From positions 2,170,001 through 2,234,000 of the forward strand of contig NZ_JACCCJ010000001.1 in the NCBI RefSeq assembly GCF_013410105.1: DNA of 64,000 nt. The letters run 5' to 3'. The stretch comes from Sphingopyxis sp. JAI108. Lineage in GTDB: Bacteria; Pseudomonadota; Alphaproteobacteria; Sphingomonadales; Sphingomonadaceae. Below are positions 1 to 64,000 of this stretch, one piece after another; the first letter of the stretch is position 1; each line of letters opens with the position of its first letter. Made by a program: the position numbers and the translations under genes. The notes below the pieces were generated by a model. The model was not told the origin of the DNA and searched no databases. It saw only the letters and a list, made by a program, of their open reading frames with translations.

Positions 1-676
1 CGACGCGGTCGATCGTCACGTCGTGCGCGGTGCCGGTGATATGGACGCCGATCGCGAAATTGTCGCCGTCCTGAAACTGGCTGTCGCCGCGCACATCCTC
101 GATCAGCACATTGTTGCTATCGTACTGGATCCGGATCGCGCCCTTCGAATAGCCGTCCACCGCGACGTCGCGGATGGTGAGCCCGCTGATCGTCGCGCTG
201 GCATTGGCCCCCGACACCATATTGTCGAAAAAGCGCGAGACGTTCGCGGCATCAACATGTTCGATCGCAAGGTTGCGCACATCCGCGCCCACGCGAAAGG
301 CCGTGCCGACATTCTCGAAGGCCAGATCGCTGAAGCGCAGATTGTTCGCACCGCCGAGCAGGCGGAAGACCTCTTCGCCCGAGGGGTTGGCCGGGTCGAA
401 GGGCTCGGGCCGCGTGCCGGCAATCGTCGCCGCCATCGCATTGCCCGCGCTGTCGACCCCGCGGATCGTCACGGGCGCGCTCGCCGTCCCTCCTGCGACG
501 ATCGCCAGCGGCCCGGTCGGCGCACTATAGCCTCCCTGATCGGCGAGCAGCAGCACCTGCCCGCCCGGCCCCGCCGCCGCGATCAGCTGCGGCAGGTCCT
601 CGATCGTCGCGGCGTTCGCGGCGCTCGAACCGTCGCCCGAACCGCTGCCGGTCGGTGAGATGTAAAGGGTGGGCAT
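1..676 (-). CDS. Right-handed parallel beta-helix repeat protein (3' end outside window)
   Basis: The reading frame is open from an ATG at 676 to the window edge (225 codons), so the C-terminus is missing. The protein begins MPTLYISPTGSGSGDG and then shows short repeats rich in G, N, A, I and V (NNLRFSDLAFENV, NLAIEHVDAANVSRF, ATISGLTIRDVAVDG), as in beta-helix proteins of the pectate-lyase fold. There is no Sec signal peptide. It diverges from a type I secretion exporter, so I infer it is an RTX-like substrate with its secretion signal in the unseen C-terminus. Fold confidence is good; enzymatic activity is unknown. Confidence 0.75.
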   Translation of the reverse strand, partial: MPTLYISPTGSGSGDGSSAANAATIEDLPQLIAAAGPGGQVLLLADQGGYSAPTGPLAIVAGGTASAPVTIRGVDSAGNAMAATIAGTRPEPFDPANPSGEEVFRLLGGANNLRFSDLAFENVGTAFRVGADVRNLAIEHVDAANVSRFFDNMVSGANASATISGLTIRDVAVDGYSKGAIRIQYDSNNVLIEDVRGDSQFQDGDNFAIGVHITGTAHDVTIDRV

Positions 677-923
677 GGCAGGGCTCCCGTCATAAGCCTG
701 AAAACATACCCCCCACTTGATCGCGACCAGACAGCCCGCGACGGCATCGGGGTCAACCATATGCTGCACCTGCGAACGCCGAATTGCCCCTTTGCTCCGA
801 CGACCGGAGCGGCGGCGCCTTCGCTCGCCAGGCTTTGGCGGCTACCAAGGTTCGTGCCGGACGATTTACCTTGCCGCACCCCGCAGATTGTCGACGCCTG
901 AAGAACCCGATCGGAGACCCACC

Positions 924-3077
924 GTGCAGCAGGACCTGTCCCTCGGGACATCGGAGGCGCCCGTGGATAGCGGGCTCGTCGCCTTCGCCCAGATTCTCGC
1001 GATGCACCGCATTGTCGCGGACCCGGCCGAACTGCGCCACAGCCTGGGCCATTCCGATCCGGTCACGGCATCCGATCTGGTACGCCTGGCCAAGCGCATC
1101 GAGGGCGTCCGCGCCCGCGCCTCGACCGCCGATTTCGAACGGTTGAGGCGCCTCCCCATGCCGGTATTGGCCAGCGGCGCGGAGGGCTGGTTCGTCATCG
1201 GCCGCGTCGGCGAGGATGCCGTCGCGGTCCAGCGTCCCGGCGCCGCGATCGAGCGCTGGGACCGCGCCGCGCTGGAAGCCCGCTGGTCGGGGGCGCTGCT
1301 GCTCGTCGCCACGCGCGATTCCGCGCAGGTTGCCGCGCCCGCCTTTGACATAACCTGGTTCGTCCCCCAGATCGTCAAATATCGAAAGCTGATCGGCGAA
1401 GTGCTGCTGATCACCCTCGCGCTCAACCTGCTCGGCCTCGCCGCGCCGCTCTTCTTCCAGAATGTCGTCGACAAGGTGCTGGCGCACAACAGCCTGGCAA
1501 CGCTGCAGGTGCTCAGTATCGGGCTCGTGCTGGTTTCGCTCTGGGAAGTCGCGTTCGGCTGGCTGCGCACCCGTCTCTATTCGGAGACAAGCCAGAAATT
1601 GGATGTCGAGCTGGGCAGCCGCCTTTTCCGTCACCTGCTCCGCCTGCCGCTCGCCTATTTCGAAAATCGCCGCGTCGGCGACACCGTGACCCGCGTCCGC
1701 GAGCTGGAGACGGTGCGCGAATTCATGACCAATGCTTCGCTCACCGTGCTGGTCGATCCGCTGTTCACGATCGTCTTCCTCGTCGCGATGTGGCTCTATT
1801 CACCGCTCCTTTTCGTGATCGTAGCGCTCACCCTCCCGGCCTATGTGATCGTCTCGCTGCTCGTCACCGGCCCCTTGCGCCGCCGGCTCGACGAGAAGTT
1901 CGCGCGCGGCGCCGCCAACAACGCGCTACTCGTCGAGAGCGTCTCGGGCATGCAGACGCTCAAGGCCGCCGCGGTCGAGCCGCAATGGCAGGACCGCTGG
2001 GAACGCCAGCTCGCCGCGTACAGCGCCGCCAACCAGCGCGTGATCAACCTCGGCAATTCGGGCAGCCAGGCGGTCCAGCTCATCTCCAAGCTCAGCCTCG
2101 CCGCGATCCTGTTCTTCGGCGCGCAGCAGGTGATCGCCGGCGCGCTGACCATCGGCGGGCTGGTCGCGTTCAACATGTTCGCCCAGCGCGTCTCCGGCCC
2201 GGTCATCCGCATGGCGCAGCTCTGGCAGGATTTCCAGCAGGTCCGCCTCTCGGTTCAGCGGATGGGCGACATCCTCAACACCGGTGCGGAGCCCGGCGCA
2301 GGATCGCGTACCGCCTTGCCTGCGCTCGCCGGCCATGTCCGCTTCGAGAATGTCCGCTTCCGTTATGCCGCCGACGGCCCCTGGACATTGGACGACATCA
2401 GCCTCGACCTGCCCGCCGGCGCCACGCTCGGCATCGCCGGCGCCTCGGGCTCGGGCAAATCGACGCTCACCAAATTGCTCCAGCGCCTCTATCTGCCCGC
2501 AAGTGGCCGGGTGCTGGTCGACGGCGTCGATATTGCCCAGATCGACCCCGCGTGGCTGCGCCGTCAGATCGGCGTGGTGTTGCAGGAAAATATCCTGTTC
2601 AACCGCTCGATCCGGGAGAATATCGCGCTCGCCGATCCCGTCACCCCGATCGAGCGGGTGATGACCGCCGCCCGCCTCGCCGGCGCGCACGACTTCATCC
2701 TGGAGCTGCCCCGCGGCTATGACACGATCGTCGAGGAGCGCGGCGTCAACTTCTCGGGCGGGCAGCGCCAGCGCCTCGCCATCGCCCGCGCGCTGATCAC
2801 CAATCCGCCCATCCTGATCCTCGACGAGGCAACGTCGGCGCTCGATGCCGAAAGCGAGGAGATCGTCCAGCGCAATCTCAAGGCGATCGCTGCCGGCCGC
2901 ACCGTGCTGATCATCGCGCACCGCCTCTCTGCGATCCGCCAGTGCGACCGCATCCTGACGCTCGACAAGGGGCGCATCGTCGAGAGCGGCACGCATGACG
3001 AGCTGCTCAAGCTCGGCGGCCGCTATGCCGCGCTCCATCACCGCCAGATCGGCGTTCAGGCGGGAGCGGCGGCATGA
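924..3077 (+). CDS. Type I secretion ABC permease/ATPase (HlyB/LapB-like)
   Basis: Inner-membrane exporter subunit that pairs with the HlyD-like adaptor encoded next to it. The N-terminal ~125 residues resemble a C39 peptidase-like domain but have no catalytic Cys, as in HlyB. A six-helix membrane domain follows, then an ATPase domain with Walker A GASGSGKS near residue 506, signature FSGGQRQRLAIARAL near 608, Walker B ILILDEATSALD near 629 and the H-loop IIAHRLSAI. The frame is open further upstream, but GTG 924, preceded by CGGAGA, gives a normal 717-residue protein. The stop overlaps the next start (ATGA). The substrate is probably the divergent beta-helix protein. Confidence 0.93.
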   Translation: MQQDLSLGTSEAPVDSGLVAFAQILAMHRIVADPAELRHSLGHSDPVTASDLVRLAKRIEGVRARASTADFERLRRLPMPVLASGAEGWFVIGRVGEDAVAVQRPGAAIERWDRAALEARWSGALLLVATRDSAQVAAPAFDITWFVPQIVKYRKLIGEVLLITLALNLLGLAAPLFFQNVVDKVLAHNSLATLQVLSIGLVLVSLWEVAFGWLRTRLYSETSQKLDVELGSRLFRHLLRLPLAYFENRRVGDTVTRVRELETVREFMTNASLTVLVDPLFTIVFLVAMWLYSPLLFVIVALTLPAYVIVSLLVTGPLRRRLDEKFARGAANNALLVESVSGMQTLKAAAVEPQWQDRWERQLAAYSAANQRVINLGNSGSQAVQLISKLSLAAILFFGAQQVIAGALTIGGLVAFNMFAQRVSGPVIRMAQLWQDFQQVRLSVQRMGDILNTGAEPGAGSRTALPALAGHVRFENVRFRYAADGPWTLDDISLDLPAGATLGIAGASGSGKSTLTKLLQRLYLPASGRVLVDGVDIAQIDPAWLRRQIGVVLQENILFNRSIRENIALADPVTPIERVMTAARLAGAHDFILELPRGYDTIVEERGVNFSGGQRQRLAIARALITNPPILILDEATSALDAESEEIVQRNLKAIAAGRTVLIIAHRLSAIRQCDRILTLDKGRIVESGTHDELLKLGGRYAALHHRQIGVQAGAAA

Positions 3078-4468
3078 ATGCGCTCACGCGTCACTGGACC
3101 GCCGTTCGCGACGCGCTCGACAATGAACGTGCGCGGTCGCGCCAGGTTTTGCGCACCGAGGAGGCCGACTTCCTGCCCGCCGCGCTCGAAGTGGTCGAGC
3201 GGCCCGTGTCGCCGACCGCGCGGGTCACTGCCTGGCTGTTGCTCGGCCTGCTCGCAGCCGCGCTGCTCTGGTTGGTGCTTGGCCGGGTCGACGTCGTCGC
3301 CTCCGCACCGGGCAAGCTGGTCCCCGCCGACGACGTCAAGCTGATCCAGCCCGGCGCGGCGGGAATCGTCCACGCCATATTGGTACGCGACGGCCAGCGC
3401 GTCCGCGCCGGCCAACCTCTGGTCGAGCTCGATCCCACCGTCTCGGATGCCGACGCGGCGCAAGCCGGCAAGGCGCTGGAAACCGCGGTGCTCGACGCGG
3501 CGCGGCTGCGCGCCATACTGTCGGCACTCGACGGTAGGGGTCTGCGCTTCACCCCGCCCGCCGGAACTGCGGCCGACGTAGCCGACACCCAGATCGCGCT
3601 CGCCCGCGCCCAGCTCGCCGAGATCCGGGCGGGTAGCCAGACGCGTGCGGCCGACACCGAATCCGCCCGCGCCGCCCGCGCCGAGGCGGAAATACAGGCG
3701 GCCAAGCTCAGCGAGACGCTCCCGCTGCTCGACGAGCAGATCGCCGCCAACGAAAAACTGCTCGAAAAGGGTTATGTCTCGAAGCTGCGCGTGATCGAGA
3801 TGCGCCGCCAGCGCCTCGTCGCCGCGCGCGATCGCGACGCCGCCCTCGCCACCGCGCGCAAGGCGGAGGCGCAGATCGGCGTGGCCGGCGGCAATTCGAG
3901 CCAGTCTATCGCCGAGGCGCGCGCCCGCATCCTCGCCGATCTTGCCAAGGCCGAGAGCGACGCGCGGCTACGCAAGGAGGAGCTGACCAAGGCAACGAAA
4001 CGCAGCAGCCTCCAGCGCCTCGTCAGCCCCGTTGACGGAACGGTCACGCAACTGGCCGTCCACACCGTCGGCGGCGTGGTCGAGGCCGCCAAGCCGATCA
4101 TGGTGATCGTGCCCGCGCGCGGGAAGCTGATCGCCGAAGTGGCGATCGCCAACAAGGATGTCGGCTTCGTCCGCGCCGGCCAACCGGTCGCACTCAAGGT
4201 CGAGGCCTTTTCCTTCACGCGCTACGGCGCGGTGCCGGGCAGGCTCGAGCAGATCAGCTCGGACGCGGTGCAGGACGAGACGCGCGGACTGATCTATACC
4301 GCGCGGGTAGCGCTGGACCGGGCAACGATCCGGGGGGACGGTGCGACAATCCCCCTGACCCCCGGCATGGCGGTCACCGCCGACATCCGCACCGGTCGCC
4401 GTTCGCTCGCCTCCTACCTGCTGAGCCCGATCGACGAGATCCGCGCGACGGCGGCGCGGGAGCGCTAA
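3074..4468 (+). CDS. HlyD-family type I secretion membrane fusion protein
   Basis: Periplasmic adaptor of 464 residues that links the exporter to an outer-membrane channel. A cytoplasmic N-terminus of about 50 residues precedes one membrane helix (AWLLLGLLAAALLWLVLG). A split biotinyl-lipoyl-like domain follows (PGAAGIVHAILVRDGQRVRAGQPLVEL and SPVDGTVTQLAVHTVGGVV) around a long Ala/Arg/Glu-rich coiled coil, residues ~140-310. The start overlaps the exporter stop by four bases, so the pair is translationally coupled. No TolC-type outer-membrane gene is visible in the window. Confidence 0.93.
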   Translation: MNALTRHWTAVRDALDNERARSRQVLRTEEADFLPAALEVVERPVSPTARVTAWLLLGLLAAALLWLVLGRVDVVASAPGKLVPADDVKLIQPGAAGIVHAILVRDGQRVRAGQPLVELDPTVSDADAAQAGKALETAVLDAARLRAILSALDGRGLRFTPPAGTAADVADTQIALARAQLAEIRAGSQTRAADTESARAARAEAEIQAAKLSETLPLLDEQIAANEKLLEKGYVSKLRVIEMRRQRLVAARDRDAALATARKAEAQIGVAGGNSSQSIAEARARILADLAKAESDARLRKEELTKATKRSSLQRLVSPVDGTVTQLAVHTVGGVVEAAKPIMVIVPARGKLIAEVAIANKDVGFVRAGQPVALKVEAFSFTRYGAVPGRLEQISSDAVQDETRGLIYTARVALDRATIRGDGATIPLTPGMAVTADIRTGRRSLASYLLSPIDEIRATAARER

Positions 4469-4638
4469 ATGCCATCTCCCCGTTAGGGAGCGGGGCTGCC
4501 GCGCAATTCCTGCTTTGCAAAGTTCCGCGACAAGCTGTTCGTCTTCGGCAGGTTTCAAAGCACGAGCGTCTGGCCGAAATCGGAATGGCATAGGGGAGCG
4601 AAACCCGCTCTCACTTCCATCGGATCATATACTCGGCG

Positions 4639-4977
4639 TCAGAAGGAATGGCGCATGCCAAAGGCGATGCTGCGGCCGCGCAGCGGTGACTGGTCCTTCA
4701 CGAATGACGTGTGGGAAAATGCCAGTTCGTCGAGCAAGTTGGTGCCGCGCACATAAAATTCCACCCTCCTCGTGCCACCGAGATCGAAGCGATAGCTGAG
4801 TGTGGCGTTCAGCATGTCATAGCCGTTCGTGCGCGTCTCGTAGGACGCAAATTTATCCTGCCCGAACGTGCGATAATATTCGAGTTCGCCCGCCAGGGGT
4901 CCAGCGCTGTGCTCGTAACGCGCGCCCAGCCGTCCCGGCGGAATGCGCGGCAAATTGTCGTCTTCGCGCGATGAAAT
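4639..4977 (-). pseudogene. C-terminal fragment of a TonB-dependent outer-membrane receptor
   Basis: The frame encodes only about the last 110 residues of a TonB-dependent receptor. Typical features are LPRIPPGRLGARYEH, alternating beta-strand segments (ELEYYRTFGQ, MLNATLSYRFDLG, VEFYVRGTNLLDELAF) and the terminal phenylalanine (GMRHSF) of barrel proteins. Receptor-like sequence reaches SREDDNLPRIPP and then meets an in-frame TAG at 4978-4980. The plug domain and most of the barrel are missing. I infer that a receptor gene was cut when foreign DNA joined here; an old deletion is an alternative. Confidence 0.75.
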
Positions 4978-4978
4978 C

Positions 4979-5398
4979 TAAGCGTTGTCATAACATTACC
5001 CCTTCATGGCCAAGGGCCCGTCAAATAATAATATGTTATGCCGTCAAGTCATAATTGATGCTTTGGAGCAGAGGGTCGCGACCGTCATACCGCAGATGGA
5101 CATGGGCGTTTGGGCACGCGAATCATCCGGAAGCCGCCCAATAATCGGCCTTCTGTGGATGCTCTCGGTCTGATGGGGTGGCCCCCTGGTGGACAGGGCT
5201 TCCGCCCCAAAAATCCAATAAAATGCCAAAATCTAAGAGAAAACATGGGATTTTCTAAACTACATCCCACGCGTTCTCCCACACCGGTTGTCCGATACCA
5301 GTTCGGCTATTCGTTACACTCGCATGGACAAGCATGGATTGTCTATAAAAAAATGGGCCTCAATTGCGACCCGTGCAACGAATATTATACTTCCCCGA
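4979..5398. other. AT-richer stretch without a convincing gene, next to the receptor truncation
   Basis: About 420 bases between the truncated receptor and the first gene of the conjugative module. They are visibly richer in A/T than either flank (for example AATAATAATATGTTATG near 5025-5041 and TATAAAAAAATGG near 5343). Short open frames exist on both strands, but none has a good ribosome site or recognisable domain. A possible inverted pair is CATAACATTA near 4988 and TAATATGTTATG near 5030. This could be an element end or regulatory DNA; I see no transposon ends. Confidence 0.5.
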
Positions 5399-5629
5399 CT
5401 ATTCCGATTTGATGCGCCTGCTGTCCACAAAACGACGGAGGCTGTCGACCGGGATGAGCGTGACGCTGCCAACCTTCGCCGTATCAAGGTCGCCCGACCT
5501 TATGAGGTTGTAGATTGTCGACCGACTTAGCCCGGTCAGCTTTACCGCCGTTGGTATCCTGACGCTCACCGGCTCGACCGGAAGATAGGCCGGGCACGGG
5601 AGTTTCTCGGGCGTCGAATAGGGCTTCAC
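5399..5629 (-). CDS. Small helix-turn-helix (AlpA/excisionase-like) DNA-binding protein
   Basis: A 76-residue protein with a MerR/excisionase-type helix-turn-helix (RIPTAVKLTGLSRSTIYNLI) followed by the usual wing (KVGSVTLIPVDSLRRFVDS). Proteins of this class act as excision factors or local regulators in mobile elements. The start is GTG at 5629; an ATG eleven bases further upstream leads into an early stop. It is the distal gene of the trb operon, 22 bases after the DUF2274 gene, which suggests an element-specific role. Whether it is a recombination factor or a repressor cannot be told from sequence. Confidence 0.75.
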   Translation of the reverse strand: MKPYSTPEKLPCPAYLPVEPVSVRIPTAVKLTGLSRSTIYNLIRSGDLDTAKVGSVTLIPVDSLRRFVDSRRIKSE

Positions 5630-5651
5630 GACGATTTCATCCGCGCGCCGG

Positions 5652-5873
5652 CTATCGCTTCCTCAGCCGGGCAAACCCCCGGTCGGTCGCGATGAACCTT
5701 TCGAGCATCGGGGCGATCAGCCGCTCGGGCGGAAGCGCCGCCGCCAGCCCTGTCTCTCGCGCATGCAGCTCGGCATATTCCGATAGCTGGGCGTGGAGGA
5801 TGCTCGACAATTCCAGTGTGATCTTGACTGGCTTTTCCTCGACGATCGGCCCGAGACGAAGACCCTGGCTCAT
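5652..5873 (-). CDS. DUF2274 domain protein at the end of the trb operon
   Basis: A 73-residue protein of the DUF2274 family, which regularly sits immediately downstream of trbI in trb-type conjugation clusters. The sequence looks like a small DNA-binding protein with a strand (KPVKITLELSSILHAQL) and helices (YAELHARETG, RLIAPMLERFIATDRGF). Its ATG overlaps the trbI stop (ATGA), so it is translationally coupled to the secretion genes. The function is not established. The first strand could belong to a ribbon-helix-helix fold, which would fit a regulator of the operon. Confidence 0.85.
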   Translation of the reverse strand: MSQGLRLGPIVEEKPVKITLELSSILHAQLSEYAELHARETGLAAALPPERLIAPMLERFIATDRGFARLRKR

Positions 5874-7078
5874 CGCCCCACTCCGTCGGCGGGTTCGAGG
5901 ATGAGATCCCGCGTGACGAGCACTCGAAGAGGGAAGCCCGGCCGCACCGTCAGCGTCGGCGGAATTCGCAATTGGCGATCGACGAGCCGCTGCCCTACTT
6001 CGCTGACACCATCCTGCGGGCCGCGCCGGAGCGCGCGAACCAGACGATCATCGTCCCCCGAGCCGATCTCCGCGCCGGCACCGAGCAGCGATGTCACGAG
6101 CGCCGCGCGGATCATATGCCCCCAGTGATTGTCGGTGCGATCGGACAAGCCAGCCATTCCGCGAGCATCGGCGCCCGGCAGGCGTTCGAGCGAGACCGAT
6201 CGGCCGTCGGCAAAAAGCAGCCGGTCCCAGCCGAGCAGCACCCGGTTCTGACCGGCGGCCACTTCACTGTCATATTCCCCGATCAGCCTTGCACCTTGCG
6301 GGATCAGGAGAATGCGGCCTGTCGGGCTGTCATAGACATTCTCGGTAACCTGGGCGATCACCTGCCCCGGCAAATCCGACTGGATACCCGTCACCATCGC
6401 CGCGGGGATGACGCTTCCGGCCTGCAACAGATAGGGAGAACTCGCCGCACGGATGGGTGCCGTGCTTTCCTCCGCCCTGTCGCCGGCTGCCATGAAAGAC
6501 CGACGTCCGGCTGTTGGCGCGGAGTCGGTTGGATTGCCCTGCCCCGCTGCCGAGGGCTCGATTTCAGCGTCAAGAGCCGGCCCGCGCGAAGCCGCGCCGC
6601 CCGCCAGAAAGAGCCGGCTCGCATTCGCACTTTCCCTCTCCTCTCGCGCACGATCTCGCGCATCGAGGGCGGGATCGGGTGCGCGCGCCTGGCCAGGTGG
6701 AGGCGGCACGGGCGGCAATTGGCCCTCCTGCTGCGCCGACAGGATGGGACGACCAAGATCGCCGGGTAGTGGCGGCCCGAGTTTCGGAATAGCGCCATAA
6801 TCGGCTGGCGCGCCGGTGACCGTGTCGGGCTTGTTGGTCCCTTCGGCGACATACAGATTCTCGGGTGCTTTCTTGTCCGCAGGTTGCAAGGCCCAGAGCA
6901 GCGCCCCGCCGATCGCCGTTCCCGCGAGGGCGCCGGCGATCGCGAGCGTCTTTCGCGACAGGCGCATCACGGAGGGCGGCTCGCCGCGCAATCGAAAGGG
7001 GTCCGACTTCGCCAACGAGGCCTCTACCGGCTCCGGCAGCCTGTCGTCCGCCACGGGCTGCTCTTCTGCCGCGCTCAT
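5870..7078 (-). CDS. trbI: TrbI, VirB10-like conjugation channel protein
   Basis: A 402-residue VirB10 homologue that spans the envelope and gates the type IV secretion core complex. An N-terminal cytoplasmic stretch precedes one membrane helix (TLAIAGALAGTAIGGALLWAL, residues ~45-65) and a Pro-rich periplasmic linker. The C-terminal beta-barrel domain starts near YLLQAGSVIPAAMVTGIQS and includes GRILLIPQGARLIGEYDS. It overlaps trbG by four bases. The order trbG-trbI at the end of the operon matches Tn4371- and ICEMlSym-type clusters. Confidence 0.95.
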   Translation of the reverse strand: MSAAEEQPVADDRLPEPVEASLAKSDPFRLRGEPPSVMRLSRKTLAIAGALAGTAIGGALLWALQPADKKAPENLYVAEGTNKPDTVTGAPADYGAIPKLGPPLPGDLGRPILSAQQEGQLPPVPPPPGQARAPDPALDARDRAREERESANASRLFLAGGAASRGPALDAEIEPSAAGQGNPTDSAPTAGRRSFMAAGDRAEESTAPIRAASSPYLLQAGSVIPAAMVTGIQSDLPGQVIAQVTENVYDSPTGRILLIPQGARLIGEYDSEVAAGQNRVLLGWDRLLFADGRSVSLERLPGADARGMAGLSDRTDNHWGHMIRAALVTSLLGAGAEIGSGDDDRLVRALRRGPQDGVSEVGQRLVDRQLRIPPTLTVRPGFPLRVLVTRDLILEPADGVGR

Positions 7079-7923
7079 GTCCGGTCCCCGCGGATCGGCG
7101 CGGTGCGCTCGATGCGGACGGCCTTCGCCCGCTTGCCCGCACCGAGCCGGAGTTCGCTACGTTCGAACAGGCGGTCGACGATCAGATATCGTCCGCGGAC
7201 GCGGTAATTGACGAGCTCTGCCTGTTTCGATGCGCCGATCACGAAGAGCGGCGGCATTTCCGACGTCGCAACATCCGCGCCGAATTCGATGAAGACTTGC
7301 CGCCCGTCGTCGAAGGCTCGAACCGGCCGCCAGGCCGTGCGGTCGCCCGATATCCGGTAACGGAAATCGAGCGACGCGAGTTGGATGCTGTCGGCGACGG
7401 GCGCGGCGGCATCGGCTGCCGCGGCCGCTTTTTCGAGCGCGATAAGCTCGTCCGCCGGATAGGTCCAGGATACCGACGCCATCCACGCTGCCGCCGTCGC
7501 GCGAAGCTCGACATGATAGGTCCGCCTGTCGGTGTTGATGACGAGGTTCGTGGAAATGTCGGATCGCGTTGGTTTCACGAGCAAATGAACGCGGCGCTTC
7601 GCGCCTGCTCCGCTCACCGTGTCCCCGATGATCCAGCGGACCGTGTCGCCGGAGGCGACCGGACCGGGACCCACGAGCTGCTCTCCCTCCTGTAGCACGA
7701 TGTCGGTGACCTGACCGGGCGCGGCATAGACCTGATAGAGTGCGCCATCACTCCAGGGATATTGCTGGATGGCGTTGCGGAAGCCCTGCCGATCGGGCTG
7801 TACCCGCGCTTCCGAATTGGCGCGCCCGATCCGGACCTTCGGATCGGCGGGCTCGCCGGCGATCGCGGTGGGGGCGAGCAACGAGAGCAATATGCCGAAC
7901 GGCACGAGGGGGAGTTTTGTCAT
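7075..7923 (-). CDS. trbG: TrbG, VirB9-like conjugation channel protein
   Basis: A 282-residue VirB9 homologue that forms the outer part of the mating-channel core with TrbI. A signal peptide is evident (VPFGILLSLLAPTAIAGEP). The N-terminal domain has YPWSDGALYQVYAAPGQVTDI, followed by TNLVINTDRRTYHVEL. The C-terminal VirB9 domain reads RYRISGDRTAWRPVRAFDDG and ends in the beta-rich GRYLIVDRLFERSELRLG. Its start overlaps the trbF stop and its stop overlaps trbI, so the chain is tightly coupled. Confidence 0.95.
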   Translation of the reverse strand: MTKLPLVPFGILLSLLAPTAIAGEPADPKVRIGRANSEARVQPDRQGFRNAIQQYPWSDGALYQVYAAPGQVTDIVLQEGEQLVGPGPVASGDTVRWIIGDTVSGAGAKRRVHLLVKPTRSDISTNLVINTDRRTYHVELRATAAAWMASVSWTYPADELIALEKAAAAADAAAPVADSIQLASLDFRYRISGDRTAWRPVRAFDDGRQVFIEFGADVATSEMPPLFVIGASKQAELVNYRVRGRYLIVDRLFERSELRLGAGKRAKAVRIERTAPIRGDRT

Positions 7924-8603
7924 TGGCTGAGTTCCTTCGACCAGTTGAGCGCGGAGACGAAGACGCCGAGCGGGTTCTTCCGGAGGGCATCGGGGGTGCG
8001 TGGCGGCTGGATCGTGACCGTCACGATCGCGGACCAGCGCGAGGTTTCGAGAAGACTGCCGTCCTGATAGCGGCGCTCGGTCCAGGCGATGCGGAAGCTG
8101 TCCTTCGACGCTCGGATGACGCTCGACACGTCGACGGCGACCTGCTGCTTGCCGATCAGCGCAAAGGGATCGTTCGAGCGCGCATAATCATTCAGCGCCT
8201 GCGTGCCGCTCGTCGTCGTGAAGTCGTAAGCGCTCAGCCAGTCCTTGCGCAGCACCACTGGGTCGGCGGGGATCGAGCGGACGTGCTCGATGAAGCGGGC
8301 GAGGTGGAAGGCGATCTGTGGATCGGTCGGCGAGAACTCGCCATCGGCGGGCGCGACCGCCCTCGCCTCGCCCAGCTTGTCGACCTCGACCACCCAGGGC
8401 GTCACGGTCCCGCGCGCCGACTGCCAGACCAGCGCCGAGGCCAGCCCTCCTGAAAGGCACAGACAGCCGAAGAAGGCGAGCCGCCAGTTCTTCGCCTGGA
8501 CACGCGCGGAGCCGATCCGATCGTCCCAGACCTGCGCGGCGCGCTGAAAAGGCGTTACCGGCTCGGGGCTCTTGCCATAATGATTGCTGGGTCGTCGGAA
8601 CAT
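7920..8603 (-). CDS. trbF: TrbF, VirB8-like inner-membrane conjugation protein
   Basis: A 227-residue VirB8-like protein that helps assemble the inner-membrane complex. The start MFRRPSNHYGKSPEPVTPFQ at 8603 is chosen because TrbF homologues begin this way; the frame is open 87 bases further upstream, inside trbL. One membrane helix (LAFFGCLCLSGGLASALVWQ) precedes a periplasmic NTF2-like domain (TPWVVEVDKLGEARAV through TVTIQPPRTPDALRKNPLG). It lies four bases downstream of trbL. Confidence 0.95.
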   Translation of the reverse strand: MFRRPSNHYGKSPEPVTPFQRAAQVWDDRIGSARVQAKNWRLAFFGCLCLSGGLASALVWQSARGTVTPWVVEVDKLGEARAVAPADGEFSPTDPQIAFHLARFIEHVRSIPADPVVLRKDWLSAYDFTTTSGTQALNDYARSNDPFALIGKQQVAVDVSSVIRASKDSFRIAWTERRYQDGSLLETSRWSAIVTVTIQPPRTPDALRKNPLGVFVSALNWSKELSQ

Positions 8604-8607
8604 CGTC

Positions 8608-9888
8608 TCAGTCCTTCTGGCTAATGTCGGGAGCGGAACCGGCGCCATGGCTGTCGCCGGCCTTGAGGGTCTGCGATGCGATCGTCGCACCGGAGGTGAC
8701 CGCCTGGCGCCGCTTCATCGCGGCCGCCCAGGCTGGCGGTCCGTCGGCCGCTGCGCCTGCAGCAGGCGCGGCCGCGGCACCTGCCCGGCCTTCCTCGAAA
8801 TTCTCGCGCATCTTGCTGCCCGCGGAGCGTAAGGGAGAGCTGGCGCCGCTCGCCGCATCGCGCGCGACGTTCGCGAGACCCGCGCCGAACGCCCGCATTC
8901 CGCTCTTTCCGGCTGCGCCCCGGGCATAGGAGGCCGACGCGCCGCCCGCGGCGCGGGAGGCGCCGAGTGCCGTCCGGCCGAGCGCGCTGCTCGCAGCTCC
9001 GGCCGCGAGCGTGGCGCCGGCGGCGCCCGCTGCCAAGGTTGCGCCGGCGGCAACCGTCGTCCCCGCCGCGGCGCCGGCTCCGAGCTGAGGCCCGCCCGCC
9101 ACGATGCCATTCGCGACGCTCGGACCGAAGATGCCGAGCCCGAGCAGCGTCAGCGCGCCGAGCGCGATCGCCATGACCTGGCGAATGTCGGGCTCGGTGC
9201 CGAGCCCCGCATCCATGAAGCGCTGGAACAGCGTCGTGCCGATGCCGGTGATGACGGCGAGCACGAGCAATTTGATGCCCGAGGAGATGATGTGCCCGAG
9301 AACCCGCTCGGCCATGAAGGCGGTCCGGCCAAAGAAGGCGAAGGGAATGAGGACGAAGCCCGCAAGGGTCACGAGCTTGAATTCGAGGATCGTGACGAAA
9401 ATCTGCACCGCGAGGATGAAGAAGGCGAGCACGACGATCACCCAGGCGATCAGCAGGATCATGATCTGGACGAAGTTGGTGAAGAGGCCGACGGGTCCAA
9501 CGAGATCGGCCGACGCGTCGAGGAGCGGCTGCGCCGCGTCGAGCCCGGTCGCCGCGACCATGCCCGGGCGCATGAAGTCGCCGACCGCCATCGCCCCGCC
9601 GCTCGCCTTCAGACCAAGCCCCGCGAAGCTTTCGAGCATGATAACGGCGAGCGCCTGGAAGTTGCCGATTATGAAAGCGAATACACCGATGTAGAGCGTC
9701 TTCTTCACGAGCCGCTGCAGCACATCCTCGTCGGTCCCCCACGCCCAGAAGAGCGCCGCGATCGTCACGTCGATCACGATCAGCGTCGAGGAAAGGAAGC
9801 CGACCTCGCCGCCAAGCAGGCCGAAGCCGCTGTCGATATAGGTCGAGAAGACCGACAGGAAATTGTCGATGACGCCGGTGTCGTTCAT
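8608..9888 (-). CDS. trbL: TrbL, VirB6-like polytopic conjugation protein
   Basis: A 426-residue polytopic inner-membrane protein that contributes to the DNA path through the inner membrane. Several hydrophobic helices are clear (LIVIDVTIAALFWAWG, IGVFAFIIGNFQALAVIML, ILLIAWVIVVLAFFILAVQI, LLVLAVITGIGTTLF). The C-terminal third is a low-complexity Ala/Gly tail, usual for TrbL and likely disordered. Start ATG 9888 overlaps the stop of the small upstream gene (ATGA). The frame is open 60 bases further, but that extension would cover the neighbour. Confidence 0.94.
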   Translation of the reverse strand: MNDTGVIDNFLSVFSTYIDSGFGLLGGEVGFLSSTLIVIDVTIAALFWAWGTDEDVLQRLVKKTLYIGVFAFIIGNFQALAVIMLESFAGLGLKASGGAMAVGDFMRPGMVAATGLDAAQPLLDASADLVGPVGLFTNFVQIMILLIAWVIVVLAFFILAVQIFVTILEFKLVTLAGFVLIPFAFFGRTAFMAERVLGHIISSGIKLLVLAVITGIGTTLFQRFMDAGLGTEPDIRQVMAIALGALTLLGLGIFGPSVANGIVAGGPQLGAGAAAGTTVAAGATLAAGAAGATLAAGAASSALGRTALGASRAAGGASASYARGAAGKSGMRAFGAGLANVARDAASGASSPLRSAGSKMRENFEEGRAGAAAAPAAGAAADGPPAWAAAMKRRQAVTSGATIASQTLKAGDSHGAGSAPDISQKD

Positions 9889-10136
9889 GATGCGTCCTTG
9901 TCCGAACCGAAGAAGTGACGCCGCTTCGCCTCCCAGGCCGCCGTGCACTCGGGATCGGCGGTGGTGATCGTGCGGCAGCTGCGGAGAATGTCCTCGCGCG
10001 ATGGAGGTGCGTCCGCTCCGGAGATCGGGGGAGCGGACGCACCGGGCGCGGGCGGGTCGAGCGCAGCGACGAGCAACAGGGTCAGCGCGAACCCTGCAAG
10101 GATGGCGCCCAACGCCAGCCGGCCCACCCGGCCCAT
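9885..10136 (-). CDS. Putative entry-exclusion protein, TrbK-alt type
   Basis: An 83-residue protein with an N-terminal membrane anchor (LALGAILAGFALTLLLVAAL) and a short periplasmic region holding a two-cysteine pattern (RSCRTITTADPECTAAW) followed by an Arg/Phe-rich end. This pattern and the position between trbJ and trbL match the 'TrbK-alt' putative entry-exclusion family. By analogy with TrbK it may prevent redundant transfer between cells carrying the same element, which is inference. Start ATG 10136 gives the normal family length. Confidence 0.8.
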   Translation of the reverse strand: MGRVGRLALGAILAGFALTLLLVAALDPPAPGASAPPISGADAPPSREDILRSCRTITTADPECTAAWEAKRRHFFGSDKDAS

Positions 10137-10137
10137 C

Positions 10138-10848
10138 TCAATTGCCGCCGCGGAACCGGCGGAAGCGCTCGCGGCCCTCGGCCTCGGCTGCCGCACTCCG
10201 CGCTGCGTCGAGCATCTGGGCACGGCCCTGCGCCGCGACCACCGCGGCGAGGTCGGCGAGCTGGCGCGCTTGCACGGCGAGGATCTGATTGCCCGCCTGC
10301 GCGACCTGCAGCGCGCCGGTCGCCGACTGGCTGGCGCCGACGAGGATGCCGAGCGACTGCTTCGTGCCGCCGATATTGCCGACGATCCCTGCCTGGACCT
10401 TCATCGCGTCCTCGAACGCGGCAACGCTGTCCTGCCAGCGCGCGTCGGCATTGGCGACCATCGCGGCCTGCGGCCCAGTGAGCGCCGCGCCCTTGTAGCG
10501 GGCACCGAAGCTCGCCTTGATGTCGGTGACATCATAGGCGATGCGCTGCGCCTCGCCGAGCAGCGCGCGCGTCTCTTCGACCTGCGCCTGCAGCTCGCCC
10601 AGCGTCGAGACCGGCAGGCTGGTGAGGTTGCGCGCCTCGTTCATCAGCGAGGTCGCCTGGTTCTGGAGCTGCTTGATCTGGTTGTTGATCTGCTCGAGCG
10701 TGCGCGCGGCGGTGAGGATATTCTGCGAATAGTTGCGCGGATCGTGGACGATGCCGCCCACCTGCGCCTGCGCCGGCGCGGCAACCATCGCAGCGGGAAG
10801 CGCGGCGCCGACGAAAAGCAGCGACGCGGTAAGAACGGGGTATTTCAT
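10138..10848 (-). CDS. trbJ: TrbJ, VirB5-like conjugation protein
   Basis: A 236-residue secreted protein that corresponds to VirB5, a minor pilus component. A signal peptide ends at AAPAQAQ near residue 29. The mature part is almost entirely helical (LTAARTLEQINNQIKQLQNQ, RNLTSLPVSTLGELQAQV, ALQVAQAGNQILAVQARQ) and ends in an Ala/Glu/Arg-rich coiled coil. The start overlaps the trbE stop by four bases. The frame runs on upstream, but only as the antisense or shifted frame of trbE. Confidence 0.95.
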   Translation of the reverse strand: MKYPVLTASLLFVGAALPAAMVAAPAQAQVGGIVHDPRNYSQNILTAARTLEQINNQIKQLQNQATSLMNEARNLTSLPVSTLGELQAQVEETRALLGEAQRIAYDVTDIKASFGARYKGAALTGPQAAMVANADARWQDSVAAFEDAMKVQAGIVGNIGGTKQSLGILVGASQSATGALQVAQAGNQILAVQARQLADLAAVVAAQGRAQMLDAARSAAAEAEGRERFRRFRGGN

Positions 10849-13289
10849 GCGGGGGACTCCTCGGGGTTCGGGGCGGACTGGTCGGGAAGCAGCTCGGCCG
10901 CCCATTCGAGCTTTCGGTGGTGAAGCCAGGCCGCGGCGAAGCCGGCAGCGCCATGCGCTTCGAAGAGCTCGCCGATGCAGATCTGGTCGGCCTTCGAGGA
11001 GGCGGCCGTGAAGGCGAGCGCGATCTCGCCGAGGCCGAGTTCGAAGAGCCGGTTGCCGCGGCGGGTCTGGCAATAATAGTCGCGCTTCGGCGCCGCTCTT
11101 CCCAATATCTCGATCTGCCGGTCGTTGAGACCGAAGCGTTCGTAGATGCGGGCGATCTGGGGCTCGGTGGCGCGCTCGTTGGGGAGGAATATCCGGGTCG
11201 GACAGCTCTCGATGATCGCGGGGGCAATATTCGAGGTCTCGATGTCGGCAAGGCTCTGGGTCGCGAAGACGACGCTCGCATTCTTCTTGCGGAGCGTTTT
11301 CAGCCATTCGCGCAGCTGCGCCGCGAACGCCGGGCTGTCGAGCACCAGCCAGCCCTCGTCGATAATGATGAGGGTGGGCGATCCGTCGAGGCGGCCTGCG
11401 ACGCGGTGGAACAGATAGGAGAGCACGGGCCCCGCCGACCCGGCACCGACCAGGCCCTCGGTCTCGAACGCCTGCACGCGGGCGCTGCCGAGCCTTTCCA
11501 CGTCGGCATCGAGAAGGCGGCCCCAAGGCCCCCCGATGCAAAAGGGTGCAAGCGCCAGCTTCAGCGGGTGCGATTGCAATAGGACCGCGAGTCCGGTCAG
11601 CGTGCGTTCGCCGACGGGCGCGGTCGCGAGCGAGGTCAGCGCCGACCAGATATGCTCCTTCGCCGCGGGATCGATCGCCACTCCCTCGCCCTTCAGCAGC
11701 GCCGCGAGCCATTCGGCGGCCCAGCTGCGCTCGGCGGGCTCGTCGATCCGCGCGAGCGGCTGAAGCGCGACGCTGCCTTCGCCCCCGTCGAGCGCGCCGC
11801 CGAGATCCTGCCAGTCGCCGCCCATCGCGAGCGCCGCCGCGCGGATCGAGCCGCCGAAGTCGAAAGCGAAGATCTGCGCGCCGGGGTAGCGCCGGAACTG
11901 CAATGCCATGGCGGCGAGCAGCACCGATTTGCCGGCGCCGGTCGGGCCGACGACGAGGCAGTGCCCGACGTCGCCGACATGCAATGCGAAGCGGAACGGG
12001 GTCGAGCCTTCGGTCTTGCCGTAAAGCAAGGGGGCATCACCGAAATGCTCGTCCCGTTCCGCCCCCGCCCACACCGCGGAGAGGGGAATGATGTGGGCGA
12101 GGTTGAGGGTCGAAATCGGCGGTTGGCGGACGTTCGCATAGACATGGCCCGGCAGGCTGCCGAGCCAGGCCTCGATCGCGTTCATGCCTTCCGCCGTGCA
12201 GGTGAAATCGCGGCCCTGGATAATCTTCTCGGCGAGGCGGAGCTTCTCCGCCGCGATCCCGGCATCGCGGTCCCAGACGGTGAGCGTCGTCGTGACATAG
12301 GCGACGCCCGCCTCGTCGGCGCCGAGCTCCTGCAGCGCGAGATCCGCGTCGGCCGCCTTGTTCGACGCGTCGCTGTCCATGAGGACCGACTGCTCGTTGG
12401 TCATGACCTCTTTCAGAATCGCCGCGATCGATTTGCGCTTCGCGAACCATTGCCGCCGGATCCGCGTCAGCAGTTTCGCGGCGTCGGTCTTGTCGAGCAT
12501 GATTGCGCGCGTCGACCAGCGGTAGGCGAAGGCCTGCGCATTGAGATCGTCGAGGATCCCCGGCCAAGTCGCGCTCGGAAAGCCCGAGATGGTGAGCGTG
12601 CGGATATGATGCGCGCCGAGCCGCGGCTCGAGACCGCCCGCAAGCGGTTCGTCGGCGAGCAAGGCGTCGAGATAGACGGGGGTCTCGGGGACGCGGGCCT
12701 TCTGGCGCCGCGTCGACACCGTCGAATGGAGATAGGTCAGCGTTTCGGCGTCGGTGAGCCATGCCGCCTCGGGCACGAAACCCTCGACCAGCTGGAGAAG
12801 CCGGCCCGACCGGTCGACGAAGCTCTTCAGATGATCGCGCGGATCGACCCCGTCGCCCGCCATGCCCTCGTAAAGCCAGCGCTCGGCGCGCGACACCTCT
12901 TCGGCGGGCGGCATCCACAGCAGGGTGAGGAAATAGAAGCTCTCGAAATGCGCGCCTTCCTCGCGAAACTGTTCGCGGCGTTCGAGGTCGACGAGCGCCG
13001 AGACCGGGTCGGGGAAGACCGATTGGGGATAATCGCTCGCTGCTATGCGCTGCGCCTCGACGAACACGGCCCAGCCCGAGCCGAGGCGCCGCAGCGCGCC
13101 ATTGAGCCGCGCGGTGACCGAGACCAGTTCGGCGGGCGTCGCGCTTTCAAGGTCGGGTCCGCGAAAGCGCGCGGTGCGCTGCAGCGATCCATCCTTGTTG
13201 AGCACGACGCCCTCCGCCACGAGCGCGGCCCAGGGCAGGAAATCGGCAAGGCAGGCGGACTTCGAGCGATATTCGGCAAGGTTCATCAT
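10845..13289 (-). CDS. trbE: TrbE, VirB4-family conjugation ATPase
   Basis: An 814-residue cytoplasmic ATPase that powers pilus biogenesis and substrate transfer. The N-terminal CagE/TrbE/VirB domain is followed by the motor domain: Walker A VGPTGAGKSVLL near residue 447, Walker B LIIIDEGWLVL near 639, and the C-terminal ATQSLADIETSNIAPAIIES segment typical of VirB4 proteins. Length matches the family. The start lies four bases inside the trbD stop. The first two codons are both ATG, so the true start may be 13286. Confidence 0.96.
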   Translation of the reverse strand: MMNLAEYRSKSACLADFLPWAALVAEGVVLNKDGSLQRTARFRGPDLESATPAELVSVTARLNGALRRLGSGWAVFVEAQRIAASDYPQSVFPDPVSALVDLERREQFREEGAHFESFYFLTLLWMPPAEEVSRAERWLYEGMAGDGVDPRDHLKSFVDRSGRLLQLVEGFVPEAAWLTDAETLTYLHSTVSTRRQKARVPETPVYLDALLADEPLAGGLEPRLGAHHIRTLTISGFPSATWPGILDDLNAQAFAYRWSTRAIMLDKTDAAKLLTRIRRQWFAKRKSIAAILKEVMTNEQSVLMDSDASNKAADADLALQELGADEAGVAYVTTTLTVWDRDAGIAAEKLRLAEKIIQGRDFTCTAEGMNAIEAWLGSLPGHVYANVRQPPISTLNLAHIIPLSAVWAGAERDEHFGDAPLLYGKTEGSTPFRFALHVGDVGHCLVVGPTGAGKSVLLAAMALQFRRYPGAQIFAFDFGGSIRAAALAMGGDWQDLGGALDGGEGSVALQPLARIDEPAERSWAAEWLAALLKGEGVAIDPAAKEHIWSALTSLATAPVGERTLTGLAVLLQSHPLKLALAPFCIGGPWGRLLDADVERLGSARVQAFETEGLVGAGSAGPVLSYLFHRVAGRLDGSPTLIIIDEGWLVLDSPAFAAQLREWLKTLRKKNASVVFATQSLADIETSNIAPAIIESCPTRIFLPNERATEPQIARIYERFGLNDRQIEILGRAAPKRDYYCQTRRGNRLFELGLGEIALAFTAASSKADQICIGELFEAHGAAGFAAAWLHHRKLEWAAELLPDQSAPNPEESPA

Positions 13290-13555
13290 GGCCGCATCCA
13301 GACGGGATATTTGAGGTGACGCCGGGCAACATCGAAGAACTGCGGGTCGCGCCGCGCCGCCCAGACCGAAAGCGCGTGGCCGATCGCCCAGATCGCGAGC
13401 CCCGCGAGCCAGAGCCTGAGGCCAAGCCCGATCGCGCCGGCGAGCGTGCCATTGACGATTGCGAGGCTGCGCGGCGCGCCGCCGAGCAGGATAGGCTCGG
13501 CCAGCGCCCGGTGGACCGGAGCGAAGAAGCCCGGCACCTCCCCTTCCCGGCTCAT
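13286..13555 (-). CDS. trbD: TrbD, VirB3-like inner-membrane protein
   Basis: An 89-residue VirB3 homologue. It begins MSREGEVPGFFAPVHRALAE and has the family element GAPRSLAIVNGTLAGAIGL. Two adjacent membrane helices follow (IVNGTLAGAIGLGLRLWLAG and AIWAIGHALSVWA), then the conserved DPQFFDVARRHLKYPVWMRP. Start ATG 13555 overlaps the trbC stop in the arrangement TGATG. VirB3 proteins partner with the VirB4 ATPase, here TrbE, which is encoded directly after it. Confidence 0.94.
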   Translation of the reverse strand: MSREGEVPGFFAPVHRALAEPILLGGAPRSLAIVNGTLAGAIGLGLRLWLAGLAIWAIGHALSVWAARRDPQFFDVARRHLKYPVWMRP

Positions 13556-13887
13556 CAGACGAGCGCTCCGCCGCCGAAGGAGAAGAAGGAAAGGAAGAAG
13601 CTCGAGGCGGCGAAGGCGATCGACAGGCCGAACACGATCTGCACGAGCCGGCGAAAGCCGCCCGACGTGTCGCCGAAGGCGAGGCTGAGTCCGGTGACGA
13701 TGATGATGATCACCGCGACGATCTTCGCGACCGGACCCTCGATGCTTTCGAGGATCGACTGGAGGGGTGCTTCCCACGGCATCGACGAGCCGCCGGCGGC
13801 GGCGGGCGTCGCTACCGTGAGGGCCACGACGACGGCAGTTGAGGCACACGCCATACGGCGTGCGGCACAGGCAGCGACTTTGATCAT
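13555..13887 (-). CDS. trbC: TrbC, pilin subunit (VirB2-like)
   Basis: A 110-residue prepilin. A long N-terminal signal sequence (residues 1-~35, cleavage near AAAGGS) precedes two hydrophobic helices (AKIVAVIIIIVTGLSLAFGD and IVFGLSIAFAASSFFLSFF) typical of VirB2/TrbC pilins. Start ATG 13887 has a strong ribosome site, AAGGAGA six bases upstream. The mature pilin would be about 75 residues and may be cyclised as in RP4 TrbC. A TraF-type protease is encoded at 22860-23450, which supports that idea. Confidence 0.93.
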   Translation of the reverse strand: MIKVAACAARRMACASTAVVVALTVATPAAAGGSSMPWEAPLQSILESIEGPVAKIVAVIIIIVTGLSLAFGDTSGGFRRLVQIVFGLSIAFAASSFFLSFFSFGGGALV

Positions 13888-13889
13888 GA

Positions 13890-14864
13890 CTATTCTCCTT
13901 CGCGGGGTCTGAGGGTTGTGAGGCGATATTCGCCGGTCGCAGGATCGAGCCCCGACACCCGGCAAAGCTCGGCGAGGCGCCTCCCGGCGCCGTCGCGCAC
14001 GAGCACGGCGACGAGGCCGATCGTCTCGGCGAGCAGCGCGCGCGGGACAGTGACGACGGCTTCCTGGATCAGCTGTTCCATCCGGCGCAGCGCCCCGAGC
14101 GCCGAGCCCGCATGGATCGTGCCGATCCCGCCGGGATGGCCGGTGCCCCAGGCTTTCAGGAGGTCGAGCGCCTCGGCGCCGCGCACCTCACCGATAGGGA
14201 TTCGATCGGGCCGCAGCCGGAGCGAGGAACGGACGAGGTCCGAGAGCGAGGCCACGCCGTCCTTGGTCCGCATCGCGACCAGATTGGGCGACGCGCACTG
14301 GAGCTCGCGCGTATCTTCGATGAGGACGATGCGATCGGAGGATTTTGCCACCTCGGCGAGCAGCGCGTTGGTAAGCGTCGTCTTGCCGGTGCCGGTGCCA
14401 CCGGCGACGAGGATATTGGCGCGGTCGGCCACGGCCCGGCGGAGCGCCTCGGCATCGGCTGCAAGCATGATCCCGGCGGAAACATAATCGGCGAGCGTGA
14501 AGATCGCGACGGCGGGCTTGCGAATCGCGAAAGCCGGGGCCGCGACGACAGGCGGAAGCAGGCCTTCGAAGCGCTCGCCGGTTTCGGGCAGCTCGGCCGA
14601 AACGCGCGGTGCACCGGAATGAACCTCCACGCCCACATGATGCGCCACGAGCCTGATGATGCGCTCGCCATCGGCTGGCGCGAGGAGGACGCCGCTATCG
14701 GCAAGACCGGCGCCGAGCCGGTCCACCCACAGGCGACCATCGGGATTGAGCATGACCTCGATGACCGCAGGGTCGGCGAGCCATTCGGCTATCGCCCCGC
14801 CGAGCGCGGTGCGCAGCATCCTCGCGCTGCGTCCCTCCCCTTCGTTTCGATCGTTCGCGCCCAT
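13890..14864 (-). CDS. trbB: TrbB, VirB11-family secretion ATPase
   Basis: A 324-residue hexameric ATPase of the VirB11 class and the first gene of the trb operon. The N-terminal domain has [16 protein letters not shown]. The motor domain holds Walker [16 protein letters not shown] near residue 148, the Asp box ([12 protein letters not shown]), and the Walker B/His region ([19 protein letters not shown] and [13 protein letters not shown]). ATG 14864 is preferred; the frame is open about 100 bases further upstream with atypical sequence. Transcription probably starts in the 218-base divergent gap upstream. Confidence 0.95.
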
Positions 14865-15082
14865 TGGGACCCCGCCTGCTCGTCCGGGCAACGGCGCCCG
14901 GCTCGACGGGGACGAGTAAGAGACGCAGAAATATCCGCCTCGCAACAGGCATTTGACCGCTTCCAACTCGGTCGGGCAATTACCAGCTCGGTCAAAGTCA
15001 ACTTTGCTCGCGGGCCCGCCCGCCGGCCCGCGACTCAGCCGTCAATGCTTGCGCCGAGGCTCATTTTGACAAGAGTGTAAGA
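14865..15082. promoter_or_regulatory. Divergent regulatory region between the trb operon and the LuxR-type regulator
   Basis: This gap must carry the promoters for trb (leftward) and for the regulator (rightward). Three palindromic or repeated elements are visible: CAAAGT-CA-ACTTTG at 14993-15006; CGCGGGCC with its complement GGCCCGCG at 15009-15016 and 15025-15032; and CTCGGTC occurring twice about 21 bases apart just before the first palindrome. They are plausible operator sites for the adjacent HTH protein. No specific binding protein can be assigned from sequence. Confidence 0.5.
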
Positions 15083-15601
15083 ATGAATGATTCGGGGTCG
15101 CACCCAGACAAGGACGCGGAACGTTGGAACCGGCTGACCGGGAAGCAGCGCGCGTGCCTCGACCTCGTGATCGAACACAAGACCTCGAAAGAGATCGCGC
15201 GAATTCTTGATATCTCCAAGCATAGCGTCGATCAGCGCCTCGCGACGGCGCGCGATGTCCTTGGCGCGAGCGACCGCAACGAGGCCGCCTTCATCTATCG
15301 CCGCCTTCGCGAAACCTACGATCCGATGACATATGATCCGGTGGGTATTCCCCCGCCGCCCAAACTGGTGCCATCCGACTTCCCGAACGGCAGCCCGCCC
15401 AACTTGATGGAATTGCACGACAGTTCTGACGAATTGGGCAAGCCCTCGGGCAAGGCGTGGTCGTTCGGGGATTTGTGGAGACGCGATCATAGCTCCGAGG
15501 CACGGATCTGGATTTACCTCGCTGGCTTCGGACTTGTCGTCCTGATCGCGCTTGGCGGTCTGGGCATAGCGCAAGCGCTCGATCGGCTGCTCTCCAACTG
15601 A
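15083..15601 (+). CDS. LuxR-type HTH regulator with a C-terminal membrane anchor
   Basis: A 172-residue protein. The N-terminal third is a LuxR/sigma-70 region 4-like helix-turn-helix (LTGKQRACLDLVIEHKTSKE, then IARILDISKHSVDQRL). A Pro-rich linker (PVGIPPPPKLVPSDFPNG) follows, and the last ~30 residues form one membrane helix (IWIYLAGFGLVVLIALGGLG). It diverges from trbB, so it probably regulates the trb operon. A membrane-tethered DNA-binding domain is unusual and could couple transcription to an envelope signal or release by proteolysis. No receiver or autoinducer domain is present. Confidence 0.82.
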   Translation: MNDSGSHPDKDAERWNRLTGKQRACLDLVIEHKTSKEIARILDISKHSVDQRLATARDVLGASDRNEAAFIYRRLRETYDPMTYDPVGIPPPPKLVPSDFPNGSPPNLMELHDSSDELGKPSGKAWSFGDLWRRDHSSEARIWIYLAGFGLVVLIALGGLGIAQALDRLLSN

Positions 15602-15657
15602 TCTTCAATGACAGGCGCAAGCGACCGAGGCCGCCGGGTTTCGGCGAAGGAGAATTT

Positions 15658-15987
15658 ATGTCCCAGATAATGACTGCCATGACCGCAAGGCTCGAGCGCG
15701 ACGTCCCGCTCGCGGAGGGGAGCATCGACGACGCGCTGATCGCCGTGTCGTCGCTCCTGACGAGCGTCGTCACCGCCCGCCGGGCGACCGGCGTGCCGCC
15801 GACGACCGGCCAGCGCACGATTATCCGGCTCGCCAACGCGCAGCTGTCGCTCGTCAAGGTCAGCGGCGACATCCACCGTGCGCATGGCGAGCTTGCCGAC
15901 ATCGGCCAGGAAAAGGCGGGCTATGATCTTCGCGAATGTCCCGCGCAGGCGGCTGCCGGGGCTACTCCGATCGCATCGGCCGCGTAA
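15658..15987 (+). CDS. Small hypothetical helical protein
   Basis: A 109-residue protein with a strong ribosome site (GAAGGAGA before ATG 15658). It is predicted soluble and mostly helical (GSIDDALIAVSSLLTSVVTA, RTIIRLANAQLSLVKVSGDI), with an Ala-rich C-terminus and one Cys. I do not recognise a family. It lies 56 bases after the LuxR-type gene and 32 bases before a membrane-protein gene on the same strand, so it may be part of a three- or four-gene operon divergent from trb. Confidence 0.7.
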   Translation: MSQIMTAMTARLERDVPLAEGSIDDALIAVSSLLTSVVTARRATGVPPTTGQRTIIRLANAQLSLVKVSGDIHRAHGELADIGQEKAGYDLRECPAQAAAGATPIASAA

Positions 15988-16019
15988 GGTGAATTGACCG
16001 GGGGCAATCGGCATGAATA

Positions 16020-16502
16020 GTGGCGAGCATGCGCATCGCGATTTTCGCCGCTATCTTGCTGATTGCCCTCCTTTATGCCGCCTGGCGTGGCGGCGCGCCG
16101 GAACGGACGATGGTCGCTATCGCGGTGATCATTGTGGTGTGGGACCGGCTCATGGTCGCCTTTGGCACCATGGTCTATCACTTGCTCGATATTGGCTATC
16201 TCGCGCTCGATCTCTTTGGCGCGGTCGCGACCTTCATCCTCGCGATGACCGCGCTGCGCTTCTGGCCCCTCATCGCCGCGATCCTTCATGCGATACCGCT
16301 CCTTGGCCATCTCAGCCGGGCGATCGATGTGGCGATGTCGCCGATGGCCTATCTTACCATGCAGGTCGCCGCGTCGTGGTGCCTTCCCCCTCTCCTCATC
16401 CTGGCAACTTGGCATCATCAGAAAAGGCTGAAGCTCGACGGCAGCGATCCGCCCTGGCGGACTTCATTGCGCTCGTCGCCCCTGCCGATGGGGAGCGACT
16501 AG
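16020..16502 (+). CDS. Hypothetical polytopic membrane protein
   Basis: A 160-residue protein with about four hydrophobic segments (AIFAAILLIALLYAAW, TMVAIAVIIVVWDRL, LALDLFGAVATFILAMTAL, AYLTMQVAASWCLPPLLIL) and a short basic C-terminal tail. The start may be GTG 16020 or ATG 16029. Its last ~90 bases overlap the proposed start of the JAB-domain gene in another frame. The family is not recognised. Position between a regulator and a RadC-like gene of the conjugative module suggests an element-encoded accessory membrane protein. Confidence 0.65.
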   Translation: MASMRIAIFAAILLIALLYAAWRGGAPERTMVAIAVIIVVWDRLMVAFGTMVYHLLDIGYLALDLFGAVATFILAMTALRFWPLIAAILHAIPLLGHLSRAIDVAMSPMAYLTMQVAASWCLPPLLILATWHHQKRLKLDGSDPPWRTSLRSSPLPMGSD

Positions 16503-17437
16503 CCAGCGCACTCCTCGCCGAATTCCACTCCCTCGCGCGGGCGAGGTCGCAGACCCGCGAAGCGCTCGAACGCGTGGTCGGGCCGGGCTCGCCCGTCGCC
16601 GCCCTGCTGCATCTTTCACACGAACTGCAGATCGAAGGCTACGCCGAGAATCTCCGCCACATCGCGATCGACCCATTTGCGCCAGCGCTGCGAAAATATC
16701 TTATCGCGTCGATGGGCGCGCTCCCCGATGAACATCTGCGCGTGCTCTTTCTCGACGGCGCGCAGCGGTTGATCGCTGACGAGCAATTGCAACACGGCTC
16801 GCTCGCCCAGCTTTCGATCTATCCGCGAACGATCTTCCGCCGCGCGCTAGAGCTGAACGCGGCGGGGCTCATCCTCGTCCACAATCATCCGAGCGGCGAT
16901 GCGACACCGAGCGAGGAGGATATCCATGCCACGCGAATGCTCGACCAGATTGGCCGCGGGCTCGACGTCCGCCTGGTCGATCATATCGTCGTCACGGAGA
17001 CTCATGCCCATCATATCGTGAACGGCGATCGAGGCGGTCGCAGGCAAAATCCGTCATCGCTAACGCTCCGAACACCCGCGAGGGAACCGTTAGCCGACCT
17101 CCATGAGACCGCGCTCGCCAACGCCCGCATCGCCGCCCGCCGCCGGCTACTGCGCCAGCAGCTTTTCGGCGCGCCGGAGTTGTTCGGTGACCCGTCATGG
17201 GAAATGCTCATCGACCTCTTCATCCACCAGGCCGAGGGCAAGGATCTCTCGATCACAGCGCTCTGCATCCCGGTCGGCCTGCCGCTCAGCAGCGCACTCC
17301 GCCTCGTGCAGAAGCTTTGCGATGCGGGCATCTTGCGCCGGCTTCGCGACCCGATCGACGGCCGCCGCAGCATCATCCGCCTCGAACCGGCATCCTGGCA
17401 CCGCCTTTGCGCCTATTTCGGCGCGGGCGACGTCTGA
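16409..17437 (+). CDS. JAB/RadC-type MPN-domain protein with C-terminal winged helix
   Basis: The central domain carries the MPN+ zinc-binding pattern of RadC-like proteins (LILVHNHPSGDATPSEEDI) and LRVLFLDGAQRLIADE. A second domain of about 110 residues resembles a MarR-like winged helix (MLIDLFIHQAEGKDLSITAL, SALRLVQKLCDAGILRRLRD, GRRSIIRLEP). RadC-like genes are common on mobile elements but their role is unresolved. The frame is open back to 16013, where it only shadows the membrane-protein gene. I prefer TTG 16409, which gives MASSEKAEARRQRSALADFI. The end overlaps a convergent gene by 25 bases. Confidence 0.75.
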   Translation: MASSEKAEARRQRSALADFIALVAPADGERLASALLAEFHSLARARSQTREALERVVGPGSPVAALLHLSHELQIEGYAENLRHIAIDPFAPALRKYLIASMGALPDEHLRVLFLDGAQRLIADEQLQHGSLAQLSIYPRTIFRRALELNAAGLILVHNHPSGDATPSEEDIHATRMLDQIGRGLDVRLVDHIVVTETHAHHIVNGDRGGRRQNPSSLTLRTPAREPLADLHETALANARIAARRRLLRQQLFGAPELFGDPSWEMLIDLFIHQAEGKDLSITALCIPVGLPLSSALRLVQKLCDAGILRRLRDPIDGRRSIIRLEPASWHRLCAYFGAGDV

Positions 17438-17853
17438 GCTTCGCCCGGCAGGTCGCGCGACAGCTCTGAACCGAACCGCGGCCCCGCCTCCATCCGCCGG
17501 GCAAGGGCATCGACAAAGGATTCCCACCGCCTCTTGCCGTTCGCCTGCGCCGCGGAAAGCGCGGCTTCGGGAAGCGACGGGCTGCTCGTGAGCCAGTGCC
17601 GGACGAACAGCGCGAGCGTCTCGGCGCCAAGTTCGCCCTGCCATTCGATGCGGTCGAGCTGGCGCGCGATCCGGTCGAGCCTTCGCGTCACCATCGCCTC
17701 GATCCGTTCTTCGTGATCGGGGGTAAGAAGCGATGCGAGCGCCGCTTCGACCACCTCGGTACGCGTCAGTCGTCGCTGCCGCGCGCGCTCGGCGACGAGC
17801 TCGACGAGCGCCGCATCAAGCCGGTAGGTCTGCTTGACCGTCCCGCCCCTCAA
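17413..17853 (-). CDS. Small DNA-binding/accessory protein coupled to traG (CopG-like)
   Basis: A 146-residue protein with an N-terminal ribbon-helix-helix-like segment (VKQTYRLDAALVELVAERA, then RRLTRTEVVEAALASLL). A helical region rich in Arg and Glu follows (IEAMVTRRLDRIARQLDRI) and then a C-terminal helical domain. The apparent start is TTG 17853, overlapping the traG stop (TTGA); no ATG or GTG lies near the conserved N-terminus. A CopG-like protein directly after traG is common in these modules and may act as a relaxosome accessory factor or regulator, which is inference. Confidence 0.7.
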   Translation of the reverse strand: MRGGTVKQTYRLDAALVELVAERARQRRLTRTEVVEAALASLLTPDHEERIEAMVTRRLDRIARQLDRIEWQGELGAETLALFVRHWLTSSPSLPEAALSAAQANGKRRWESFVDALARRMEAGPRFGSELSRDLPGEAQTSPAPK

Positions 17854-19823
17854 AGCTCGATCCCGTCGTCGGGATCGAGCGAGGCCGCACGCGCACACCG
17901 CGCCATACGCCGGTCCGCCGCGCTGCGAAGCCAGGCGGCATCGCCTTGCACATCCTCTTCGCCGAAGTCGAACTCACCGATCGCGGGTGGCGGCGGCGGG
18001 GCGATATCCTCGTGGAGCGGGAGATCGGGCTCCTGCCGAATGCCGCCATTGGCCGCGCCATCGTCGGCGAGTGCGTCTTCCGCGCAGGCGACTGATTGAG
18101 CAGCAATCACCGGATCGTTCCATTCGTCGGGGCGCGCTGCCGATGGCGGAGCAACGGCAGGCGGCGGTAACAGCCGGCGCATGAATCGCCGGTCGGTATA
18201 ATATCGCGCCTTGCCGGCCCGGATCGGCGGCAACCCGGATGCCATGACGATCTCCTCGTCGCTTGGAAGCTGCATAACCTCGCCTGGCGTCAACAAGGCT
18301 CGCGCGGTCTCGGTGCGCGACACCATGAGGTGTCCGAGCCAGGGCGAGAGGCGGTGGCCGGCATAATTCTTCATCGCCCGCTGTTCGGTAGCAGTGCCGA
18401 GCGCATCGGAAATCCGCTTCGCGGTCCGCTCGTCGTTCGTCGCGAAGCTCACCCGGACATGGCAATTGTCGAGAATGGCATTGCTCTGCCCATAGGCCTT
18501 TTCGATCTGGTTCAGCGACTGCGCGATGAGAAAGGCCTTGATGCCGTAGCCCGCCATGAAAGCGAGCGCGCTCTCGAAGAAATCGAGACGCCCAAGCGCC
18601 GGAAACTCGTCGAGCATCAGCAGCAGGCGCCGTTCGCGTGTCGGCGGGTTCAATTCCTCCGTCAGCCGCCGCCCGATCTGGTTGAGGATGAGGCGGATGA
18701 GTGGCTTGGTCCGGCTGATGTCGCCCGGCGGGACCACGAGATAAAGCGACACGGGCGCTGCGCCGCCGACAAGGTCGGTGATCCGCCAGTCCGAGCGGCC
18801 GGTCACGGCGGCGATCACCGGATCGCGGTAAAGGCCGAGAAAGGACATGGCGGTCGACAGCACGCCCGAGCGTTCATTCTCGCTCTTGTTGAGAAGCTCC
18901 TGCGCGGCCGCCGCGACGACGGGATGCGGCGCCGACCCAAGATGCCGCGCCGTCTTCATCCGGTGCAGCGTCGCCTCGATCGGGCGTCGCGGATCCGACA
19001 GGAAGGCCGCGACCCCGGCAAGCGTCTTGTTCTCTTCGGCATAAAGGACATGAAGGATGGCGCCGACGAGCAGCGCGTGGCTCGTCTTCTCCCAGTGGTT
19101 GCGCTTCTCGAGACTGCCTTCGGGATCGACGAGGACATCGGCGACATTCTGCACGTCGCGCACTTCCCATTCGCCGCGCCGGACTTCGAGCAGCGGATTA
19201 TAGGCCGCGGAGCGCGAATTGGTCGGATCGAACAGCAGCACACGGCCGTGCCGGGCGCGGAAGCCTGCGGTCAGTTGCCAATTCTCGCCCTTGATGTCGT
19301 GGACGATGCAGCTCCCGGGCCAGGTGAGAAGCGTCGGGATGACGAGACCCACCCCCTTTCCCGATCGCGTCGGCGCGAAGCAGAGCACATGCTCGGCGCC
19401 ATCGTGGCGCAGATAACGCCCGGCAAGGCGCCCCAGGATGACGCCCTGCTCGCCTAGCATATTCGCCTTGCGGATCTCGCGCACGCTCGCCCAGCGCGCC
19501 GAGCCATAGGTCTCGGCGCGCCTTCGCTCGCGCGCGCGCCACACCGAGAGGCCGATCGCCATAATGATCGAGAGAAAGCCGCCCGATGCGGCGATTGCCG
19601 CGCCGCGGTAGAAGATCGGCGGCGCATAGGCGTCATAGGCAAACCACCACCAGAAGAAGGCGGGCGGCGGATAGACGGGATAGCCACGAAGATGGAACCA
19701 TGGCGGCCCGAGCGCGGCCTGATAGCCGAGCGCGCCCGCGGTCCATTGCGTGGCGCCCCAGACGCCTGCGGTCACGATCGCGAGAATGAGGAGGACCTGC
19801 CCCCAGAGGATCTTGTCGTTCAT
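17850..19823 (-). CDS. traG: TraG, VirD4-type conjugation coupling protein
   Basis: A 657-residue coupling ATPase that links the relaxosome to the type IV channel. Two N-terminal membrane helices (VLLILAIVTAGVWGATQW and SGGFLSIIMAIGLSVW) flank a Pro/aromatic periplasmic loop. The ATPase domain has Walker A APTRSGKGVG near residue 149, HDIKGENWQL, and Walker B LLLMLDEFPALG near 401. An acidic tail ends the protein. The gap to the relaxase gene upstream is only 12 bases, so relaxase, traG and the CopG-like gene are likely co-transcribed. Confidence 0.96.
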   Translation of the reverse strand: MNDKILWGQVLLILAIVTAGVWGATQWTAGALGYQAALGPPWFHLRGYPVYPPPAFFWWWFAYDAYAPPIFYRGAAIAASGGFLSIIMAIGLSVWRARERRRAETYGSARWASVREIRKANMLGEQGVILGRLAGRYLRHDGAEHVLCFAPTRSGKGVGLVIPTLLTWPGSCIVHDIKGENWQLTAGFRARHGRVLLFDPTNSRSAAYNPLLEVRRGEWEVRDVQNVADVLVDPEGSLEKRNHWEKTSHALLVGAILHVLYAEENKTLAGVAAFLSDPRRPIEATLHRMKTARHLGSAPHPVVAAAAQELLNKSENERSGVLSTAMSFLGLYRDPVIAAVTGRSDWRITDLVGGAAPVSLYLVVPPGDISRTKPLIRLILNQIGRRLTEELNPPTRERRLLLMLDEFPALGRLDFFESALAFMAGYGIKAFLIAQSLNQIEKAYGQSNAILDNCHVRVSFATNDERTAKRISDALGTATEQRAMKNYAGHRLSPWLGHLMVSRTETARALLTPGEVMQLPSDEEIVMASGLPPIRAGKARYYTDRRFMRRLLPPPAVAPPSAARPDEWNDPVIAAQSVACAEDALADDGAANGGIRQEPDLPLHEDIAPPPPPAIGEFDFGEEDVQGDAAWLRSAADRRMARCARAASLDPDDGIEL

Positions 19824-19835
19824 CGCTTCGTCCTT

Positions 19836-21581
19836 TCAGATACCAAGTCCGCGACCGCGCCCAAGCGACCAGTCGATGCCGCTGGCGCCGTTCACCGATC
19901 CTGCAAGATGCTTGCCGAGATGCCGATCGAGCGCGGGTCGCCAGGGCACGAGCTGGAAGCCGAGGCCATCGTCGATCATCGCGAAGCGGCCCGACGCGAG
20001 GGTGACGCGCTCGCGGTAGATGCCGCCGACCGCCTCGCCCGGAGCGGCGGCGCGATGCGAAAGGCCGGTTCGCGCCGCGATCGCCGCAGCCGCCTCGCCA
20101 AGCTCGCGCCGGCGCAGCGTGTCGATTAGGCCGGGCGCAGGAACGAGCCTGCCTCCGGTCCGGCGGAGCAGGCCTTCGCCCTCGAGCCATTCCGATCGTG
20201 CGTCCATCGCCCGCCCGACCTCGGCCCCAAAGCCCGCGGCGGCGACGTTCTTGTCGCCGCCGACGATCCGGCGGTCGAGCCAGGTCGCTCCCCCCGCAGA
20301 GATTTGCGCAGCGAGCGGCAGGTCCGAGCGGACGGCCAGCGACGTCCGCTCCGTGCCGTCGCGTCCCTCCCAGCGGCGGAGCTCGACGATCGCGCCGGGC
20401 GCCGCGTCGCCTGTCCATTCGAGATCGGCGAAGCGGATATGATGGGTGCGCCCGTCGATGCCGTCGACAATCGCGAAGGCAGTGCCGGCGAGTTCGTCGT
20501 CGAGCCCTCGCGCGACGAGCCGGCCCGTTAGGGACACGGCGCTCCCGCCATCGTCGATCGCGATCGCGCCCGCATCGAACGCGAGGCGCTGGCCGACCAT
20601 TTCGCGGTGGATGCGCTTGATGATGTCGCCGCGCGCTGCAAGGCCGCGCAGTACGGTTTCGGCACCCGGATCGATGATGAAGAGGCCCCGACCGACGCGC
20701 GAGGCCAGTCCCATCCTCTCGAGCACATCGGCGCGTCCGACGAGGTGCCGGTCGCTTCCAGGAGCACCCGCCGCGGGACGAAGATCGACCGTCCCCGTCG
20801 CATCGGCGCGCGCGCGGAGCGCCGCGTCGAGACCCGTCCAGCGTTCGGCATCGACTTCGCGCGCGTGCGCGGTATCGATGGCCCGTTCGGTGCGCGGCCC
20901 GAGTTCGAGCGTCGCGATCTCGGACGCCCGGCCGCGTATGCCTTCCGCGACATAGGCGCGGTCGATGACGAGGTCGGCGCCGTCCGCGTCTACGCCGCGG
21001 ACGAGGATATGGATGTGCGGATTGTCGGTGTTCCAATGATCGACCGCCACCCAGTCGAGCGGGGTTCCGAGATCGGCTTCGAGCTGCCGCATGAGATCCC
21101 GCGTATAGGTGCTGAGGTCGCCGAGCTCGGCTGCATCCTCGGGACTGACGATGAACCGGAAATGGTGCCGGTCGTCCGCGCAGCGCTCGGTAAAGGCGGC
21201 GCGATCGGCATCGTCGCCGCGGGCATCGAACATCGAGGCCGCGCGCCCGTCGCGCGTCACGCCGTCGCGCTCGAGATAGGCGACATGGCGTCCGAGCGGC
21301 GCGGCACGAAAGCGGGGCCCCTTATGGCGTACAATCCGCGCCATGACGGTCACGCGCCGCATGGAAGGGCCGCGGCGGATCGCCGCCAGCGCCAGTCTGC
21401 CGCGGCCGTGACGCCCCGTGCCCCCGCTGCGGCGGCCGCCGGGACGCGAGCGGGTATAGCCCGACCGCGCGGCCGCGCGCTTCACCTGCGCGGCGAGCTT
21501 CTTGGCGCGCCGCCCCGATCCCGCACCGGCATCGCGTCCCCGTCCCGGCCGCACCCGGAAATCATGCTCGTCGCGGCTCAT
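19836..21581 (-). CDS. rlxS: RlxS-like relaxase/mobilisation nuclease (DUF3363 type)
   Basis: A 581-residue conjugative relaxase expected to nick oriT and lead the transferred strand. The N-terminal 75 residues are very basic. The nuclease domain includes HVAYLERDGV, the region THHFRF-like (DDRHHFRFIVSP), and the His motif HWNTDNPHIHILVRG with metal-binding His near residues 188-190. The C-terminal half is the DUF3363 region typical of RlxS proteins. ATG 21581 is chosen because the upstream extension runs through the oriT candidate. The gene lies directly upstream of traG, as in ICEMlSym-type elements. Confidence 0.93.
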   Translation of the reverse strand: MSRDEHDFRVRPGRGRDAGAGSGRRAKKLAAQVKRAAARSGYTRSRPGGRRSGGTGRHGRGRLALAAIRRGPSMRRVTVMARIVRHKGPRFRAAPLGRHVAYLERDGVTRDGRAASMFDARGDDADRAAFTERCADDRHHFRFIVSPEDAAELGDLSTYTRDLMRQLEADLGTPLDWVAVDHWNTDNPHIHILVRGVDADGADLVIDRAYVAEGIRGRASEIATLELGPRTERAIDTAHAREVDAERWTGLDAALRARADATGTVDLRPAAGAPGSDRHLVGRADVLERMGLASRVGRGLFIIDPGAETVLRGLAARGDIIKRIHREMVGQRLAFDAGAIAIDDGGSAVSLTGRLVARGLDDELAGTAFAIVDGIDGRTHHIRFADLEWTGDAAPGAIVELRRWEGRDGTERTSLAVRSDLPLAAQISAGGATWLDRRIVGGDKNVAAAGFGAEVGRAMDARSEWLEGEGLLRRTGGRLVPAPGLIDTLRRRELGEAAAAIAARTGLSHRAAAPGEAVGGIYRERVTLASGRFAMIDDGLGFQLVPWRPALDRHLGKHLAGSVNGASGIDWSLGRGRGLGI

Positions 21582-21675
21582 GAGGCGTGAGCCTGACGAT
21601 ATCCACCTGAAATCACACGATAAAGATGCCGAGCGTATGGCTCGCCCAAGGGGATGCCGTACAAGAAAACCCTGC

Positions 21676-21723
21676 AAGACCAACCACATACCGCCAGCAA
21701 GCTGGCAGGTCTTTTATCTTGCC
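21676..21723 (+). other. oriT: Candidate origin of transfer (oriT) with an IncP-like nick site
   Basis: In the 223-base gap upstream of the relaxase gene, a perfect hairpin GCCAGC-AA-GCTGGC (21693-21698 and 21701-21706) is nested inside AAGACC / GGTCTT (21676-21681 and 21708-21713). Eight bases beyond the hairpin is TATCTTGCC (21715-21723), close to the IncP nick consensus YATCCTG/Y. In RP4 an inverted repeat also precedes the nick at a similar distance. The predicted cut is between G21721 and C21722 on the + strand. This orientation would transfer the relaxase gene last, the usual arrangement. Confidence 0.65.
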
Positions 21724-21804
21724 ATCCCCCCGTTTCTTCCAATGCCAACCGCCTGCCTCTGCCATCGGGCCTTGCGACCGGGCGACAAGGTCCCGCGCGT
21801 GCGA

Positions 21805-22527
21805 TCATTGGTCGCGACCGGAAAGCGGTACGAAGAGCGGCGACGGATGCCGCACGGGCGGAGACGGCGGTGCGTCGGCCACGCGGTCGCCGCGCAGCGG
21901 AGCTGCAGCGGCGGCGGAGTCCGGGATGCGCTCAGGCTGCTGCGCAAAGAGCGAAGCGTCGCGCCAGGAGGGCACCGGGCGTGTCGGCGCGGGAGCAAGC
22001 GAAGCGACGCTCGAGGCGCCGATCGCCGGCGCGATCGCGGCGACATAAGCGACGGTTTCAGCGGGCAGGCCCCGCCGTCCCGCCGCATAGGCGTCGGCGC
22101 GGCCGGGTCCGGCATTATAACCGGCGAGCATCAGGCGGACGTCGCCATAGCGGTCCCACATGGCGCGCAGATAGGCCGCGCCGGCGAAGATATTGGCGCG
22201 GACATCGAACGGGTCGGAACCGAGGCGATGGCGCGCGGTCAGCATCGCCCAGGTCGCGGGCATGACCTGCATCAGCCCCATCGCGCCGGCGTGCGAGACC
22301 GCGCGCGGATCGCCGCGGCTCTCGACATGCATCACGCGCCATATCCAGGCCTCGGGTATGCCGAAGCGCAGCGAGGCTTCCGCAACGGGGCCTGCATAGG
22401 CGGCAGCGCCAGGCGAAGCCGGCGCAGCCGCCGCGCCGTGGGCGAGATGCATCTGCGCAGCGAGCAGCAGCAGGACGGCGGCGATGCGGGCGGCGCGGAA
22501 GCGCGCCGAGCGAGCCGAATGACGCAC
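21805..22527 (-). CDS. Lytic transglycosylase (TrbN/VirB1-like)
   Basis: A 240-residue periplasmic muramidase that would open peptidoglycan for the mating channel. A signal peptide (RIAAVLLLLAAQMHLAHGAAAA) is followed by an SLT domain with the catalytic Glu in RVMHVESRGDPRAVSHAGAM, then GLMQVMPATW and MLAGYNAGPGRADAY. The C-terminal 70 residues are Pro/Ala-rich and likely disordered. It belongs to the leftward traF-DUF736 operon and is separated from the DUF736 gene by three bases. Confidence 0.93.
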   Translation of the reverse strand: MRHSARSARFRAARIAAVLLLLAAQMHLAHGAAAAPASPGAAAYAGPVAEASLRFGIPEAWIWRVMHVESRGDPRAVSHAGAMGLMQVMPATWAMLTARHRLGSDPFDVRANIFAGAAYLRAMWDRYGDVRLMLAGYNAGPGRADAYAAGRRGLPAETVAYVAAIAPAIGASSVASLAPAPTRPVPSWRDASLFAQQPERIPDSAAAAAPLRGDRVADAPPSPPVRHPSPLFVPLSGRDQ

Positions 22528-22530
22528 GGC

Positions 22531-22863
22531 TCAGGCCTTGGATTGCGGAGTGGGCCGCGACCAGAGAAGATGATAGTCGTCCTCGCTCGTCCCCGAACGA
22601 AGGAGATTGGCGCGGATCGGAGCGCCGAGCGCCGGATCGTCGATCTGCAGCGCGATGTAGGATCCGGCGCGCTCGCTGCGCCGTTCCCAGCCGGCACCGA
22701 TTTCGGTGCCGGTATCGGCTTCAACGAGCAGGACTCGCCACGCCGGCGCATTTTCGGCGTCCGACGGCCGCGCGGGAACGATTGCGATCATCGCGTCGAG
22801 CGTGAGGGTGCGGATCTGGCCGGCGTAGCCGTCGTCGGCGGTCTGGAAGCTGCCAATAATCAT
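22531..22863 (-). CDS. DUF736 domain protein (copy 1)
   Basis: A 110-residue DUF736 protein. The family pattern is visible: an N-terminal IGSFQTADDGYAGQIRTLTL, a central WRVLLVEADTGTEIGAGWER, and YIALQIDDPALGAPIRANL near the C-terminus. DUF736 genes occur in multiple copies in proteobacterial integrative elements; their molecular role is not established. The start overlaps the traF stop by four bases. It is the most divergent of the three copies in this window (others at 25323 and 27422). Confidence 0.9.
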   Translation of the reverse strand: MIIGSFQTADDGYAGQIRTLTLDAMIAIVPARPSDAENAPAWRVLLVEADTGTEIGAGWERRSERAGSYIALQIDDPALGAPIRANLLRSGTSEDDYHLLWSRPTPQSKA

Positions 22864-23450
22864 ATCGTCGGTTCCTTTGCCTGGGGGTTGAAGGCATGCG
22901 TGGGATCGCCCCGGCGCCAGCGCAGCGGCGCGCCGGGCGCATCGCGCGTGAGCAGCGGATGCGCGGTGCCGATGAGGCTCTCGGCGCGAAGCGCCCCGAA
23001 ATAGCGGCCGTCGAAACTGTCGGGCGCCGAGCCCAGGAGGAGATATTCGCCGCGTGCGAGGCGGCGGCAGCCGAGCCAGCGCGGAAGCGCGCGGCCGAGC
23101 CGATCCGCCGCGCGGGCGCGTGCCCCGAAGCGGCCGTCGACCGTCACGAATACCCCGCTCCGGCAGACGAGCGCACCCTCGGCCGCGGCGACATGCTTCA
23201 GCAGCGGAACGCCGCGCGGCAGGTAGCCGCGTCCGGCGAGCAGCGCAGCGAGGGGCGCGGGCGGCTCGACAAGAACGAGGTCACCGAGTCGCGGCGTGGC
23301 GCCGACATCGATGCGGTAGAGGCCGAGCGGAACGCTGGCGCTCGCATTCCAGACGAGGCGCGGCTGCGGCGCGAGCGCAGCGACCGCGCCGAACAGACCG
23401 GCGAAGCCAGCGGCCGCGAAGGCGGTCGCGCGAAGCCAGCGCCGCCTCAC
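22860..23450 (-). CDS. traF: TraF, S26-family conjugative pilin peptidase
   Basis: A 196-residue protein of the S26 signal-peptidase family. In RP4, TraF processes and cyclises the TrbC pilin. An N-terminal helix (ATAFAAAGFAGLFGAVAAL) anchors it. The catalytic Ser is expected in NASASVPLGLYRID near residue 37 and the Lys in LLKHVAAAEG. The C-terminal EYLLLGSAPDSFDGRYFG matches signal-peptidase box E. The start is GTG 23450, overlapping the DUF2840 stop (GTGA). Its presence supports processing of the trbC pilin encoded at 13555-13887. Confidence 0.93.
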   Translation of the reverse strand: MRRRWLRATAFAAAGFAGLFGAVAALAPQPRLVWNASASVPLGLYRIDVGATPRLGDLVLVEPPAPLAALLAGRGYLPRGVPLLKHVAAAEGALVCRSGVFVTVDGRFGARARAADRLGRALPRWLGCRRLARGEYLLLGSAPDSFDGRYFGALRAESLIGTAHPLLTRDAPGAPLRWRRGDPTHAFNPQAKEPTI

Positions 23451-23992
23451 AGCCCGAGCGCCTGTCGCTGCAGCCAGGCCTTGTGCCGGGCGTCCCCATA
23501 GGGACGGAACGGCAGGCCGGCGGCGAGCTGGCTGCCGATGTGGCGCCAATGATCGGGCGCGACATCGCACGGATCGACGCCCGCCGCCTCGATCGCATCG
23601 ATCGCGGCGAGCACCTGCTGGACTTTCGGCCAGCCGTCGATCCGCAGGAGCAGGTCGCCGCCCGGACGCACATAGGGGTGCGTCGCGAACGGCGCTCCCG
23701 GCACCGCCGCGGCGATGACCGCGATGCTCGAATGCACCGTGCCATAATCGTTGGAGGTCCAGCGCACGAACGCAAAAACCGCGCCAGGACGAAAGGCGTC
23801 GACCCTCGTCCGGCGGCTCACGATCCGCGTCCCCGCGACGCGGCCGAAGCGGATCCACTGCTCAAGCCGCTGCTCGATCCACGTCAGCTCGACTTCGGTC
23901 AGTCCGCTCGCCGGCGACACCGCAGTAGGCAGCGGCACGCTGCCACCTTCGCTCGCCGCATGCGCGGCCATGGTATGCGCGGCGCGCATCAT
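23447..23992 (-). CDS. DUF2840 domain protein
   Basis: A 181-residue protein of the DUF2840 family, which regularly sits between an excisionase-like gene and traF in these elements. Recognisable segments are LTWIEQRLEQWIRFGRVAGT, AVFAFVRWTSNDYGTVHSSI and HPYVRPGGDLLLRIDGWPKV. The function is unknown. ATG 23992 overlaps the stop of the upstream HTH gene (ATGA), and the stop overlaps the traF start. All genes from 24249 leftward through the transglycosylase are therefore coupled or nearly so. Confidence 0.88.
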   Translation of the reverse strand: MMRAAHTMAAHAASEGGSVPLPTAVSPASGLTEVELTWIEQRLEQWIRFGRVAGTRIVSRRTRVDAFRPGAVFAFVRWTSNDYGTVHSSIAVIAAAVPGAPFATHPYVRPGGDLLLRIDGWPKVQQVLAAIDAIEAAGVDPCDVAPDHWRHIGSQLAAGLPFRPYGDARHKAWLQRQALGL

Positions 23993-24249
23993 CGCCGCAC
24001 CGGCGGCCGGCGGCGGAGCGGCGTGATGCCCCCCACGGTCGGCTCCTTCGTCGAGCGCGTGCGCCCGGTCGCGGCCCATTCGTCGAGATCGGCAAAGGTA
24101 TAGACGATCCGCCGCCCAAGCTTGTGAAAGCGCGGGCCGGTCCCATAGCAGCGGTGCTTTTCAAGCGTTGCCGGCGAGACGCCAAGATGCAGCGCCGCAT
24201 CGGGGGTGCGCAGGTAGCGCGGCACAACGGGTTCGGGAATATCGCCCAA
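23989..24249 (-). CDS. AlpA/RdfS-like helix-turn-helix protein, putative recombination directionality factor
   Basis: An 86-residue protein with an excisionase-type winged helix (LRTPDAALHLGVSPATLEKH, FHKLGRRIVYTFADLDEWA) and a basic C-terminus. In ICEMlSymR7A, RdfS is an excisionase of this class whose gene precedes traF and is activated by FseA. The same order is seen here: an fseA-like gene, then this gene, DUF2840 and traF. The start is TTG 24249 with GGAGG about seven bases upstream. The RdfS role is inferred from context; no integrase gene is in the window. Confidence 0.75.
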   Translation of the reverse strand: MGDIPEPVVPRYLRTPDAALHLGVSPATLEKHRCYGTGPRFHKLGRRIVYTFADLDEWAATGRTRSTKEPTVGGITPLRRRPPVRR

Positions 24250-24369
24250 GATCAGCCTCCATCGGGGATCCGGAAGCTCGGTCGGGCTCCCGGAGAAGAG
24301 GCCGGGACAATTGGCGGCCGAAGCCGCGTCGCGGAACGGACAAACCGAGGAGGTGCCCGAATGTCCCGA

Positions 24370-25141
24370 TCAGGGCGCGAGCAGCTGGCGATATCCGCCG
24401 TCGCGCATCGCGATGGCAGCTCGCTGCCAGCGTCCGATGCGGCGGCGCTCGCTCGAGGCGTCCCACTCGGTCGCCGAATAGGCGGCCACCTCGCTAGCGA
24501 GAAGCGCGGCAGCCGCTTCGCGTGCCGACGCGCCGCCGGCCAGCGCGTCGAGGAGGCGCAGCCATTGGACGAGCCGCCAGCGCTCGCTTCGCCCCGGCGC
24601 CCCGGCGGGAGGCCAGCGCGCGCCGCGGCCGAGCGCCGCCTGCACGGCAGCGGCGACGGCGAGCCGCGCGGCCGCGCCGCGATCGGCCGGACAGAGATAG
24701 GCGAGCGGCTCGTTCGCCGCGCAGCGGCGAAGCTGGAGCCGGAGCCGCCTTCCCCGCTCGGTCAGGACGACATGCCAGTCGCCGCGTTCGAGATATTCGG
24801 CGGCGATCGGCGCGGCGGCAGCAAGCTCGCCGGGCCGCGCGCCGGCGAAGCCCGAGGGCGATGGCTCGGCGATCGCGACGAGCGAGCAGCCGGTGGGCCG
24901 CCAGAGCGCTGGCGCGGCGGCGGCCCCGAGATCAGGATCGGCGGCGAAAGACCAGCCCCCAGCGGGCGGCAAGGTCGTCAAGCCGCGCCGCCCTTGCGCT
25001 CGCGGGCGCCGCGCGCGCCGCCGCGAACGCCGAACGGTAGGCGGGGCTTCGGCGCAGGAATTCCTGCGCAAAATCGGCCCGGTCATATTTTTCGAATATT
25101 TTGGGAAAATATGGCGAACGCCACGAGACAGCCTGATCCAT
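24370..25141 (-). CDS. FseA-like transcriptional activator encoded in two frames (DUF6499 + DUF2285, +1 frameshift)
   Basis: Frame A starts at ATG 25141 after GGAGGTGG and encodes a DUF6499-like domain (SWRSPYFPKIFEKYDRADFA), stopping at 24932. Frame B encodes the DUF2285 domain (AADPDLGAAAAPALWRP onward) to 24370. The frames join at GTC-TTT-CGC, with TTT at 24949-24947. A +1 slip to TTC gives a continuous 256-residue product (...WGLVFAADPDL...). In ICEMlSymR7A, msi172/msi171 are fused by programmed +1 frameshifting into FseA, which activates rdfS. An rdfS-like gene follows here too. A disabling indel is the alternative. Confidence 0.8.
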
Positions 25142-25243
25142 TTCCACCTCCAACCCGAAAGATGAGGATTTGCGCGGCTTTGCGCCTTCTTGTCCTTGGT
25201 TCAATCGCGATGGTTAACGCCGCGCAAGCGATAATCGTAGCGC

Positions 25244-25259
25244 AGTTTCGCGTGAAACT
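25244..25259. promoter_or_regulatory. parS-like palindrome upstream of the fseA-like gene
   Basis: AGTTTCGCGTGAAACT is a 16-base palindrome-like site that matches the chromosomal parS consensus TGTTTCACGTGAAACA at 13 of 16 positions, including the GTTTC and GTGAAAC arms. It lies about 100 bases upstream of the fseA-like start and 64 bases beyond the end of the second DUF736 gene. It may bind ParB or a related KorB/Noc-type protein, or be an operator for an element regulator. No parA or parB gene is visible in the window. Confidence 0.45.
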
Positions 25260-25289
25260 CGCGCGCTAACATCCTCAATATGGGGATAT

Positions 25290-25313
25290 ATCGCCCGGCG
25301 GGAGCCGGGCGAT
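25290..25313 (-). terminator. Hairpin terminator downstream of the second DUF736 gene
   Basis: A perfect 10-bp stem, ATCGCCCGGC / GCCGGGCGAT, with a four-base loop (GGGA) begins ten bases beyond the stop of the leftward DUF736 gene at 25323. On the minus strand the hairpin is followed by ATATATCCCC rather than a clean T-run, so intrinsic termination may be partial. It separates the DUF736 unit from the fseA-like gene. Confidence 0.6.
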
Positions 25314-25322
25314 AGACCCGTG

Positions 25323-25640
25323 TCAGCTCTCGCCGCGGCGCTGGCGGGACCAGACGAGATCCCATCCGCCCGCATGATCTTCGAAGAGCTGCGCGAAAAT
25401 GGGCGCGGTGAAGCTCGGATCGTCGAGCTTGACCGAGAGATAGTCACGGCCATCCTTCGATGTCTTGGCCCAGGCGACCCCGATCTCGGCGACGTTGCCG
25501 ATGGTGACGCGGTGGGTGGGTGCATTGCCGCTGGCGTCCTCGTCGCGGGCAATGGCGACCGACTTGGCGTGGAGCGACAGGGTGACGATTTCTCCGCGGA
25601 AGTCTTCGCCGTCTTTCGTGAAGGTGCCGATCTGGTTCAT
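25323..25640 (-). CDS. DUF736 domain protein (copy 2)
   Basis: A 105-residue DUF736 protein beginning MNQIGTFTKDGEDFRGEIVT, with TLSLHAKSVAIARDEDASGN and the conserved DYLSVKLDDPSFTAPIFAQL near the end. ATG 25640 has a good ribosome site (GGAAAGGAAT). The frame is open another 260 bases upstream, but that part is low-complexity and covers an inverted repeat. It is followed by a hairpin terminator, so it may be monocistronic. Role unknown. Confidence 0.92.
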   Translation of the reverse strand: MNQIGTFTKDGEDFRGEIVTLSLHAKSVAIARDEDASGNAPTHRVTIGNVAEIGVAWAKTSKDGRDYLSVKLDDPSFTAPIFAQLFEDHAGGWDLVWSRQRRGES

Positions 25641-25753
25641 GACAATTCCTTTCCTCGTCGCGGCCGCACCGTTGCGGCCTCGATGCGTATCGTTCGGCGA
25701 CAAGGGACCGGCGCTGCATCCGGCAGGACCGCAGCGAAGCGCAGGACGGCGCG

Positions 25754-25811
25754 GCGGGGATTTTCTTGTTTCGCGAGGAACGGCGGCACGCCGGGGGAAG
25801 AAAATCCCCGC
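25754..25811. repeat. 14-bp inverted repeat within a 354-base noncoding gap
   Basis: The gap 25641-25994 between the second DUF736 gene and a membrane-protein gene has no convincing gene. It contains perfect inverted arms, 25754-25767 (GCGGGGATTTTCTT) and 25798-25811, separated by 30 bases that include TTTCGCGAGGAA. Both arms end in AT-rich steps that would form a strong cruciform or RNA hairpin. It could be a protein-binding site, a bidirectional terminator or an element signature. Nothing in the arms matches a transposon end I know. Confidence 0.6.
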
Positions 25812-25994
25812 GCGCCGTTGCGGCAAGCCGGGCCAGCGAAGCGGCTTGGCGGTAGATGACGCATTCGAGAAGGCCGCAACGGTCCGCGGCGAGGCAAGCA
25901 TGAGCCAGCGGCCCTTTCGGGAATGCAGGGCGATAACCGCCTCGTCAGCTGCCGCCGCAGGTCCGATTTTTGGGCCGATGGCTCGCAGCGGGGA

Positions 25995-26441
25995 CTAAAT
26001 CGCCCGCTCCCGCGTCATCATCGGCGGCCGACGCACGACCGTCATCTCGCCCATGAGACTGCGCCAGGAAGCCACAGCGGTCGCGGCGGCTCCGGCAAGC
26101 GAGACCCCGAACTGCGCCGCAGCGTCGGCGCCCGCGAGAGCCAGAAAAGCTTCTGTCGCAGCGAAACCCGCCAGCGCTGCGGGGATGGCAAAGGCCAGAG
26201 CAACCAGGACCTTCAACGCCGGCGCGATCTTCGCGCTCACCAGCATTCGCGCCGACGCGAGCAGGGATATTCCCAGACCCAGGCCGATGGCGATCGCGGC
26301 CGGGTCGGAATAGCCGCGACCGAGCGCCTCGAACGCGGCGGCGACCCCGGCGCACACGGGAAGCGCCAGGGCTGCGAGCCGGAACAGGAGCCAGAGGATA
26401 TAGAGGGCGGCGGCACCGCCGAGAATGAGGGCAAAGGTCAT
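25995..26441 (-). CDS. Hypothetical polytopic membrane protein
   Basis: A 148-residue protein with about four hydrophobic segments (ALILGGAAALYILWLLFRL, AIAIGLGLGISLLASARML, ALKVLVALAFAIPAALAGF, FGVSLAGAAATAVASW) and a basic C-terminal tail. ATG 26441 is chosen because AGGAGG lies six bases upstream; the frame is open about 100 bases further. The family is not recognised. It sits among DUF736 genes in the conjugative module, so it is probably element cargo or a transfer accessory protein. Confidence 0.7.
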   Translation of the reverse strand: MTFALILGGAAALYILWLLFRLAALALPVCAGVAAAFEALGRGYSDPAAIAIGLGLGISLLASARMLVSAKIAPALKVLVALAFAIPAALAGFAATEAFLALAGADAAAQFGVSLAGAAATAVASWRSLMGEMTVVRRPPMMTRERAI

Positions 26442-26564
26442 GAGCGTCCTCCTTCGGGACGCGCTCTCCTCCACCCCCACAGCGCAATCTGCGGTAGCGG
26501 AATAGTGCAAAAGCACCGAAGGCGGAACCGGAACCCGGTCCACCTTGGGTGCAATCGAGCGATA

Positions 26565-26729
26565 TCAGCGATTGAACGGGTCATATTCGCTGACGATCGT
26601 TGCCGGGTCACCGTCGAACTCGTCGAGCGGCATCACCGAATATCCTTGACCTGCTTCAACGAGGACGATGATGACCATCATCGTGCGGGCGAGGCTCCAG
26701 CCGAGCGATTGGGCGGTTGAAAGCGGCAT
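26565..26729 (-). CDS. Small hypothetical membrane protein (54 residues)
   Basis: A short gene starting at ATG 26729 with AGGAG about six bases upstream. It encodes MPLSTAQSLGWSLARTMMVI, then IVLVEAGQGYSVMPLDEFD and an acidic end. One hydrophobic helix (residues ~10-25) is likely. The frame is open further upstream to 26933, but that extension has no ribosome site and looks non-coding. No family recognised; the call rests on the start context and reasonable composition. Confidence 0.5.
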   Translation of the reverse strand: MPLSTAQSLGWSLARTMMVIIVLVEAGQGYSVMPLDEFDGDPATIVSEYDPFNR

Positions 26730-27094
26730 CTGCGTTGCTCCTGCGGCGGAGCGGGTCCATTCCCGCTCGGCAGTCGCCCCGCTGGCCGGGGTCAGGCCGC
26801 AATCACCGCGCGAATGCGCGGCCCAAGCGAAGCGTAGGAACCCTTCACGGGTTGATTGAAGGAGGCCTGCACCGGCCAAGGGATCAGCGGCTTCGAGAGC
26901 GGGACTGGACCCGCATAGGCAGGGCACGGCCATGACGCGCCGCCCCGTCGATCAGGGACCACATCGGGCGGCGATTTCATTGTGCCCGGGCGCGCAGGAT
27001 CGCTTGCCGCTTGACTGCTGCCATCCGGCAGGCATCGTGGGGGCGCGTTTACCCGCCGCCAGAGCGGGACCGCGAACCGGGGATTGGAGAATTG
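26730..27094. other. 365-base intergenic stretch with no clear gene
   Basis: This stretch separates a leftward small gene from a rightward one, so it should contain two divergent promoters. The only structure I see is a perfect short palindrome, CCGCGC-GAAT-GCGCGG, near 26807-26822. Long open frames cross the region on the minus strand but have skewed composition and no plausible start site. I see no RNA gene or repeat. Confidence 0.5.
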
Positions 27095-27322
27095 ATGTCG
27101 CATCAGACTGCGCAAGAGCGTCCGGGTGTGATGCCGTCGGGCATCGTGGTCGAACTTTTTCCGTCAAGCGCCGCCGATGAAGGGCCAGGTTCGAAGGTGG
27201 CTCAAGGCAAACCACCGAGCGAGAAGCTCGCAAGGGCCTGCAACACCGCGATCATGGCCATCATCGCGCTTCCCCTTCTTCTCGCCATCGCCGCCCTCCT
27301 CCGACGGCTCATGGGTTCCTGA
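27095..27322 (+). CDS. Small hypothetical protein with a C-terminal membrane helix
   Basis: A 75-residue protein starting at ATG 27095 with GGAGA six bases upstream. It begins MSHQTAQERPGVMPSGIVVE, has a polar Ser/Ala/Lys-rich middle and ends with one membrane helix (IMAIIALPLLLAIAALL) and RRLMGS. The tail-anchored layout suggests a cytoplasmic domain tethered to the inner membrane. The family is not recognised. An open frame extends 84 bases upstream without a ribosome site. Confidence 0.6.
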   Translation: MSHQTAQERPGVMPSGIVVELFPSSAADEGPGSKVAQGKPPSEKLARACNTAIMAIIALPLLLAIAALLRRLMGS

Positions 27323-27421
27323 CAGCGAAACGGCCGCCCCAGCGCCAGGCTGAAGCGGCCGATCGCGTCGGTATGGACGAAAAAAGAGCTGGCCCCGCTC
27401 TCGCGGGACCAGCTTTGCGGC

Positions 27422-27742
27422 TCAGCTCGGCGGGTTCCAGATCAGGACCTTCTTCGACGGGTCGTCGCCGGGCGCGTTCGCGAGGTTGCTGTAGATCGTG
27501 CCGAATTCGGGCGCCGACATCGTCACCGAGACATATTCGTTGCCGTTCTGCTGCGAGGTGCGGACCCAACCGGCGCCGAGTTCGAACCCGTTCTTCCGGC
27601 TGATCACCCGATAGTCCGGCTCGCTGTCCTTCATCTTGCGGCCGTTCGGCACGAGCGCGATCGGAGCGCTGACATTGAGCGTGGCGAGGTTGCCCTCGAA
27701 GCTGCCGTCGGCTTTTTCGGTGAGCGTTGCGATGGTGGGCAT
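27422..27742 (-). CDS. DUF736 domain protein (copy 3)
   Basis: A 106-residue DUF736 protein (MPTIATLTEKADGSFEGNLA, TLNVSAPIALVPNGRKMKD, NEYVSVTMSAPEFGTIYSNL). ATG 27742 follows AAGGAGACGACAC. It is the last gene that clearly belongs to the conjugative module before the SOS cassette. It differs from copies 1 and 2 along its whole length, so the copies are old paralogues or were acquired separately rather than produced by recent duplication. Confidence 0.92.
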   Translation of the reverse strand: MPTIATLTEKADGSFEGNLATLNVSAPIALVPNGRKMKDSEPDYRVISRKNGFELGAGWVRTSQQNGNEYVSVTMSAPEFGTIYSNLANAPGDDPSKKVLIWNPPS

Positions 27743-28037
27743 GTGTCGTCTCCTTGGTTGCTCGGGGCCATTCCCCGATGGCGCCCATCGGAGGGCCAGC
27801 GAGCCGCCGTCACCGAGCGGCACGCGAGGGCGAACCCCCAACGGGGGTTGACGGCATTAGGCGAGCCGGGACCGCAGTCAGGCGCTGAATGAGGGGTGGC
27901 CCCGCCACCGGAACGACTGCCCTCACCCGCTCCGCCACCGGCCGGCAGCACGCGGGCCTTTCCTCGCTTTCCGGCCTTTCATCCACAGCGCCGACGCAGC
28001 GTCGCCGCACCGCATCTTGACGGGGAACGGACAAAAG

Positions 28038-28052
28038 GAACAAAGAGGGAAC
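28038..28052. promoter_or_regulatory. LexA (SOS) box upstream of imuA-imuB-dnaE2
   Basis: GAAC-AAAGAGG-GAAC matches the alphaproteobacterial LexA operator (GAAC-N7-GAAC, complement of GTTC-N7-GTTC) exactly. A third GAAC lies at 28025-28028. The box ends 31 bases before the imuA start, a normal operator position. The remaining gap (27743-28037) is G+C-rich and holds no gene I can support. Control of imuAB-dnaE2 by LexA is established in related bacteria. Confidence 0.85.
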
Positions 28053-28083
28053 ATAGAGCCCCGCCGCCGAGTTATCCGTACCC

Positions 28084-28815
28084 ATGCGCACACCAGCGAT
28101 CCTCGAAGATATCCGCGCCAAAATCGCGCAAATAGAAGGCGTTGCCGCGCGTCATGACGTCATCCCGTTCGGCCTCGAAGATGTCGACTCGCGAATCCCC
28201 GCCGGAGGAATCGCAACCGGCGCGCTCCACGAGATGGCCGGCAGTCCCGAACTCGCCGACGATGCAAGCGCGACGATCTTCCTCGCCGGCATCCTCGCAA
28301 GGTGCCAAGGCCCCGTTTTCTGGTGCCTTCACTGGCGCGACCTTTTCGCCCCCGCACTCCATCTCGCGGGGCTGCATCCCGACCGGCTGATCCATGTCGA
28401 GGCGGGAAGCGACACCAATGTGCTTCTCGCCATGGAAGAGTGCCTCCGCCATCCGGGCCTTGCCGGCGTGGTCGGCGAGGTTCGCAAATATAGCACGACC
28501 GCCTCGAAGCGACTGCAGCTCGCCGCCGAAGCCTCCGGCGTTCCTGCCTTCATCTTCCGCCGCGCCTGCAAGGCGGGCGAGCCTGCCGAAGGCAGCGCCG
28601 CCCTCACCCGCTGGCGGGTCACCGCAAGCCCGAGCGAGGATCTCGGCATCCCTGCAATCGGGCGGGCGCGCTGGCGCGTCGCGCTCGAGCGCGCGCGCGG
28701 CGGCAATCCCCATAACTGGATATTGGAGGGGTGCGATGCGACGGGTCGTATCGCTCTTCCTGCCGCACTGGTCGACCGACCGGCTGCGCAGGAAGATGCA
28801 AAAGCCGCGGCCTGA
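28084..28815 (+). CDS. imuA: ImuA, mutasome component
   Basis: A 243-residue RecA/SulA-like protein, first gene of the SOS mutagenesis cassette. Typical features are the N-terminal helix ILEDIRAKIAQIEG, GGIATGALHEMAG, the core FLAGILARCQGPVFWCLHWR, and HPDRLIHVEAGSDTNVLLAM. ImuA works with ImuB and DnaE2 in error-prone translesion synthesis. The imuB start lies 80 bases inside the imuA end in another frame. A LexA box precedes it. It is intact and of normal length. Confidence 0.95.
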   Translation: MRTPAILEDIRAKIAQIEGVAARHDVIPFGLEDVDSRIPAGGIATGALHEMAGSPELADDASATIFLAGILARCQGPVFWCLHWRDLFAPALHLAGLHPDRLIHVEAGSDTNVLLAMEECLRHPGLAGVVGEVRKYSTTASKRLQLAAEASGVPAFIFRRACKAGEPAEGSAALTRWRVTASPSEDLGIPAIGRARWRVALERARGGNPHNWILEGCDATGRIALPAALVDRPAAQEDAKAAA

Positions 28816-30283
28816 CGGCAGCGCCTCGCCCCGCCCGCTCGTCACCGCGATCCCCGACCATGGCCGAAGGATCGTGGCGGCGACGTGCCGCGAAGCGCGC
28901 ACGCTCGGTATCCAGCCGGGGATGACCATTACCAAGGCAAGGGCGTTCGCGCCCGAGCTTGAGGTCGTCGACGCCGAGCCCGAGGCCGATTTCGAGGGGC
29001 TGCGGCGCCTCGCCCTCTGGGCGGGCAGCCGCTATTCGCCAATCGTCGCGCCCGATCCGCCCGACGGGCTGTGGCTCGACGTGACGGGCTGCGCCGCGCT
29101 GTTCAGCAGCGAGCGCGCTCTCCTCAAGGATCTCCACCGCCGCGTCGCGGCCTTTGGCCTTGGCCTGCAGATCGCGGTGGCCGATACCGCAGGCTGCGCG
29201 CATGCGACCGCGCGCCACGTTCCCGCCGGACGACCGGTGACGGTCGAACCTGGCGCGCACCGCAAGGCGATCGCGCTTCTGCCGATCGCCGCACTTCGCC
29301 TCCCGCATGCAGATGTCGAAGGCCTCCGCAAACTCGGCTTCGAGCGGATCGAGCAGCTGATCGGCGCTCCGCGCGGCCCGCTTGCAAAGCGCTTCGGGCG
29401 CGAGCTCCACCGCCGGCTCGACCAGGCACTCGGCGTCCAGCCCGAGCCGATCGAGCCGATCTTTCCGGAACAGCTGCCGCGCGCGCGGCGCGGTTTCATG
29501 GAGCCGATCGCGACCGCCGACGCCTTCGCGCAGGTGATCGGCGATCTGTCGAAGGATATCGCCACCCAGCTTGCGCGCGCCGGAACGGGCGCGCGCCGGC
29601 TCGATTGCTATTTCCAACGCGTCGACGGGCAGGTCCAGGCGATCCGCGTCGGCACCGCGGCGCCATCGCGCGATCCCAAACATCTCGCGAAGCTGCTGAC
29701 CCCGCGGATCGAGAGTATTGACCCCGGTCTGGGGGTAGAGGCGATGACGCTTGTCGCCGCGCTGGCCGAGCGCCAGCGCGGTGCCCAAGCCGACGCGCTC
29801 GAAAATCTGGGAAGACGCGGCCCCGATCTTCCGGCACTCGTCGACACGCTCGCAAACCGCTTCGGCCAGCGCGCGCTCCAGCGCGCGGCGCCGAGAGCGA
29901 GCGCGATGCCCGAGCGCTCGGTCGCGATCATCCCCGCGCTCGCACCCGACACCAATGCGGCATGGAGCGACTGGCCGCGGCCGTCGCGCATTCTCGCGCG
30001 GCCAGAGCCAGTCGATGTCGTGGCACTGCTGCCCGACGATGCCCCCCGCCTCTTCATCTGGCGCCGCAAGCGCTACCGCGTCACGCACGGCGACGGGCCC
30101 GAGCGGCTTCAGGGCGAATGGTGGCGAGATGGCGGGATCGAGGGAGAGACGCACCTCACCGTCCGCGATTATTATCAGGTCGAGACCGAGACGGGCGGCC
30201 GCTACTGGCTGTTCCGTCTCGGCGACGGCGTGAATCCTGCCACCGGCTCGATGCGCTGGTTCATACATGGAGCATTCTCTTGA
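28736..30283 (+). CDS. imuB: ImuB, Y-family-like polymerase protein of the mutasome
   Basis: A 515-residue protein related to Y-family polymerases. It begins MRRVVSLFLPHWSTDRLRRK; the LPHWSTDRL element is typical of ImuB, which usually lacks the catalytic carboxylates and acts as a hub binding the clamp and DnaE2. Later segments include IVAATCREARTLGIQPGMTI, SPIVAPDPPDGLWLDVTGCA and LGFERIEQLIGAPRGPLAKR, then the conserved C-terminal EWWRDGG...TVRDYYQVETETGG. ATG 28736 after TTGGAGGGG is chosen although the frame is open back to 28394 inside imuA. Confidence 0.95.
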   Translation: MRRVVSLFLPHWSTDRLRRKMQKPRPDGSASPRPLVTAIPDHGRRIVAATCREARTLGIQPGMTITKARAFAPELEVVDAEPEADFEGLRRLALWAGSRYSPIVAPDPPDGLWLDVTGCAALFSSERALLKDLHRRVAAFGLGLQIAVADTAGCAHATARHVPAGRPVTVEPGAHRKAIALLPIAALRLPHADVEGLRKLGFERIEQLIGAPRGPLAKRFGRELHRRLDQALGVQPEPIEPIFPEQLPRARRGFMEPIATADAFAQVIGDLSKDIATQLARAGTGARRLDCYFQRVDGQVQAIRVGTAAPSRDPKHLAKLLTPRIESIDPGLGVEAMTLVAALAERQRGAQADALENLGRRGPDLPALVDTLANRFGQRALQRAAPRASAMPERSVAIIPALAPDTNAAWSDWPRPSRILARPEPVDVVALLPDDAPRLFIWRRKRYRVTHGDGPERLQGEWWRDGGIEGETHLTVRDYYQVETETGGRYWLFRLGDGVNPATGSMRWFIHGAFS

Positions 30284-30317
30284 GAGTGCGACCATCAAAT
30301 AGCGGCGCCTTTGCGTG

Positions 30318-33635
<3,318 letters not shown>

Positions 33636-33750
33636 CCGGCGATGCGCGGCCCCCGCCACGGAACTCCACCTGGCTTCAAGGGTCTAGATCATGAGGGGCC
33701 AAAGCATGCCCCGCCATGTCGGCAGGCACGCAATTAATGGAGTGATGCCG

Positions 33751-34194
33751 ATGAACCGCCTCATGATCATCCCCCTCGCCGCCGCGACCGCCATGGTCGG
33801 TGCCTGTGCCTCGACGGGTAGCAGCTATGCCTATGACGACGACGGCTGGGGCTATTACGACAGCGCCTATTACGACCAATATGGCCGTTACGATTACGAC
33901 CGGCCCGATCCCCGCTACAGCGGCTATTATGCGGAAAATTATTATCGCAACGATCGGCGCTATCGCGAACGGCGGCTTAGCGACAACGACCGCATCTATC
34001 GCGGCCGCGACGACAAATATTATTGCCGCCGGAAGGACGGCTCGACCGGGCTCATCGTCGGCGGCATCGCCGGCGGCGTGATCGGCAATGTCATCGCCTC
34101 GGGCCGTTCCGAGACGCTCGGCACCGTGATCGGCGCGATCGGCGGCGCAGCAGTCGGGCGCGAGATCGACCGCAGCAATGTTCGCTGCCGATAA
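33751..34194 (+). CDS. Lipoprotein with tyrosine-rich middle and glycine-zipper domain
   Basis: A 147-residue lipoprotein. The signal peptide ends in a lipobox (AAATAMVGACAST). The central region is very rich in Tyr, Asp and Arg (YYDSAYYDQYGRYDYDRP). The C-terminus is a glycine-zipper membrane segment (GLIVGGIAGGVIGNVIASGR, TLGTVIGAIGGAAVGREID), as in outer-membrane glycine-zipper 2TM proteins. ATG 33751 is chosen for its lipobox and upstream GGAG. The exact role is unknown; envelope stress or integrity is plausible. Confidence 0.82.
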   Translation: MNRLMIIPLAAATAMVGACASTGSSYAYDDDGWGYYDSAYYDQYGRYDYDRPDPRYSGYYAENYYRNDRRYRERRLSDNDRIYRGRDDKYYCRRKDGSTGLIVGGIAGGVIGNVIASGRSETLGTVIGAIGGAAVGREIDRSNVRCR

Positions 34195-34519
34195 TAGAAA
34201 AAAGAATAGACGGCCGTGGCAAGAATCCGGCCATCGGACGTGTAGATAATTTGCAAGCTCGGGTCTCAGGATCCGACGTCAGGAAAGCTCCGCAGCCGTG
34301 TGCAGCGGGGCTTTACCTTTTGGGGCCATCGAACGCGCGACCTCGAACAATTGATCAGCCTCGCCGACGAAGCGCTCAATGAAACGACGCGGAGCAGCGG
34401 CAGCATCTGCCGATATCAAAATGCTGCCGGCGTGCACGCGCGGGCATGAAAAGCGCCCAGTAGCAGCAACATCCGCGCTCATGGCGCGTTGGTACTGCAA
34501 GGGGGCATAAGGACGATCG
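34195..34519. other. 325-base intergenic region with hairpin and possible EcfG-like promoter
   Basis: No convincing gene. An imperfect hairpin lies near 34284-34311, with arms AAAGCTCCGC and GCGGGGCTTT around AGCCGTGTGC, followed by ACCTTTT; it could terminate transcription in the + direction. Just before the next gene, GCAAC (34466-34470), 16 bases and CGTT (34487-34490) resemble an EcfG promoter (GGAAC-N16-CGTT) with one mismatch. That site is 30 bases upstream of the lipoprotein gene at 34520. Confidence 0.45.
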
Positions 34520-35014
34520 ATGCCCCGTATTCTTCTGCTAATGACCTCCGTTCTGGCGATCGGCGCCGCGACGCTTTCGCTCCAGTCCTGCGGCAGCGAG
34601 CCGGTTGAGGCCGCACCACCGGAGGAGGTAAAGAGCGTGCTCGTTACCCTGCCCGACGGCTCGACCATGGCTGCCACCAAAGGATCGCTCGCGCGCGAGA
34701 TGGGCGACTGGCTCGCATCGCGCGACGGTCAGAGCCGGGCATTCACGTTCCAAGGGTTTGACGAAGACAGACCTCGGCTGACGAGTGCCGGGCTTGGCCG
34801 CGCCGCAGACCTTGCAACCGTGCTGCGCGCGGCTCCGGCCGCGACCATCGAAATAGCGGGGGGTGAAGGCCAGATCGGAGTCTTGGCCCATCTGCTTGAG
34901 GACCGCGGCATTGCGCCCGAAAGGATGAAAATCGTTCCGGCAGCCGGGATCGGAACGGCAGTGCTGACGCTCCATCGCGGCTCGACGTCTCCGCTGGTGA
35001 CGGCAAAATCATGA
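34520..35014 (+). CDS. Hypothetical lipoprotein, possibly OmpA-C-like
   Basis: A 164-residue protein with a signal peptide and lipobox-like LSLQSCGS near residue 24. The mature part contains KSVLVTLPDGSTMAATKGSL, an acidic segment near EDRPRLTSAG and AATIEIAGGEGQIGVLAHLL, then EDRGIAPERMKIVPAAG. This last segment resembles the beta-alpha-beta layout of OmpA C-terminal domains, in which VSGHTD and RALAVKKYLVSKGI motifs occur, but the key peptidoglycan-binding residues are not evident. The family call is tentative. Confidence 0.65.
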   Translation: MPRILLLMTSVLAIGAATLSLQSCGSEPVEAAPPEEVKSVLVTLPDGSTMAATKGSLAREMGDWLASRDGQSRAFTFQGFDEDRPRLTSAGLGRAADLATVLRAAPAATIEIAGGEGQIGVLAHLLEDRGIAPERMKIVPAAGIGTAVLTLHRGSTSPLVTAKS

Positions 35015-35042
35015 AGCTCTGCGCGCGCGAAAGCGCGCTGCG

Positions 35043-35387
35043 TCAGACCGCGAGACCCTCGAACCACGCCGCATAGGGTGTGTTGACTGCCATGTGCCGA
35101 TTATAGTCGGGGGCTCCGTCGTCCCACCAGACCGGCCCGCGCTCGCCTAGCGCGCGCTTGCACCGGTCGACCGCCGAGCGCGCTCTTCGCAACGCAATGG
35201 CATCCTTGGCTGCGAGCGCCGCTTTGACATCTCGGCGGGCCGCCATCAACTCGGTCACCAGTTGTTCGCGTCTGTCAGGATCGAGCGACGGGTTCGACAT
35301 GCGCCAAAGGCGGCCGCGAGTAACGAAATAGCGGCCGTCGGGCGTGACATCGAGGATATCGGGAGGCTGCTCAGACAAGGTCGGCAT
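35043..35387 (-). CDS. Conserved hypothetical protein of alphaproteobacteria
   Basis: A 114-residue soluble protein. It has a conserved-looking N-terminal ILDVTPDGRYFVTRGRLWRM, a basic helical middle (LMAARRDVKAALAAKDAIAL) and a C-terminal GERGPVWWDDGAPDYNRHM. I recognise the pattern from alphaproteobacterial genomes but know no function. ATG 35387 is preferred; the frame runs further upstream into unrelated sequence. It converges with the lipoprotein gene, with 28 bases between the stops. Confidence 0.72.
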   Translation of the reverse strand: MPTLSEQPPDILDVTPDGRYFVTRGRLWRMSNPSLDPDRREQLVTELMAARRDVKAALAAKDAIALRRARSAVDRCKRALGERGPVWWDDGAPDYNRHMAVNTPYAAWFEGLAV

Positions 35388-35484
35388 AGGAGAGGAATAT
35401 AGTCGTGTGCCGGCGATCGAGGGGTTGTTGATCGCCGGCACCCGTGAGGATGGCCAAGTCGGAAACTTCCGCCATCCCGGAAAC

Positions 35485-35655
35485 TCAGGGCAAGGTGCGG
35501 CGCCCGCGCCCGAAAACGAAAGCGACAATGAAGAGGACGACGCCGATCACGAGCAGGATCTTGGCGAAATCGGCCGAAAGACCGGCGATCCCTCCGAAAC
35601 CGAGCAGCGCCGCGACGAGCGCGACGACAGCGAAGATGATGGCCCATCTGAACAT
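35485..35655 (-). CDS. DUF1328 (YtjA-type) small membrane protein
   Basis: A 56-residue protein with two membrane helices ([20 protein letters not shown] and [16 protein letters not shown]) around the loop [13 protein letters not shown], which is diagnostic of the DUF1328/YtjA family. The start is ATG 35655. An exact EcfG-type promoter lies about 100 bases upstream on the same strand. Family members are commonly linked to general stress responses, but the molecular function is unknown. Confidence 0.9.
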
Positions 35656-35754
35656 GATAATTCTCCCGTCTGGACGCAGTCCGCCATTCGCCCGGCCGCA
35701 CTTGCGGAGGGACGGTGAAAGCTGCGCCAATTCATCCGTGATGGATGTGCGGGT

Positions 35755-35779
35755 AACGCTGTCTCGCCGCCAAAGTTCC
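35755..35779 (-). promoter_or_regulatory. EcfG-type (general stress) promoter for the DUF1328 gene
   Basis: On the minus strand GGAAC (35779-35775), 16 bases and CGTT (35758-35755) match the alphaproteobacterial EcfG promoter exactly. Transcription would start near 35748, about 93 bases before the DUF1328 start. The surrounding 318-base gap (35656-35973) holds no other gene I can support. On the + strand, GGAAC near 35838 with CGTC 17 bases later is a weaker match that might serve the DUF3606 gene at 35974. Confidence 0.7.
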
Positions 35780-35973
35780 GCGCCGAGCCAGCATCCCTGC
35801 CCCCGGAAAAACCTGTGTTAATCCGAAAAATTTCTTGGGAACGCTTGCCGCTATCGGCGCGTCTTCCGGGGTTGTGAGAGCCAATTCCGCCGAACGGGCG
35901 GAAGGCCTTCGATTCGGCCGGGCCGCAGCTCCCGCGCTGCCCGGCTTCGCGAAGGGTTTGGCACAGGAGACCC

Positions 35974-36159
35974 ATGATGGCGGACGACAAGAAGCAGACG
36001 GGCGCCCCCGATCGCGACCGGATCAGCCTTTCCGAAGATTATGAGATTCACGACTGGACCGAGAGCCTCGGCGTCGGCGAAGCCGAGCTTCGCGAGACGG
36101 TCGATGCCGTCGGCAACAGCGCGGATGCGGTCCGCGCCTATCTGAACAGCGGCCGATGA
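35974..36159 (+). CDS. DUF3606 domain protein (copy 1)
   Basis: A 61-residue DUF3606 protein. The family pattern is clear: an N-terminal DRDRISLSEDYEIHDWTESL, then GVGEAELRETVDAVGN and ADAVRAYLNS. These proteins are common in sphingomonads and rhizobia, often next to stress genes; their function is unknown. The first two codons are ATG, with AGGAGA upstream. The end overlaps the next gene by four bases (ATGA), suggesting coupling. A second copy is at 54210-54392. Confidence 0.88.
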   Translation: MMADDKKQTGAPDRDRISLSEDYEIHDWTESLGVGEAELRETVDAVGNSADAVRAYLNSGR

Positions 36160-36422
36160 CCTGGGACGCTGCCGCAACGGCGCCGGTCGAACGCATAGCC
36201 CGGGTTCTTGCCGGACATGAGCTCAGCCGGAACGGCGAAGGAGATATCAAGTCGGCCGCTGCGGCCGTCGATGTGTCGTGGCCGGACTATACCGACGCGG
36301 CACTCGCAATCCTCAAGACGATGCGGGAACCGAGTGGCCGCATGCTGGCGGTCGGGGACGCCGCAATATGGGACCGGATGATCGCCGCCGCCATCGAGGA
36401 CGAGACGATCTCCGAGCGCTGA
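36156..36422 (+). CDS. Hypothetical protein coupled to DUF3606
   Basis: An 88-residue soluble protein with PVERIARVLAGHELSRNGEG, a central WPDYTDAALAILKTMREPSG and AVGDAAIWDRMIAAAIEDET. It seems to be a small helical protein. I recall similar sequences in sphingomonad genomes but no named family. It overlaps the DUF3606 stop and lies 42 bases before the protease gene, so the three may form one transcription unit. Confidence 0.65.
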   Translation: MTWDAAATAPVERIARVLAGHELSRNGEGDIKSAAAAVDVSWPDYTDAALAILKTMREPSGRMLAVGDAAIWDRMIAAAIEDETISER

Positions 36423-36464
36423 TCGTTCAGCCAGGCGACACAAGACCAGCGCTAAGACCCACCA

Positions 36465-37097
36465 ATGCCCGTCACAACCGACGTTCCCTTGGAGCAACTC
36501 GCCATCTATGCGATCTGCGCCGCGCTGATCCTGATCCTGCTGTTCAAAATCCCCTATGTCGGCCGCGTGCTGCGCGGCCTCTTCTCCTTCGCGCTGCTTG
36601 CCTTCGCGATCTTCCTCTTTCTTCAGCAGGCGCCTTTCGATCCGAATATGGGCCGCATCACGGCCGCGCTCGGCATCGACAGGCAAGAGGTCGTGGGCAG
36701 CGAGGTCCGCATCCCCATGGCGCGCGACGGCCACTTCTGGGCCAATGCCCGCATCAACGGCGTCGAACGCCGGATGCTCGTCGACAGCGGCGCGACTGTC
36801 ACCGCCCTATCGGAGGCGAGCGCAAAGGCCGCGGGCGTCGAGCCCGATGCGATGCTCGTGCCGATCCTGATGCGGACCGGCAACGGCACCGTGCGCGCCG
36901 ATGCGGCAACGCTCGATACGCTCGCGATCGGCTCTACGCAGGCGAAAAATCTCAAGGTGGTGATCTCCCCCGGTCTCGGCAATGTCGACGTGCTCGGCAT
37001 GAACTTCCTGTCCGCTCTCGCCTCGTGGCGCGTCGAAGGCCGCACCCTCATACTGGTGCCCGCCAATCAGGCCACGCCCGAGCTATCTCCGCGCTAG
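36465..37097 (+). CDS. Membrane-anchored retropepsin-like aspartic protease
   Basis: A 210-residue protein. Two N-terminal hydrophobic helices (AIYAICAALILILLFKI and LFSFALLAFAIFLFLQQ) precede a periplasmic domain with the active-site motif MLVDSGATVTALSEASAKAA, a flap-like region and the second hydrophobic motif VDVLGMNFLSALASWRVEG. This matches the single-domain retropepsin-like family found in alphaproteobacteria (TIGR02281-type clan AA). It would act as a dimer in the periplasm on unknown targets. Confidence 0.88.
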   Translation: MPVTTDVPLEQLAIYAICAALILILLFKIPYVGRVLRGLFSFALLAFAIFLFLQQAPFDPNMGRITAALGIDRQEVVGSEVRIPMARDGHFWANARINGVERRMLVDSGATVTALSEASAKAAGVEPDAMLVPILMRTGNGTVRADAATLDTLAIGSTQAKNLKVVISPGLGNVDVLGMNFLSALASWRVEGRTLILVPANQATPELSPR

Positions 37098-37116
37098 AGA
37101 CGCCCGACTCGTCTTT

Positions 37117-37131
37117 GTTCCATTTTTGTTC
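37117..37131. promoter_or_regulatory. LexA (SOS) box upstream of the SRAP-alkB gene group
   Basis: GTTC-CATTTTT-GTTC is an exact alphaproteobacterial LexA operator (GTTC-N7-GTTC), 36 bases before the start at 37168. The central AT-rich spacer is typical of functional boxes. The downstream genes (unknown, SRAP-like, SRAP, DUF6961-like, alkB) are closely spaced on the same strand and could be one SOS unit. Confidence 0.82.
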
Positions 37132-37167
37132 TAATGTCGCCGACCGACTCGGACCGTTGGAAAAGAC

Positions 37168-37623
37168 ATGAGCAAGATCCTCCACATCTCCGCCTGGCGC
37201 GATGCAGCAAGCGCTAAGCCTGCCGACGAACCCTTGATGGGCGACCTGTTCGAGCCAGAGGGATTCCTGGCCGCGCTCAACGCTGTGACGATTACGGGCC
37301 CGCAGATGCGCTCGGCAGTCGACGCGATCGCCCATCTGCGCGTCCGCAGCCCGGCCGATATTGCGGCCCACGCGAAGCTCCTTGAAACCTTTGCGGCGGA
37401 TTACGGGTTCGAGCCGGCCGCGCCCGCCGCGGCAGCGCTGCATGCCCGCGCCATCGCGATGGATCGATGGTGTCAGACCTATGACCCCTTCGGCGACAGC
37501 GATGTCGACGCCTTCTACGATGCAAGTGCCCGCGCAAGGCTCGTCGATACCGACGCCGGCATCGGTTTCGAACCGGAGAGCTTCGGCGAACTCGTCGCCT
37601 TCATCGCCGAGATTCCCTGGTAG
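37168..37623 (+). CDS. Hypothetical protein, first gene of a predicted SOS operon
   Basis: A 151-residue soluble protein beginning MSKILHISAWRDAASAKPAD. It contains EGFLAALNAVTITGPQMRSA, HLRVRSPADIAAHAKLLETF and an acidic C-terminal half (DRWCQTYDPFGDSDVDAFYD, ESFGELVAFIAEIPW). I do not recognise a domain. An exact LexA box sits directly upstream and an SRAP-like gene starts 11 bases after the stop. Its function is therefore probably in DNA damage tolerance. Acidic residues could mimic DNA, but this is speculation. Confidence 0.75.
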   Translation: MSKILHISAWRDAASAKPADEPLMGDLFEPEGFLAALNAVTITGPQMRSAVDAIAHLRVRSPADIAAHAKLLETFAADYGFEPAAPAAAALHARAIAMDRWCQTYDPFGDSDVDAFYDASARARLVDTDAGIGFEPESFGELVAFIAEIPW

Positions 37624-37633
37624 AGCAGCCACG

Positions 37634-38293
37634 ATGAGCCGCCTCTACACCCTTGCCGCCACGGCATCCGACGTCGCCGATCATTTCGGTGCGGGCGGCT
37701 TCACCGACATCGCGGTGCCTTCGGAGACGATCGAAGCGCTTCCCGGCCTTGTCGTCCATGAGGCGAACGGCCGCCGGCACCTGCGCCAGATGCATTGGGG
37801 CTTCCCGCGCCTCACCCGCGAAATGCGGCTGCGCGGCGATCCGCCTGGCCGCATCGGTCTCGTCGCCGATCTCACCAATCCGATGTGGGAAGGTCTCGTC
37901 GTCGAACCGCGATATCGCTGCCTCATTCCGCTCACCCACTTCGCCAACCCGAACGGATCGCCGGGCGAGAAGACACGAAGCTGGTTCTCGGCCGAAGGCC
38001 AGCCGATCATGGCCTGGGCCGGCTTTTGCAAGAACACCCCCGAAATGGGTCCCGTCTATGCGGGCATGACGATGGACGCGAACAGCCTCGTACATCCCAC
38101 TAACGACCGTATGCCGGTGCTCCTGATGCCGCATGAATATGAGCGCTGGCTCCACGGCTCGATCAAGGACGTCATCGGCTTCCAGTTTCGCCCGCCGCCG
38201 CCAAGCGAGACTTTCATCGTCGAACATACCGACGATCTCTGGCGCAGCGGCAAACTGCCCCCGAGCGCGCGGCCCCAGCAAGCCCTGCTCTAG
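37634..38293 (+). CDS. SRAP/HMCES-family paralogue lacking the catalytic residues
   Basis: A 219-residue protein of the SOS-response-associated peptidase fold. Family landmarks are LRQMHWGFPR, RYRCLIPLTHFANPNGSPGE, AWAGFCKNTPEMGPVYAGMT and NDRMPVLLMPHEYERWL. The catalytic set of YedK (Cys2, Asn75, Glu105, His160) is not kept. The protein starts Met-Ser-Arg, the Asn motif region reads VADLTNPMW, the Glu position aligns with FANP, and the His before DRMP is Asn. It should not crosslink abasic sites in the usual way. A canonical copy is encoded 58 bases downstream. Confidence 0.85.
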   Translation: MSRLYTLAATASDVADHFGAGGFTDIAVPSETIEALPGLVVHEANGRRHLRQMHWGFPRLTREMRLRGDPPGRIGLVADLTNPMWEGLVVEPRYRCLIPLTHFANPNGSPGEKTRSWFSAEGQPIMAWAGFCKNTPEMGPVYAGMTMDANSLVHPTNDRMPVLLMPHEYERWLHGSIKDVIGFQFRPPPPSETFIVEHTDDLWRSGKLPPSARPQQALL

Positions 38294-38351
38294 CAGACCA
38301 CGCCCCGCCCGCGCCCTTTCTTCCCGGTGCGATGCTGATAGACTGACGCCC

Positions 38352-39026
38352 ATGTGCAATCTCTACACCGAGCGCAAAAGCGCCGCCGAGGTCGCGGCGC
38401 ATTTCGGCGTCGAGCTGCCCGTGCAGGCGTTCAACAGCGCCGAGGACGTCTATCCGGGATATTCGGGGATTGTCGTCCGCGAAGAACAGGGAAAGCGCGT
38501 CCTCCAGTCGATGACTTGGGGTTTCCCGCGCCACTCGACGAGCAAGAAGACGGGTCTGCTCAACAAGCCGAGCCCGACGAACAATGCGCGCGACGATCAG
38601 CTCTTCAACCCTTATGGCATGTGGAGCGAATGGTTCGCCCGGCCGGCGCATCGCTGCCTGATCCCGTTCACTGCCTTTGCGGAGGCCGTCGGTGAAAAAG
38701 GCGCGATGACGAAGACCTGGATCAGCGTCACCGATCAGCCGCTAGCAGCTTGGGCGGGCCTCTGGCGGCCCACCGATGAATGGGGCGACGCCTATACCGG
38801 CGTTATGGTCGATGCGACCGAGGAACTGCTCGATATCCACGACCGCATGCCGGTGATCCTCCATCCCGAAGATTATGAGACCTGGCTCCGCGCGCCCGCC
38901 GACGAAGCGATCAGGCTCGTCCGCAAATATCCCGGCGACCGGCTTGTTGCCGAGCATAGCAAAGATCCGTGGAGCAACCGCGGGAAGGCGTCGCCTCCGC
39001 CGCCCGAGATGCCGACGCTGTTCTGA
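38352..39026 (+). CDS. SOS-response-associated peptidase (SRAP/YedK/HMCES family)
   Basis: A 224-residue protein that protects abasic sites in single-stranded DNA by forming a thiazolidine crosslink through Cys2. The start Met-Cys-Asn-Leu-Tyr-Thr fixes ATG 38352. The other catalytic residues are present: Asn in PTNNARDDQLF, Glu in CLIPFTAFAEAVGEKG, and His in IHDRMPVILHPEDY. It follows the degenerate paralogue and precedes DUF6961-like and alkB genes with TGATG and ATGA overlaps. Expression is probably under LexA control from 37117. Confidence 0.93.
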   Translation: MCNLYTERKSAAEVAAHFGVELPVQAFNSAEDVYPGYSGIVVREEQGKRVLQSMTWGFPRHSTSKKTGLLNKPSPTNNARDDQLFNPYGMWSEWFARPAHRCLIPFTAFAEAVGEKGAMTKTWISVTDQPLAAWAGLWRPTDEWGDAYTGVMVDATEELLDIHDRMPVILHPEDYETWLRAPADEAIRLVRKYPGDRLVAEHSKDPWSNRGKASPPPPEMPTLF

Positions 39027-39205
39027 TGCTCACCGAGGAACGTCATCTCTGGGCCTGCGCGCTCGCCGTCGAGAAGCAGCATGGCGCGGACGCGCCGCGC
39101 TTCGTGACGACACGCATCGGTGCGCTCGCGCTTGCCGGCGACGATGCCGGCGTCGAGCGCTGGAAAGCGATTGCGGCGAAGATGGCCGCACTCGCAAGGC
39201 CATGA
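39026..39205 (+). CDS. DUF6961-like small protein
   Basis: A 59-residue protein that fits a small sphingomonad family (DUF6961-like): LTEERHLWACALAVEKQHGA, then RFVTTRIGALALAGDDAGVE and a helical end. The start overlaps the SRAP stop (TGATG) and the stop overlaps the alkB start (ATGA). This tight packing implies translation with its neighbours. The function is unknown; position suggests a role in, or co-regulation with, DNA repair. Confidence 0.75.
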   Translation: MLTEERHLWACALAVEKQHGADAPRFVTTRIGALALAGDDAGVERWKAIAAKMAALARP

Positions 39206-39801
39206 AGCACAGTCCCGTCAGCAAAGGCGTGGCGGCGCAGGCCGATCTATTCGGCCGCGCGCTGCTTCCCGGTTTGGCAGCGGCCGACGCCTTCGTCACG
39301 GCCGCCGAGGAAGCCGCGCTCATCGCCCATATCGAAGACGCCGGCCTCGAGACCTTCAAGTTCCAGCAATGGGAGGGCAAGCGCCTCACCCGCTCGTTCG
39401 GCTGGAGCTATAATTTTCAGACCGGCACCTTTGCCCGCGCCGAGCCGATCCCGGAGTGGCTCGCCCCGATCGCTTCCCGCGCCGAGCGTTTTGCCAATCT
39501 GCCGCCGGCATCCATCGCGCAGGCGCTGTTGATTTCATACGGCCCCGGCGCGGGCATCGGCTGGCACAAGGACCGGCCCGTCTTCGAGCACGTCGTCGGC
39601 ATTTCGCTGGGAGCCGAGGCGGCGATGCGTTTTCGGCGCCGCAGACAAGACGGGTTCGACCGCTTCGCACTGCCGCTCGCGCCGCGCTCGATCTATCATC
39701 TCTCCGGTGAAGCGCGGCACGACTGGGAGCATAGCATCGCGCCGATCGAGGAGGCGCGCTGGTCAATCACCTTCCGCAGCCTCGCCGAACGATCACGATA
39801 G
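39202..39801 (+). CDS. alkB: AlkB-family 2-oxoglutarate/Fe(II) dioxygenase
   Basis: A 199-residue oxidative dealkylase for 1-methyladenine/3-methylcytosine-type lesions. The Fe(II) ligands are visible in GWHKDRPVFEHVVGISLGAE (HxD) and in HDWEHSIAPIEEARWSITFR (distal His and the 2-oxoglutarate-binding Arg region). GKRLTRSFGWSYNFQTG and ALLISYGPGAGIG are further landmarks. ATG 39202 overlaps the preceding stop. It is an intact family member and likely the last gene of the SOS group. Confidence 0.92.
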   Translation: MKHSPVSKGVAAQADLFGRALLPGLAAADAFVTAAEEAALIAHIEDAGLETFKFQQWEGKRLTRSFGWSYNFQTGTFARAEPIPEWLAPIASRAERFANLPPASIAQALLISYGPGAGIGWHKDRPVFEHVVGISLGAEAAMRFRRRRQDGFDRFALPLAPRSIYHLSGEARHDWEHSIAPIEEARWSITFRSLAERSR

Positions 39802-39872
39802 CGAAGGGCGATATTCGCTCCTATAGAACCCGCCCGGTCGGCGAGGGGCCGACCGCATAAGGGAGATACTGA

Positions 39873-40148
39873 ATGAACCATGCCGACCTATCGGATGCAG
39901 TGGCTACCGCGCTCGGAACGAGCAAGTCCGACGGCAAGAAGGCGGTCGACGCCGTATTCGCCGCGATCGCCGATGCCGCCGCCAAAGGCGAGGAAGTTTC
40001 GGTGAACGGCTTCGGCAAGTTCAAGGTCAAGGAAAGCGCAGCCCGCGAAGGCCGCAACCCTTCGACGGGCGCGACCATCCAGATCGCAGCCTCGAAGAAG
40101 CTCGGCTTCGGCGCAGCGAAGGCGATCAAGGATCGCCTCAACGGCTAA
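39873..40148 (+). CDS. HU-family nucleoid DNA-binding protein
   Basis: A 91-residue HU/IHF-type protein. It has the dimerisation helices (LSDAVATALGTSKSDGKKAV, VDAVFAAIADAAAKGEEV), the conserved VSVNGFGKFKVKESAAREGR, the flexible arm NPSTGATIQIAASKKLGFG and the C-terminal helix. The arm keeps the NPxTG core. It lies 71 bases after alkB with its own ribosome site (GGGAGATACT), so it may be a separate transcript. This is probably an accessory HU paralogue. Confidence 0.94.
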   Translation: MNHADLSDAVATALGTSKSDGKKAVDAVFAAIADAAAKGEEVSVNGFGKFKVKESAAREGRNPSTGATIQIAASKKLGFGAAKAIKDRLNG

Positions 40149-40157
40149 GCCGCGACT

Positions 40158-40584
40158 TCAGGCGCCGAAGGTCACACGGCCTTCGGCGTCGATCGGCCAG
40201 TCGGGATTCCACGCGATCTCTCAGGCGTGGTCGTGGGGGGTCGGCAATATAGCCCCGATAGCCGCCATGCGGCGGCGCATCGCCCGGTCGCAGCACCCGC
40301 CCGCCCGCCGCTTCGAGCGCCGCGATTACAGCATCGACCTCTTCCGCGCCGACCCGACATTGTGCGCGAGCGCAAAGGACCCCGGCCCACCGAACGAGGT
40401 GCGGGTCATGTCCTCGGCAAGCTTTGCCTCCAGCCATGTGCCGAGGATCAGGCCGTTCATCTGGTAGAAGGCGATCTCTTCATTTGCGAACACCGGCGTC
40501 CAGCCGAAGCCTTCGCTGTAGAAACGTCGGGACCGGGCGAGGTCCGCTATTCCGAGCGTGACGACCGCAATCTGCTGCTGCATG
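40158..40584 (-). pseudogene. VOC/glyoxalase-family protein with multiple frameshifts
   Basis: A VOC-fold gene read from ATG 40584: MQQQIAVVTLGIADLARSRR, FYSEGFGWTPVFANEEIAFY, GSFALAHNV in one frame; EEVDAVIAALEAAGGRVLRP, GDAPPHGGYRGYIADP in a second; and AWEIAWNPDWPIDAEGRVTF in a third. At least three small indels interrupt it, near 40375, 40255 and 40225. The C-terminal coding end contains a GCCGAAGG/CCTTCGGC hairpin (40164-40187) that might terminate transcription of the HU gene. Sequence errors are an alternative to decay. Confidence 0.75.
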
Positions 40585-40904
40585 CACCCGAGGCCTGGGT
40601 CGATGCCGCCGCCGAAGCGTCCGTGCGTTTCGCCGTCCTCGGCGACTGGAACCGCATGCTCGGCGTTGAGGGCGACCGCGTCTGGACCGAGATCGACGAT
40701 CGCACGCCCGCGAACGCCGACCTCCGTCTCGCCGATGCCGGGCTTGGACCGAAATGCGATCCACGTTACGACAGCTTCATCGATCATATCGTCCTCGACC
40801 GGCGAGCCGGCGCGGATATGCTCGGCTTTGCCGAGACGCTCTACGGGGACGGCACCAAACATTATTCCGACCATTGTCCCGTATCGGTGACGCTGGCGCG
40901 GTGA
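40570..40904 (+). pseudogene. Truncated endonuclease/exonuclease/phosphatase-family gene (C-terminal part)
   Basis: The frame encodes only the C-terminal ~110 residues of an EEP-superfamily nuclease: FAVLGDWNRMLGVEGDRVWT, then SFIDHIVLDRRAGADMLGFA and the terminal HYSDHCPVSVTLAR with the catalytic SDH. Homology begins about 40570, where it meets the start of the VOC remnant on the other strand. The metal-binding N-terminal half is missing. I infer a rearrangement junction near 40575. Confidence 0.75.
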
Positions 40905-40918
40905 CGGAAAGAACGACC

Positions 40919-41077
40919 ATGGATAAGGAACTTGTCGAAGCGCTTGAATTTCTGCTCGGCCGCGATGACGACGGCGCCTTGTTCGACCGCGGAGCTCCCG
41001 AAGGCGGATATCGCTCGCAGGGTCTCGAGAATGCGCTGCGGACGATCCGCCGCAAGCTTCGCGCCCGGCCGGATTGA
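40919..41077 (+). CDS. Small hypothetical protein (52 residues)
   Basis: A short gene starting at ATG 40919, 14 bases after the truncated nuclease. It encodes MDKELVEALEFLLGRDDDGA and SQGLENALRTIRRKLRARPD, an acidic helix followed by a basic helix. A ribosome site (GGAAAGAACGACC) is present. No family recognised. It may be a surviving neighbour of the disrupted nuclease gene. Confidence 0.5.
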   Translation: MDKELVEALEFLLGRDDDGALFDRGAPEGGYRSQGLENALRTIRRKLRARPD

Positions 41078-41363
41078 CGCCGGCGGCACCGAGGCTGGCC
41101 CGGAGGGCCCCAACTGCCGCACTCTTGCCGGAGCCGCAGCCGGGGCGGCGTGCGCGCGGGCGCGGCGGGCCGGACGCGGCGAAGCCGGGGCCGGAGCCGC
41201 GTGCAGCGCGGCTTGCCCGCCGTGAAAACGCGCGCCCGCGCCGGCAAGAAGCGAGGCAAGTGTGCCTGCGCGGCCGGATATCCGCGCGACCCCTGGCCGA
41301 GCCTGCGAGGCCAGAGCGCGCTCGACAGATGCCGCGCTCCATCTCGCCCGGCGCAGACTATGC

Positions 41364-41747
41364 TCAAAGCTCCGACGATGGAGACGCGGTGCACTGGGCA
41401 AGGATGATCTGCCAGCGGCCGTCCTGCTGCTTCCAGAGCCGAAGATAGGCGAATGTTCCGAAAAAAGCCGCGCCGTCATAGGTGCCTGCGACGTCGGCCG
41501 TCACGATCACGCTCGCCAACTCGCCATGGGCCCGGATGATGCGGTCGCCGCGAAAATCGAGCGAATTGAGGTCGAGAAGCCCCGAGCGGTGCGCCGCGAT
41601 ATCGTCGTCGCGCGATCGCCTGATGCCCAGTTGGTCGATGAAGATCATATCGTCCGCGAGCATCTGCTCTAGCGCTTCGACATCGCTGGCGAGCATGGCC
41701 GACCGTAGCTCTTCCTCGCACGTCGCAATCGCCTCGATCATCTGCAT
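41364..41747 (-). CDS. NTF2-like (DUF4440/SnoaL-type) protein
   Basis: A 127-residue protein with the NTF2-like pattern: an N-terminal helix (MIEAIATCEEELRSAMLASD), EALEQMLADDMIFIDQLGIR, a beta segment ASVIVTADVAGTYDGAAFFG and FAYLRLWKQQDGRWQIILAQ. Proteins of this class are small-molecule-binding or enzyme-like; the ligand cannot be inferred. It is an apparently free-standing gene. The 286-base G+C-rich gap upstream on the map (41078-41363) has no supported feature. Confidence 0.85.
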   Translation of the reverse strand: MQMIEAIATCEEELRSAMLASDVEALEQMLADDMIFIDQLGIRRSRDDDIAAHRSGLLDLNSLDFRGDRIIRAHGELASVIVTADVAGTYDGAAFFGTFAYLRLWKQQDGRWQIILAQCTASPSSEL

Positions 41748-41807
41748 CTAGACCAACTCCCCTACCGGCACTACGCCGCGCGGACGCGGACCTCGCCCCC
41801 CTCCGTC

Positions 41808-42098
41808 CTAGCGATCGATAAGTACGACCGGCAAATATTGCAGGACGATACCGAACCCCCCGAACGCCAGTGCCAGCAATCCGGCGCGACGGCGCCAGCG
41901 GCCAAAGGCATTTTGCGGAACGACCCGCACCACGGTGACGCCCAGCCATGCCATGGCGCCGAGAATGGCCAAGGTACCGAGCGATGCCGCGACGCGCACG
42001 CCGCTCGCGCCGCCCCCGAACTCGGCAAGTAGGTAGAGAAGGAAAAAATGCACGGCCCACAGGATGAGACCGCCCATCATGATGAGCCAGCTCTTCAT
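41808..42098 (-). CDS. Small membrane protein of the oxidase operon
   Basis: A 96-residue protein with three hydrophobic helices (LIMMGGLILWAVHFFLLYLL, VAASLGTLAILGAMAWLGVT, RAGLLALAFGGFGIVLQYLP). Its ATG overlaps the stop of the oxidase subunit I/III gene (ATGA), so it is coupled to it. It may be a subunit IV-like or assembly accessory protein of the caa3 oxidase; no specific family was recognised. Confidence 0.75.
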   Translation of the reverse strand: MKSWLIMMGGLILWAVHFFLLYLLAEFGGGASGVRVAASLGTLAILGAMAWLGVTVVRVVPQNAFGRWRRRAGLLALAFGGFGIVLQYLPVVLIDR

Positions 42099-44626
42099 CC
42101 GCCCGCGCCGACCAGGCGCGAGACGAGCGCGCCGGTGGCCCCCTGCGCCGCAGTGTAGACGAGGAAAAGCATTGCGAGATCGATGCTGTTGTTTCCGGGC
42201 TGCGCGACGAGGCCCCGCACCCCGCGTGCGGAGCAATAGAGCGCCATCAACATGCCGATCGCCGCGGCGCAGGCTTGAAGAGCGAGCAGCGCATAAGCGG
42301 CGGCGCCCTGCCCGCTTACGGTCGGACCAATCCCGCTGCCCGACCAGCTGCCATAGTCCAGACCGAGCGCGGCACTCGATGCCGCCGCGGAGGCCAGAAG
42401 CGCTATCACCGACCAGAGGGACGAGCGCTGGAGAGCCGCGCGCGCCGTGAGCGCGACCCCGATAGCCGCAGCGTAGAGCATGAGCACCGGTATCGCCTCG
42501 CCGAGGGCCGGCGGCGGCTGCCAGAAGCCAGGCTGGTTCGACGACAGAAAGGCAAGGCTGAACAGCGCCATGAGATAGATCATGCCCATCACGACCAGCA
42601 GGATGACTATCGCCCACCAGCCATGGCTCGATGGCCCGGTGACATAGGTCGGGACACGAATGTCGGCCCCGATGTCGACGCCCGTGATTTCAACGGGGCG
42701 GTCGGTTTCCCAAAGCCAGCGCAACACAGAGATCACCGCCAGCACGCCGCTGACCCATGCGAATAGATAGGCCTGCACCGTCAGCGCGAGGAAGAAGCCC
42801 GCGGTGAAGATCGCGGCGGCGAAAGGCCATGGCGACGGCCCCGGCATGATCTGCAGATATTGGGGCTCGGCAAGCAGCGGGCTCGTGATGATCGTCTCGC
42901 GCCGGCCCGTTGCCGAGCGCGGCAGGAAATAGCGCCCCTTCTCTACCGCATCGGCGAGCGCGGGATCGTCCCACAAGGGCTCGCGGCTCGTCACGACCGG
43001 GATCGAGCGTGTCGAATAGAGTTCGCTCGGCAACCATTCAAGCGTGCCGCCGCCATAGACGTTACCGGCATTTCCGTCGCCCGGCGCGAGCCGGAAGTTC
43101 CGCGCGAGGTCGACAAGGAAGAGGAGCACGCCGAGCCCGAGCATGAAGGCGCCGATCGTCGAGATCAGATTGGGCAGCTCGAGTCCGTGCCCCGGCAGAT
43201 AAGTGTAGACGCGGCGCGGCATGCCCTGCAGCCCCGCGAGATGCATCGGCAGGAAGGCGATATTCATGCCCACGAACATGAGGCCGAACACCCATTTGGC
43301 GAGCCGCTCGGACAAGGCACGCCGGCTCACCATCGGGATCCAGTAATAGAAGGCGGCAAAAAGCGGAAAGACCATGCCGCCGATCAGAACATAATGGAGA
43401 TGCGCGACGATGAAATAACTGTCGTGCGCCTGCCAGTCGAACGGGACCATCGCCACCATCACGCCGGTCAGGCCCCCGGTTACGAAGATAACGATGCTTC
43501 CCATGACGAAGAGGCCCGGTGCGTTGAACTTCGGCTTGCCAATCGCGAGCGTCGCGATCCACGAAAAGACCTGGATGCCCGCCGGTACGCTGACCGCCAT
43601 CGAGGCGGCAGAGAAGAAGCCGGTCGTCATCGGCGGCATGCCCGTGGTGAACATATGATGCGCCCACACGCCGAAACTGATAAAACCCGTCGCGATCATC
43701 GCAAGGACAATCAGCCGGTAGCCGACGAGCTTCTCGCCCGCGACGGTCGCGACGATCATGCTCATCATCCCGGCAGCGGGAAGGAAGATGATATAGACTT
43801 CGGGGTGCCCGAAAAACCAGAAGAGATGCTGCCACAGTAAAGGGTCGCCGCCCCGGGTCGCATCGAAGAAGGGCCAGTTGAACGCCCTTTCGATCTCCAG
43901 CAGCAAGGTGCCGAGGATGATGCTCGGAAAGGCGATGACGATCATGACCGCGAAGACGAGCATCGCCCAGGCGAAGATCGGCATCCTGTCGAGGCGCATG
44001 CCCGGCGCGCGGGTCCGCAACACGCCGACGATGATCTCGATCGCTCCCGCGATCGCGCTGATCTCGATGAAGCCGATGCCGAGCAGCCAGAAATCGGTGT
44101 TGATCCCCGGCGAATAGGCCTTCGAGGTCAGTGGCGGATACATGAACCAGCCGCTGTCGGGCGCGAGCCCGACGAAGATCGAGGCGAAAAAACAGAGTCC
44201 GCCCACGGCATAGGCCCAAAAAGCGTAGGCGGAGAGCCGCGGAAACGGCAGATCGCGCGCCGCGAGCATCTGCGGGAGGAGCAGCACCCCTGCCGCCTCG
44301 ACCGCGGGTACCGCGAAGAGGAACATCATCACCGTGCCATGCATGGTGAAAACCTGATTATAGGTGCCTTGCGGCAGGATTTCGAGCATCGGGGCGGCGA
44401 GCTGCGCGCGCATGAGCAGCGGGAGTACGCCCGCCATCAGGAAGAAGAGGAAGGCAGTTCCGAGATAGTAGATGCCGATATAATTATTGTTGACCGCGAA
44501 CAGATAGTCCCAGCCCTTGGGCTTGCACCAGATACGGCGGAGTTCTTCCTCCTCTTCTTTCGGCCGCTCGCCCTTGGTTGGAAAACGCTCGTACAGCGCC
44601 GGATCGAACCCTGTTTCAGACCTCAT
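42095..44626 (-). CDS. Cytochrome c oxidase subunit I fused to subunit III
   Basis: An 843-residue membrane protein. The first ~570 residues are haem-copper oxidase subunit I: VFTMHGTVMMFLFAVPAVEA with a haem ligand, FWFFGHPEVYIIFLPAAGMM with the Cu-B His and Tyr, VWAHHMFTTGMPPMTTGF, and HLHYVLIGGMVFPLFAAFYY. The remaining ~270 residues add about seven helices of subunit III type (SSHGWWAIVILLVVMGMIYL). Such I+III fusions occur in caa3 oxidases. The stop overlaps a small membrane gene and the start overlaps the subunit II gene. Confidence 0.94.
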   Translation of the reverse strand: MRSETGFDPALYERFPTKGERPKEEEEELRRIWCKPKGWDYLFAVNNNYIGIYYLGTAFLFFLMAGVLPLLMRAQLAAPMLEILPQGTYNQVFTMHGTVMMFLFAVPAVEAAGVLLLPQMLAARDLPFPRLSAYAFWAYAVGGLCFFASIFVGLAPDSGWFMYPPLTSKAYSPGINTDFWLLGIGFIEISAIAGAIEIIVGVLRTRAPGMRLDRMPIFAWAMLVFAVMIVIAFPSIILGTLLLEIERAFNWPFFDATRGGDPLLWQHLFWFFGHPEVYIIFLPAAGMMSMIVATVAGEKLVGYRLIVLAMIATGFISFGVWAHHMFTTGMPPMTTGFFSAASMAVSVPAGIQVFSWIATLAIGKPKFNAPGLFVMGSIVIFVTGGLTGVMVAMVPFDWQAHDSYFIVAHLHYVLIGGMVFPLFAAFYYWIPMVSRRALSERLAKWVFGLMFVGMNIAFLPMHLAGLQGMPRRVYTYLPGHGLELPNLISTIGAFMLGLGVLLFLVDLARNFRLAPGDGNAGNVYGGGTLEWLPSELYSTRSIPVVTSREPLWDDPALADAVEKGRYFLPRSATGRRETIITSPLLAEPQYLQIMPGPSPWPFAAAIFTAGFFLALTVQAYLFAWVSGVLAVISVLRWLWETDRPVEITGVDIGADIRVPTYVTGPSSHGWWAIVILLVVMGMIYLMALFSLAFLSSNQPGFWQPPPALGEAIPVLMLYAAAIGVALTARAALQRSSLWSVIALLASAAASSAALGLDYGSWSGSGIGPTVSGQGAAAYALLALQACAAAIGMLMALYCSARGVRGLVAQPGNNSIDLAMLFLVYTAAQGATGALVSRLVGAGG

Positions 44627-45570
44627 TTCAGCGCGACCAGATAGGCGGTGAGCGCCTGCAGTTCCTCGCCGCTGAACTGGTGGTAGGCGGGCATGCGGTT
44701 TGCAGGCTTGATCGCCTGGCTATTGGCGACCCAGCCCGCCATCGTCCCCGGGTTATTGGGCAATATCCCGGCGCCGAGCGTCTTGCGCGAGCCGACATGG
44801 GTCAGATCGGGACCCGCGAGCCCGCGCGCGGGCGACCCGCGGATCGTATGGCAGGCGGCGCAGCCGCTCGAGAGAAAAAGGGAAAGCCCCTCGCCGCCGG
44901 CGCGTCCCGCGGGGCGGCGCGAGGCCTGCCAGCGCGCAAAATCCGCAGGGGTGTGCGCCACGACCACGAATCCCATCAGCGCGTGCGGGCCGCCGCAATA
45001 TTCGGCGCATTGTCCCTTGTAGACGCCCGGGGCATCGGCCTCGATCAGCAGGCGATTGGTGCGCCCGGGGATCATGTCCATCTTGCCTCCGAGCCGCGGC
45101 ACCCAAAAGCTGTGGATGACGTCCGCTGCCTCGAGTTCGAGGAGGACGGGCTTTCCGACGGGGATGTGAAGTTCGTTCGCATCGCGCAACGTCTCGCGGC
45201 CCTGGCCATCCTGGTAGTGGACCCGCCACCACCACATCTCGCCGATGATCCTGACGCGCATCGCGCCTTCGGGAGCCGCCGTCGGCGACAGCGAGCTTGT
45301 CAGCAGCAGGCTCCAGACGAGCAAGCCCGTGAGCACGACCGACGGAAAGGCAAAACCGAGAATCCAGATCGCTTTCTCGCCGCCGAGTCGCGCCTTGAGC
45401 CGGGGCGAACCGCGCAGCGCGATCCAGAGCGCCGCGAGCACGATCGCCAAAATGACCGTTCCGCCGGCGAGCAGCACCCAGGCGAGAAGCGTCACCGGCT
45501 CCGAATAGGGGCCAGCGGGATCGAGCACGGCGGGCGGCCAGTCGCCGGGAGAAAGCGTACGGTCAGTCAT
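44623..45570 (-). CDS. Cytochrome c oxidase subunit II with cytochrome c domain (caa3 type)
   Basis: A 315-residue protein. Two N-terminal helices (LLAWVLLAGGTVILAIVLAA, SVVLTGLLVWSLLLTS) anchor it. The Cu-A domain has VIHSFWVPRLGGKMDMIPGR and YKGQCAEYCGGPHALMGFVV. A C-terminal cytochrome c domain contains the haem-binding CAACH and the distal Met region KPANRMPAYHQFSGEELQAL. This layout defines caa3 oxidases, which take electrons directly from membrane-bound cytochrome c. It overlaps the small cytochrome gene upstream by eight bases. Confidence 0.95.
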   Translation of the reverse strand: MTDRTLSPGDWPPAVLDPAGPYSEPVTLLAWVLLAGGTVILAIVLAALWIALRGSPRLKARLGGEKAIWILGFAFPSVVLTGLLVWSLLLTSSLSPTAAPEGAMRVRIIGEMWWWRVHYQDGQGRETLRDANELHIPVGKPVLLELEAADVIHSFWVPRLGGKMDMIPGRTNRLLIEADAPGVYKGQCAEYCGGPHALMGFVVVAHTPADFARWQASRRPAGRAGGEGLSLFLSSGCAACHTIRGSPARGLAGPDLTHVGSRKTLGAGILPNNPGTMAGWVANSQAIKPANRMPAYHQFSGEELQALTAYLVALK

Positions 45571-45928
45571 CGAGGCTCAGCAGCCAGGCGGCGATATCCT
45601 CGGCCTCCGATGGTCGCATCGGTATCGCTGGCATCGCGGTGCCCGGCATCTCAGCGGGCGCATCGCGCACAAAGGCGGCGAGATGCGGGGCGCGATTGGG
45701 CAGGCGGCCGGCGATCAGCGGGCGCGCGCCGAAGCCCGCGAGCGGCGGTCCCACGCGCCCTTTCGGCCAGGCAACTCCGGGCATGGCATGACAGGCGCCG
45801 CAACCGAGCCGCGCCGCCGCGTCACGGCCACGCGCGATGGCGTCCGAGTCGGCGGGTGCCGTTTCGACCGGAGCGGGCGCGCAGGCACCGAGCAGCATCA
45901 ACACCGAAATCGCAGCGCCCCCTTTCAT
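45563..45928 (-). CDS. c-type cytochrome lipoprotein
   Basis: A 121-residue monohaem cytochrome with a lipoprotein signal (SVLMLLGACAPAP), the haem motif CGACH in ARLGCGACHAMPGVAWPKGR, and a Met-containing C-terminal region (MPGTAMPAIPMRPSEAEDIA). It is the first gene of the oxidase operon and overlaps subunit II by eight bases (ATGACTGA). It probably delivers electrons to the oxidase from the outer face of the inner membrane. Confidence 0.92.
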   Translation of the reverse strand: MKGGAAISVLMLLGACAPAPVETAPADSDAIARGRDAAARLGCGACHAMPGVAWPKGRVGPPLAGFGARPLIAGRLPNRAPHLAAFVRDAPAEMPGTAMPAIPMRPSEAEDIAAWLLSLDD

Positions 45929-45990
45929 AGCCGTTCACCGTCCTCGTTCCACTTCGGGAACCTCCTCGCGCGGCCATTGGTTCCCGATGC

Positions 45991-46722
45991 GTGCGCAAAG
46001 CCCCTCTTCTCCTGCTCCTCCTGCCCGCGTGCCATGCGCCCGCACCCCCCGACCGCTTTCGCGCGACCGGCGAGACGATCGCGATGAGCGGCGGGGACGC
46101 GGGTGCCAAGGCCGCCTGCTTCACCTGTCACGGGCTGAAAGGCGAAGGCGACGGGCGCGACGCGCCGCGCCTCGCCGGGCTCGATGCAGGATATCTCCAC
46201 CGGCAGCTCGACGATTATGCGAACGGCCGCCGGGAACATGCCGCGATGCGCGAGATCGCCCGCAAGCTCGGCGACGGCGACAGATCGAAGGTGTCGGCCT
46301 ATTATGCTTCGCTGCAGCCGACGGCGTGGCCGGTCGCAGCCCCTGACCCGGCGGGCGCCCGCATCTACGATATAGGCGATCCCACCCGCGGCCTTCCCTC
46401 TTGCGCCTCATGTCATGGCGAGAGCGGCGCCGGCGATGCGGCGAACCCGCCGCTGGCCGGTCAGCCCGCCGCCTTTATCTCGGGCCAGCTTACCGCATGG
46501 CGCGAAGCGAAGCGCAACAATGATCCGCTGGGCGAGATGCGCCGCGTCAGCCGCCTTCTTTCGCCTGCCGAGCTCGAGGCGGTGTCGCGTCATGCGGCGT
46601 CGTTTCCGCCCCGTCCTCCGGAAGTTCGGGCAACATCCCCCGCAGCACGTCGTGCCGATCCCAGAAATGATGCTTCAGGGCCGCGCCCACATGCATCGGA
46701 ATCATCACGACCAGGAGGATGA
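45991..46722 (+). CDS. Dihaem c-type cytochrome (c4-like)
   Basis: A periplasmic protein of 243 residues as read from GTG 45991. The signal peptide reads RKAPLLLLLLPACHAPAPP. Two haem motifs (CFTCHG and CASCHG), each with a later methionine (EHAAMREIARKLGDGDRSK, LGEMRRVSRLLSPAELEAVS), indicate a cytochrome c4-like electron carrier. The family would end near 46605; the last ~40 residues are Arg/Pro/Ser-rich and lie antisense to the cytochrome b561 gene, suggesting loss of the original stop. It diverges from the oxidase operon. Confidence 0.85.
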   Translation: MRKAPLLLLLLPACHAPAPPDRFRATGETIAMSGGDAGAKAACFTCHGLKGEGDGRDAPRLAGLDAGYLHRQLDDYANGRREHAAMREIARKLGDGDRSKVSAYYASLQPTAWPVAAPDPAGARIYDIGDPTRGLPSCASCHGESGAGDAANPPLAGQPAAFISGQLTAWREAKRNNDPLGEMRRVSRLLSPAELEAVSRHAASFPPRPPEVRATSPAARRADPRNDASGPRPHASESSRPGG

Positions 46723-47209
46723 TCAGGAGCGCGTGGATGCCCTCGGCCCAGTCGAGGATCCACCACTGCCAGCCCTTTTCCAGACTGTCGAAGGGCATGT
46801 GCGGCCACGGCACAATTCCCCCCATCTCGAGCGGCTCACCGCCGGCCACCGACCACATCGCCCAGCCCGAGAGCGGCAGGCCGAAAAAGCAGAGGTAGAA
46901 AAGGATATGCGTCACATAGGCCGCTGCCGTCTGCCAGCCGAGACGGTCGGCATCGTTAACCGGTCCCGGGACGATCGTCCGCCAGATTGCGCGGAGCGCA
47001 GCGAGCAGGAGCATCAGCAGCCCGAGCTCGGCGTGAACCCGAAAGGCTTCCACTTTATCGCCGCCCGCATCGATGCGGCTCATCCGCCAGCCCCAGCCGA
47101 GCTGGAAGAGGATGAGCGCCGCCATCGTCCAGTGGAAAATCTGTCCGACCGGCGAATAGCGCCTGTCGTGGGCGTAGCGCGCCGCCCACGCCTGGATCGC
47201 CTCGATCAC
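46547..47209 (-). CDS. Cytochrome b561-type membrane protein
   Basis: A 220-residue protein with four membrane helices and paired haem-ligating His: YSPVGQIFHWTMAALILFQL, HAELGLLMLLLAALRAIW, YVTHILFYLCFFGLPLSGWA, and IHALLIILLVVMIPMHVGAAL with HH after it. It resembles cytochrome b561 of the YodB type. The start is GTG 47209, which overlaps the ctaG-like stop (GTGA). Its 3' end overlaps the convergent dihaem cytochrome by 176 bases. It could accept electrons from quinol or pass them to periplasmic cytochromes. Confidence 0.9.
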   Translation of the reverse strand: MIEAIQAWAARYAHDRRYSPVGQIFHWTMAALILFQLGWGWRMSRIDAGGDKVEAFRVHAELGLLMLLLAALRAIWRTIVPGPVNDADRLGWQTAAAYVTHILFYLCFFGLPLSGWAMWSVAGGEPLEMGGIVPWPHMPFDSLEKGWQWWILDWAEGIHALLIILLVVMIPMHVGAALKHHFWDRHDVLRGMLPELPEDGAETTPHDATPPRARQAKEGG

Positions 47210-47919
47210 CCCGCCACCCGGCGCGGCTCGCCGAGCAGGTGCCACCCGGTCCACAGGGCTGCGCCAAGATAGAGGGCGGCGGCGGGCGCCCACATGATGA
47301 GCCCCGCGAGTTGCTGATCTTCGAGCGGCCCCAGCCCCCAGGCCGTCGTCGTCGCCAGATGGGGCAGATAAAGCGGGGTGCCAGCGAAGGTGATGAGCGC
47401 GCCGATCAGCCCCATCTGCACCATCATGACCAGCAGGAGACCGATCGCGAGCGGCGGTGAGGCCGATCGGAGCGACGTCCAGAATCCGAGTGCGGTCGCG
47501 AGCAGCGACAGCTGCATCAGCCAGAAGACACCGTCATGGGCCAAAGCGAAGGCATAGGGCGCCGGCGCATGCCAGATCCAGAAGGCGAGGATATGCGCAG
47601 CCGCCCAGAGAGCGCCGCCGCCGCGCGGCCGAAGCCGCGGCAGACCGAGCGCAAGCAGCGGAGCCGCAACCGCGGTCAAGACGATATGATGGGCGACGCG
47701 CACCGAGAAAAGCGCCGACGACAGGGCGCAGAGCGGCGAGACGAACAGCAGCGCGATCAGCCCGAAGCCGAACCAGAATGGGCCGGCGGCCTGCCGTCGC
47801 CTCGCGATCAGCGCTGCAATGCCCAGCGCCAGCAGTAGCCAGGGGTCGAGATTCCAGTGCATGATCCAGTCAGCCGGGATCGGCGCGGGACCGCAATAGG
47901 GAATAGAAGCAGTATCCAT
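47206..47919 (-). CDS. CtaG-like cytochrome oxidase assembly protein (caa3_CtaG family)
   Basis: A 237-residue polytopic protein with about seven helices. Landmarks are VRVAHHIVLTAVAAPLLALG, ILAFWIWHAPAPYAFALAH, QMGLIGALITFAGTPLYLPH and EDQQLAGLIMWAPAAALYLG. The HH and WHAP residues are typical of the caa3_CtaG family, involved in Cu-B assembly in some bacteria. ATG 47919 is preferred (MDTASIPYCGPAPIPADWIM). It is coupled to the b561 gene and sits beside the caa3 oxidase cluster. Confidence 0.9.
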   Translation of the reverse strand: MDTASIPYCGPAPIPADWIMHWNLDPWLLLALGIAALIARRRQAAGPFWFGFGLIALLFVSPLCALSSALFSVRVAHHIVLTAVAAPLLALGLPRLRPRGGGALWAAAHILAFWIWHAPAPYAFALAHDGVFWLMQLSLLATALGFWTSLRSASPPLAIGLLLVMMVQMGLIGALITFAGTPLYLPHLATTTAWGLGPLEDQQLAGLIMWAPAAALYLGAALWTGWHLLGEPRRVAG

Positions 47920-48010
47920 CGATTTGCCAACGTTGGGCCATATGCGCGGGTTCCGGGAAACCATTGAGCGCTCGGCGCATTGTCCAGACGGGGGCCAGCA
48001 TGGAGATCTT

Positions 48011-48457
48011 ATGGCAACGGCCCCATCGCCCCGCCTCGAACCGGCCTATCGCCGACGTGCCCCCCACCCGCTGCACGCCATCCTCCTTGCGTTCCCGCTC
48101 GCGCTGTTCAGCTGTGCGCTTCTTTCCGATATCACCTATGTCGAGAGCGCCGAGATGCAGTGGAGCAATTTCTCGGCCTGGCTAATCACGGGCGGGCTCA
48201 TATTCGGGGCACCCGTGCTGCTATGGGCGGCCATAGCTTTCGTCCGGGGGCGGAAGGGCGCGACGCGCACGCCCGCCCTCGCCTATTTCCTGCTGATCCT
48301 CGTCATGTGGGTCGCGGGGCTCGTCAACGCCTTCAAGCATAGCCAAGATGCGTGGAGCTCGGTCGGCACTACCGGCGTGATACTCTCGGCCGTTTCCGCC
48401 CTCGCAGCAATTGCCTCTGCCTGGCTTCTCCACGCCGCCAAGGAGCCCCGCGCATGA
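48011..48457 (+). CDS. DUF2231-family membrane protein
   Basis: A 148-residue protein with four helices (LLAFPLALFSCALLSDITYV, WLITGGLIFGAPVLLWAAIA, ALAYFLLILVMWVAGLVNAF, LSAVSALAAIASAWLL). HPLHAILLAFPLALF at the N-terminus is the DUF2231 hallmark, and a conserved His (FKHSQDAW) follows. ATG 48011 with TGGAG upstream is chosen. The stop overlaps the start of the dehydrogenase gene (ATGA). Such proteins often accompany membrane-anchored redox enzymes. Confidence 0.88.
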   Translation: MATAPSPRLEPAYRRRAPHPLHAILLAFPLALFSCALLSDITYVESAEMQWSNFSAWLITGGLIFGAPVLLWAAIAFVRGRKGATRTPALAYFLLILVMWVAGLVNAFKHSQDAWSSVGTTGVILSAVSALAAIASAWLLHAAKEPRA

Positions 48458-49800
48458 CCCGCCCGACATCTCTCACCCTCGTCGCCGTAGCGGCGATGGC
48501 GGCGCTGCTCGCAGGCTGCGGCAAAGGTGACGAAAAGCTCGACCAGACCGGCGCCAGCCCGAGCCTGCCGAAGATCGACGAGACGCTCGTCCCCCCAATG
48601 AAGATAGCGAGGCCCGCGGGCTGGAACGGCGAGCTTCCGACCGTTCCCGCGGGTTTCACGATCACGCCGGTCGCGACCGACCTCAAAATTCCGCGCCAGA
48701 TCCTCATACTTCCCAATGGCGATATCCTTGTCGCCGAAGGGTCCGGCGGCCATGCGCCGAAACTCCGGCCCAAGGATGTGATCGCGGGCTATATCAAGAG
48801 CCTCGGCAAATCGTCGGTGAAGGGCGGCGACCGCATCACCCTGCTTCGCGACGCGGATGGCGACGGCAAACCCGAGCTTCGCACCAGCTTCATCAAGGAC
48901 CTCGACGCCCCCTATGGCCTCGCGCTCGTCGGCAACAGCCTCTATGTCGCCAACCAGGGCGCCCTGCTTCGCTTCGCCTATACGCCGGGCGCGACAAGCA
49001 TCGGGGGCAAGGGCGAGGAAGTCACCAAGCTCCCGGCGGCCATCAACCATCACTGGACGAAGTCGCTTGCGGCGAGCGCCGATGGCACGAAGCTCTATGT
49101 GGGTATCGGTTCGAACAGCAATATCGGCGAGCGTGGAATGAGCGTCGAGGAGGATCGCGCCGTCATCTGGGAGGTCGACGCCGCGACCGGCGCGAGCCGC
49201 ATCTTCGTCTCGGGCATACGCAATCCGACCGCGCTCGCCCTCGAGCCTTCGTCCAACACCCTCTGGGCGGTGGTGAACGAACGCGACGAACTCGGGGCCG
49301 AACTCGTACCCGATTATCTGACCTCTGTACGCGAGGGCGCCTTCTACGGCTGGCCGTACAGCTATTGGGGACGCCACCCCGATCCGCGCGTCCATCCGCA
49401 AAAGCCCGAACTCGTCAGGACTGCGGTCGCGCCCGATTATGCGTTAGGCTCGCACGTTGCGCCGCTCGGACTGAGCTTCGCGACCGAAGGCGGTCTTCCG
49501 GGCTATGAGGCGGGCGCCTTCGTCGGCGAGCATGGCAGCTGGAACCGCCAGACCCTTGCGGGCTACAAGGTGAGCTTCGTCCCCTTCGCGAACGGACGCC
49601 CGGCCGCGAAGCCGAAGGATTTCGTGACCGGCTTCATCAAGGACGGTAAAGCGCGCGGCCGCCCCGTCGGCGTCACCTGGGACCCGGCGCGCGGTGCGCT
49701 CTGGATCGCCGATGATCTCTCGAACACTGTGTGGCGCGTCACCGGCCCACGCGCGCTCGCGATGCGATCGCCAGTCTCCCCGGCGGCCGGCCAGAAATAA
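48454..49800 (+). CDS. PQQ-dependent sugar (sorbosone) dehydrogenase-like lipoprotein
   Basis: A 448-residue periplasmic beta-propeller protein with lipobox LLAGCGKGDE. Blades show FTITPVATDLKIPRQILILP, GDILVAEGSGG, DLDAPYGLALVGNSLYVANQ, NHHWTKSLAASADGTKLYVG, RNPTALALEPSSNTLWAVVN and GARGRPVGVTW-type repeats (RPVGVTWDPARGALWIADD). This is the L-sorbosone dehydrogenase/GDH-B fold, which uses PQQ to oxidise sugars. Actual substrate unknown. No PQQ biosynthesis genes are in the window. It is coupled to the DUF2231 gene. Confidence 0.88.
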   Translation: MTRPTSLTLVAVAAMAALLAGCGKGDEKLDQTGASPSLPKIDETLVPPMKIARPAGWNGELPTVPAGFTITPVATDLKIPRQILILPNGDILVAEGSGGHAPKLRPKDVIAGYIKSLGKSSVKGGDRITLLRDADGDGKPELRTSFIKDLDAPYGLALVGNSLYVANQGALLRFAYTPGATSIGGKGEEVTKLPAAINHHWTKSLAASADGTKLYVGIGSNSNIGERGMSVEEDRAVIWEVDAATGASRIFVSGIRNPTALALEPSSNTLWAVVNERDELGAELVPDYLTSVREGAFYGWPYSYWGRHPDPRVHPQKPELVRTAVAPDYALGSHVAPLGLSFATEGGLPGYEAGAFVGEHGSWNRQTLAGYKVSFVPFANGRPAAKPKDFVTGFIKDGKARGRPVGVTWDPARGALWIADDLSNTVWRVTGPRALAMRSPVSPAAGQK

Positions 49801-49818
49801 TCAGCTGGCGCCGCCCGG

Positions 49819-50406
49819 CTAGAAGCGGATCACGCGCCAGACATAATAAGCGAAGAGCGCCGCCATGATCGCGGTGCTCGCGGGACCGACCCATTTCTCG
49901 ACGCCCTCGAAGCGCTCGGCGAGCAGATAGCCCGAGACCGCGAGCGCCGCGGTCCAGACGCCGGCACCGAGCGCCGACAGCAGCAGGAAGCGCGTCGGCG
50001 GCATCGCGAAAATGCCGGCGGGAATGGAGATTAGCGTCCGAAGACCGGGTATGAGATGGGCGAGCGGCACCGCCCATGTGCCGTGGCGGCAGAACCAGCG
50101 CTCGATCCGCGCGATATCGTCGTCGCTCAGCGTGATCCAACGCCCATGGCGGTCGGCCCAGCGGCGTAACCGCTCATCGCCGATCCTGCGCGCGATTATG
50201 TACCAAAAAAGCGCTCCGAGCAGGGTCCCCGCAAGTCCGGCAGCGATCACCAGCGGCAGGCTGTAGCGTCCGTCGGCGGCGCCGAAACCCGCGAGCGGCA
50301 TGATGACCTCGGACGGGATCGGCGGGAAGACATTCTCGAGAAACATCAGGAGGACGATCCCGGCATAGCCCATCGTCTCGACGAGGTCGGTGATCCAGTC
50401 TGTCAT
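49819..50406 (-). CDS. DedA-family membrane protein
   Basis: A 195-residue DedA/SNARE-associated-type protein. Family features are GIVLLMFLENVFPPIPSEVI with the conserved Glu and Pro residues, MPLAGFGAADGRYSLPLVIA, and AHLIPGLRTLISIPAGIFAM with the conserved Arg. Several helices follow. DedA proteins are implicated in lipid-carrier flipping and envelope homeostasis. ATG 50406 (MTDWITDLVETMGYAGIVLL) is the natural start. It converges with the dehydrogenase gene. Confidence 0.93.
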   Translation of the reverse strand: MTDWITDLVETMGYAGIVLLMFLENVFPPIPSEVIMPLAGFGAADGRYSLPLVIAAGLAGTLLGALFWYIIARRIGDERLRRWADRHGRWITLSDDDIARIERWFCRHGTWAVPLAHLIPGLRTLISIPAGIFAMPPTRFLLLSALGAGVWTAALAVSGYLLAERFEGVEKWVGPASTAIMAALFAYYVWRVIRF

Positions 50407-50684
50407 GGCGCTTCTCCCGGCATCCGCGGGCCGACCGGCCGCCTGCTGACAACGAGCTATCGTCGATATGGATGCCGGCGCATCGTCGCACGGTCGGTCG
50501 TCGTCGCGGCCAATGGCCGGCGTCCATCTCAACGAGGCCCGGCGATTTGCCTTCACGGCAACCGATCGCATGCGGGAACATGCGCGCGCGCCGGACGTAG
50601 CCCTCCCATGACGCTTTGCATCACCGCCCCGTCTGATCCCGACAGTCTCGCCGTTTGCTCCGCGCGCATCACGGTGGCGGCGCG

Positions 50685-51686
50685 ATGGTAGAACGAGCGG
50701 ACATGGCGGGGGCGCAATCTCCATCGGCGCATATCAAGGCGAATATCGTCCTCTATGGGGCGCTCTTCGCCAATCTCGGCATTGCGGTCGCGAAGTTCGT
50801 AGCGGCCGCGATCAGCGGGTCCTCCTCGATGCTCTCGGAAGGCGTTCATTCGCTCGTCGACAGCGGCAACCAGATGCTTCTCCTCTACGGCCAGGGAAAA
50901 GCGAAGCGGCCAGCCGACAGTCGCCACCCGTTCGGGTACGGCCGCGAGCTCTATTTCTGGGCATTTGTTGTCGCGATCCTCATCTTCGCCGTTGGCGCCG
51001 GCATTTCGGTCTACGAGGGATGGATCCATTTTCGCGATCCCGAGCCGCTGCGCGATCCGACGATCAACTATGTCGTGCTCGGCATCGCGTTCCTGCTCGA
51101 GGGCGCGTCGTGGACGATCGCGGTTCGCGAATTCAACGCAGGGAGACGCGGCCTCGGCTGGTGGAAGGCCGTCCGCCGGTCCAAAGACCCGGCGGGCTTC
51201 ATCGTGCTGTTCGAGGACAGCGCTGCGCTCGCCGGTCTCGCGATCGCCGCGTTCGGCATCTGGTTGAGCCATGCCACCGGCGACGCACGGATCGACGGTC
51301 TCGCCTCGATGGCCATCGGAGCGATTCTTGGGGCGGTCGCCGTTCTACTCGCAAGGGAAGCGAAGGAGCTGTTGATCGGCGAGGCGGCCGACCCCGAACT
51401 GATTGCGCAAATCTGGGCCATCGTCGAACGCCGCCCCGAAATTACCGCGGTCAATCATGTGCGTACGATCCACACCGCCCCCAACGCCATCTTTGTCGCA
51501 GTGAGCGCGGATTTCGAGGACCTTCTCCCCATGGGCGACGCCGAAACGCTGATCGAGGCAATCGAGACCGAGCTCAAGGCGGCGTCGAGCGATATCAGTT
51601 CGATCTATATTCGCCCCGAGAAACAGTCCGACGCCCTCGTCCAGCCGCGCCCGCAAATGGCGGCCGATCCGGAAGGATCGGACTAG
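50685..51686 (+). CDS. Cation diffusion facilitator (CDF) transporter
   Basis: A CDF-family metal efflux protein of about 333 residues. The metal site motif HSLVD lies in SSMLSEGVHSLVDSGNQMLL, and SRHPFGYGRELYFWAFVVAI is the TM3 hallmark. Six helices are followed by a cytoplasmic domain (ITAVNHVRTIHTAPNAIFVA). Zn(II) or a similar divalent metal is the likely substrate, but the motif does not settle which. ATG 50685 or 50703 may be the start; the ribosome site is weak for both. Confidence 0.92.
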   Translation: MVERADMAGAQSPSAHIKANIVLYGALFANLGIAVAKFVAAAISGSSSMLSEGVHSLVDSGNQMLLLYGQGKAKRPADSRHPFGYGRELYFWAFVVAILIFAVGAGISVYEGWIHFRDPEPLRDPTINYVVLGIAFLLEGASWTIAVREFNAGRRGLGWWKAVRRSKDPAGFIVLFEDSAALAGLAIAAFGIWLSHATGDARIDGLASMAIGAILGAVAVLLAREAKELLIGEAADPELIAQIWAIVERRPEITAVNHVRTIHTAPNAIFVAVSADFEDLLPMGDAETLIEAIETELKAASSDISSIYIRPEKQSDALVQPRPQMAADPEGSD

Positions 51687-51829
51687 GCTTTGAGTGCGCC
51701 CGGTCACAACTGAAGCCGGATCGTCGGGCAAGCCCATCGAACGGTGCCAGAAAAACGCCTTCACCCTTGCACGTTCGGCTCTCCGGACGGAACCTTTGCC
51801 GCGGGCTCTTCCTGCGAAGGAGTGCGATC

Positions 51830-52035
51830 ATGAAAAACGAACCCAAGAAGGGTGAGGAGGCGATTTGGATAAGTCACGGCGGGCGCGCCGAGGGCAAGAT
51901 CGCGCGGAGGATCACCGGAGCGATGGACGTCAAGGACCATCATGTGCAGCATCGCCCTCGAAGCCTGAATTTCTCGCAGATGCCGCCGAAGGCAAGCGCG
52001 CGGCACACAAAGCAGCCGCCTTGAAGCGCAAATAG
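51830..52035 (+). pseudogene. DUF2945 (hypervirulence-associated/TUDOR-like) protein with one-base frameshift
   Basis: The first part (KGEEAIWISHGGRAEGKIAR, RITGAMDVKDHHVQ) and the last part in the next frame (EFLADAAEGKRAAHKAAALK) together match a complete DUF2945 protein of 68 residues. The frames disagree by one base near 51949 (CAG-CAT; an extra G would restore the frame). GAAGGAG precedes the ATG. This is either a recent loss-of-function deletion or a sequencing error. Confidence 0.8.
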
Positions 52036-52095
52036 GAAAAGCGGAAAGAAGCAGCCGCTGACCGACCGTCGCATTCAAGGCAGTCCGACTGCCGC

Positions 52096-52581
52096 TCACG
52101 ATGCAGCCTCGATCATGATCTGGAGCGCGACGGCGACCGCAAGATCGAGAACATTGCTGCGGCCGATGTCGCCAAAATGAAAGTCCTCGACCCGCACGGC
52201 GTCGACGTTTGCCATGCCGATGTACACGAGACCTACCTCCTCACGACCTTCGCGCGGCCCGCAAAACCCAGTTATCGCAATGGCAAGGTCGGCGCGGCTC
52301 GTTCGAAGGGCACCGGTCGCCATCGCCGCCGCAACCTCGGGATTGACCGCCGCTGCCCGTTCGGCGTCCTCCCGGGAAACACCGAGCATCTCGCATTTGG
52401 CGTCGATCGAATAGGCGACGAAGCCGCGCTCGAGGTGGGGACCGAGCGCAGCGTCGGCTGCGAGGACGGCGGCGAGCTGACCGCCGGTGCAGCTTTCGGC
52501 CGTCACGAACCGTAAGGTCCTGCCAGCAAGATGCCGGGCCAGCTTGCGACGGCGTCGTTCGATCAGCGTCGCTGCGCTCAC
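52096..52581 (-). CDS. CinA-family nicotinamide-nucleotide amidohydrolase
   Basis: A 161-residue stand-alone CinA C-terminal domain (PncC-like), which deamidates NMN in pyridine-nucleotide recycling. Conserved elements are LRFVTAESCTGGQLAAVLAA, FVAYSIDAKCEMLGVS and LAIAITGFCGPREGREEVGL. The length is that of the single-domain family, without the N-terminal MoaB-like part of full CinA. It ends two bases from the hemerythrin gene upstream on the same strand; the pair is probably an operon. Confidence 0.92.
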   Translation of the reverse strand: MSAATLIERRRRKLARHLAGRTLRFVTAESCTGGQLAAVLAADAALGPHLERGFVAYSIDAKCEMLGVSREDAERAAAVNPEVAAAMATGALRTSRADLAIAITGFCGPREGREEVGLVYIGMANVDAVRVEDFHFGDIGRSNVLDLAVAVALQIMIEAAS

Positions 52582-52582
52582 G

Positions 52583-53083
52583 CTACATTGTGGCGAGTTC
52601 GGCGGGGGGCAGCCCCGTGGTCTCGGCCTGGCGCTTCAGTTCTTCCTTCCGGGCAAGCATTCTTTCACCCAGCGCGTCGAGGTCGACGTCCGCGGCGCGC
52701 GCCTGCTGAAACATATTGTCGTGCTGCTTTTCCTCTTCCTTCACATGATGCTTGATCTCTTCGGACAGCACCGTAACCTTCGCCTCGAAGAACTCGTCCG
52801 CGGGACCGGATGCAACGATCTCGTTGATCAGGATCTTGGCGCCGTCATGTTCGACATAGGCTTCTTTCAGGAGGTCGTCGTCGATCTTGCCCTTGAGCGC
52901 CGGATAGAAGACCTCTTCCTCGATCTGCGCATGGATCTTGAGCTCGGTGCAAATCTGGTCGGCGATCTTGGCCTTGCGGTCGGTCCCGCTGGCCTTCTCG
53001 AATTCCTCGAAAAGGGCTTCGACCGCACGGTGGTCGGCGGCGAGGATATGGGTCGCGTCAGTGTCGATTTCGCTAGGTTTCAT
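52583..53083 (-). CDS. Hemerythrin HHE-domain protein
   Basis: A 166-residue HHE-domain protein with the di-iron His/Glu pattern: HILAADHRAVEALFEEFEKA, ICTELKIHAQIEEEVFYPAL, AYVEHDGAKILINEIV and LSEEIKHHVKEEEKQHDNMF. These cytoplasmic proteins bind oxygen or NO or buffer iron and are frequent in alphaproteobacterial stress regulons. The likely start is ATG 53083; three more ATG codons lie within 18 bases upstream. It ends two bases before the start of the cinA-like gene. Confidence 0.92.
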   Translation of the reverse strand: MKPSEIDTDATHILAADHRAVEALFEEFEKASGTDRKAKIADQICTELKIHAQIEEEVFYPALKGKIDDDLLKEAYVEHDGAKILINEIVASGPADEFFEAKVTVLSEEIKHHVKEEEKQHDNMFQQARAADVDLDALGERMLARKEELKRQAETTGLPPAELATM

Positions 53084-53152
53084 GGCAGTCTCCATCATCA
53101 TGCCCCGCCCCTGTGCAGCGCGCGGCGAGCCCGAAAGTTGCCGACCCTTCGA

Positions 53153-53635
53153 TCACACCGCGCGATCGTCGGCGTCGCGCTGGTGCGCCTCGCCGCCCGA
53201 TCGCTTGATGAAGCTGATCTTGCCTTGCGGCTCGAGGATCGCCCATTCGACGTCCGAGAGGTGGGCGATGCCCGCGAGCCGCATCTCGGACTCGATTTCG
53301 TCGGCGGTGAGCCGGTCGCGGTGGAGATTGTCGCGAATGATTTCGCCCTGCTTGACCACGACGCGCGGTTGACCTTCGAGCATGTTCTTGAGTCGGGGAA
53401 AGAGATAGGTCGCCCAGCTCAGCGTGAGCGCCCAGAAGGCAAAGGTGACGATCGCGAGCAGCGCACCGGTCAGGCTGAAATCATTGTGCGTGACGCCCTG
53501 CTGGATGAGGTCGCCCATCACGACGAGAAGCACCAGCTCGAAGGGCGTCATCTGCCCGAGTTCGCGCTTCCCCAACAGACGGAGCAGCGCATAGAGAAGG
53601 AAAAACATCGCGCTCGCGCGGCGGACGATATCCAT
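53153..53635 (-). CDS. DUF421 (YetF/YcaP-type) membrane protein
   Basis: A 160-residue protein with two or three N-terminal helices (SAMFFLLYALLRLLGKRELG, LLVVMGDLIQQGVTHNDFSL, LLAIVTFAFWALTLSWATYL). A cytoplasmic domain follows (EGQPRVVVKQGEIIRDNLHR, DEIESEMRLAGIAHLSDVEW), the YetF/DUF421 pattern. The GKRELGQMTPFELVLLVVMG segment is diagnostic. The start overlaps the stop of the upstream gene (TGATG). Role unknown; homologues are often stress-induced. Confidence 0.92.
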   Translation of the reverse strand: MDIVRRASAMFFLLYALLRLLGKRELGQMTPFELVLLVVMGDLIQQGVTHNDFSLTGALLAIVTFAFWALTLSWATYLFPRLKNMLEGQPRVVVKQGEIIRDNLHRDRLTADEIESEMRLAGIAHLSDVEWAILEPQGKISFIKRSGGEAHQRDADDRAV

Positions 53636-54120
53636 CAGGGAAGAACCTCGATGTGGAGCGGCATGCCGCCGAGCCGCCGCTCGCCATCGAACAGCGCAAT
53701 CTCACCCTCGGTTCCGGCGAAGAGCGGCGGATTGATCTGCCCGTCGATCTTGACGACGAGTGTCTCGCCTGCACGAAGTTCGCCGTAGGAAAAGCGATAG
53801 GCACCCCCCTTGAAGCTCTCCTCGGAGGCAGCGGGGATCATCGTGTTGATGGTCATGTCGGTCCAGAGCGACGGCGAGACCGCAAGCACGGCGTCGGACA
53901 TATCTTGCGACGCCTCGATACGAATGCGGGTTTCGAAAAACTCGCCGTTGCGGATGACCGAGGGCGTCTTCACCTCAAGCCGCGCCGCGCCGAAATCTTC
54001 GCTGCGCAGCGGACTTGTCTGCCCGCCGACGAGGCCCGACAGCGCCAAGGCGATTATCACCGCGAGGATGATGAAAGAGATAGGGCTCGCGTGGCGGTGC
54101 CAGTGCTGCCCCGAAATCAT
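53635..54120 (-). CDS. Hypothetical membrane-anchored beta-rich protein
   Basis: A 161-residue protein with one N-terminal helix (FIILAVIIALALSGLVGGQT) and an extracytoplasmic domain rich in beta strands (DFGAARLEVKTPSVIRNGEF, TRIRIEASQDMSDAVLAVSP, YRFSYGELRAGETLVVKIDG). The layout suggests an immunoglobulin-like or cytochrome-oxidase-accessory fold, but I cannot assign it. ATG 54120 gives a clean membrane-anchor start. It is coupled to the DUF421 gene, whose homologues it may assist. Confidence 0.72.
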   Translation of the reverse strand: MISGQHWHRHASPISFIILAVIIALALSGLVGGQTSPLRSEDFGAARLEVKTPSVIRNGEFFETRIRIEASQDMSDAVLAVSPSLWTDMTINTMIPAASEESFKGGAYRFSYGELRAGETLVVKIDGQINPPLFAGTEGEIALFDGERRLGGMPLHIEVLP

Positions 54121-54209
54121 TGTCTCGCTGATCCCGTCGGGCCGAGAGCCGGCGGCGCCCGCCCCGCAATCCTCGGCCGGGGTCTGCGCTGCTTCACGTC
54201 TCCCGCCAG

Positions 54210-54392
54210 TCAAGCGAGCGGCTTCGGCCACGACCGGGCAAGGTAGGTCCGAACCGCATCGGCATGTTCGCCAACGGCGGCGACCGCGATCAATATCTCG
54301 GACTGGCTGATCCCGAGAATGCACGCCCAGGCGCGCATCGCATCGGGTTCGCTGCGATCGATCCGGCCACTTTCGAACGTCTGATGGATCAT
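54210..54392 (-). CDS. DUF3606-like protein (copy 2)
   Basis: A 60-residue protein with the DUF3606 C-terminal pattern (ILGISQSEILIAVAAVGEHA, ADAVRTYLARSWP) and a less typical N-terminus (ESGRIDRSEPDAMRAWACIL). On the minus strand GCAAC (54445-54441), 16 bases and CGTT (54424-54421) lie about 30 bases upstream, one mismatch from the EcfG consensus. The 271-base gap to the CsbD-like gene otherwise holds no supported feature. Confidence 0.78.
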   Translation of the reverse strand: MIHQTFESGRIDRSEPDAMRAWACILGISQSEILIAVAAVGEHADAVRTYLARSWPKPLA

Positions 54393-54663
54393 GCCCGTCT
54401 CCCGTCGATGTTAGCGGGCGAACGCATATCAAATGTGAAAGTTGCGGTAGCGGCGCCCGTCGCGACAGGCCAAAATCGCGTCGCAATCGACCGTCCAAAT
54501 ATCACATTAAGCGTCGCCTTTCGGTCTCACGAGCGCGCCGCGAAACGCTGCGACACCGCGAAAGTTGCGCGGCGGGGCTAAGATAAATCGGCGGCCCTGC
54601 ACGCAACTTTTTCGCACCGCAGAGGGTTTCTCGAACCAGACCCCACAGCCAATGGAGATCATC

Positions 54664-54840
54664 ATGAGCGTCAAGGGACAGATCAAGGAAGCTGCCGGTT
54701 ATGTGAAGGAAGAAGCCTTCGAAAATGGCGACTCCCCTGAGGCCAAGCGCAAGGCACAGGAAGGCCGCGACCTTCGCAACGAAGGCCGTATCGAAGATGG
54801 CAAGCCGCCGAAGACGGGTACCCCCGGCACCGAAAACTAA
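54664..54840 (+). CDS. Small CsbD-like stress protein
   Basis: A 58-residue hydrophilic protein, MSVKGQIKEAAGYVKEEAFE then EAKRKAQEGRDLRNEGRIED and GKPPKTGTPGTEN. Its charged helical repeats and the GYVKEE pattern resemble small CsbD-like proteins. ATG 54664 has AATGGAGATC upstream. A clean intrinsic terminator follows, so it is a monocistronic unit. Members are usually induced by general stress; the molecular role is unclear. Confidence 0.8.
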   Translation: MSVKGQIKEAAGYVKEEAFENGDSPEAKRKAQEGRDLRNEGRIEDGKPPKTGTPGTEN

Positions 54841-54868
54841 TCCTCCCAGCCAGGTTGATGGCACCCTC

Positions 54869-54896
54869 GGGTCCGCTCACGCGGACCCCTTTTTTT
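54869..54896 (+). terminator. Rho-independent terminator of the CsbD-like gene
   Basis: A perfect stem GGGTCCGC / GCGGACCC (54869-54876, 54881-54888) with loop TCAC is followed by CTTTTTTT. It lies 28 bases after the CsbD-like stop and is the clearest intrinsic terminator in the window. Confidence 0.93.
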
Positions 54897-54974
54897 GGCA
54901 TCACTTCGCGGCGAGATTCGATTGCTGCAAAGCAAGTTGGCCGAACTTCAGCGGCCCCGGAGCATTGGTGCAGC

Positions 54975-55410
54975 ATGATCCGCATCGCCTTTCTCGGAGT
55001 TGGCCCGACCACCCTCTACACCTTGCACGCGCTGCTTGAGCAAAGCCCCCACCCTTTCCGGCTTTCCATCTATGAAGCGCAGCCGAGCGCCGGGCGCAGA
55101 GCGCCCTATCAGCCGGGCTGGAACGACCCCGCCATGCTGGCGAAGATCGCGAGCATCGAAATCCCGCCGGTCGCCGAATCGCCGTGCGACTGGCTGCGGC
55201 GCCAGGCCCCCGAGCGGCTCGTCGATCTCGTCGTCGATCCCGTCATGATCGGCGAACGCACCTTCTATCTGCATCGCGCTCGGCGAATATTTCCGCGATC
55301 AGTTTCGACGCGCTCCGGGGATCACAAGCTCGCACAAGATGGGCCTCGTGGTGGGCGAGCAGCTGGCCGCGGTCATCGCCGAGGCGCAGGCCGAGGAGGC
55401 GGCAGTATGA
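54975..55410 (+). pseudogene. Decayed FAD/NAD(P)-binding protein gene fused to an unidentified C-terminal fragment
   Basis: From ATG 54975 the sequence MIRIAFLGVGPTTLYTLHAL, then FRLSIYEAQPSAGRRAPYQP resembles FAD/NAD(P)-binding proteins (GxGPxx dinucleotide motif). After ERTFY, a one-base frameshift near 55272 is needed to continue as IALGEYFRDQF. Homology then stops and an unrelated end (SSHKMGLVVGEQLAAVIAEA) runs to the stop at 55408. The dinucleotide-binding protein is normally about three times longer, so most of it has been deleted. Confidence 0.7.
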
Positions 55411-55678
55411 AGCTGTGCACCAATTACATCGGCGGCGAGATGGCTGGCGCCAATATCGAGCTGCACGACATGCGCTTCGTCGCTGCGCCGACCATTGCTG
55501 ACACCTATGATGCGCTTCGCCGGCAATGGTGGGGCACGCCCGGCATCCTCCATATCGACTGCTGGGCCGAGATCGAGCAGCCGATGGCTACGGCATCATC
55601 CTGAGGCCCGAGTCGTTCGAGAGCCCCGAGCGGCTCTATTATGTCAGTCTTGGCGGCTATGTCACGGAGGCGGGCTGA
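55407..55678 (+). pseudogene. DUF1543 protein with a one-base frameshift
   Basis: MKLCTNYIGGEMAGANIELH, then MRFVAAPTIADTYDALRRQW and GTPGILHIDCWAEIEQ match the DUF1543 family. A one-base deletion near 55580 (CAG-CCG) shifts the frame; one added G gives ADGYGIILRPESFESPERLY and YVSLGGYVTEAG. The C-terminus is also shorter than usual. The start overlaps the preceding stop (ATGA). Probably non-functional unless the differences are sequence errors. Confidence 0.75.
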
Positions 55679-55850
55679 GGTTCCCCGGAACATTGGGTAC
55701 GACGTCGCGTTAGCGCGACCGGATTTCAGCGATGCGATGACCGTCAAGTCGTAGTACTTCAAGCATGTTCGCCGCTATTCCGATACTCTGCGTCAGACCG
55801 GCATTTGCGCGCTATTCGCATAGGGTTTGGCATCCTGCCGCCCTATAGAC

Positions 55851-55876
55851 GAAGGGCGCCGTGACCGGCGCCCTTC
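55851..55876 (-). terminator. Hairpin downstream of the lipoprotein gene
   Basis: A perfect 11-bp stem, GAAGGGCGCCG / CGGCGCCCTTC (55851-55861, 55866-55876), with loop TGAC lies 25 bases after the stop of the leftward gene at 55901. There is no T-run on either side, so it may act as a transcript-stabilising or Rho-assisted end. The rest of the 55679-55900 gap holds no supported feature. Confidence 0.55.
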
Positions 55877-55900
55877 ACCCTGCCCTTAGGGAAGGCAGTC

Positions 55901-56176
55901 TTATTTCTTCTGCGTGTCGCCGACGCCGGTTTCGGAGGGAGCGATCTCGCCGTTGTCGTCCATCGCATTGGCTTTTTCTTCGCCCTGCTCTTCGACAACG
56001 TCGGCCTTCTGCTCCATTGCTTCCTTGGCGGGCCCCTCAGGCATCGCGTCGGCCTGATCGTCGATCGCTTCCGCCTTTGTTTCGGCCTGGTCTTCCACCT
56101 TGTCGGCGGCGGGGCTCTGGCAGGCGCCGAGCGCAAGGGCCGAGGTAGCAGCAAGGGTTACGAACAGCTTTTTCAT
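55901..56176 (-). CDS. Small acidic lipoprotein
   Basis: A 91-residue lipoprotein: signal MKKLFVTLAATSALALGACQ with lipobox LGAC, then a mature part almost wholly of Ala, Glu, Asp and Lys (DKVEDQAETKAEAIDDQADA, EQKADVVEEQGEEKANAMDD), probably helical or disordered. An exact EcfG-type promoter lies about 25 bases upstream. The family is not recognised by name. The composition resembles stress-induced lipoproteins common in sphingomonads. Confidence 0.82.
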   Translation of the reverse strand: MKKLFVTLAATSALALGACQSPAADKVEDQAETKAEAIDDQADAMPEGPAKEAMEQKADVVEEQGEEKANAMDDNGEIAPSETGVGDTQKK

Positions 56177-56207
56177 CGAAAGTCTCCCTGTTGATGACTG
56201 CCCAGCT

Positions 56208-56232
56208 AACGCGGCGCGGCCCATCGGGTTCC
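56208..56232 (-). promoter_or_regulatory. EcfG-type (general stress) promoter for the acidic lipoprotein gene
   Basis: On the minus strand GGAAC (56232-56228), 16 bases and CGTT (56211-56208) match the alphaproteobacterial EcfG consensus exactly. Transcription would begin near 56201, 25 bases before the start at 56176. Position and spacing are ideal for this gene. Confidence 0.75.
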
Positions 56233-56255
56233 TCAAACCTCCCCGGTGAAAATCG

Positions 56256-57047
56256 TCAGCGTCTCGCCGCCATGATACGCGCGACCATGTCCTCGTCGCG
56301 AAGCCGCCGCCAGCGGGCCTCGACGAAGCTGTGGACCCCGAACAGGAAAAGGCCCGCAGCGACGAGCAGATAGAGCGGCGGATTGTCTGTCAGCGCCGAG
56401 AGTGCGTCGCCGAGCCCCCTGACCTCGCCCGCTGTGCCGAACCAGCCGCCGCGCACGAGCGAGACGCCGATCACCGCGAACACCACCGCGCGCGCAGCAA
56501 GTCCCACGCGGCCAACGGGCACCGCCCAGGCGGGTGCTTCCGCATCGAGATCCTTCGCGAACTCGGTGGTCCAGGCCTTTACGGCTTGCTGCGCGGCTGC
56601 CGCGAGGAATGCGGCGCCGACCAGCCCGAGCAGCAGGCCGCCGAGGGGCAAGTCGAGCAGCATAGCCGCCGCCTGTTTCTCGCGGCCCTCTGCCGCCCCT
56701 TTGCCCGAGGCGAGGCGGAGCGCCGCCCAGGCGAGGATGAAATGCGCGATGCCGCTCGCGGCATAACCCACGCGTACGGCGATACCCTTGGCGCCCGTCC
56801 CCTTGTTTTCGCTATCCAGCGCCGCCCCGTAGAGGCGGTAGCCACCGTAGAGCGCGAGCCCCATCGCGAGAAGGGCGAGCAGGATCGCGCCAGCGGGCAT
56901 GTCCCGGACCGAGCGAAACACGGCTTGAGGGCTGGGGTCGTCGGCGGACGAGCCGCTGAGCGCGATCCAGGCAAGCAGGCAATAGACGACGCCGCGCGCG
57001 AACCACCCGGTGCGCGCAAATGTCTCGAGCCGCCGAAGCCTGTTCAT
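56256..57047 (-). CDS. DUF1206 membrane protein
   Basis: A 263-residue protein made of three repeats of a two-helix unit, the DUF1206 layout: ETFARTGWFARGVVYCLLAW, AVRVGYAASGIAHFILAWAA and GRVGLAARAVVFAVIGVSLV are equivalent repeat starts. ATG 57047 is followed by MNRLRRLETFART, a typical N-terminus. An exact EcfG-type promoter lies about 32 bases upstream. Family members are linked to stress responses, but the molecular function is unknown. Confidence 0.93.
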   Translation of the reverse strand: MNRLRRLETFARTGWFARGVVYCLLAWIALSGSSADDPSPQAVFRSVRDMPAGAILLALLAMGLALYGGYRLYGAALDSENKGTGAKGIAVRVGYAASGIAHFILAWAALRLASGKGAAEGREKQAAAMLLDLPLGGLLLGLVGAAFLAAAAQQAVKAWTTEFAKDLDAEAPAWAVPVGRVGLAARAVVFAVIGVSLVRGGWFGTAGEVRGLGDALSALTDNPPLYLLVAAGLFLFGVHSFVEARWRRLRDEDMVARIMAARR

Positions 57048-57078
57048 GATGCCTGTCCCGATGGTTGACCATCAAGCC

Positions 57079-57103
57079 AACGCCCGCTGCCCCCCGCAGT
57101 TCC
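57079..57103 (-). promoter_or_regulatory. EcfG-type (general stress) promoter for the DUF1206 gene
   Basis: On the minus strand GGAAC (57103-57099), 16 bases and CGTT (57082-57079) match the EcfG consensus exactly. The start site would be near 57072, about 25 bases before the DUF1206 start at 57047. Confidence 0.75.
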
Positions 57104-57207
57104 CGCTACTCCGAGCCGCGGCGCGGGCCCCGGCCTCTCCTTTCCCGGCAGGCGCCGTTGCGCTCGCCGCCGCCCATACGGCGAAGGCCCGTTAGAGGTC
57201 TGCCGGT

Positions 57208-57951
57208 TCAGCCGGATTTTCTCGCGAAGGCCCCGGCCACAAAGTCACGGCCGATCCGCAGGCCAACCGGATCGACGCTGTGCGCGACACCGTAGGAGAT
57301 ATGGGTCTCGACCTCGACGCCGAGCCGCTTCAATTGGCTCTCCGACATGTGCAGCGCTGCGATCGGAACGACGGGGTCGGCTGTGCCATGTACCAGTAGC
57401 ACGGGCGGTTTCGACGGGAGATGATGCGCAAGATCCGCCGCGCCGGCGAGCATGCCCGAGTAGCCGACGATCGCGGCAACGGGGCGCGGGCGGCGAAGAC
57501 CCACCTGAAGCGCCATCATCGTGCCCTGGCTGAATCCCACCAGGGCAAGATCGGACTCGCTGAGCCCATATTGCGCGAGCTTCCGGTCGATGAACGCGTC
57601 GATCGCAGGCGCTGCCGATGCCGCACCCGCAGCGAGCGCCGACGGCGCGAAGCCCGAGAGCCCCCACCATTGGTAGCCCGCGCCCATCATCGAACATCGC
57701 TGTGGCGCGTGCGGCGCAAGAAACAGCGTGTCCGGCAGGGCCTCCTGCCATTGCGGCGCGAGCGAGATCATGTCGGTGCCGCTCGAGCCGAAGCCATGGA
57801 GCAACAACACGATGTTCTTGGGGGCGCTGCCGGAGCGAGGCTGCAGGCTGGCGCCGTTGACGATCTTGGACAGGTTTCTTCTCTCAGCTTCGGCGCCGGC
57901 CAGCGGCCCGCGATCAGGGTACAGCGGGCGGCAGGGATTGCGAAGGTGCAT
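57208..57951 (-). CDS. Alpha/beta hydrolase, phospholipase/carboxylesterase family
   Basis: A serine esterase with the alpha/beta-hydrolase fold: KNIVLLLHGFGSSGTDMISL (oxyanion loop), nucleophile Ser in LALVGFSQGTMMALQVG, Asp in LLVHGTADPVVPIAALHMSE, and His in GVAHSVDPVGL. It is likely cytoplasmic. The conserved N-terminus SKIVNGASLQPRSG is preceded by CTG at 57873 where homologues have ATG. The nearest in-frame ATG (57951) adds 26 atypical residues. Either CTG is used or the start was mutated. Substrate unknown. Confidence 0.85.
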   Translation of the reverse strand: MHLRNPCRPLYPDRGPLAGAEAERRNLSKIVNGASLQPRSGSAPKNIVLLLHGFGSSGTDMISLAPQWQEALPDTLFLAPHAPQRCSMMGAGYQWWGLSGFAPSALAAGAASAAPAIDAFIDRKLAQYGLSESDLALVGFSQGTMMALQVGLRRPRPVAAIVGYSGMLAGAADLAHHLPSKPPVLLVHGTADPVVPIAALHMSESQLKRLGVEVETHISYGVAHSVDPVGLRIGRDFVAGAFARKSG

Positions 57952-58266
57952 AGGTAGATAGGCGACCGCGCATTTCCACCCCCCGCTCGCTGGCAGCTTG
58001 GCGATTCGCGCTGCGGCATGCGCGCCCGCGGCCACAGGCTTCGCCCTTAGGGCGCGGACATCTGACCCTTAGCGCGCCCGTATTGCGATAGCGGAGACGC
58101 CATTTGCCGGATCGGTCGCTGCCAACGCATCGCCAAGCTTCGCAACCTTCCAGCTAATGCGGCGACACTTGTCTCTGGGGATTTTGGACACCGTGCCCGC
58201 GACCTGACGGAACCCGGCCGGGGCCCGTTGGTTGAGCAAGACGGGGGCCGGATATGGAGAGCTGTC

Positions 58267-58563
58267 ATGCCCCGCGGCGACAAATCGAGCTATACCGACA
58301 AGCAGAAGCGCAAAGCCGAGCATATCGAGGAAGGGTATGAGAAGCGGGGCGTCGGCAAGAAGGAAGCCGAAAGCCGCGCGTGGGCTACGGTGAACAAGGA
58401 GTCGGGTGGCGGCAACAAATCGGGCTCCGGTCGCGGCAAACCCGATACCCATGAATCTTCGCGAAAGGGCGGCCGGATCGGCGGCTCGAGTCAAAGCAGC
58501 GAGAAGCGGTCCGCCGCCACCAAAAAGGGTTGGGAGACCCGGCGCCGAAATGTAAAAGGATAA
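58267..58563 (+). CDS. Small basic protein annotated in relatives as 'plasmid stabilisation'
   Basis: A 98-residue, highly charged protein: MPRGDKSSYTDKQKRKAEHI, EEGYEKRGVGKKEAESRAWA, TVNKESGGGNKSGSGRGKP, then HESSRKGGRIGGSSQSSEKR. Proteins of this type are often called plasmid stabilisation proteins, without experimental support, and carry KGG-like stress motifs. Upstream, GGAAC (58209-58213) with GGTT 16 bases later is a near match to the EcfG promoter. ATG 58267 is the natural start; the frame is open 39 bases further. Confidence 0.8.
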   Translation: MPRGDKSSYTDKQKRKAEHIEEGYEKRGVGKKEAESRAWATVNKESGGGNKSGSGRGKPDTHESSRKGGRIGGSSQSSEKRSAATKKGWETRRRNVKG

Positions 58564-58600
58564 GGGCTGAAGCGGGTCAAGCGACCGGGTCAAGAGCCCC

Positions 58601-58825
58601 CTAGACCGGTGCCCCGGCCCAAGCCGCTCCACCGTCCTTGTCACAATTTTTCAGACGATCGACGAGGCGTCTCCGCTCCGCCGCCACTTCGCGCAGGAGC
58701 CGAACCGCAGCCTCCGGGTCGAGGCCTACGGGATCGAGAAGCCCTTGATCGATGCGCGAGATGAGGTCGGAGACGAACTGGAGTTCCTTACCGGTCTGCA
58801 TCAGAAATTTGTCGCTCTGGTTCAT
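58601..58825 (-). CDS. Small hypothetical helical protein
   Basis: A 74-residue protein starting at ATG 58825: MNQSDKFLMQTGKELQFVSD, LISRIDQGLLDPVGLDPEAA, then a basic helical segment VRLLREVAAERRRLVDRLKN. It is probably an alpha-helical hairpin or coiled coil. No family recognised. The frame remains open far upstream, antisense to the guanylyltransferase gene, but that part is compositionally a shadow. Confidence 0.55.
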   Translation of the reverse strand: MNQSDKFLMQTGKELQFVSDLISRIDQGLLDPVGLDPEAAVRLLREVAAERRRLVDRLKNCDKDGGAAWAGAPV

Positions 58826-59320
58826 GGCTGTGCAACGCCCGGCGTCGCGGCGGGCTGCATCCGGCGGTCGATGAGCCGGCCCACGCCGCGACAAGCCGGT
58901 CTTGGCCAACTTTCCAAAAGGTCCGCGGCAATCGGCTACGGAGGACCGGGTGCGACCTGGCCACTCAGGCGAGAAATCGATATAACCTGCGTTAATCGGG
59001 CCGAGGTTTCCGGGCTTTCCGGGAGAAGGAGCGGCAACTCGCCCCCTCCACCAGCGTTCCCTCGACCATGGCTCATCCAGTCTCGAATTGCACAAGTCGG
59101 ACCGCTTCGACACATCGGGTCGCGGCGACAGGTAGAGCCTCATCCATAGCGAACGGCAGGAGGCGTCGCTCGAATGCGGAGCTTCGGCCGGATGCCGCGA
59201 GCGGCGTGGACGCTGCACCCGCCTTACCGCACAGCGCTGCCGCTGCCCGCTCCGGCACGCCCTTCCCAAAGAACGGATGGTACCCAAACGCACCCTCCGC
59301 GCCGCAAGAAAGTTGATCCC
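58826..59320. other. 495-base intergenic region without a supported gene
   Basis: The region lies between the leftward small gene and the guanylyltransferase gene. Open frames exist on both strands but have no ribosome sites or family patterns. GCAAC (59034-59038), 16 bases and CGTT form an EcfG-like match with one mismatch, but it lies about 260 bases from the next start, so its use is doubtful. I see no repeats or RNA gene. It may contain decayed coding sequence. Confidence 0.45.
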
Positions 59321-60352
59321 ATGTCTGCGACGATCCAGCCCGTCATCCTTTGCGGCGGTGCCGGCACGCGCCTCTGGCCCGCTTCGCGCGGCGCGCGTGC
59401 AAAACAGTTTCTCGACATCATCGGCGAGGCGAGCCTGTTCGCCCGGACGCTCGAGAGGGCAAGCGGCCGCGGCTTTTCGGCGCCGCTCATCGTGTGCGGC
59501 GCCGAGCATGTCGCCATGGTGCGCGAACAGGCGGAGGGGCGCGACCTTCGGCTGATCGTCGAGCCGGCGGCGCGCAATACCGCCGCGGCCATCGCGCTCG
59601 CTGTCGCTTCGGCGGCGGATGACGCGCTTCTGCTCGTGATGCCGAGCGATCATGTCATCACCGATGTCCAAGCCTTTCGCGACGCGATCGCGAAAGCGGC
59701 CGACCTGGCGCGCAGCGACTGGCTCGTCACCTTCGGTGTCGCGCCCGACCGGCCCGACACGGGCTTTGGCTATATCGCCAGCGGCGCGCCCCTCGGCAGC
59801 ACGGGCTTTGCCGTCGACCGCTTCGTCGAAAAGCCGCCGCTCGCCGAAGCCGAAGCGATGCTCCACGAGGGCGGCTACAGCTGGAACGCCGGCATTTTCC
59901 TGTTCCGGGCGGGCCGCATGCGCGAGGCGATGCTCGCGCACTGCCCCGCGATCTATCGCGCGGCGGAAGCTGCCGTCGCCAATGCGCTGCACGATGGGGA
60001 CGCCCTCCATGCGGCGCGAGAACCGTTCGAGCAGGCACCATCGGATTCGATCGACTATGCCGTGATGGAAAAGGACGCGCGCGTCGCGGTCGTCCCCGTG
60101 TCGATGGGCTGGTCGGATCTCGGGAGCTGGCAGGCGGTGCACGCGCTCGCCGACGCCGACGACGCCGGCAATGCCTGCCGCGACGATCTCTTCGCGCACG
60201 ACAGCCACAATTGTCTGGTCCGCGCACCCGGCAAGCGCGTATCGCTCGTCGGCTTGGACAATGTCGGGGTCATCGTCGACGGCGACGACATCCTCGTCAT
60301 CGCGCTCGACCGGTCGCAGGAGGTCCGGGCTGCAGCCCGGGCGCGCCAGTGA
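59321..60352 (+). CDS. Mannose-1-phosphate guanylyltransferase
   Basis: A 343-residue nucleotidyltransferase that makes GDP-mannose from mannose-1-phosphate and GTP. The nucleotide-binding signature is GGAGTRLWPASRGARAKQF near residue 12, followed by EPAARNTAAAIALAVASAAD, PSDHVITD, FVEKPPLAEAEAMLHEGGYS, WNAGIFLFR and SMGWSDLGSWQAVHALADAD. It lacks the C-terminal isomerase domain of bifunctional enzymes. ATG 59321 fits the family start. It stands alone, without other capsule or LPS genes nearby. Confidence 0.94.
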   Translation: MSATIQPVILCGGAGTRLWPASRGARAKQFLDIIGEASLFARTLERASGRGFSAPLIVCGAEHVAMVREQAEGRDLRLIVEPAARNTAAAIALAVASAADDALLLVMPSDHVITDVQAFRDAIAKAADLARSDWLVTFGVAPDRPDTGFGYIASGAPLGSTGFAVDRFVEKPPLAEAEAMLHEGGYSWNAGIFLFRAGRMREAMLAHCPAIYRAAEAAVANALHDGDALHAAREPFEQAPSDSIDYAVMEKDARVAVVPVSMGWSDLGSWQAVHALADADDAGNACRDDLFAHDSHNCLVRAPGKRVSLVGLDNVGVIVDGDDILVIALDRSQEVRAAARARQ

Positions 60353-60382
60353 CATGCTCGCCAAGGCCTCTATTCGCCCGGA

Positions 60383-60646
60383 TCAGCGCAACTGGCTGTC
60401 CTTGCTCCCCCGGCGGTTGAAACCGCCCGGCCGCCGTTCGGCGTCGCGGATCGACTGACATCCGATGCAAGTGCGGCTCGCCGGCAAGGCCTTTCGCCGC
60501 GCGGCGGGGATCCGCTCGCCGCAATCGTCGCAATAGTCCGCGCCGGTGCCGGACAGCAGACGCAGGCGCGCCTCCTTCACGGCGTCGCTCACCGTGTCGT
60601 CGATCTGCTCCTGAACGGCGCCGTCGCGCGCCCAGCCATTGGCCAT
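60383..60646 (-). CDS. DksA/TraR-type C4 zinc-finger protein
   Basis: An 87-residue protein with helices (AVQEQIDDTVSDAVKEARLR) and a four-Cys zinc finger, CDDCGERIPAARRKALPASR followed by TCIGC. This matches small DksA/TraR (YbiI-like) proteins, which bind RNA polymerase or have unknown roles on plasmids and phages. ATG 60646 begins MANGWARDGAVQEQI. It is divergent from the LigD gene, with about 130 bases between the starts. Confidence 0.9.
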   Translation of the reverse strand: MANGWARDGAVQEQIDDTVSDAVKEARLRLLSGTGADYCDDCGERIPAARRKALPASRTCIGCQSIRDAERRPGGFNRRGSKDSQLR

Positions 60647-60773
60647 CTTCGCACTCCATATCTCATCGCGGACGCCGGTCGTTTGCCGCGCGTTCAACAT
60701 GGGAACGCGTGGGAGCGCGGGCAAGTTGCTCCCGCAGGCGGGAACGATCGCGCGCCCGGATGGTCTTGAGTCC

Positions 60774-62657
60774 ATGGCCAGACGGACCGCCAGACCGACA
60801 CCCCCAGGTCATGCCGCCTCGCCGCCGCGCGGCGGACGAAAGGCAGCCGCTCTCCCGCCCTTCCGTCCGGTCCAGCTCGCAAGCCTTGTCGACAGCGTCC
60901 CCGCAGGGAACGGCTGGGTCCATGAGATGAAGTATGACGGCTACCGTTTGCTGATCGCGGTCGGCGGCGGCGAGGCCCGCGCCTATACGCGCTCGGGTCT
61001 CGACTGGTCCGCGCGCTTCGCGTCACTGCTCGCCGAAGCGGCGAAGCTCAAGGTCCGGAGCGCGCTGATCGATGGCGAAGCCGTCGTGCTCGGTGCCGAC
61101 GGCCGCTCGAGCTTCCAGTCGCTGCAAAATGCCCTCAAGTCCGCACCGGAAAGCATCGACTATTTCGCGTTCGACCTGCTCGAGCTCGACGGCGAGGATC
61201 TGGCGGACCTGCCGCTCCTCGACCGCAAGGCGCGCCTCGCCAAAATCCTTCCCAAGGCCGCGAAGCATATCCGCTACTCGGACCATATTGAGGGCAGCGG
61301 CGAGAAGCTTCTGCAGAGCTTCTGCGCTGCGGGTCTCGAAGGCGTCATCTCGAAGAAGGCCGATGCGCGTTACATCGGCTCGCGCGCGGGTAGCTGGCTC
61401 AAGGCCAAATGCATCAAGCGGCAGGAGTTCGTCATCGTCGGCTGGACGCCCTCGGACAAACCGCGCTCGTTCCGATCGCTCATGCTCGGCGTGCATGAGC
61501 AGGGCGAGCTGCGCTACGCCGGAAAGGTCGGGACAGGTTTCGATACAGCGGAGCTGTTCCGCCTCAAGGCGATGATGAAGCCGCTCGAGCGAAAGAAGCC
61601 GACGGTAAAGGCGCCCCGCGCCGAGACGCGCGGCGCGCACTGGATCGAGCCGAAGCTCGTCGCCGAGATCGCCTATACCGAGATGACCAACGAAGGCACG
61701 CTACGCCATCCGAGCTATCTCGGGCTTCGCGAGGACAAGAAACCCGAGGCGGTCGTCCTCGAGAGCGAAGACTCCGTCGCCGAGGCGACGAGCGCATCGC
61801 CCATTCCGATCAGCAATCCGGACCGCGTCATCTATCCCGAGGCCGGGCTCACCAAGGGCGAGCTCGCGGCCTATTATGCCGCGGTCGCCCCGATCATGCT
61901 GCCCTGGGCGGGCTCGCGCCCGATCAGCCTCGTGCGCTGTCCGCGGGGCCGCGCCAAGAAATGCTTCTTCCAGAAGCATGATGCCGGAAGCTTCGGCGAT
62001 GCGGTGAAGCAGGTCGCGATTCTGGAAAAGGATGGCGACGACCAGCCCTATCTCTACATGGACACGCCCGAGGGGATGATGACCTGCGTCCAGATGGGCA
62101 CGATCGAGTTTCATGGCTGGGGAGCGCGCATCGAGGATGTCGAGAAGGCCGACCGGCTGGTCTTCGATCTCGATCCCGATGTCGGCCTAGACTTCGAGGC
62201 GGTGCGCAGCGCCGCCTTCCAGTTCCGCAATATCCTCCAGCAAATGGGCCTCGAGACCTTCCCGATGCTTACCGGCGGCAAGGGCGTCCATGTGATCGCC
62301 CCGCTCGTGCCGCGCGCCGAATGGCCCGAGGTGAAGGATTTCGCGCACCGGCTCGCACGCGCCGTCGCGCAGATGGATCCGGGCCGCTTCACCGCCGCGC
62401 TTCCCAAGGCGCAGCGCGAGGGCCGGATCTTCGTCGATTACCTCCGCAACCAGCGCGGCGCGACTGCGGTCATGCCCTATTCGGCGCGCGCCCGCGAAGG
62501 CGCGCCGGTCGCCGCACCCATCAGCTGGAAGGAGATGGAGACGATCGACAAGCCGTCGCATTTCCGCATCACCGATGCGAAGGCGCTGCTGAAGCGCGCG
62601 AGCCTCAAGGCGCTGCAAGGCTGGGGCCGCGCCGACCAGATGCTGCCCGACCTGTGA
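60774..62657 (+). CDS. ligD: LigD-like ATP-dependent DNA ligase with polymerase domain
   Basis: A 627-residue bacterial end-joining enzyme. The ligase domain comes first: catalytic Lys in EMKYDGYRLLIAVGGG (near residue 53), DGEAVVLGADGRSSFQSLQN, LEGVISKKADARYIGSRAGS and LKAKCIKRQEFVIVGWT. The primase/polymerase domain follows (ISNPDRVIYPEAGLTKGELA, YMDTPEGMMTCVQMGTIEFH, metal-binding FDLDPD near residue 464). The N-terminal 3'-phosphoesterase domain of full LigD is absent. No Ku gene is in the window. It overlaps the next gene (GTGA). Confidence 0.93.
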   Translation: MARRTARPTPPGHAASPPRGGRKAAALPPFRPVQLASLVDSVPAGNGWVHEMKYDGYRLLIAVGGGEARAYTRSGLDWSARFASLLAEAAKLKVRSALIDGEAVVLGADGRSSFQSLQNALKSAPESIDYFAFDLLELDGEDLADLPLLDRKARLAKILPKAAKHIRYSDHIEGSGEKLLQSFCAAGLEGVISKKADARYIGSRAGSWLKAKCIKRQEFVIVGWTPSDKPRSFRSLMLGVHEQGELRYAGKVGTGFDTAELFRLKAMMKPLERKKPTVKAPRAETRGAHWIEPKLVAEIAYTEMTNEGTLRHPSYLGLREDKKPEAVVLESEDSVAEATSASPIPISNPDRVIYPEAGLTKGELAAYYAAVAPIMLPWAGSRPISLVRCPRGRAKKCFFQKHDAGSFGDAVKQVAILEKDGDDQPYLYMDTPEGMMTCVQMGTIEFHGWGARIEDVEKADRLVFDLDPDVGLDFEAVRSAAFQFRNILQQMGLETFPMLTGGKGVHVIAPLVPRAEWPEVKDFAHRLARAVAQMDPGRFTAALPKAQREGRIFVDYLRNQRGATAVMPYSARAREGAPVAAPISWKEMETIDKPSHFRITDAKALLKRASLKALQGWGRADQMLPDL

Positions 62658-63457
62658 AGATCGCGACCTATAATGTGAACGGCATTGGCGGGCGGCTTGT
62701 CATCCTGCTCAATTGGCTCAAGCTTGCCGAGCCCGACATCGTCTGCCTGCAGGAATTGAAGGCGCCGCAGGAGAATTTCCCCGAGAGGGCGATCCGCGAT
62801 GCGGGCTATGATGTGATCTGGCATGGCCAGAGCCGCTGGAACGGCGTCGCGATGCTGAGCCGCGTCGGCGAGATCCATGAGACGCGGCGCGGGCTTCCCG
62901 GCGATCCCACGGACGAACAGAGCCGCTATATCGAGGCCGCGGTCGGCGGCATCCTCGTCGCCGGCCTCTATCTTCCCAACGGCAATCCCTGGCCGGGCCC
63001 GAAGTTCGACTACAAGCTCCAATGGATGGCGCGCCTAGAGGCGCATCTGGCGACGCTCTTCTGCCTCGACGCGCCGGTCGTCGTCTGCGGCGACTTCAAC
63101 GTCATCCCGACCGATCTCGATGTCTACAAGCCCGAGAATTGGAAGAAGGACGCGCTCTTCGCGCCGGAAGCAAAGGCCGCCTACCGACGCATCCTCGGCC
63201 AGGGCTGGACCGACGCGATCCGTCACCTGCATCCCGATGAGCGCATCTACAGCTTCTGGGCTTATTGGCGGCGCTCGTTCGAGCGCAACGCCGGCATCCG
63301 CATCGACCATCTGCTGCTCAACAAGCCCGCGGCGAAGCGGCTCAAGGCCGCCGGCGTCGACACCCGGCCGCGCGCGCTCGAGAAGACAAGCGACCATGCC
63401 CCGGCATGGATCGAGCTCGGCGAAGGTTCCGGCAAGCGAAAGCGCAAGGTTTCATGA
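62654..63457 (+). CDS. Exodeoxyribonuclease III-type AP endonuclease
   Basis: A 267-residue EEP-superfamily nuclease of the ExoIII type (AP endonuclease and 3'-repair exonuclease). It begins with GTG and KIATYNVNGIGGRLVILLNW, followed by DIVCLQELKAPQENFPERAI, VVVCGDFNVIPTDLDVYKPE, RIDHLLLNKPAAKRLKAAGV and the terminal catalytic SDHAPAWIEL. The GTG overlaps the ligD stop and the stop overlaps the next start, so it is coupled to end-joining genes and may clean ends for LigD. Confidence 0.93.
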   Translation: MKIATYNVNGIGGRLVILLNWLKLAEPDIVCLQELKAPQENFPERAIRDAGYDVIWHGQSRWNGVAMLSRVGEIHETRRGLPGDPTDEQSRYIEAAVGGILVAGLYLPNGNPWPGPKFDYKLQWMARLEAHLATLFCLDAPVVVCGDFNVIPTDLDVYKPENWKKDALFAPEAKAAYRRILGQGWTDAIRHLHPDERIYSFWAYWRRSFERNAGIRIDHLLLNKPAAKRLKAAGVDTRPRALEKTSDHAPAWIELGEGSGKRKRKVS

Positions 63458-63831
63458 CCCGCACGATCACTGGCTGGAAGCTTCCGCCCGCCGAGCGCGA
63501 GCGACTGCTCAGCCGGTTCGAACCACGCTATGCCGAGGTGGTCGCCGATCATGTAACGCTGCGCTTCGGAACGGACGCCGACACGCCGCTCCCCGATCCA
63601 TGCTCGGGCGAGATCATCGGCGAGGTCGACGACGGCGCGGGCGTGCAGGCGCTTATCGTCCGCATCGGGGGAACCACCGATCGCGGCGATGGCAGCCATT
63701 ATCATATCACCTGGTCGCTTGCGCCGGGGCGCGAGGCTAAGGAGAGCAACGACGTGCTTGCAGCGACGAAGTGGCAGCGGGTGCATCCACCGATCGACAT
63801 CCCTCTCTCGCCCGCACGCTGGAGCGCCTGA
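63454..63831 (+). CDS. Hypothetical protein with two HxT motifs (possible 2H phosphoesterase)
   Basis: A 125-residue protein starting at ATG 63454, overlapping the ExoIII stop (ATGA). Two histidine motifs, DHVTLRFGTD and SHYHITWSL, are about 50 residues apart and have the H-x-[TS]-x form of the 2H phosphoesterase superfamily (LigT/CPDase-like). The domain is shorter than typical members. Its coupling to ligD and ExoIII suggests a role in trimming phosphate ends, which is inference. The last 169 bases of the window hold no other supported feature. Confidence 0.72.
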   Translation: MTRTITGWKLPPAERERLLSRFEPRYAEVVADHVTLRFGTDADTPLPDPCSGEIIGEVDDGAGVQALIVRIGGTTDRGDGSHYHITWSLAPGREAKESNDVLAATKWQRVHPPIDIPLSPARWSA

Positions 63832-64000
63832 CAGGCATCGCCACGCCAGGCCGCCGGCGGTGAGCGTTGGCGGCGCGTAGGCTCGCGGCTGCCCGGCCGT
63901 ATCGGGGGCCTGCCGTTCCGGTCCGGTTGTTGCCGATCCTCTCGCCGCTGCGAATGCCCGCGCGGAACGCTCGGCGACCGCGCGCATTGAAGGAGTCTTG

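What the first reader, a model, noticed from the sequence alone, without database searches (positions are those of the whole stretch)
24370..25141. fseA-like activator gene split between two frames at a TTT-C slip site
A DUF6499 frame and a DUF2285 frame overlap and join at GTC-TTT-CGC; a +1 slip of the Phe codon yields one 256-residue protein with a natural junction. In ICEMlSymR7A, msi172/msi171 are fused by programmed +1 frameshifting to FseA, the activator of rdfS. Here an rdfS-like gene lies directly downstream. The same control logic may operate in a sphingomonad element.
Basis: partly seen in the sequence, partly recalled or inferred. Interest (0 to 1): 0.75.

Follow-up and report, generated by a model that had tools for sequence, protein, structure and literature searches.

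The report
Frameshifted activator of mobile-element transfer

Summary
Confirmed, but of a known kind. On the minus strand a DUF6499 frame (25141-24947) and a DUF2285 frame (24945-24370) meet at TGG GGG CTG GTC TTT-C GC; a +1 slip on TTT would give one 256-residue protein. The site is conserved: 36 of 37 named loci carry TGG GGG TTG GTY TTT CGC with a zero-frame stop 2-6 codons later. Of 72 DUF6499 loci in 149 family genomes, 54 are split at TTT-C, 14 single-frame, 4 other. In 16 of 36 close loci the second frame has no start codon upstream of the slip. The joined protein is predicted to fold as one RovC-like unit. An inverted repeat with nearly the published FseA-box layout follows the stop codon here and in 35 of the 37 loci, ahead of rdfS. 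Print already reports 4,709 FseA homologues, about 61% with the +1 site. Differences: fseA directly upstream of rdfS; no QseM-like gene found; no tyrosine integrase nearby on the contig, which ends 85 kb away on one side. Slip, binding and activation are untested.

The parts
24947..25141 (-). fseA part 1: zero frame, DUF6499 (PF20109), 65 aa up to the slip Phe; the unshifted product ends 4 codons later
24946..24961 (-). +1 slip site TGG GGG CTG GTC TTT-C: SD-like G run encoding WGL, TTT slip codon, skipped C at 24946
24370..24945 (-). fseA part 2: +1 frame, DUF2285 (PF10074), 191 aa + TGA
24338..24366 (-). candidate FseA box: GGACAT-N17-TTGTCC inverted repeat, three bases after the fseA stop and ahead of rdfS
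23989..24249 (-). rdfS-like excisionase gene, HTH_17, TTG start inferred
23447..24079 (-). DUF2840 protein gene (longest ORF given; start not examined)
22860..23501 (-). TraF-like S26 peptidase gene (Pfam over cut-off; NCBIfam TraF_Ti below its cut-off)
22531..22863 (-). DUF736 gene
21805..22527 (-). lytic transglycosylase (SLT) gene, in about the place msi107 has in R7A (correspondence inferred)
19836..21689 (-). RlxS-like relaxase gene (518 bits, below the NCBIfam cut-off of 850)
17850..19823 (-). traG/VirD4 coupling protein gene
5870..14966 (-). trb cluster: trbB, trbE, trbL, trbF (VirB8), trbG (CagX), trbI identified; trbC, trbD, trbJ not examined

Best explanation
An fseA-type activator gene of a conjugative module. 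Most ribosomes would read the DUF6499 frame and stop four codons past the slip. Some pause at the Shine-Dalgarno-like UGGGGG / UUU-C site, tRNA-Phe (anticodon GAA, recalled) re-pairs from UUU to the better-matched UUC, and translation goes on in +1, giving the joined DUF6499-DUF2285 activator. That activator would bind the inverted repeat just downstream and switch on rdfS and the traF...rlxS genes. Shown here: the frames, the conserved slip site, a confident predicted fold of the joined chain, the conserved repeat, the gene order. Inferred: the slip and its rate, DNA binding, activation.
For: Both domains far above cut-off. TTT-C at the slip position in 56 of 58 loci that are not single-frame against 1 of 14 single-frame loci (listing; test, related sequences counted separately). 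The WG glycine is GGG in 42 of 54 split genes against 141 of 870 other Gly codons in them. 36 of 37 named loci share the site. In 16 of 36 loci (window plus 35 relatives; the window is not among the 16) the +1 frame has no start codon between the preceding stop and the slip. AlphaFold2 of the joined protein from residue 13: pLDDT 93.3, pTM 0.90, block mean 96 at the junction; only PDB match at E<=0.001 is RovC 6xz5, E 2.4e-6. Inverted repeat in the window and 35 of 37 loci. An rdfS homologue within 1 kb downstream, same strand, at 35 of 72 loci.
Against: No expression or peptide data. TTT is not rare in these genes: 133 of 358 other Phe codons in the 54 split genes are TTT, though only 34 of 244 in 12 genes of the window. 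No downstream RNA structure beyond shuffles (z 0.29). No sigma-70-like promoter found in 24100-25400. The window's repeat has a 17 bp spacer against 16 in 34 of 36 loci (paper: 15 or 16). In 39 more diverse rdfS upstream regions an inverted repeat is only weakly above shuffles. No integrase was found near it, so rdfS may have no local partner.
Confidence: 0.93

Rival explanations
1. The DUF2285 frame is translated separately from its own start, giving two proteins rather than one.
For: The window's +1 frame has upstream start codons (TTG at -27, -36, -126; ATG at -141).
Against: 16 of 36 loci have no start upstream of the slip in that frame, although starts further inside the frame exist in most of them. 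The conserved stretch (F-A-x-D-P-D) begins at the slip. The joined chain is predicted to fold with high confidence.
Confidence: 0.04
2. A frameshift mutation or sequencing error: a decayed gene.
For: Two of 72 loci have the slip site but a broken or shortened +1 frame (L010, L028), so decay does occur in the family.
Against: The same extra base at the same codon in 36 of 37 named loci and in 54 of 72 family loci with a long +1 frame; both domains score well above cut-off here.
Confidence: 0.02
3. The slip site works, but this copy sits in a relic: the module cannot excise because it has no integrase.
For: Nearest tyrosine integrase found on the contig is about 1.0 Mb away; the two serine recombinases found are on other contigs.
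Against: The contig (2,280,051 bases) ends about 85 kb beyond fseA on the other side, so an integrase past the contig end is not excluded. TraG, TrbB and TrbE pass their NCBIfam cut-offs; TrbL, TrbF, TrbG, TrbI pass Pfam's. Element borders were not sought.
Confidence: 0.3

Closest known systems
FseA (msi172/msi171) of ICEMlSymR7A, Mesorhizobium japonicum R7A
   Same: DUF6499 + DUF2285 in two frames joined by +1; WGL/UGGGGG beside the site; an FseA-box-like repeat ahead of rdfS; rdfS then TraF-like, transglycosylase and RlxS-like genes; trb genes
   Different: Here fseA lies directly upstream of rdfS, not behind traI2; no AHL receptor, QseM-like gene or integrase found at the locus; I did not see the R7A slip sequence itself
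FseA homologue set of PMC10359603 (4,709 sequences, about 61% with the +1 site)
   Same: The sequence features described there: both domains, FLRR-type motif, +1 site with WGL
   Different: 17 bp spacer in the repeat; 'sphingo' does not occur in that paper's main text; whether this gene is in its data set was not checked
RovC (Yersinia), PDB 6xz5
   Same: Overall fold (Foldseek E 2.4e-6, TM 0.58/0.65, rmsd 5.9)
   Different: 16% identity; described as an activator of type VI secretion genes (title in a reference list)

Membership tests
FseA | N-terminal DUF6499 with AWEFLRRN-like motif | tested here: met
   PF20109 60 bits; reads AQEFLRRS
FseA | C-terminal DUF2285 | tested here: met
   PF10074 68.6 bits
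FseA | +1 frameshift site beside WGL encoded by UGGGGG (about 61% of homologues) | tested here: met
   sequence present and conserved; slippage itself not measured
FseA | FseA box (inverted hexamers, 15-16 bp spacer) ahead of rdfS, next to the -35 | tested here: inconclusive
   GGACAT-N17-TTGTCC here; 16 bp in 34 of 36 loci; hexamer letters of R7A not in the text seen; no promoter found
FseA | Dimer that binds DNA and activates rdfS | not testable with these tools
   needs EMSA and reporter
R7A-type control circuit | QseM antiactivator (lone DUF2285) | tested here: inconclusive
   only one PF10074 match in the genome at E<=0.001, fseA itself; whether PF10074 would detect a divergent QseM was not tested
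R7A-type control circuit | TraR/AHL receptor next to fseA | tested here: not met
   two PF03472 matches in the genome, C1:213778 and C3:281815, none in the window
ICE with IntS-type integrase | tyrosine integrase in the element | tested here: inconclusive
   no PF00589 match for about 1.0 Mb on one side and to the contig end, about 85 kb, on the other; element borders unknown

The most novel reading that the evidence does not exclude
In this sphingomonad group the +1 slip may be the main or only post-transcriptional brake on transfer, with no QseM-type antiactivator, and fseA may act on the rdfS next to it; elsewhere in the family split and single-frame forms have replaced each other several times (the tree needs 6 changes, 5 forced by well-supported branches), so the family offers natural with/without comparisons.
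Probability: 0.3. Interest if true: 0.4.

Novelty: new member of a known kind. Interest (0 to 1): 0.22.

Why it matters
It adds a well-supported sphingomonad clade to a known frameshift-controlled switch and gives a compact fseA-box-rdfS unit in which frameshift and box can be tested together. Repeated change between split and single-frame forms would let one ask what the slip is for. It also shows that database proteins of this clade hold only the DUF2285 half (81 of 82 found, the window's own included).

Tried and rejected
Separate start, decay and relic readings: see rivals. A downstream RNA stimulator was sought in 97 nt and not found. A sigma-70-like promoter was sought in 24100-25400 and not found. 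The inverted repeat was weak in shuffle tests over 39 rdfS upstream regions: with 6-base arms 1 of 39 individually at p<=0.05, mean 5.21 against 4.61 shuffled; with 8-base arms 0 of 39, 6.05 against 5.59 (the paired group tests were significant). A GACA/TGTC-like form at the same place is in 18 of 39 by my reading. The case for the repeat rests on the close relatives. One other place in the genome matches GGACAT...TGTCCG, with a shorter spacer; not followed. PLSDB plasmids gave no match to the DUF2285 half. The primary frameshift paper (PNAS 2015, recalled) is not held. The PDB sequence search found nothing useful. The Phe codon test is circular for the 54 split loci, which were defined by TTTC; the count not so defined is 56 of 58 against 1 of 14, read and typed into the test. 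The rdfS distances used the 52 best rdfS matches (E up to 4.8e-15), not the weaker rows. Set aside: L010, L028, L029 (TTT-T instead of TTT-C), L056 ('other'), L148 (no site), L149 (site present, longer +1 frame, no box). Close relatives are not independent: 36 sequences, 30 distinct, 11 clusters at 90%. On re-checking I corrected the integrase statement (the contig ends about 85 kb away on one side) and lowered the relic rival from 0.35 to 0.3.

Full report
WHAT IS THERE. On the minus strand an ATG at 25141, behind a GGAGG, opens a frame that encodes a DUF6499 domain up to a TTT codon at 24949-24947; a +1 step over C 24946 leads into a frame with a DUF2285 domain that ends in TGA at 24372-24370. 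The zero frame stops four codons after the TTT. The site reads TGG GGG CTG GTC TTT C GC. A pattern made from it occurs once in the window, with a mean of 0.01 in shuffles.

IS IT CONSERVED? PF20109 was found at 72 places in 45 of 149 genomes of the same family, the window's own included. All 72 were read: 54 are split at TTT-C with a long +1 frame, 14 are single-frame, 4 are other (two with TTT-C but a broken or shortened +1 frame, one with TTT-T, one without the site). So TTT-C stands at the position in 56 of 58 loci that are not single-frame and in 1 of 14 that are (Fisher p 2e-11; relatedness ignored). The glycine of WG is GGG in 42 of 54 split genes, against 141 of 870 Gly codons elsewhere in them, which fits selection on the SD-like run. 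TTT itself is not rare in these genes (133 of 358 other Phe codons). Among 37 named loci found with an alignment of DUF2285 halves, 36 have TGG GGG TTG GTY TTT CGC and a zero-frame stop 2-6 codons on; the 37th is a partial match without the site. In 16 of 36 loci (window plus 35 relatives, the window not among the 16) no start codon lies between the slip and the preceding stop in the +1 frame, so there the second half cannot begin upstream of the slip on its own.

THE PROTEIN. With the joined query, 82 proteins were found (the window's own among them; the 7998 best candidates were scored); 81 carry PF10074 alone and one, at 37% identity, carries both domains. AlphaFold2 on the joined protein from residue 13 gives mean pLDDT 93.3 and pTM 0.90 with no dip at the junction; the only PDB match at E<=0.001 is RovC, the structure to which FseA was compared in print (passages).

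SURROUNDINGS. Three bases after the fseA stop an inverted repeat GGACAT-N17-TTGTCC begins (24366-24338). It is kept in 35 of the 37 named loci; counting the window, 34 of 36 have a 16 bp spacer, and the window and L114 have 17. The published FseA box is two inverted hexamers 16 (or 15) bp apart ahead of rdfS (passages of PMC10359603). An rdfS-like gene follows, then DUF2840, TraF-like peptidase, DUF736, transglycosylase, RlxS-like relaxase, TraG and trb genes, close to the R7A order rdfS-traF-msi107, oriT, rlxS (passages of PMC11963761). An rdfS homologue lies within 1 kb downstream, same strand, at 35 of 72 DUF6499 loci.

WHAT IS KNOWN. PMC10359603 (passages, and its Discussion section read whole) reports 4,709 FseA homologues across proteobacteria, about 61% with the conserved +1 site, and discusses the UGGGGG run. 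PMC5009743 (one passage) and PMC5882170 (passages) describe the R7A frameshift. So the finding is a new member of a known kind. A search for sphingomonad-specific work (three of four terms, open-licence library) listed two papers, both on Mesorhizobium elements; that is not proof of absence.

WHAT DIFFERS. In the genome the only PF10074 match is fseA itself, so no QseM-like gene was seen; a divergent one could be missed. Two AHL-receptor-type proteins exist but not in the window. On the contig no tyrosine integrase was found for about 1.0 Mb on one side and to the contig end, about 85 kb, on the other. fseA sits directly upstream of rdfS. A tree of 68 C-terminal pieces needs 6 changes between split and single-frame states (5 forced by well-supported branches; shuffled mean about 13); direction was not tested, and a few single-frame calls could be sequencing errors.

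LIMITS. There are no expression, slip or binding data. Counts come from related sequences. The tRNA re-pairing argument is recalled, and the R7A slip sequence was not seen.

Noticed in passing
717-4468: ABC exporter with C39 peptidase domain followed by an HlyD-type protein, a bacteriocin-export-like pair beside the trb genes
   Followed up: no
22531-22863, 25323-25643, 27422-27841: Three DUF736 genes in and around the module
   Followed up: no
28394-33635: ImuB-like (IMS domain) and DNA polymerase III alpha-type genes, a mutasome-like pair (name recalled), next to the module
   Followed up: no
15083-15601 and 16013-17437: Small LuxR/sigma-region-4-type protein and a RadC-domain protein between trbB and traG, on the opposite strand
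   Followed up: no
L029: DUF6499/DUF2285 pair that would need a slip at TTT-T rather than TTT-C
   Followed up: partly
L019, L023, L065, L068, L069 and other single-frame loci: Single-frame forms scattered over the tree with different sequences at the junction
   Followed up: partly
L152 (G000:C1:1416013-1416039): Second GGACAT...TGTCCG place in the genome, shorter spacer
   Followed up: no
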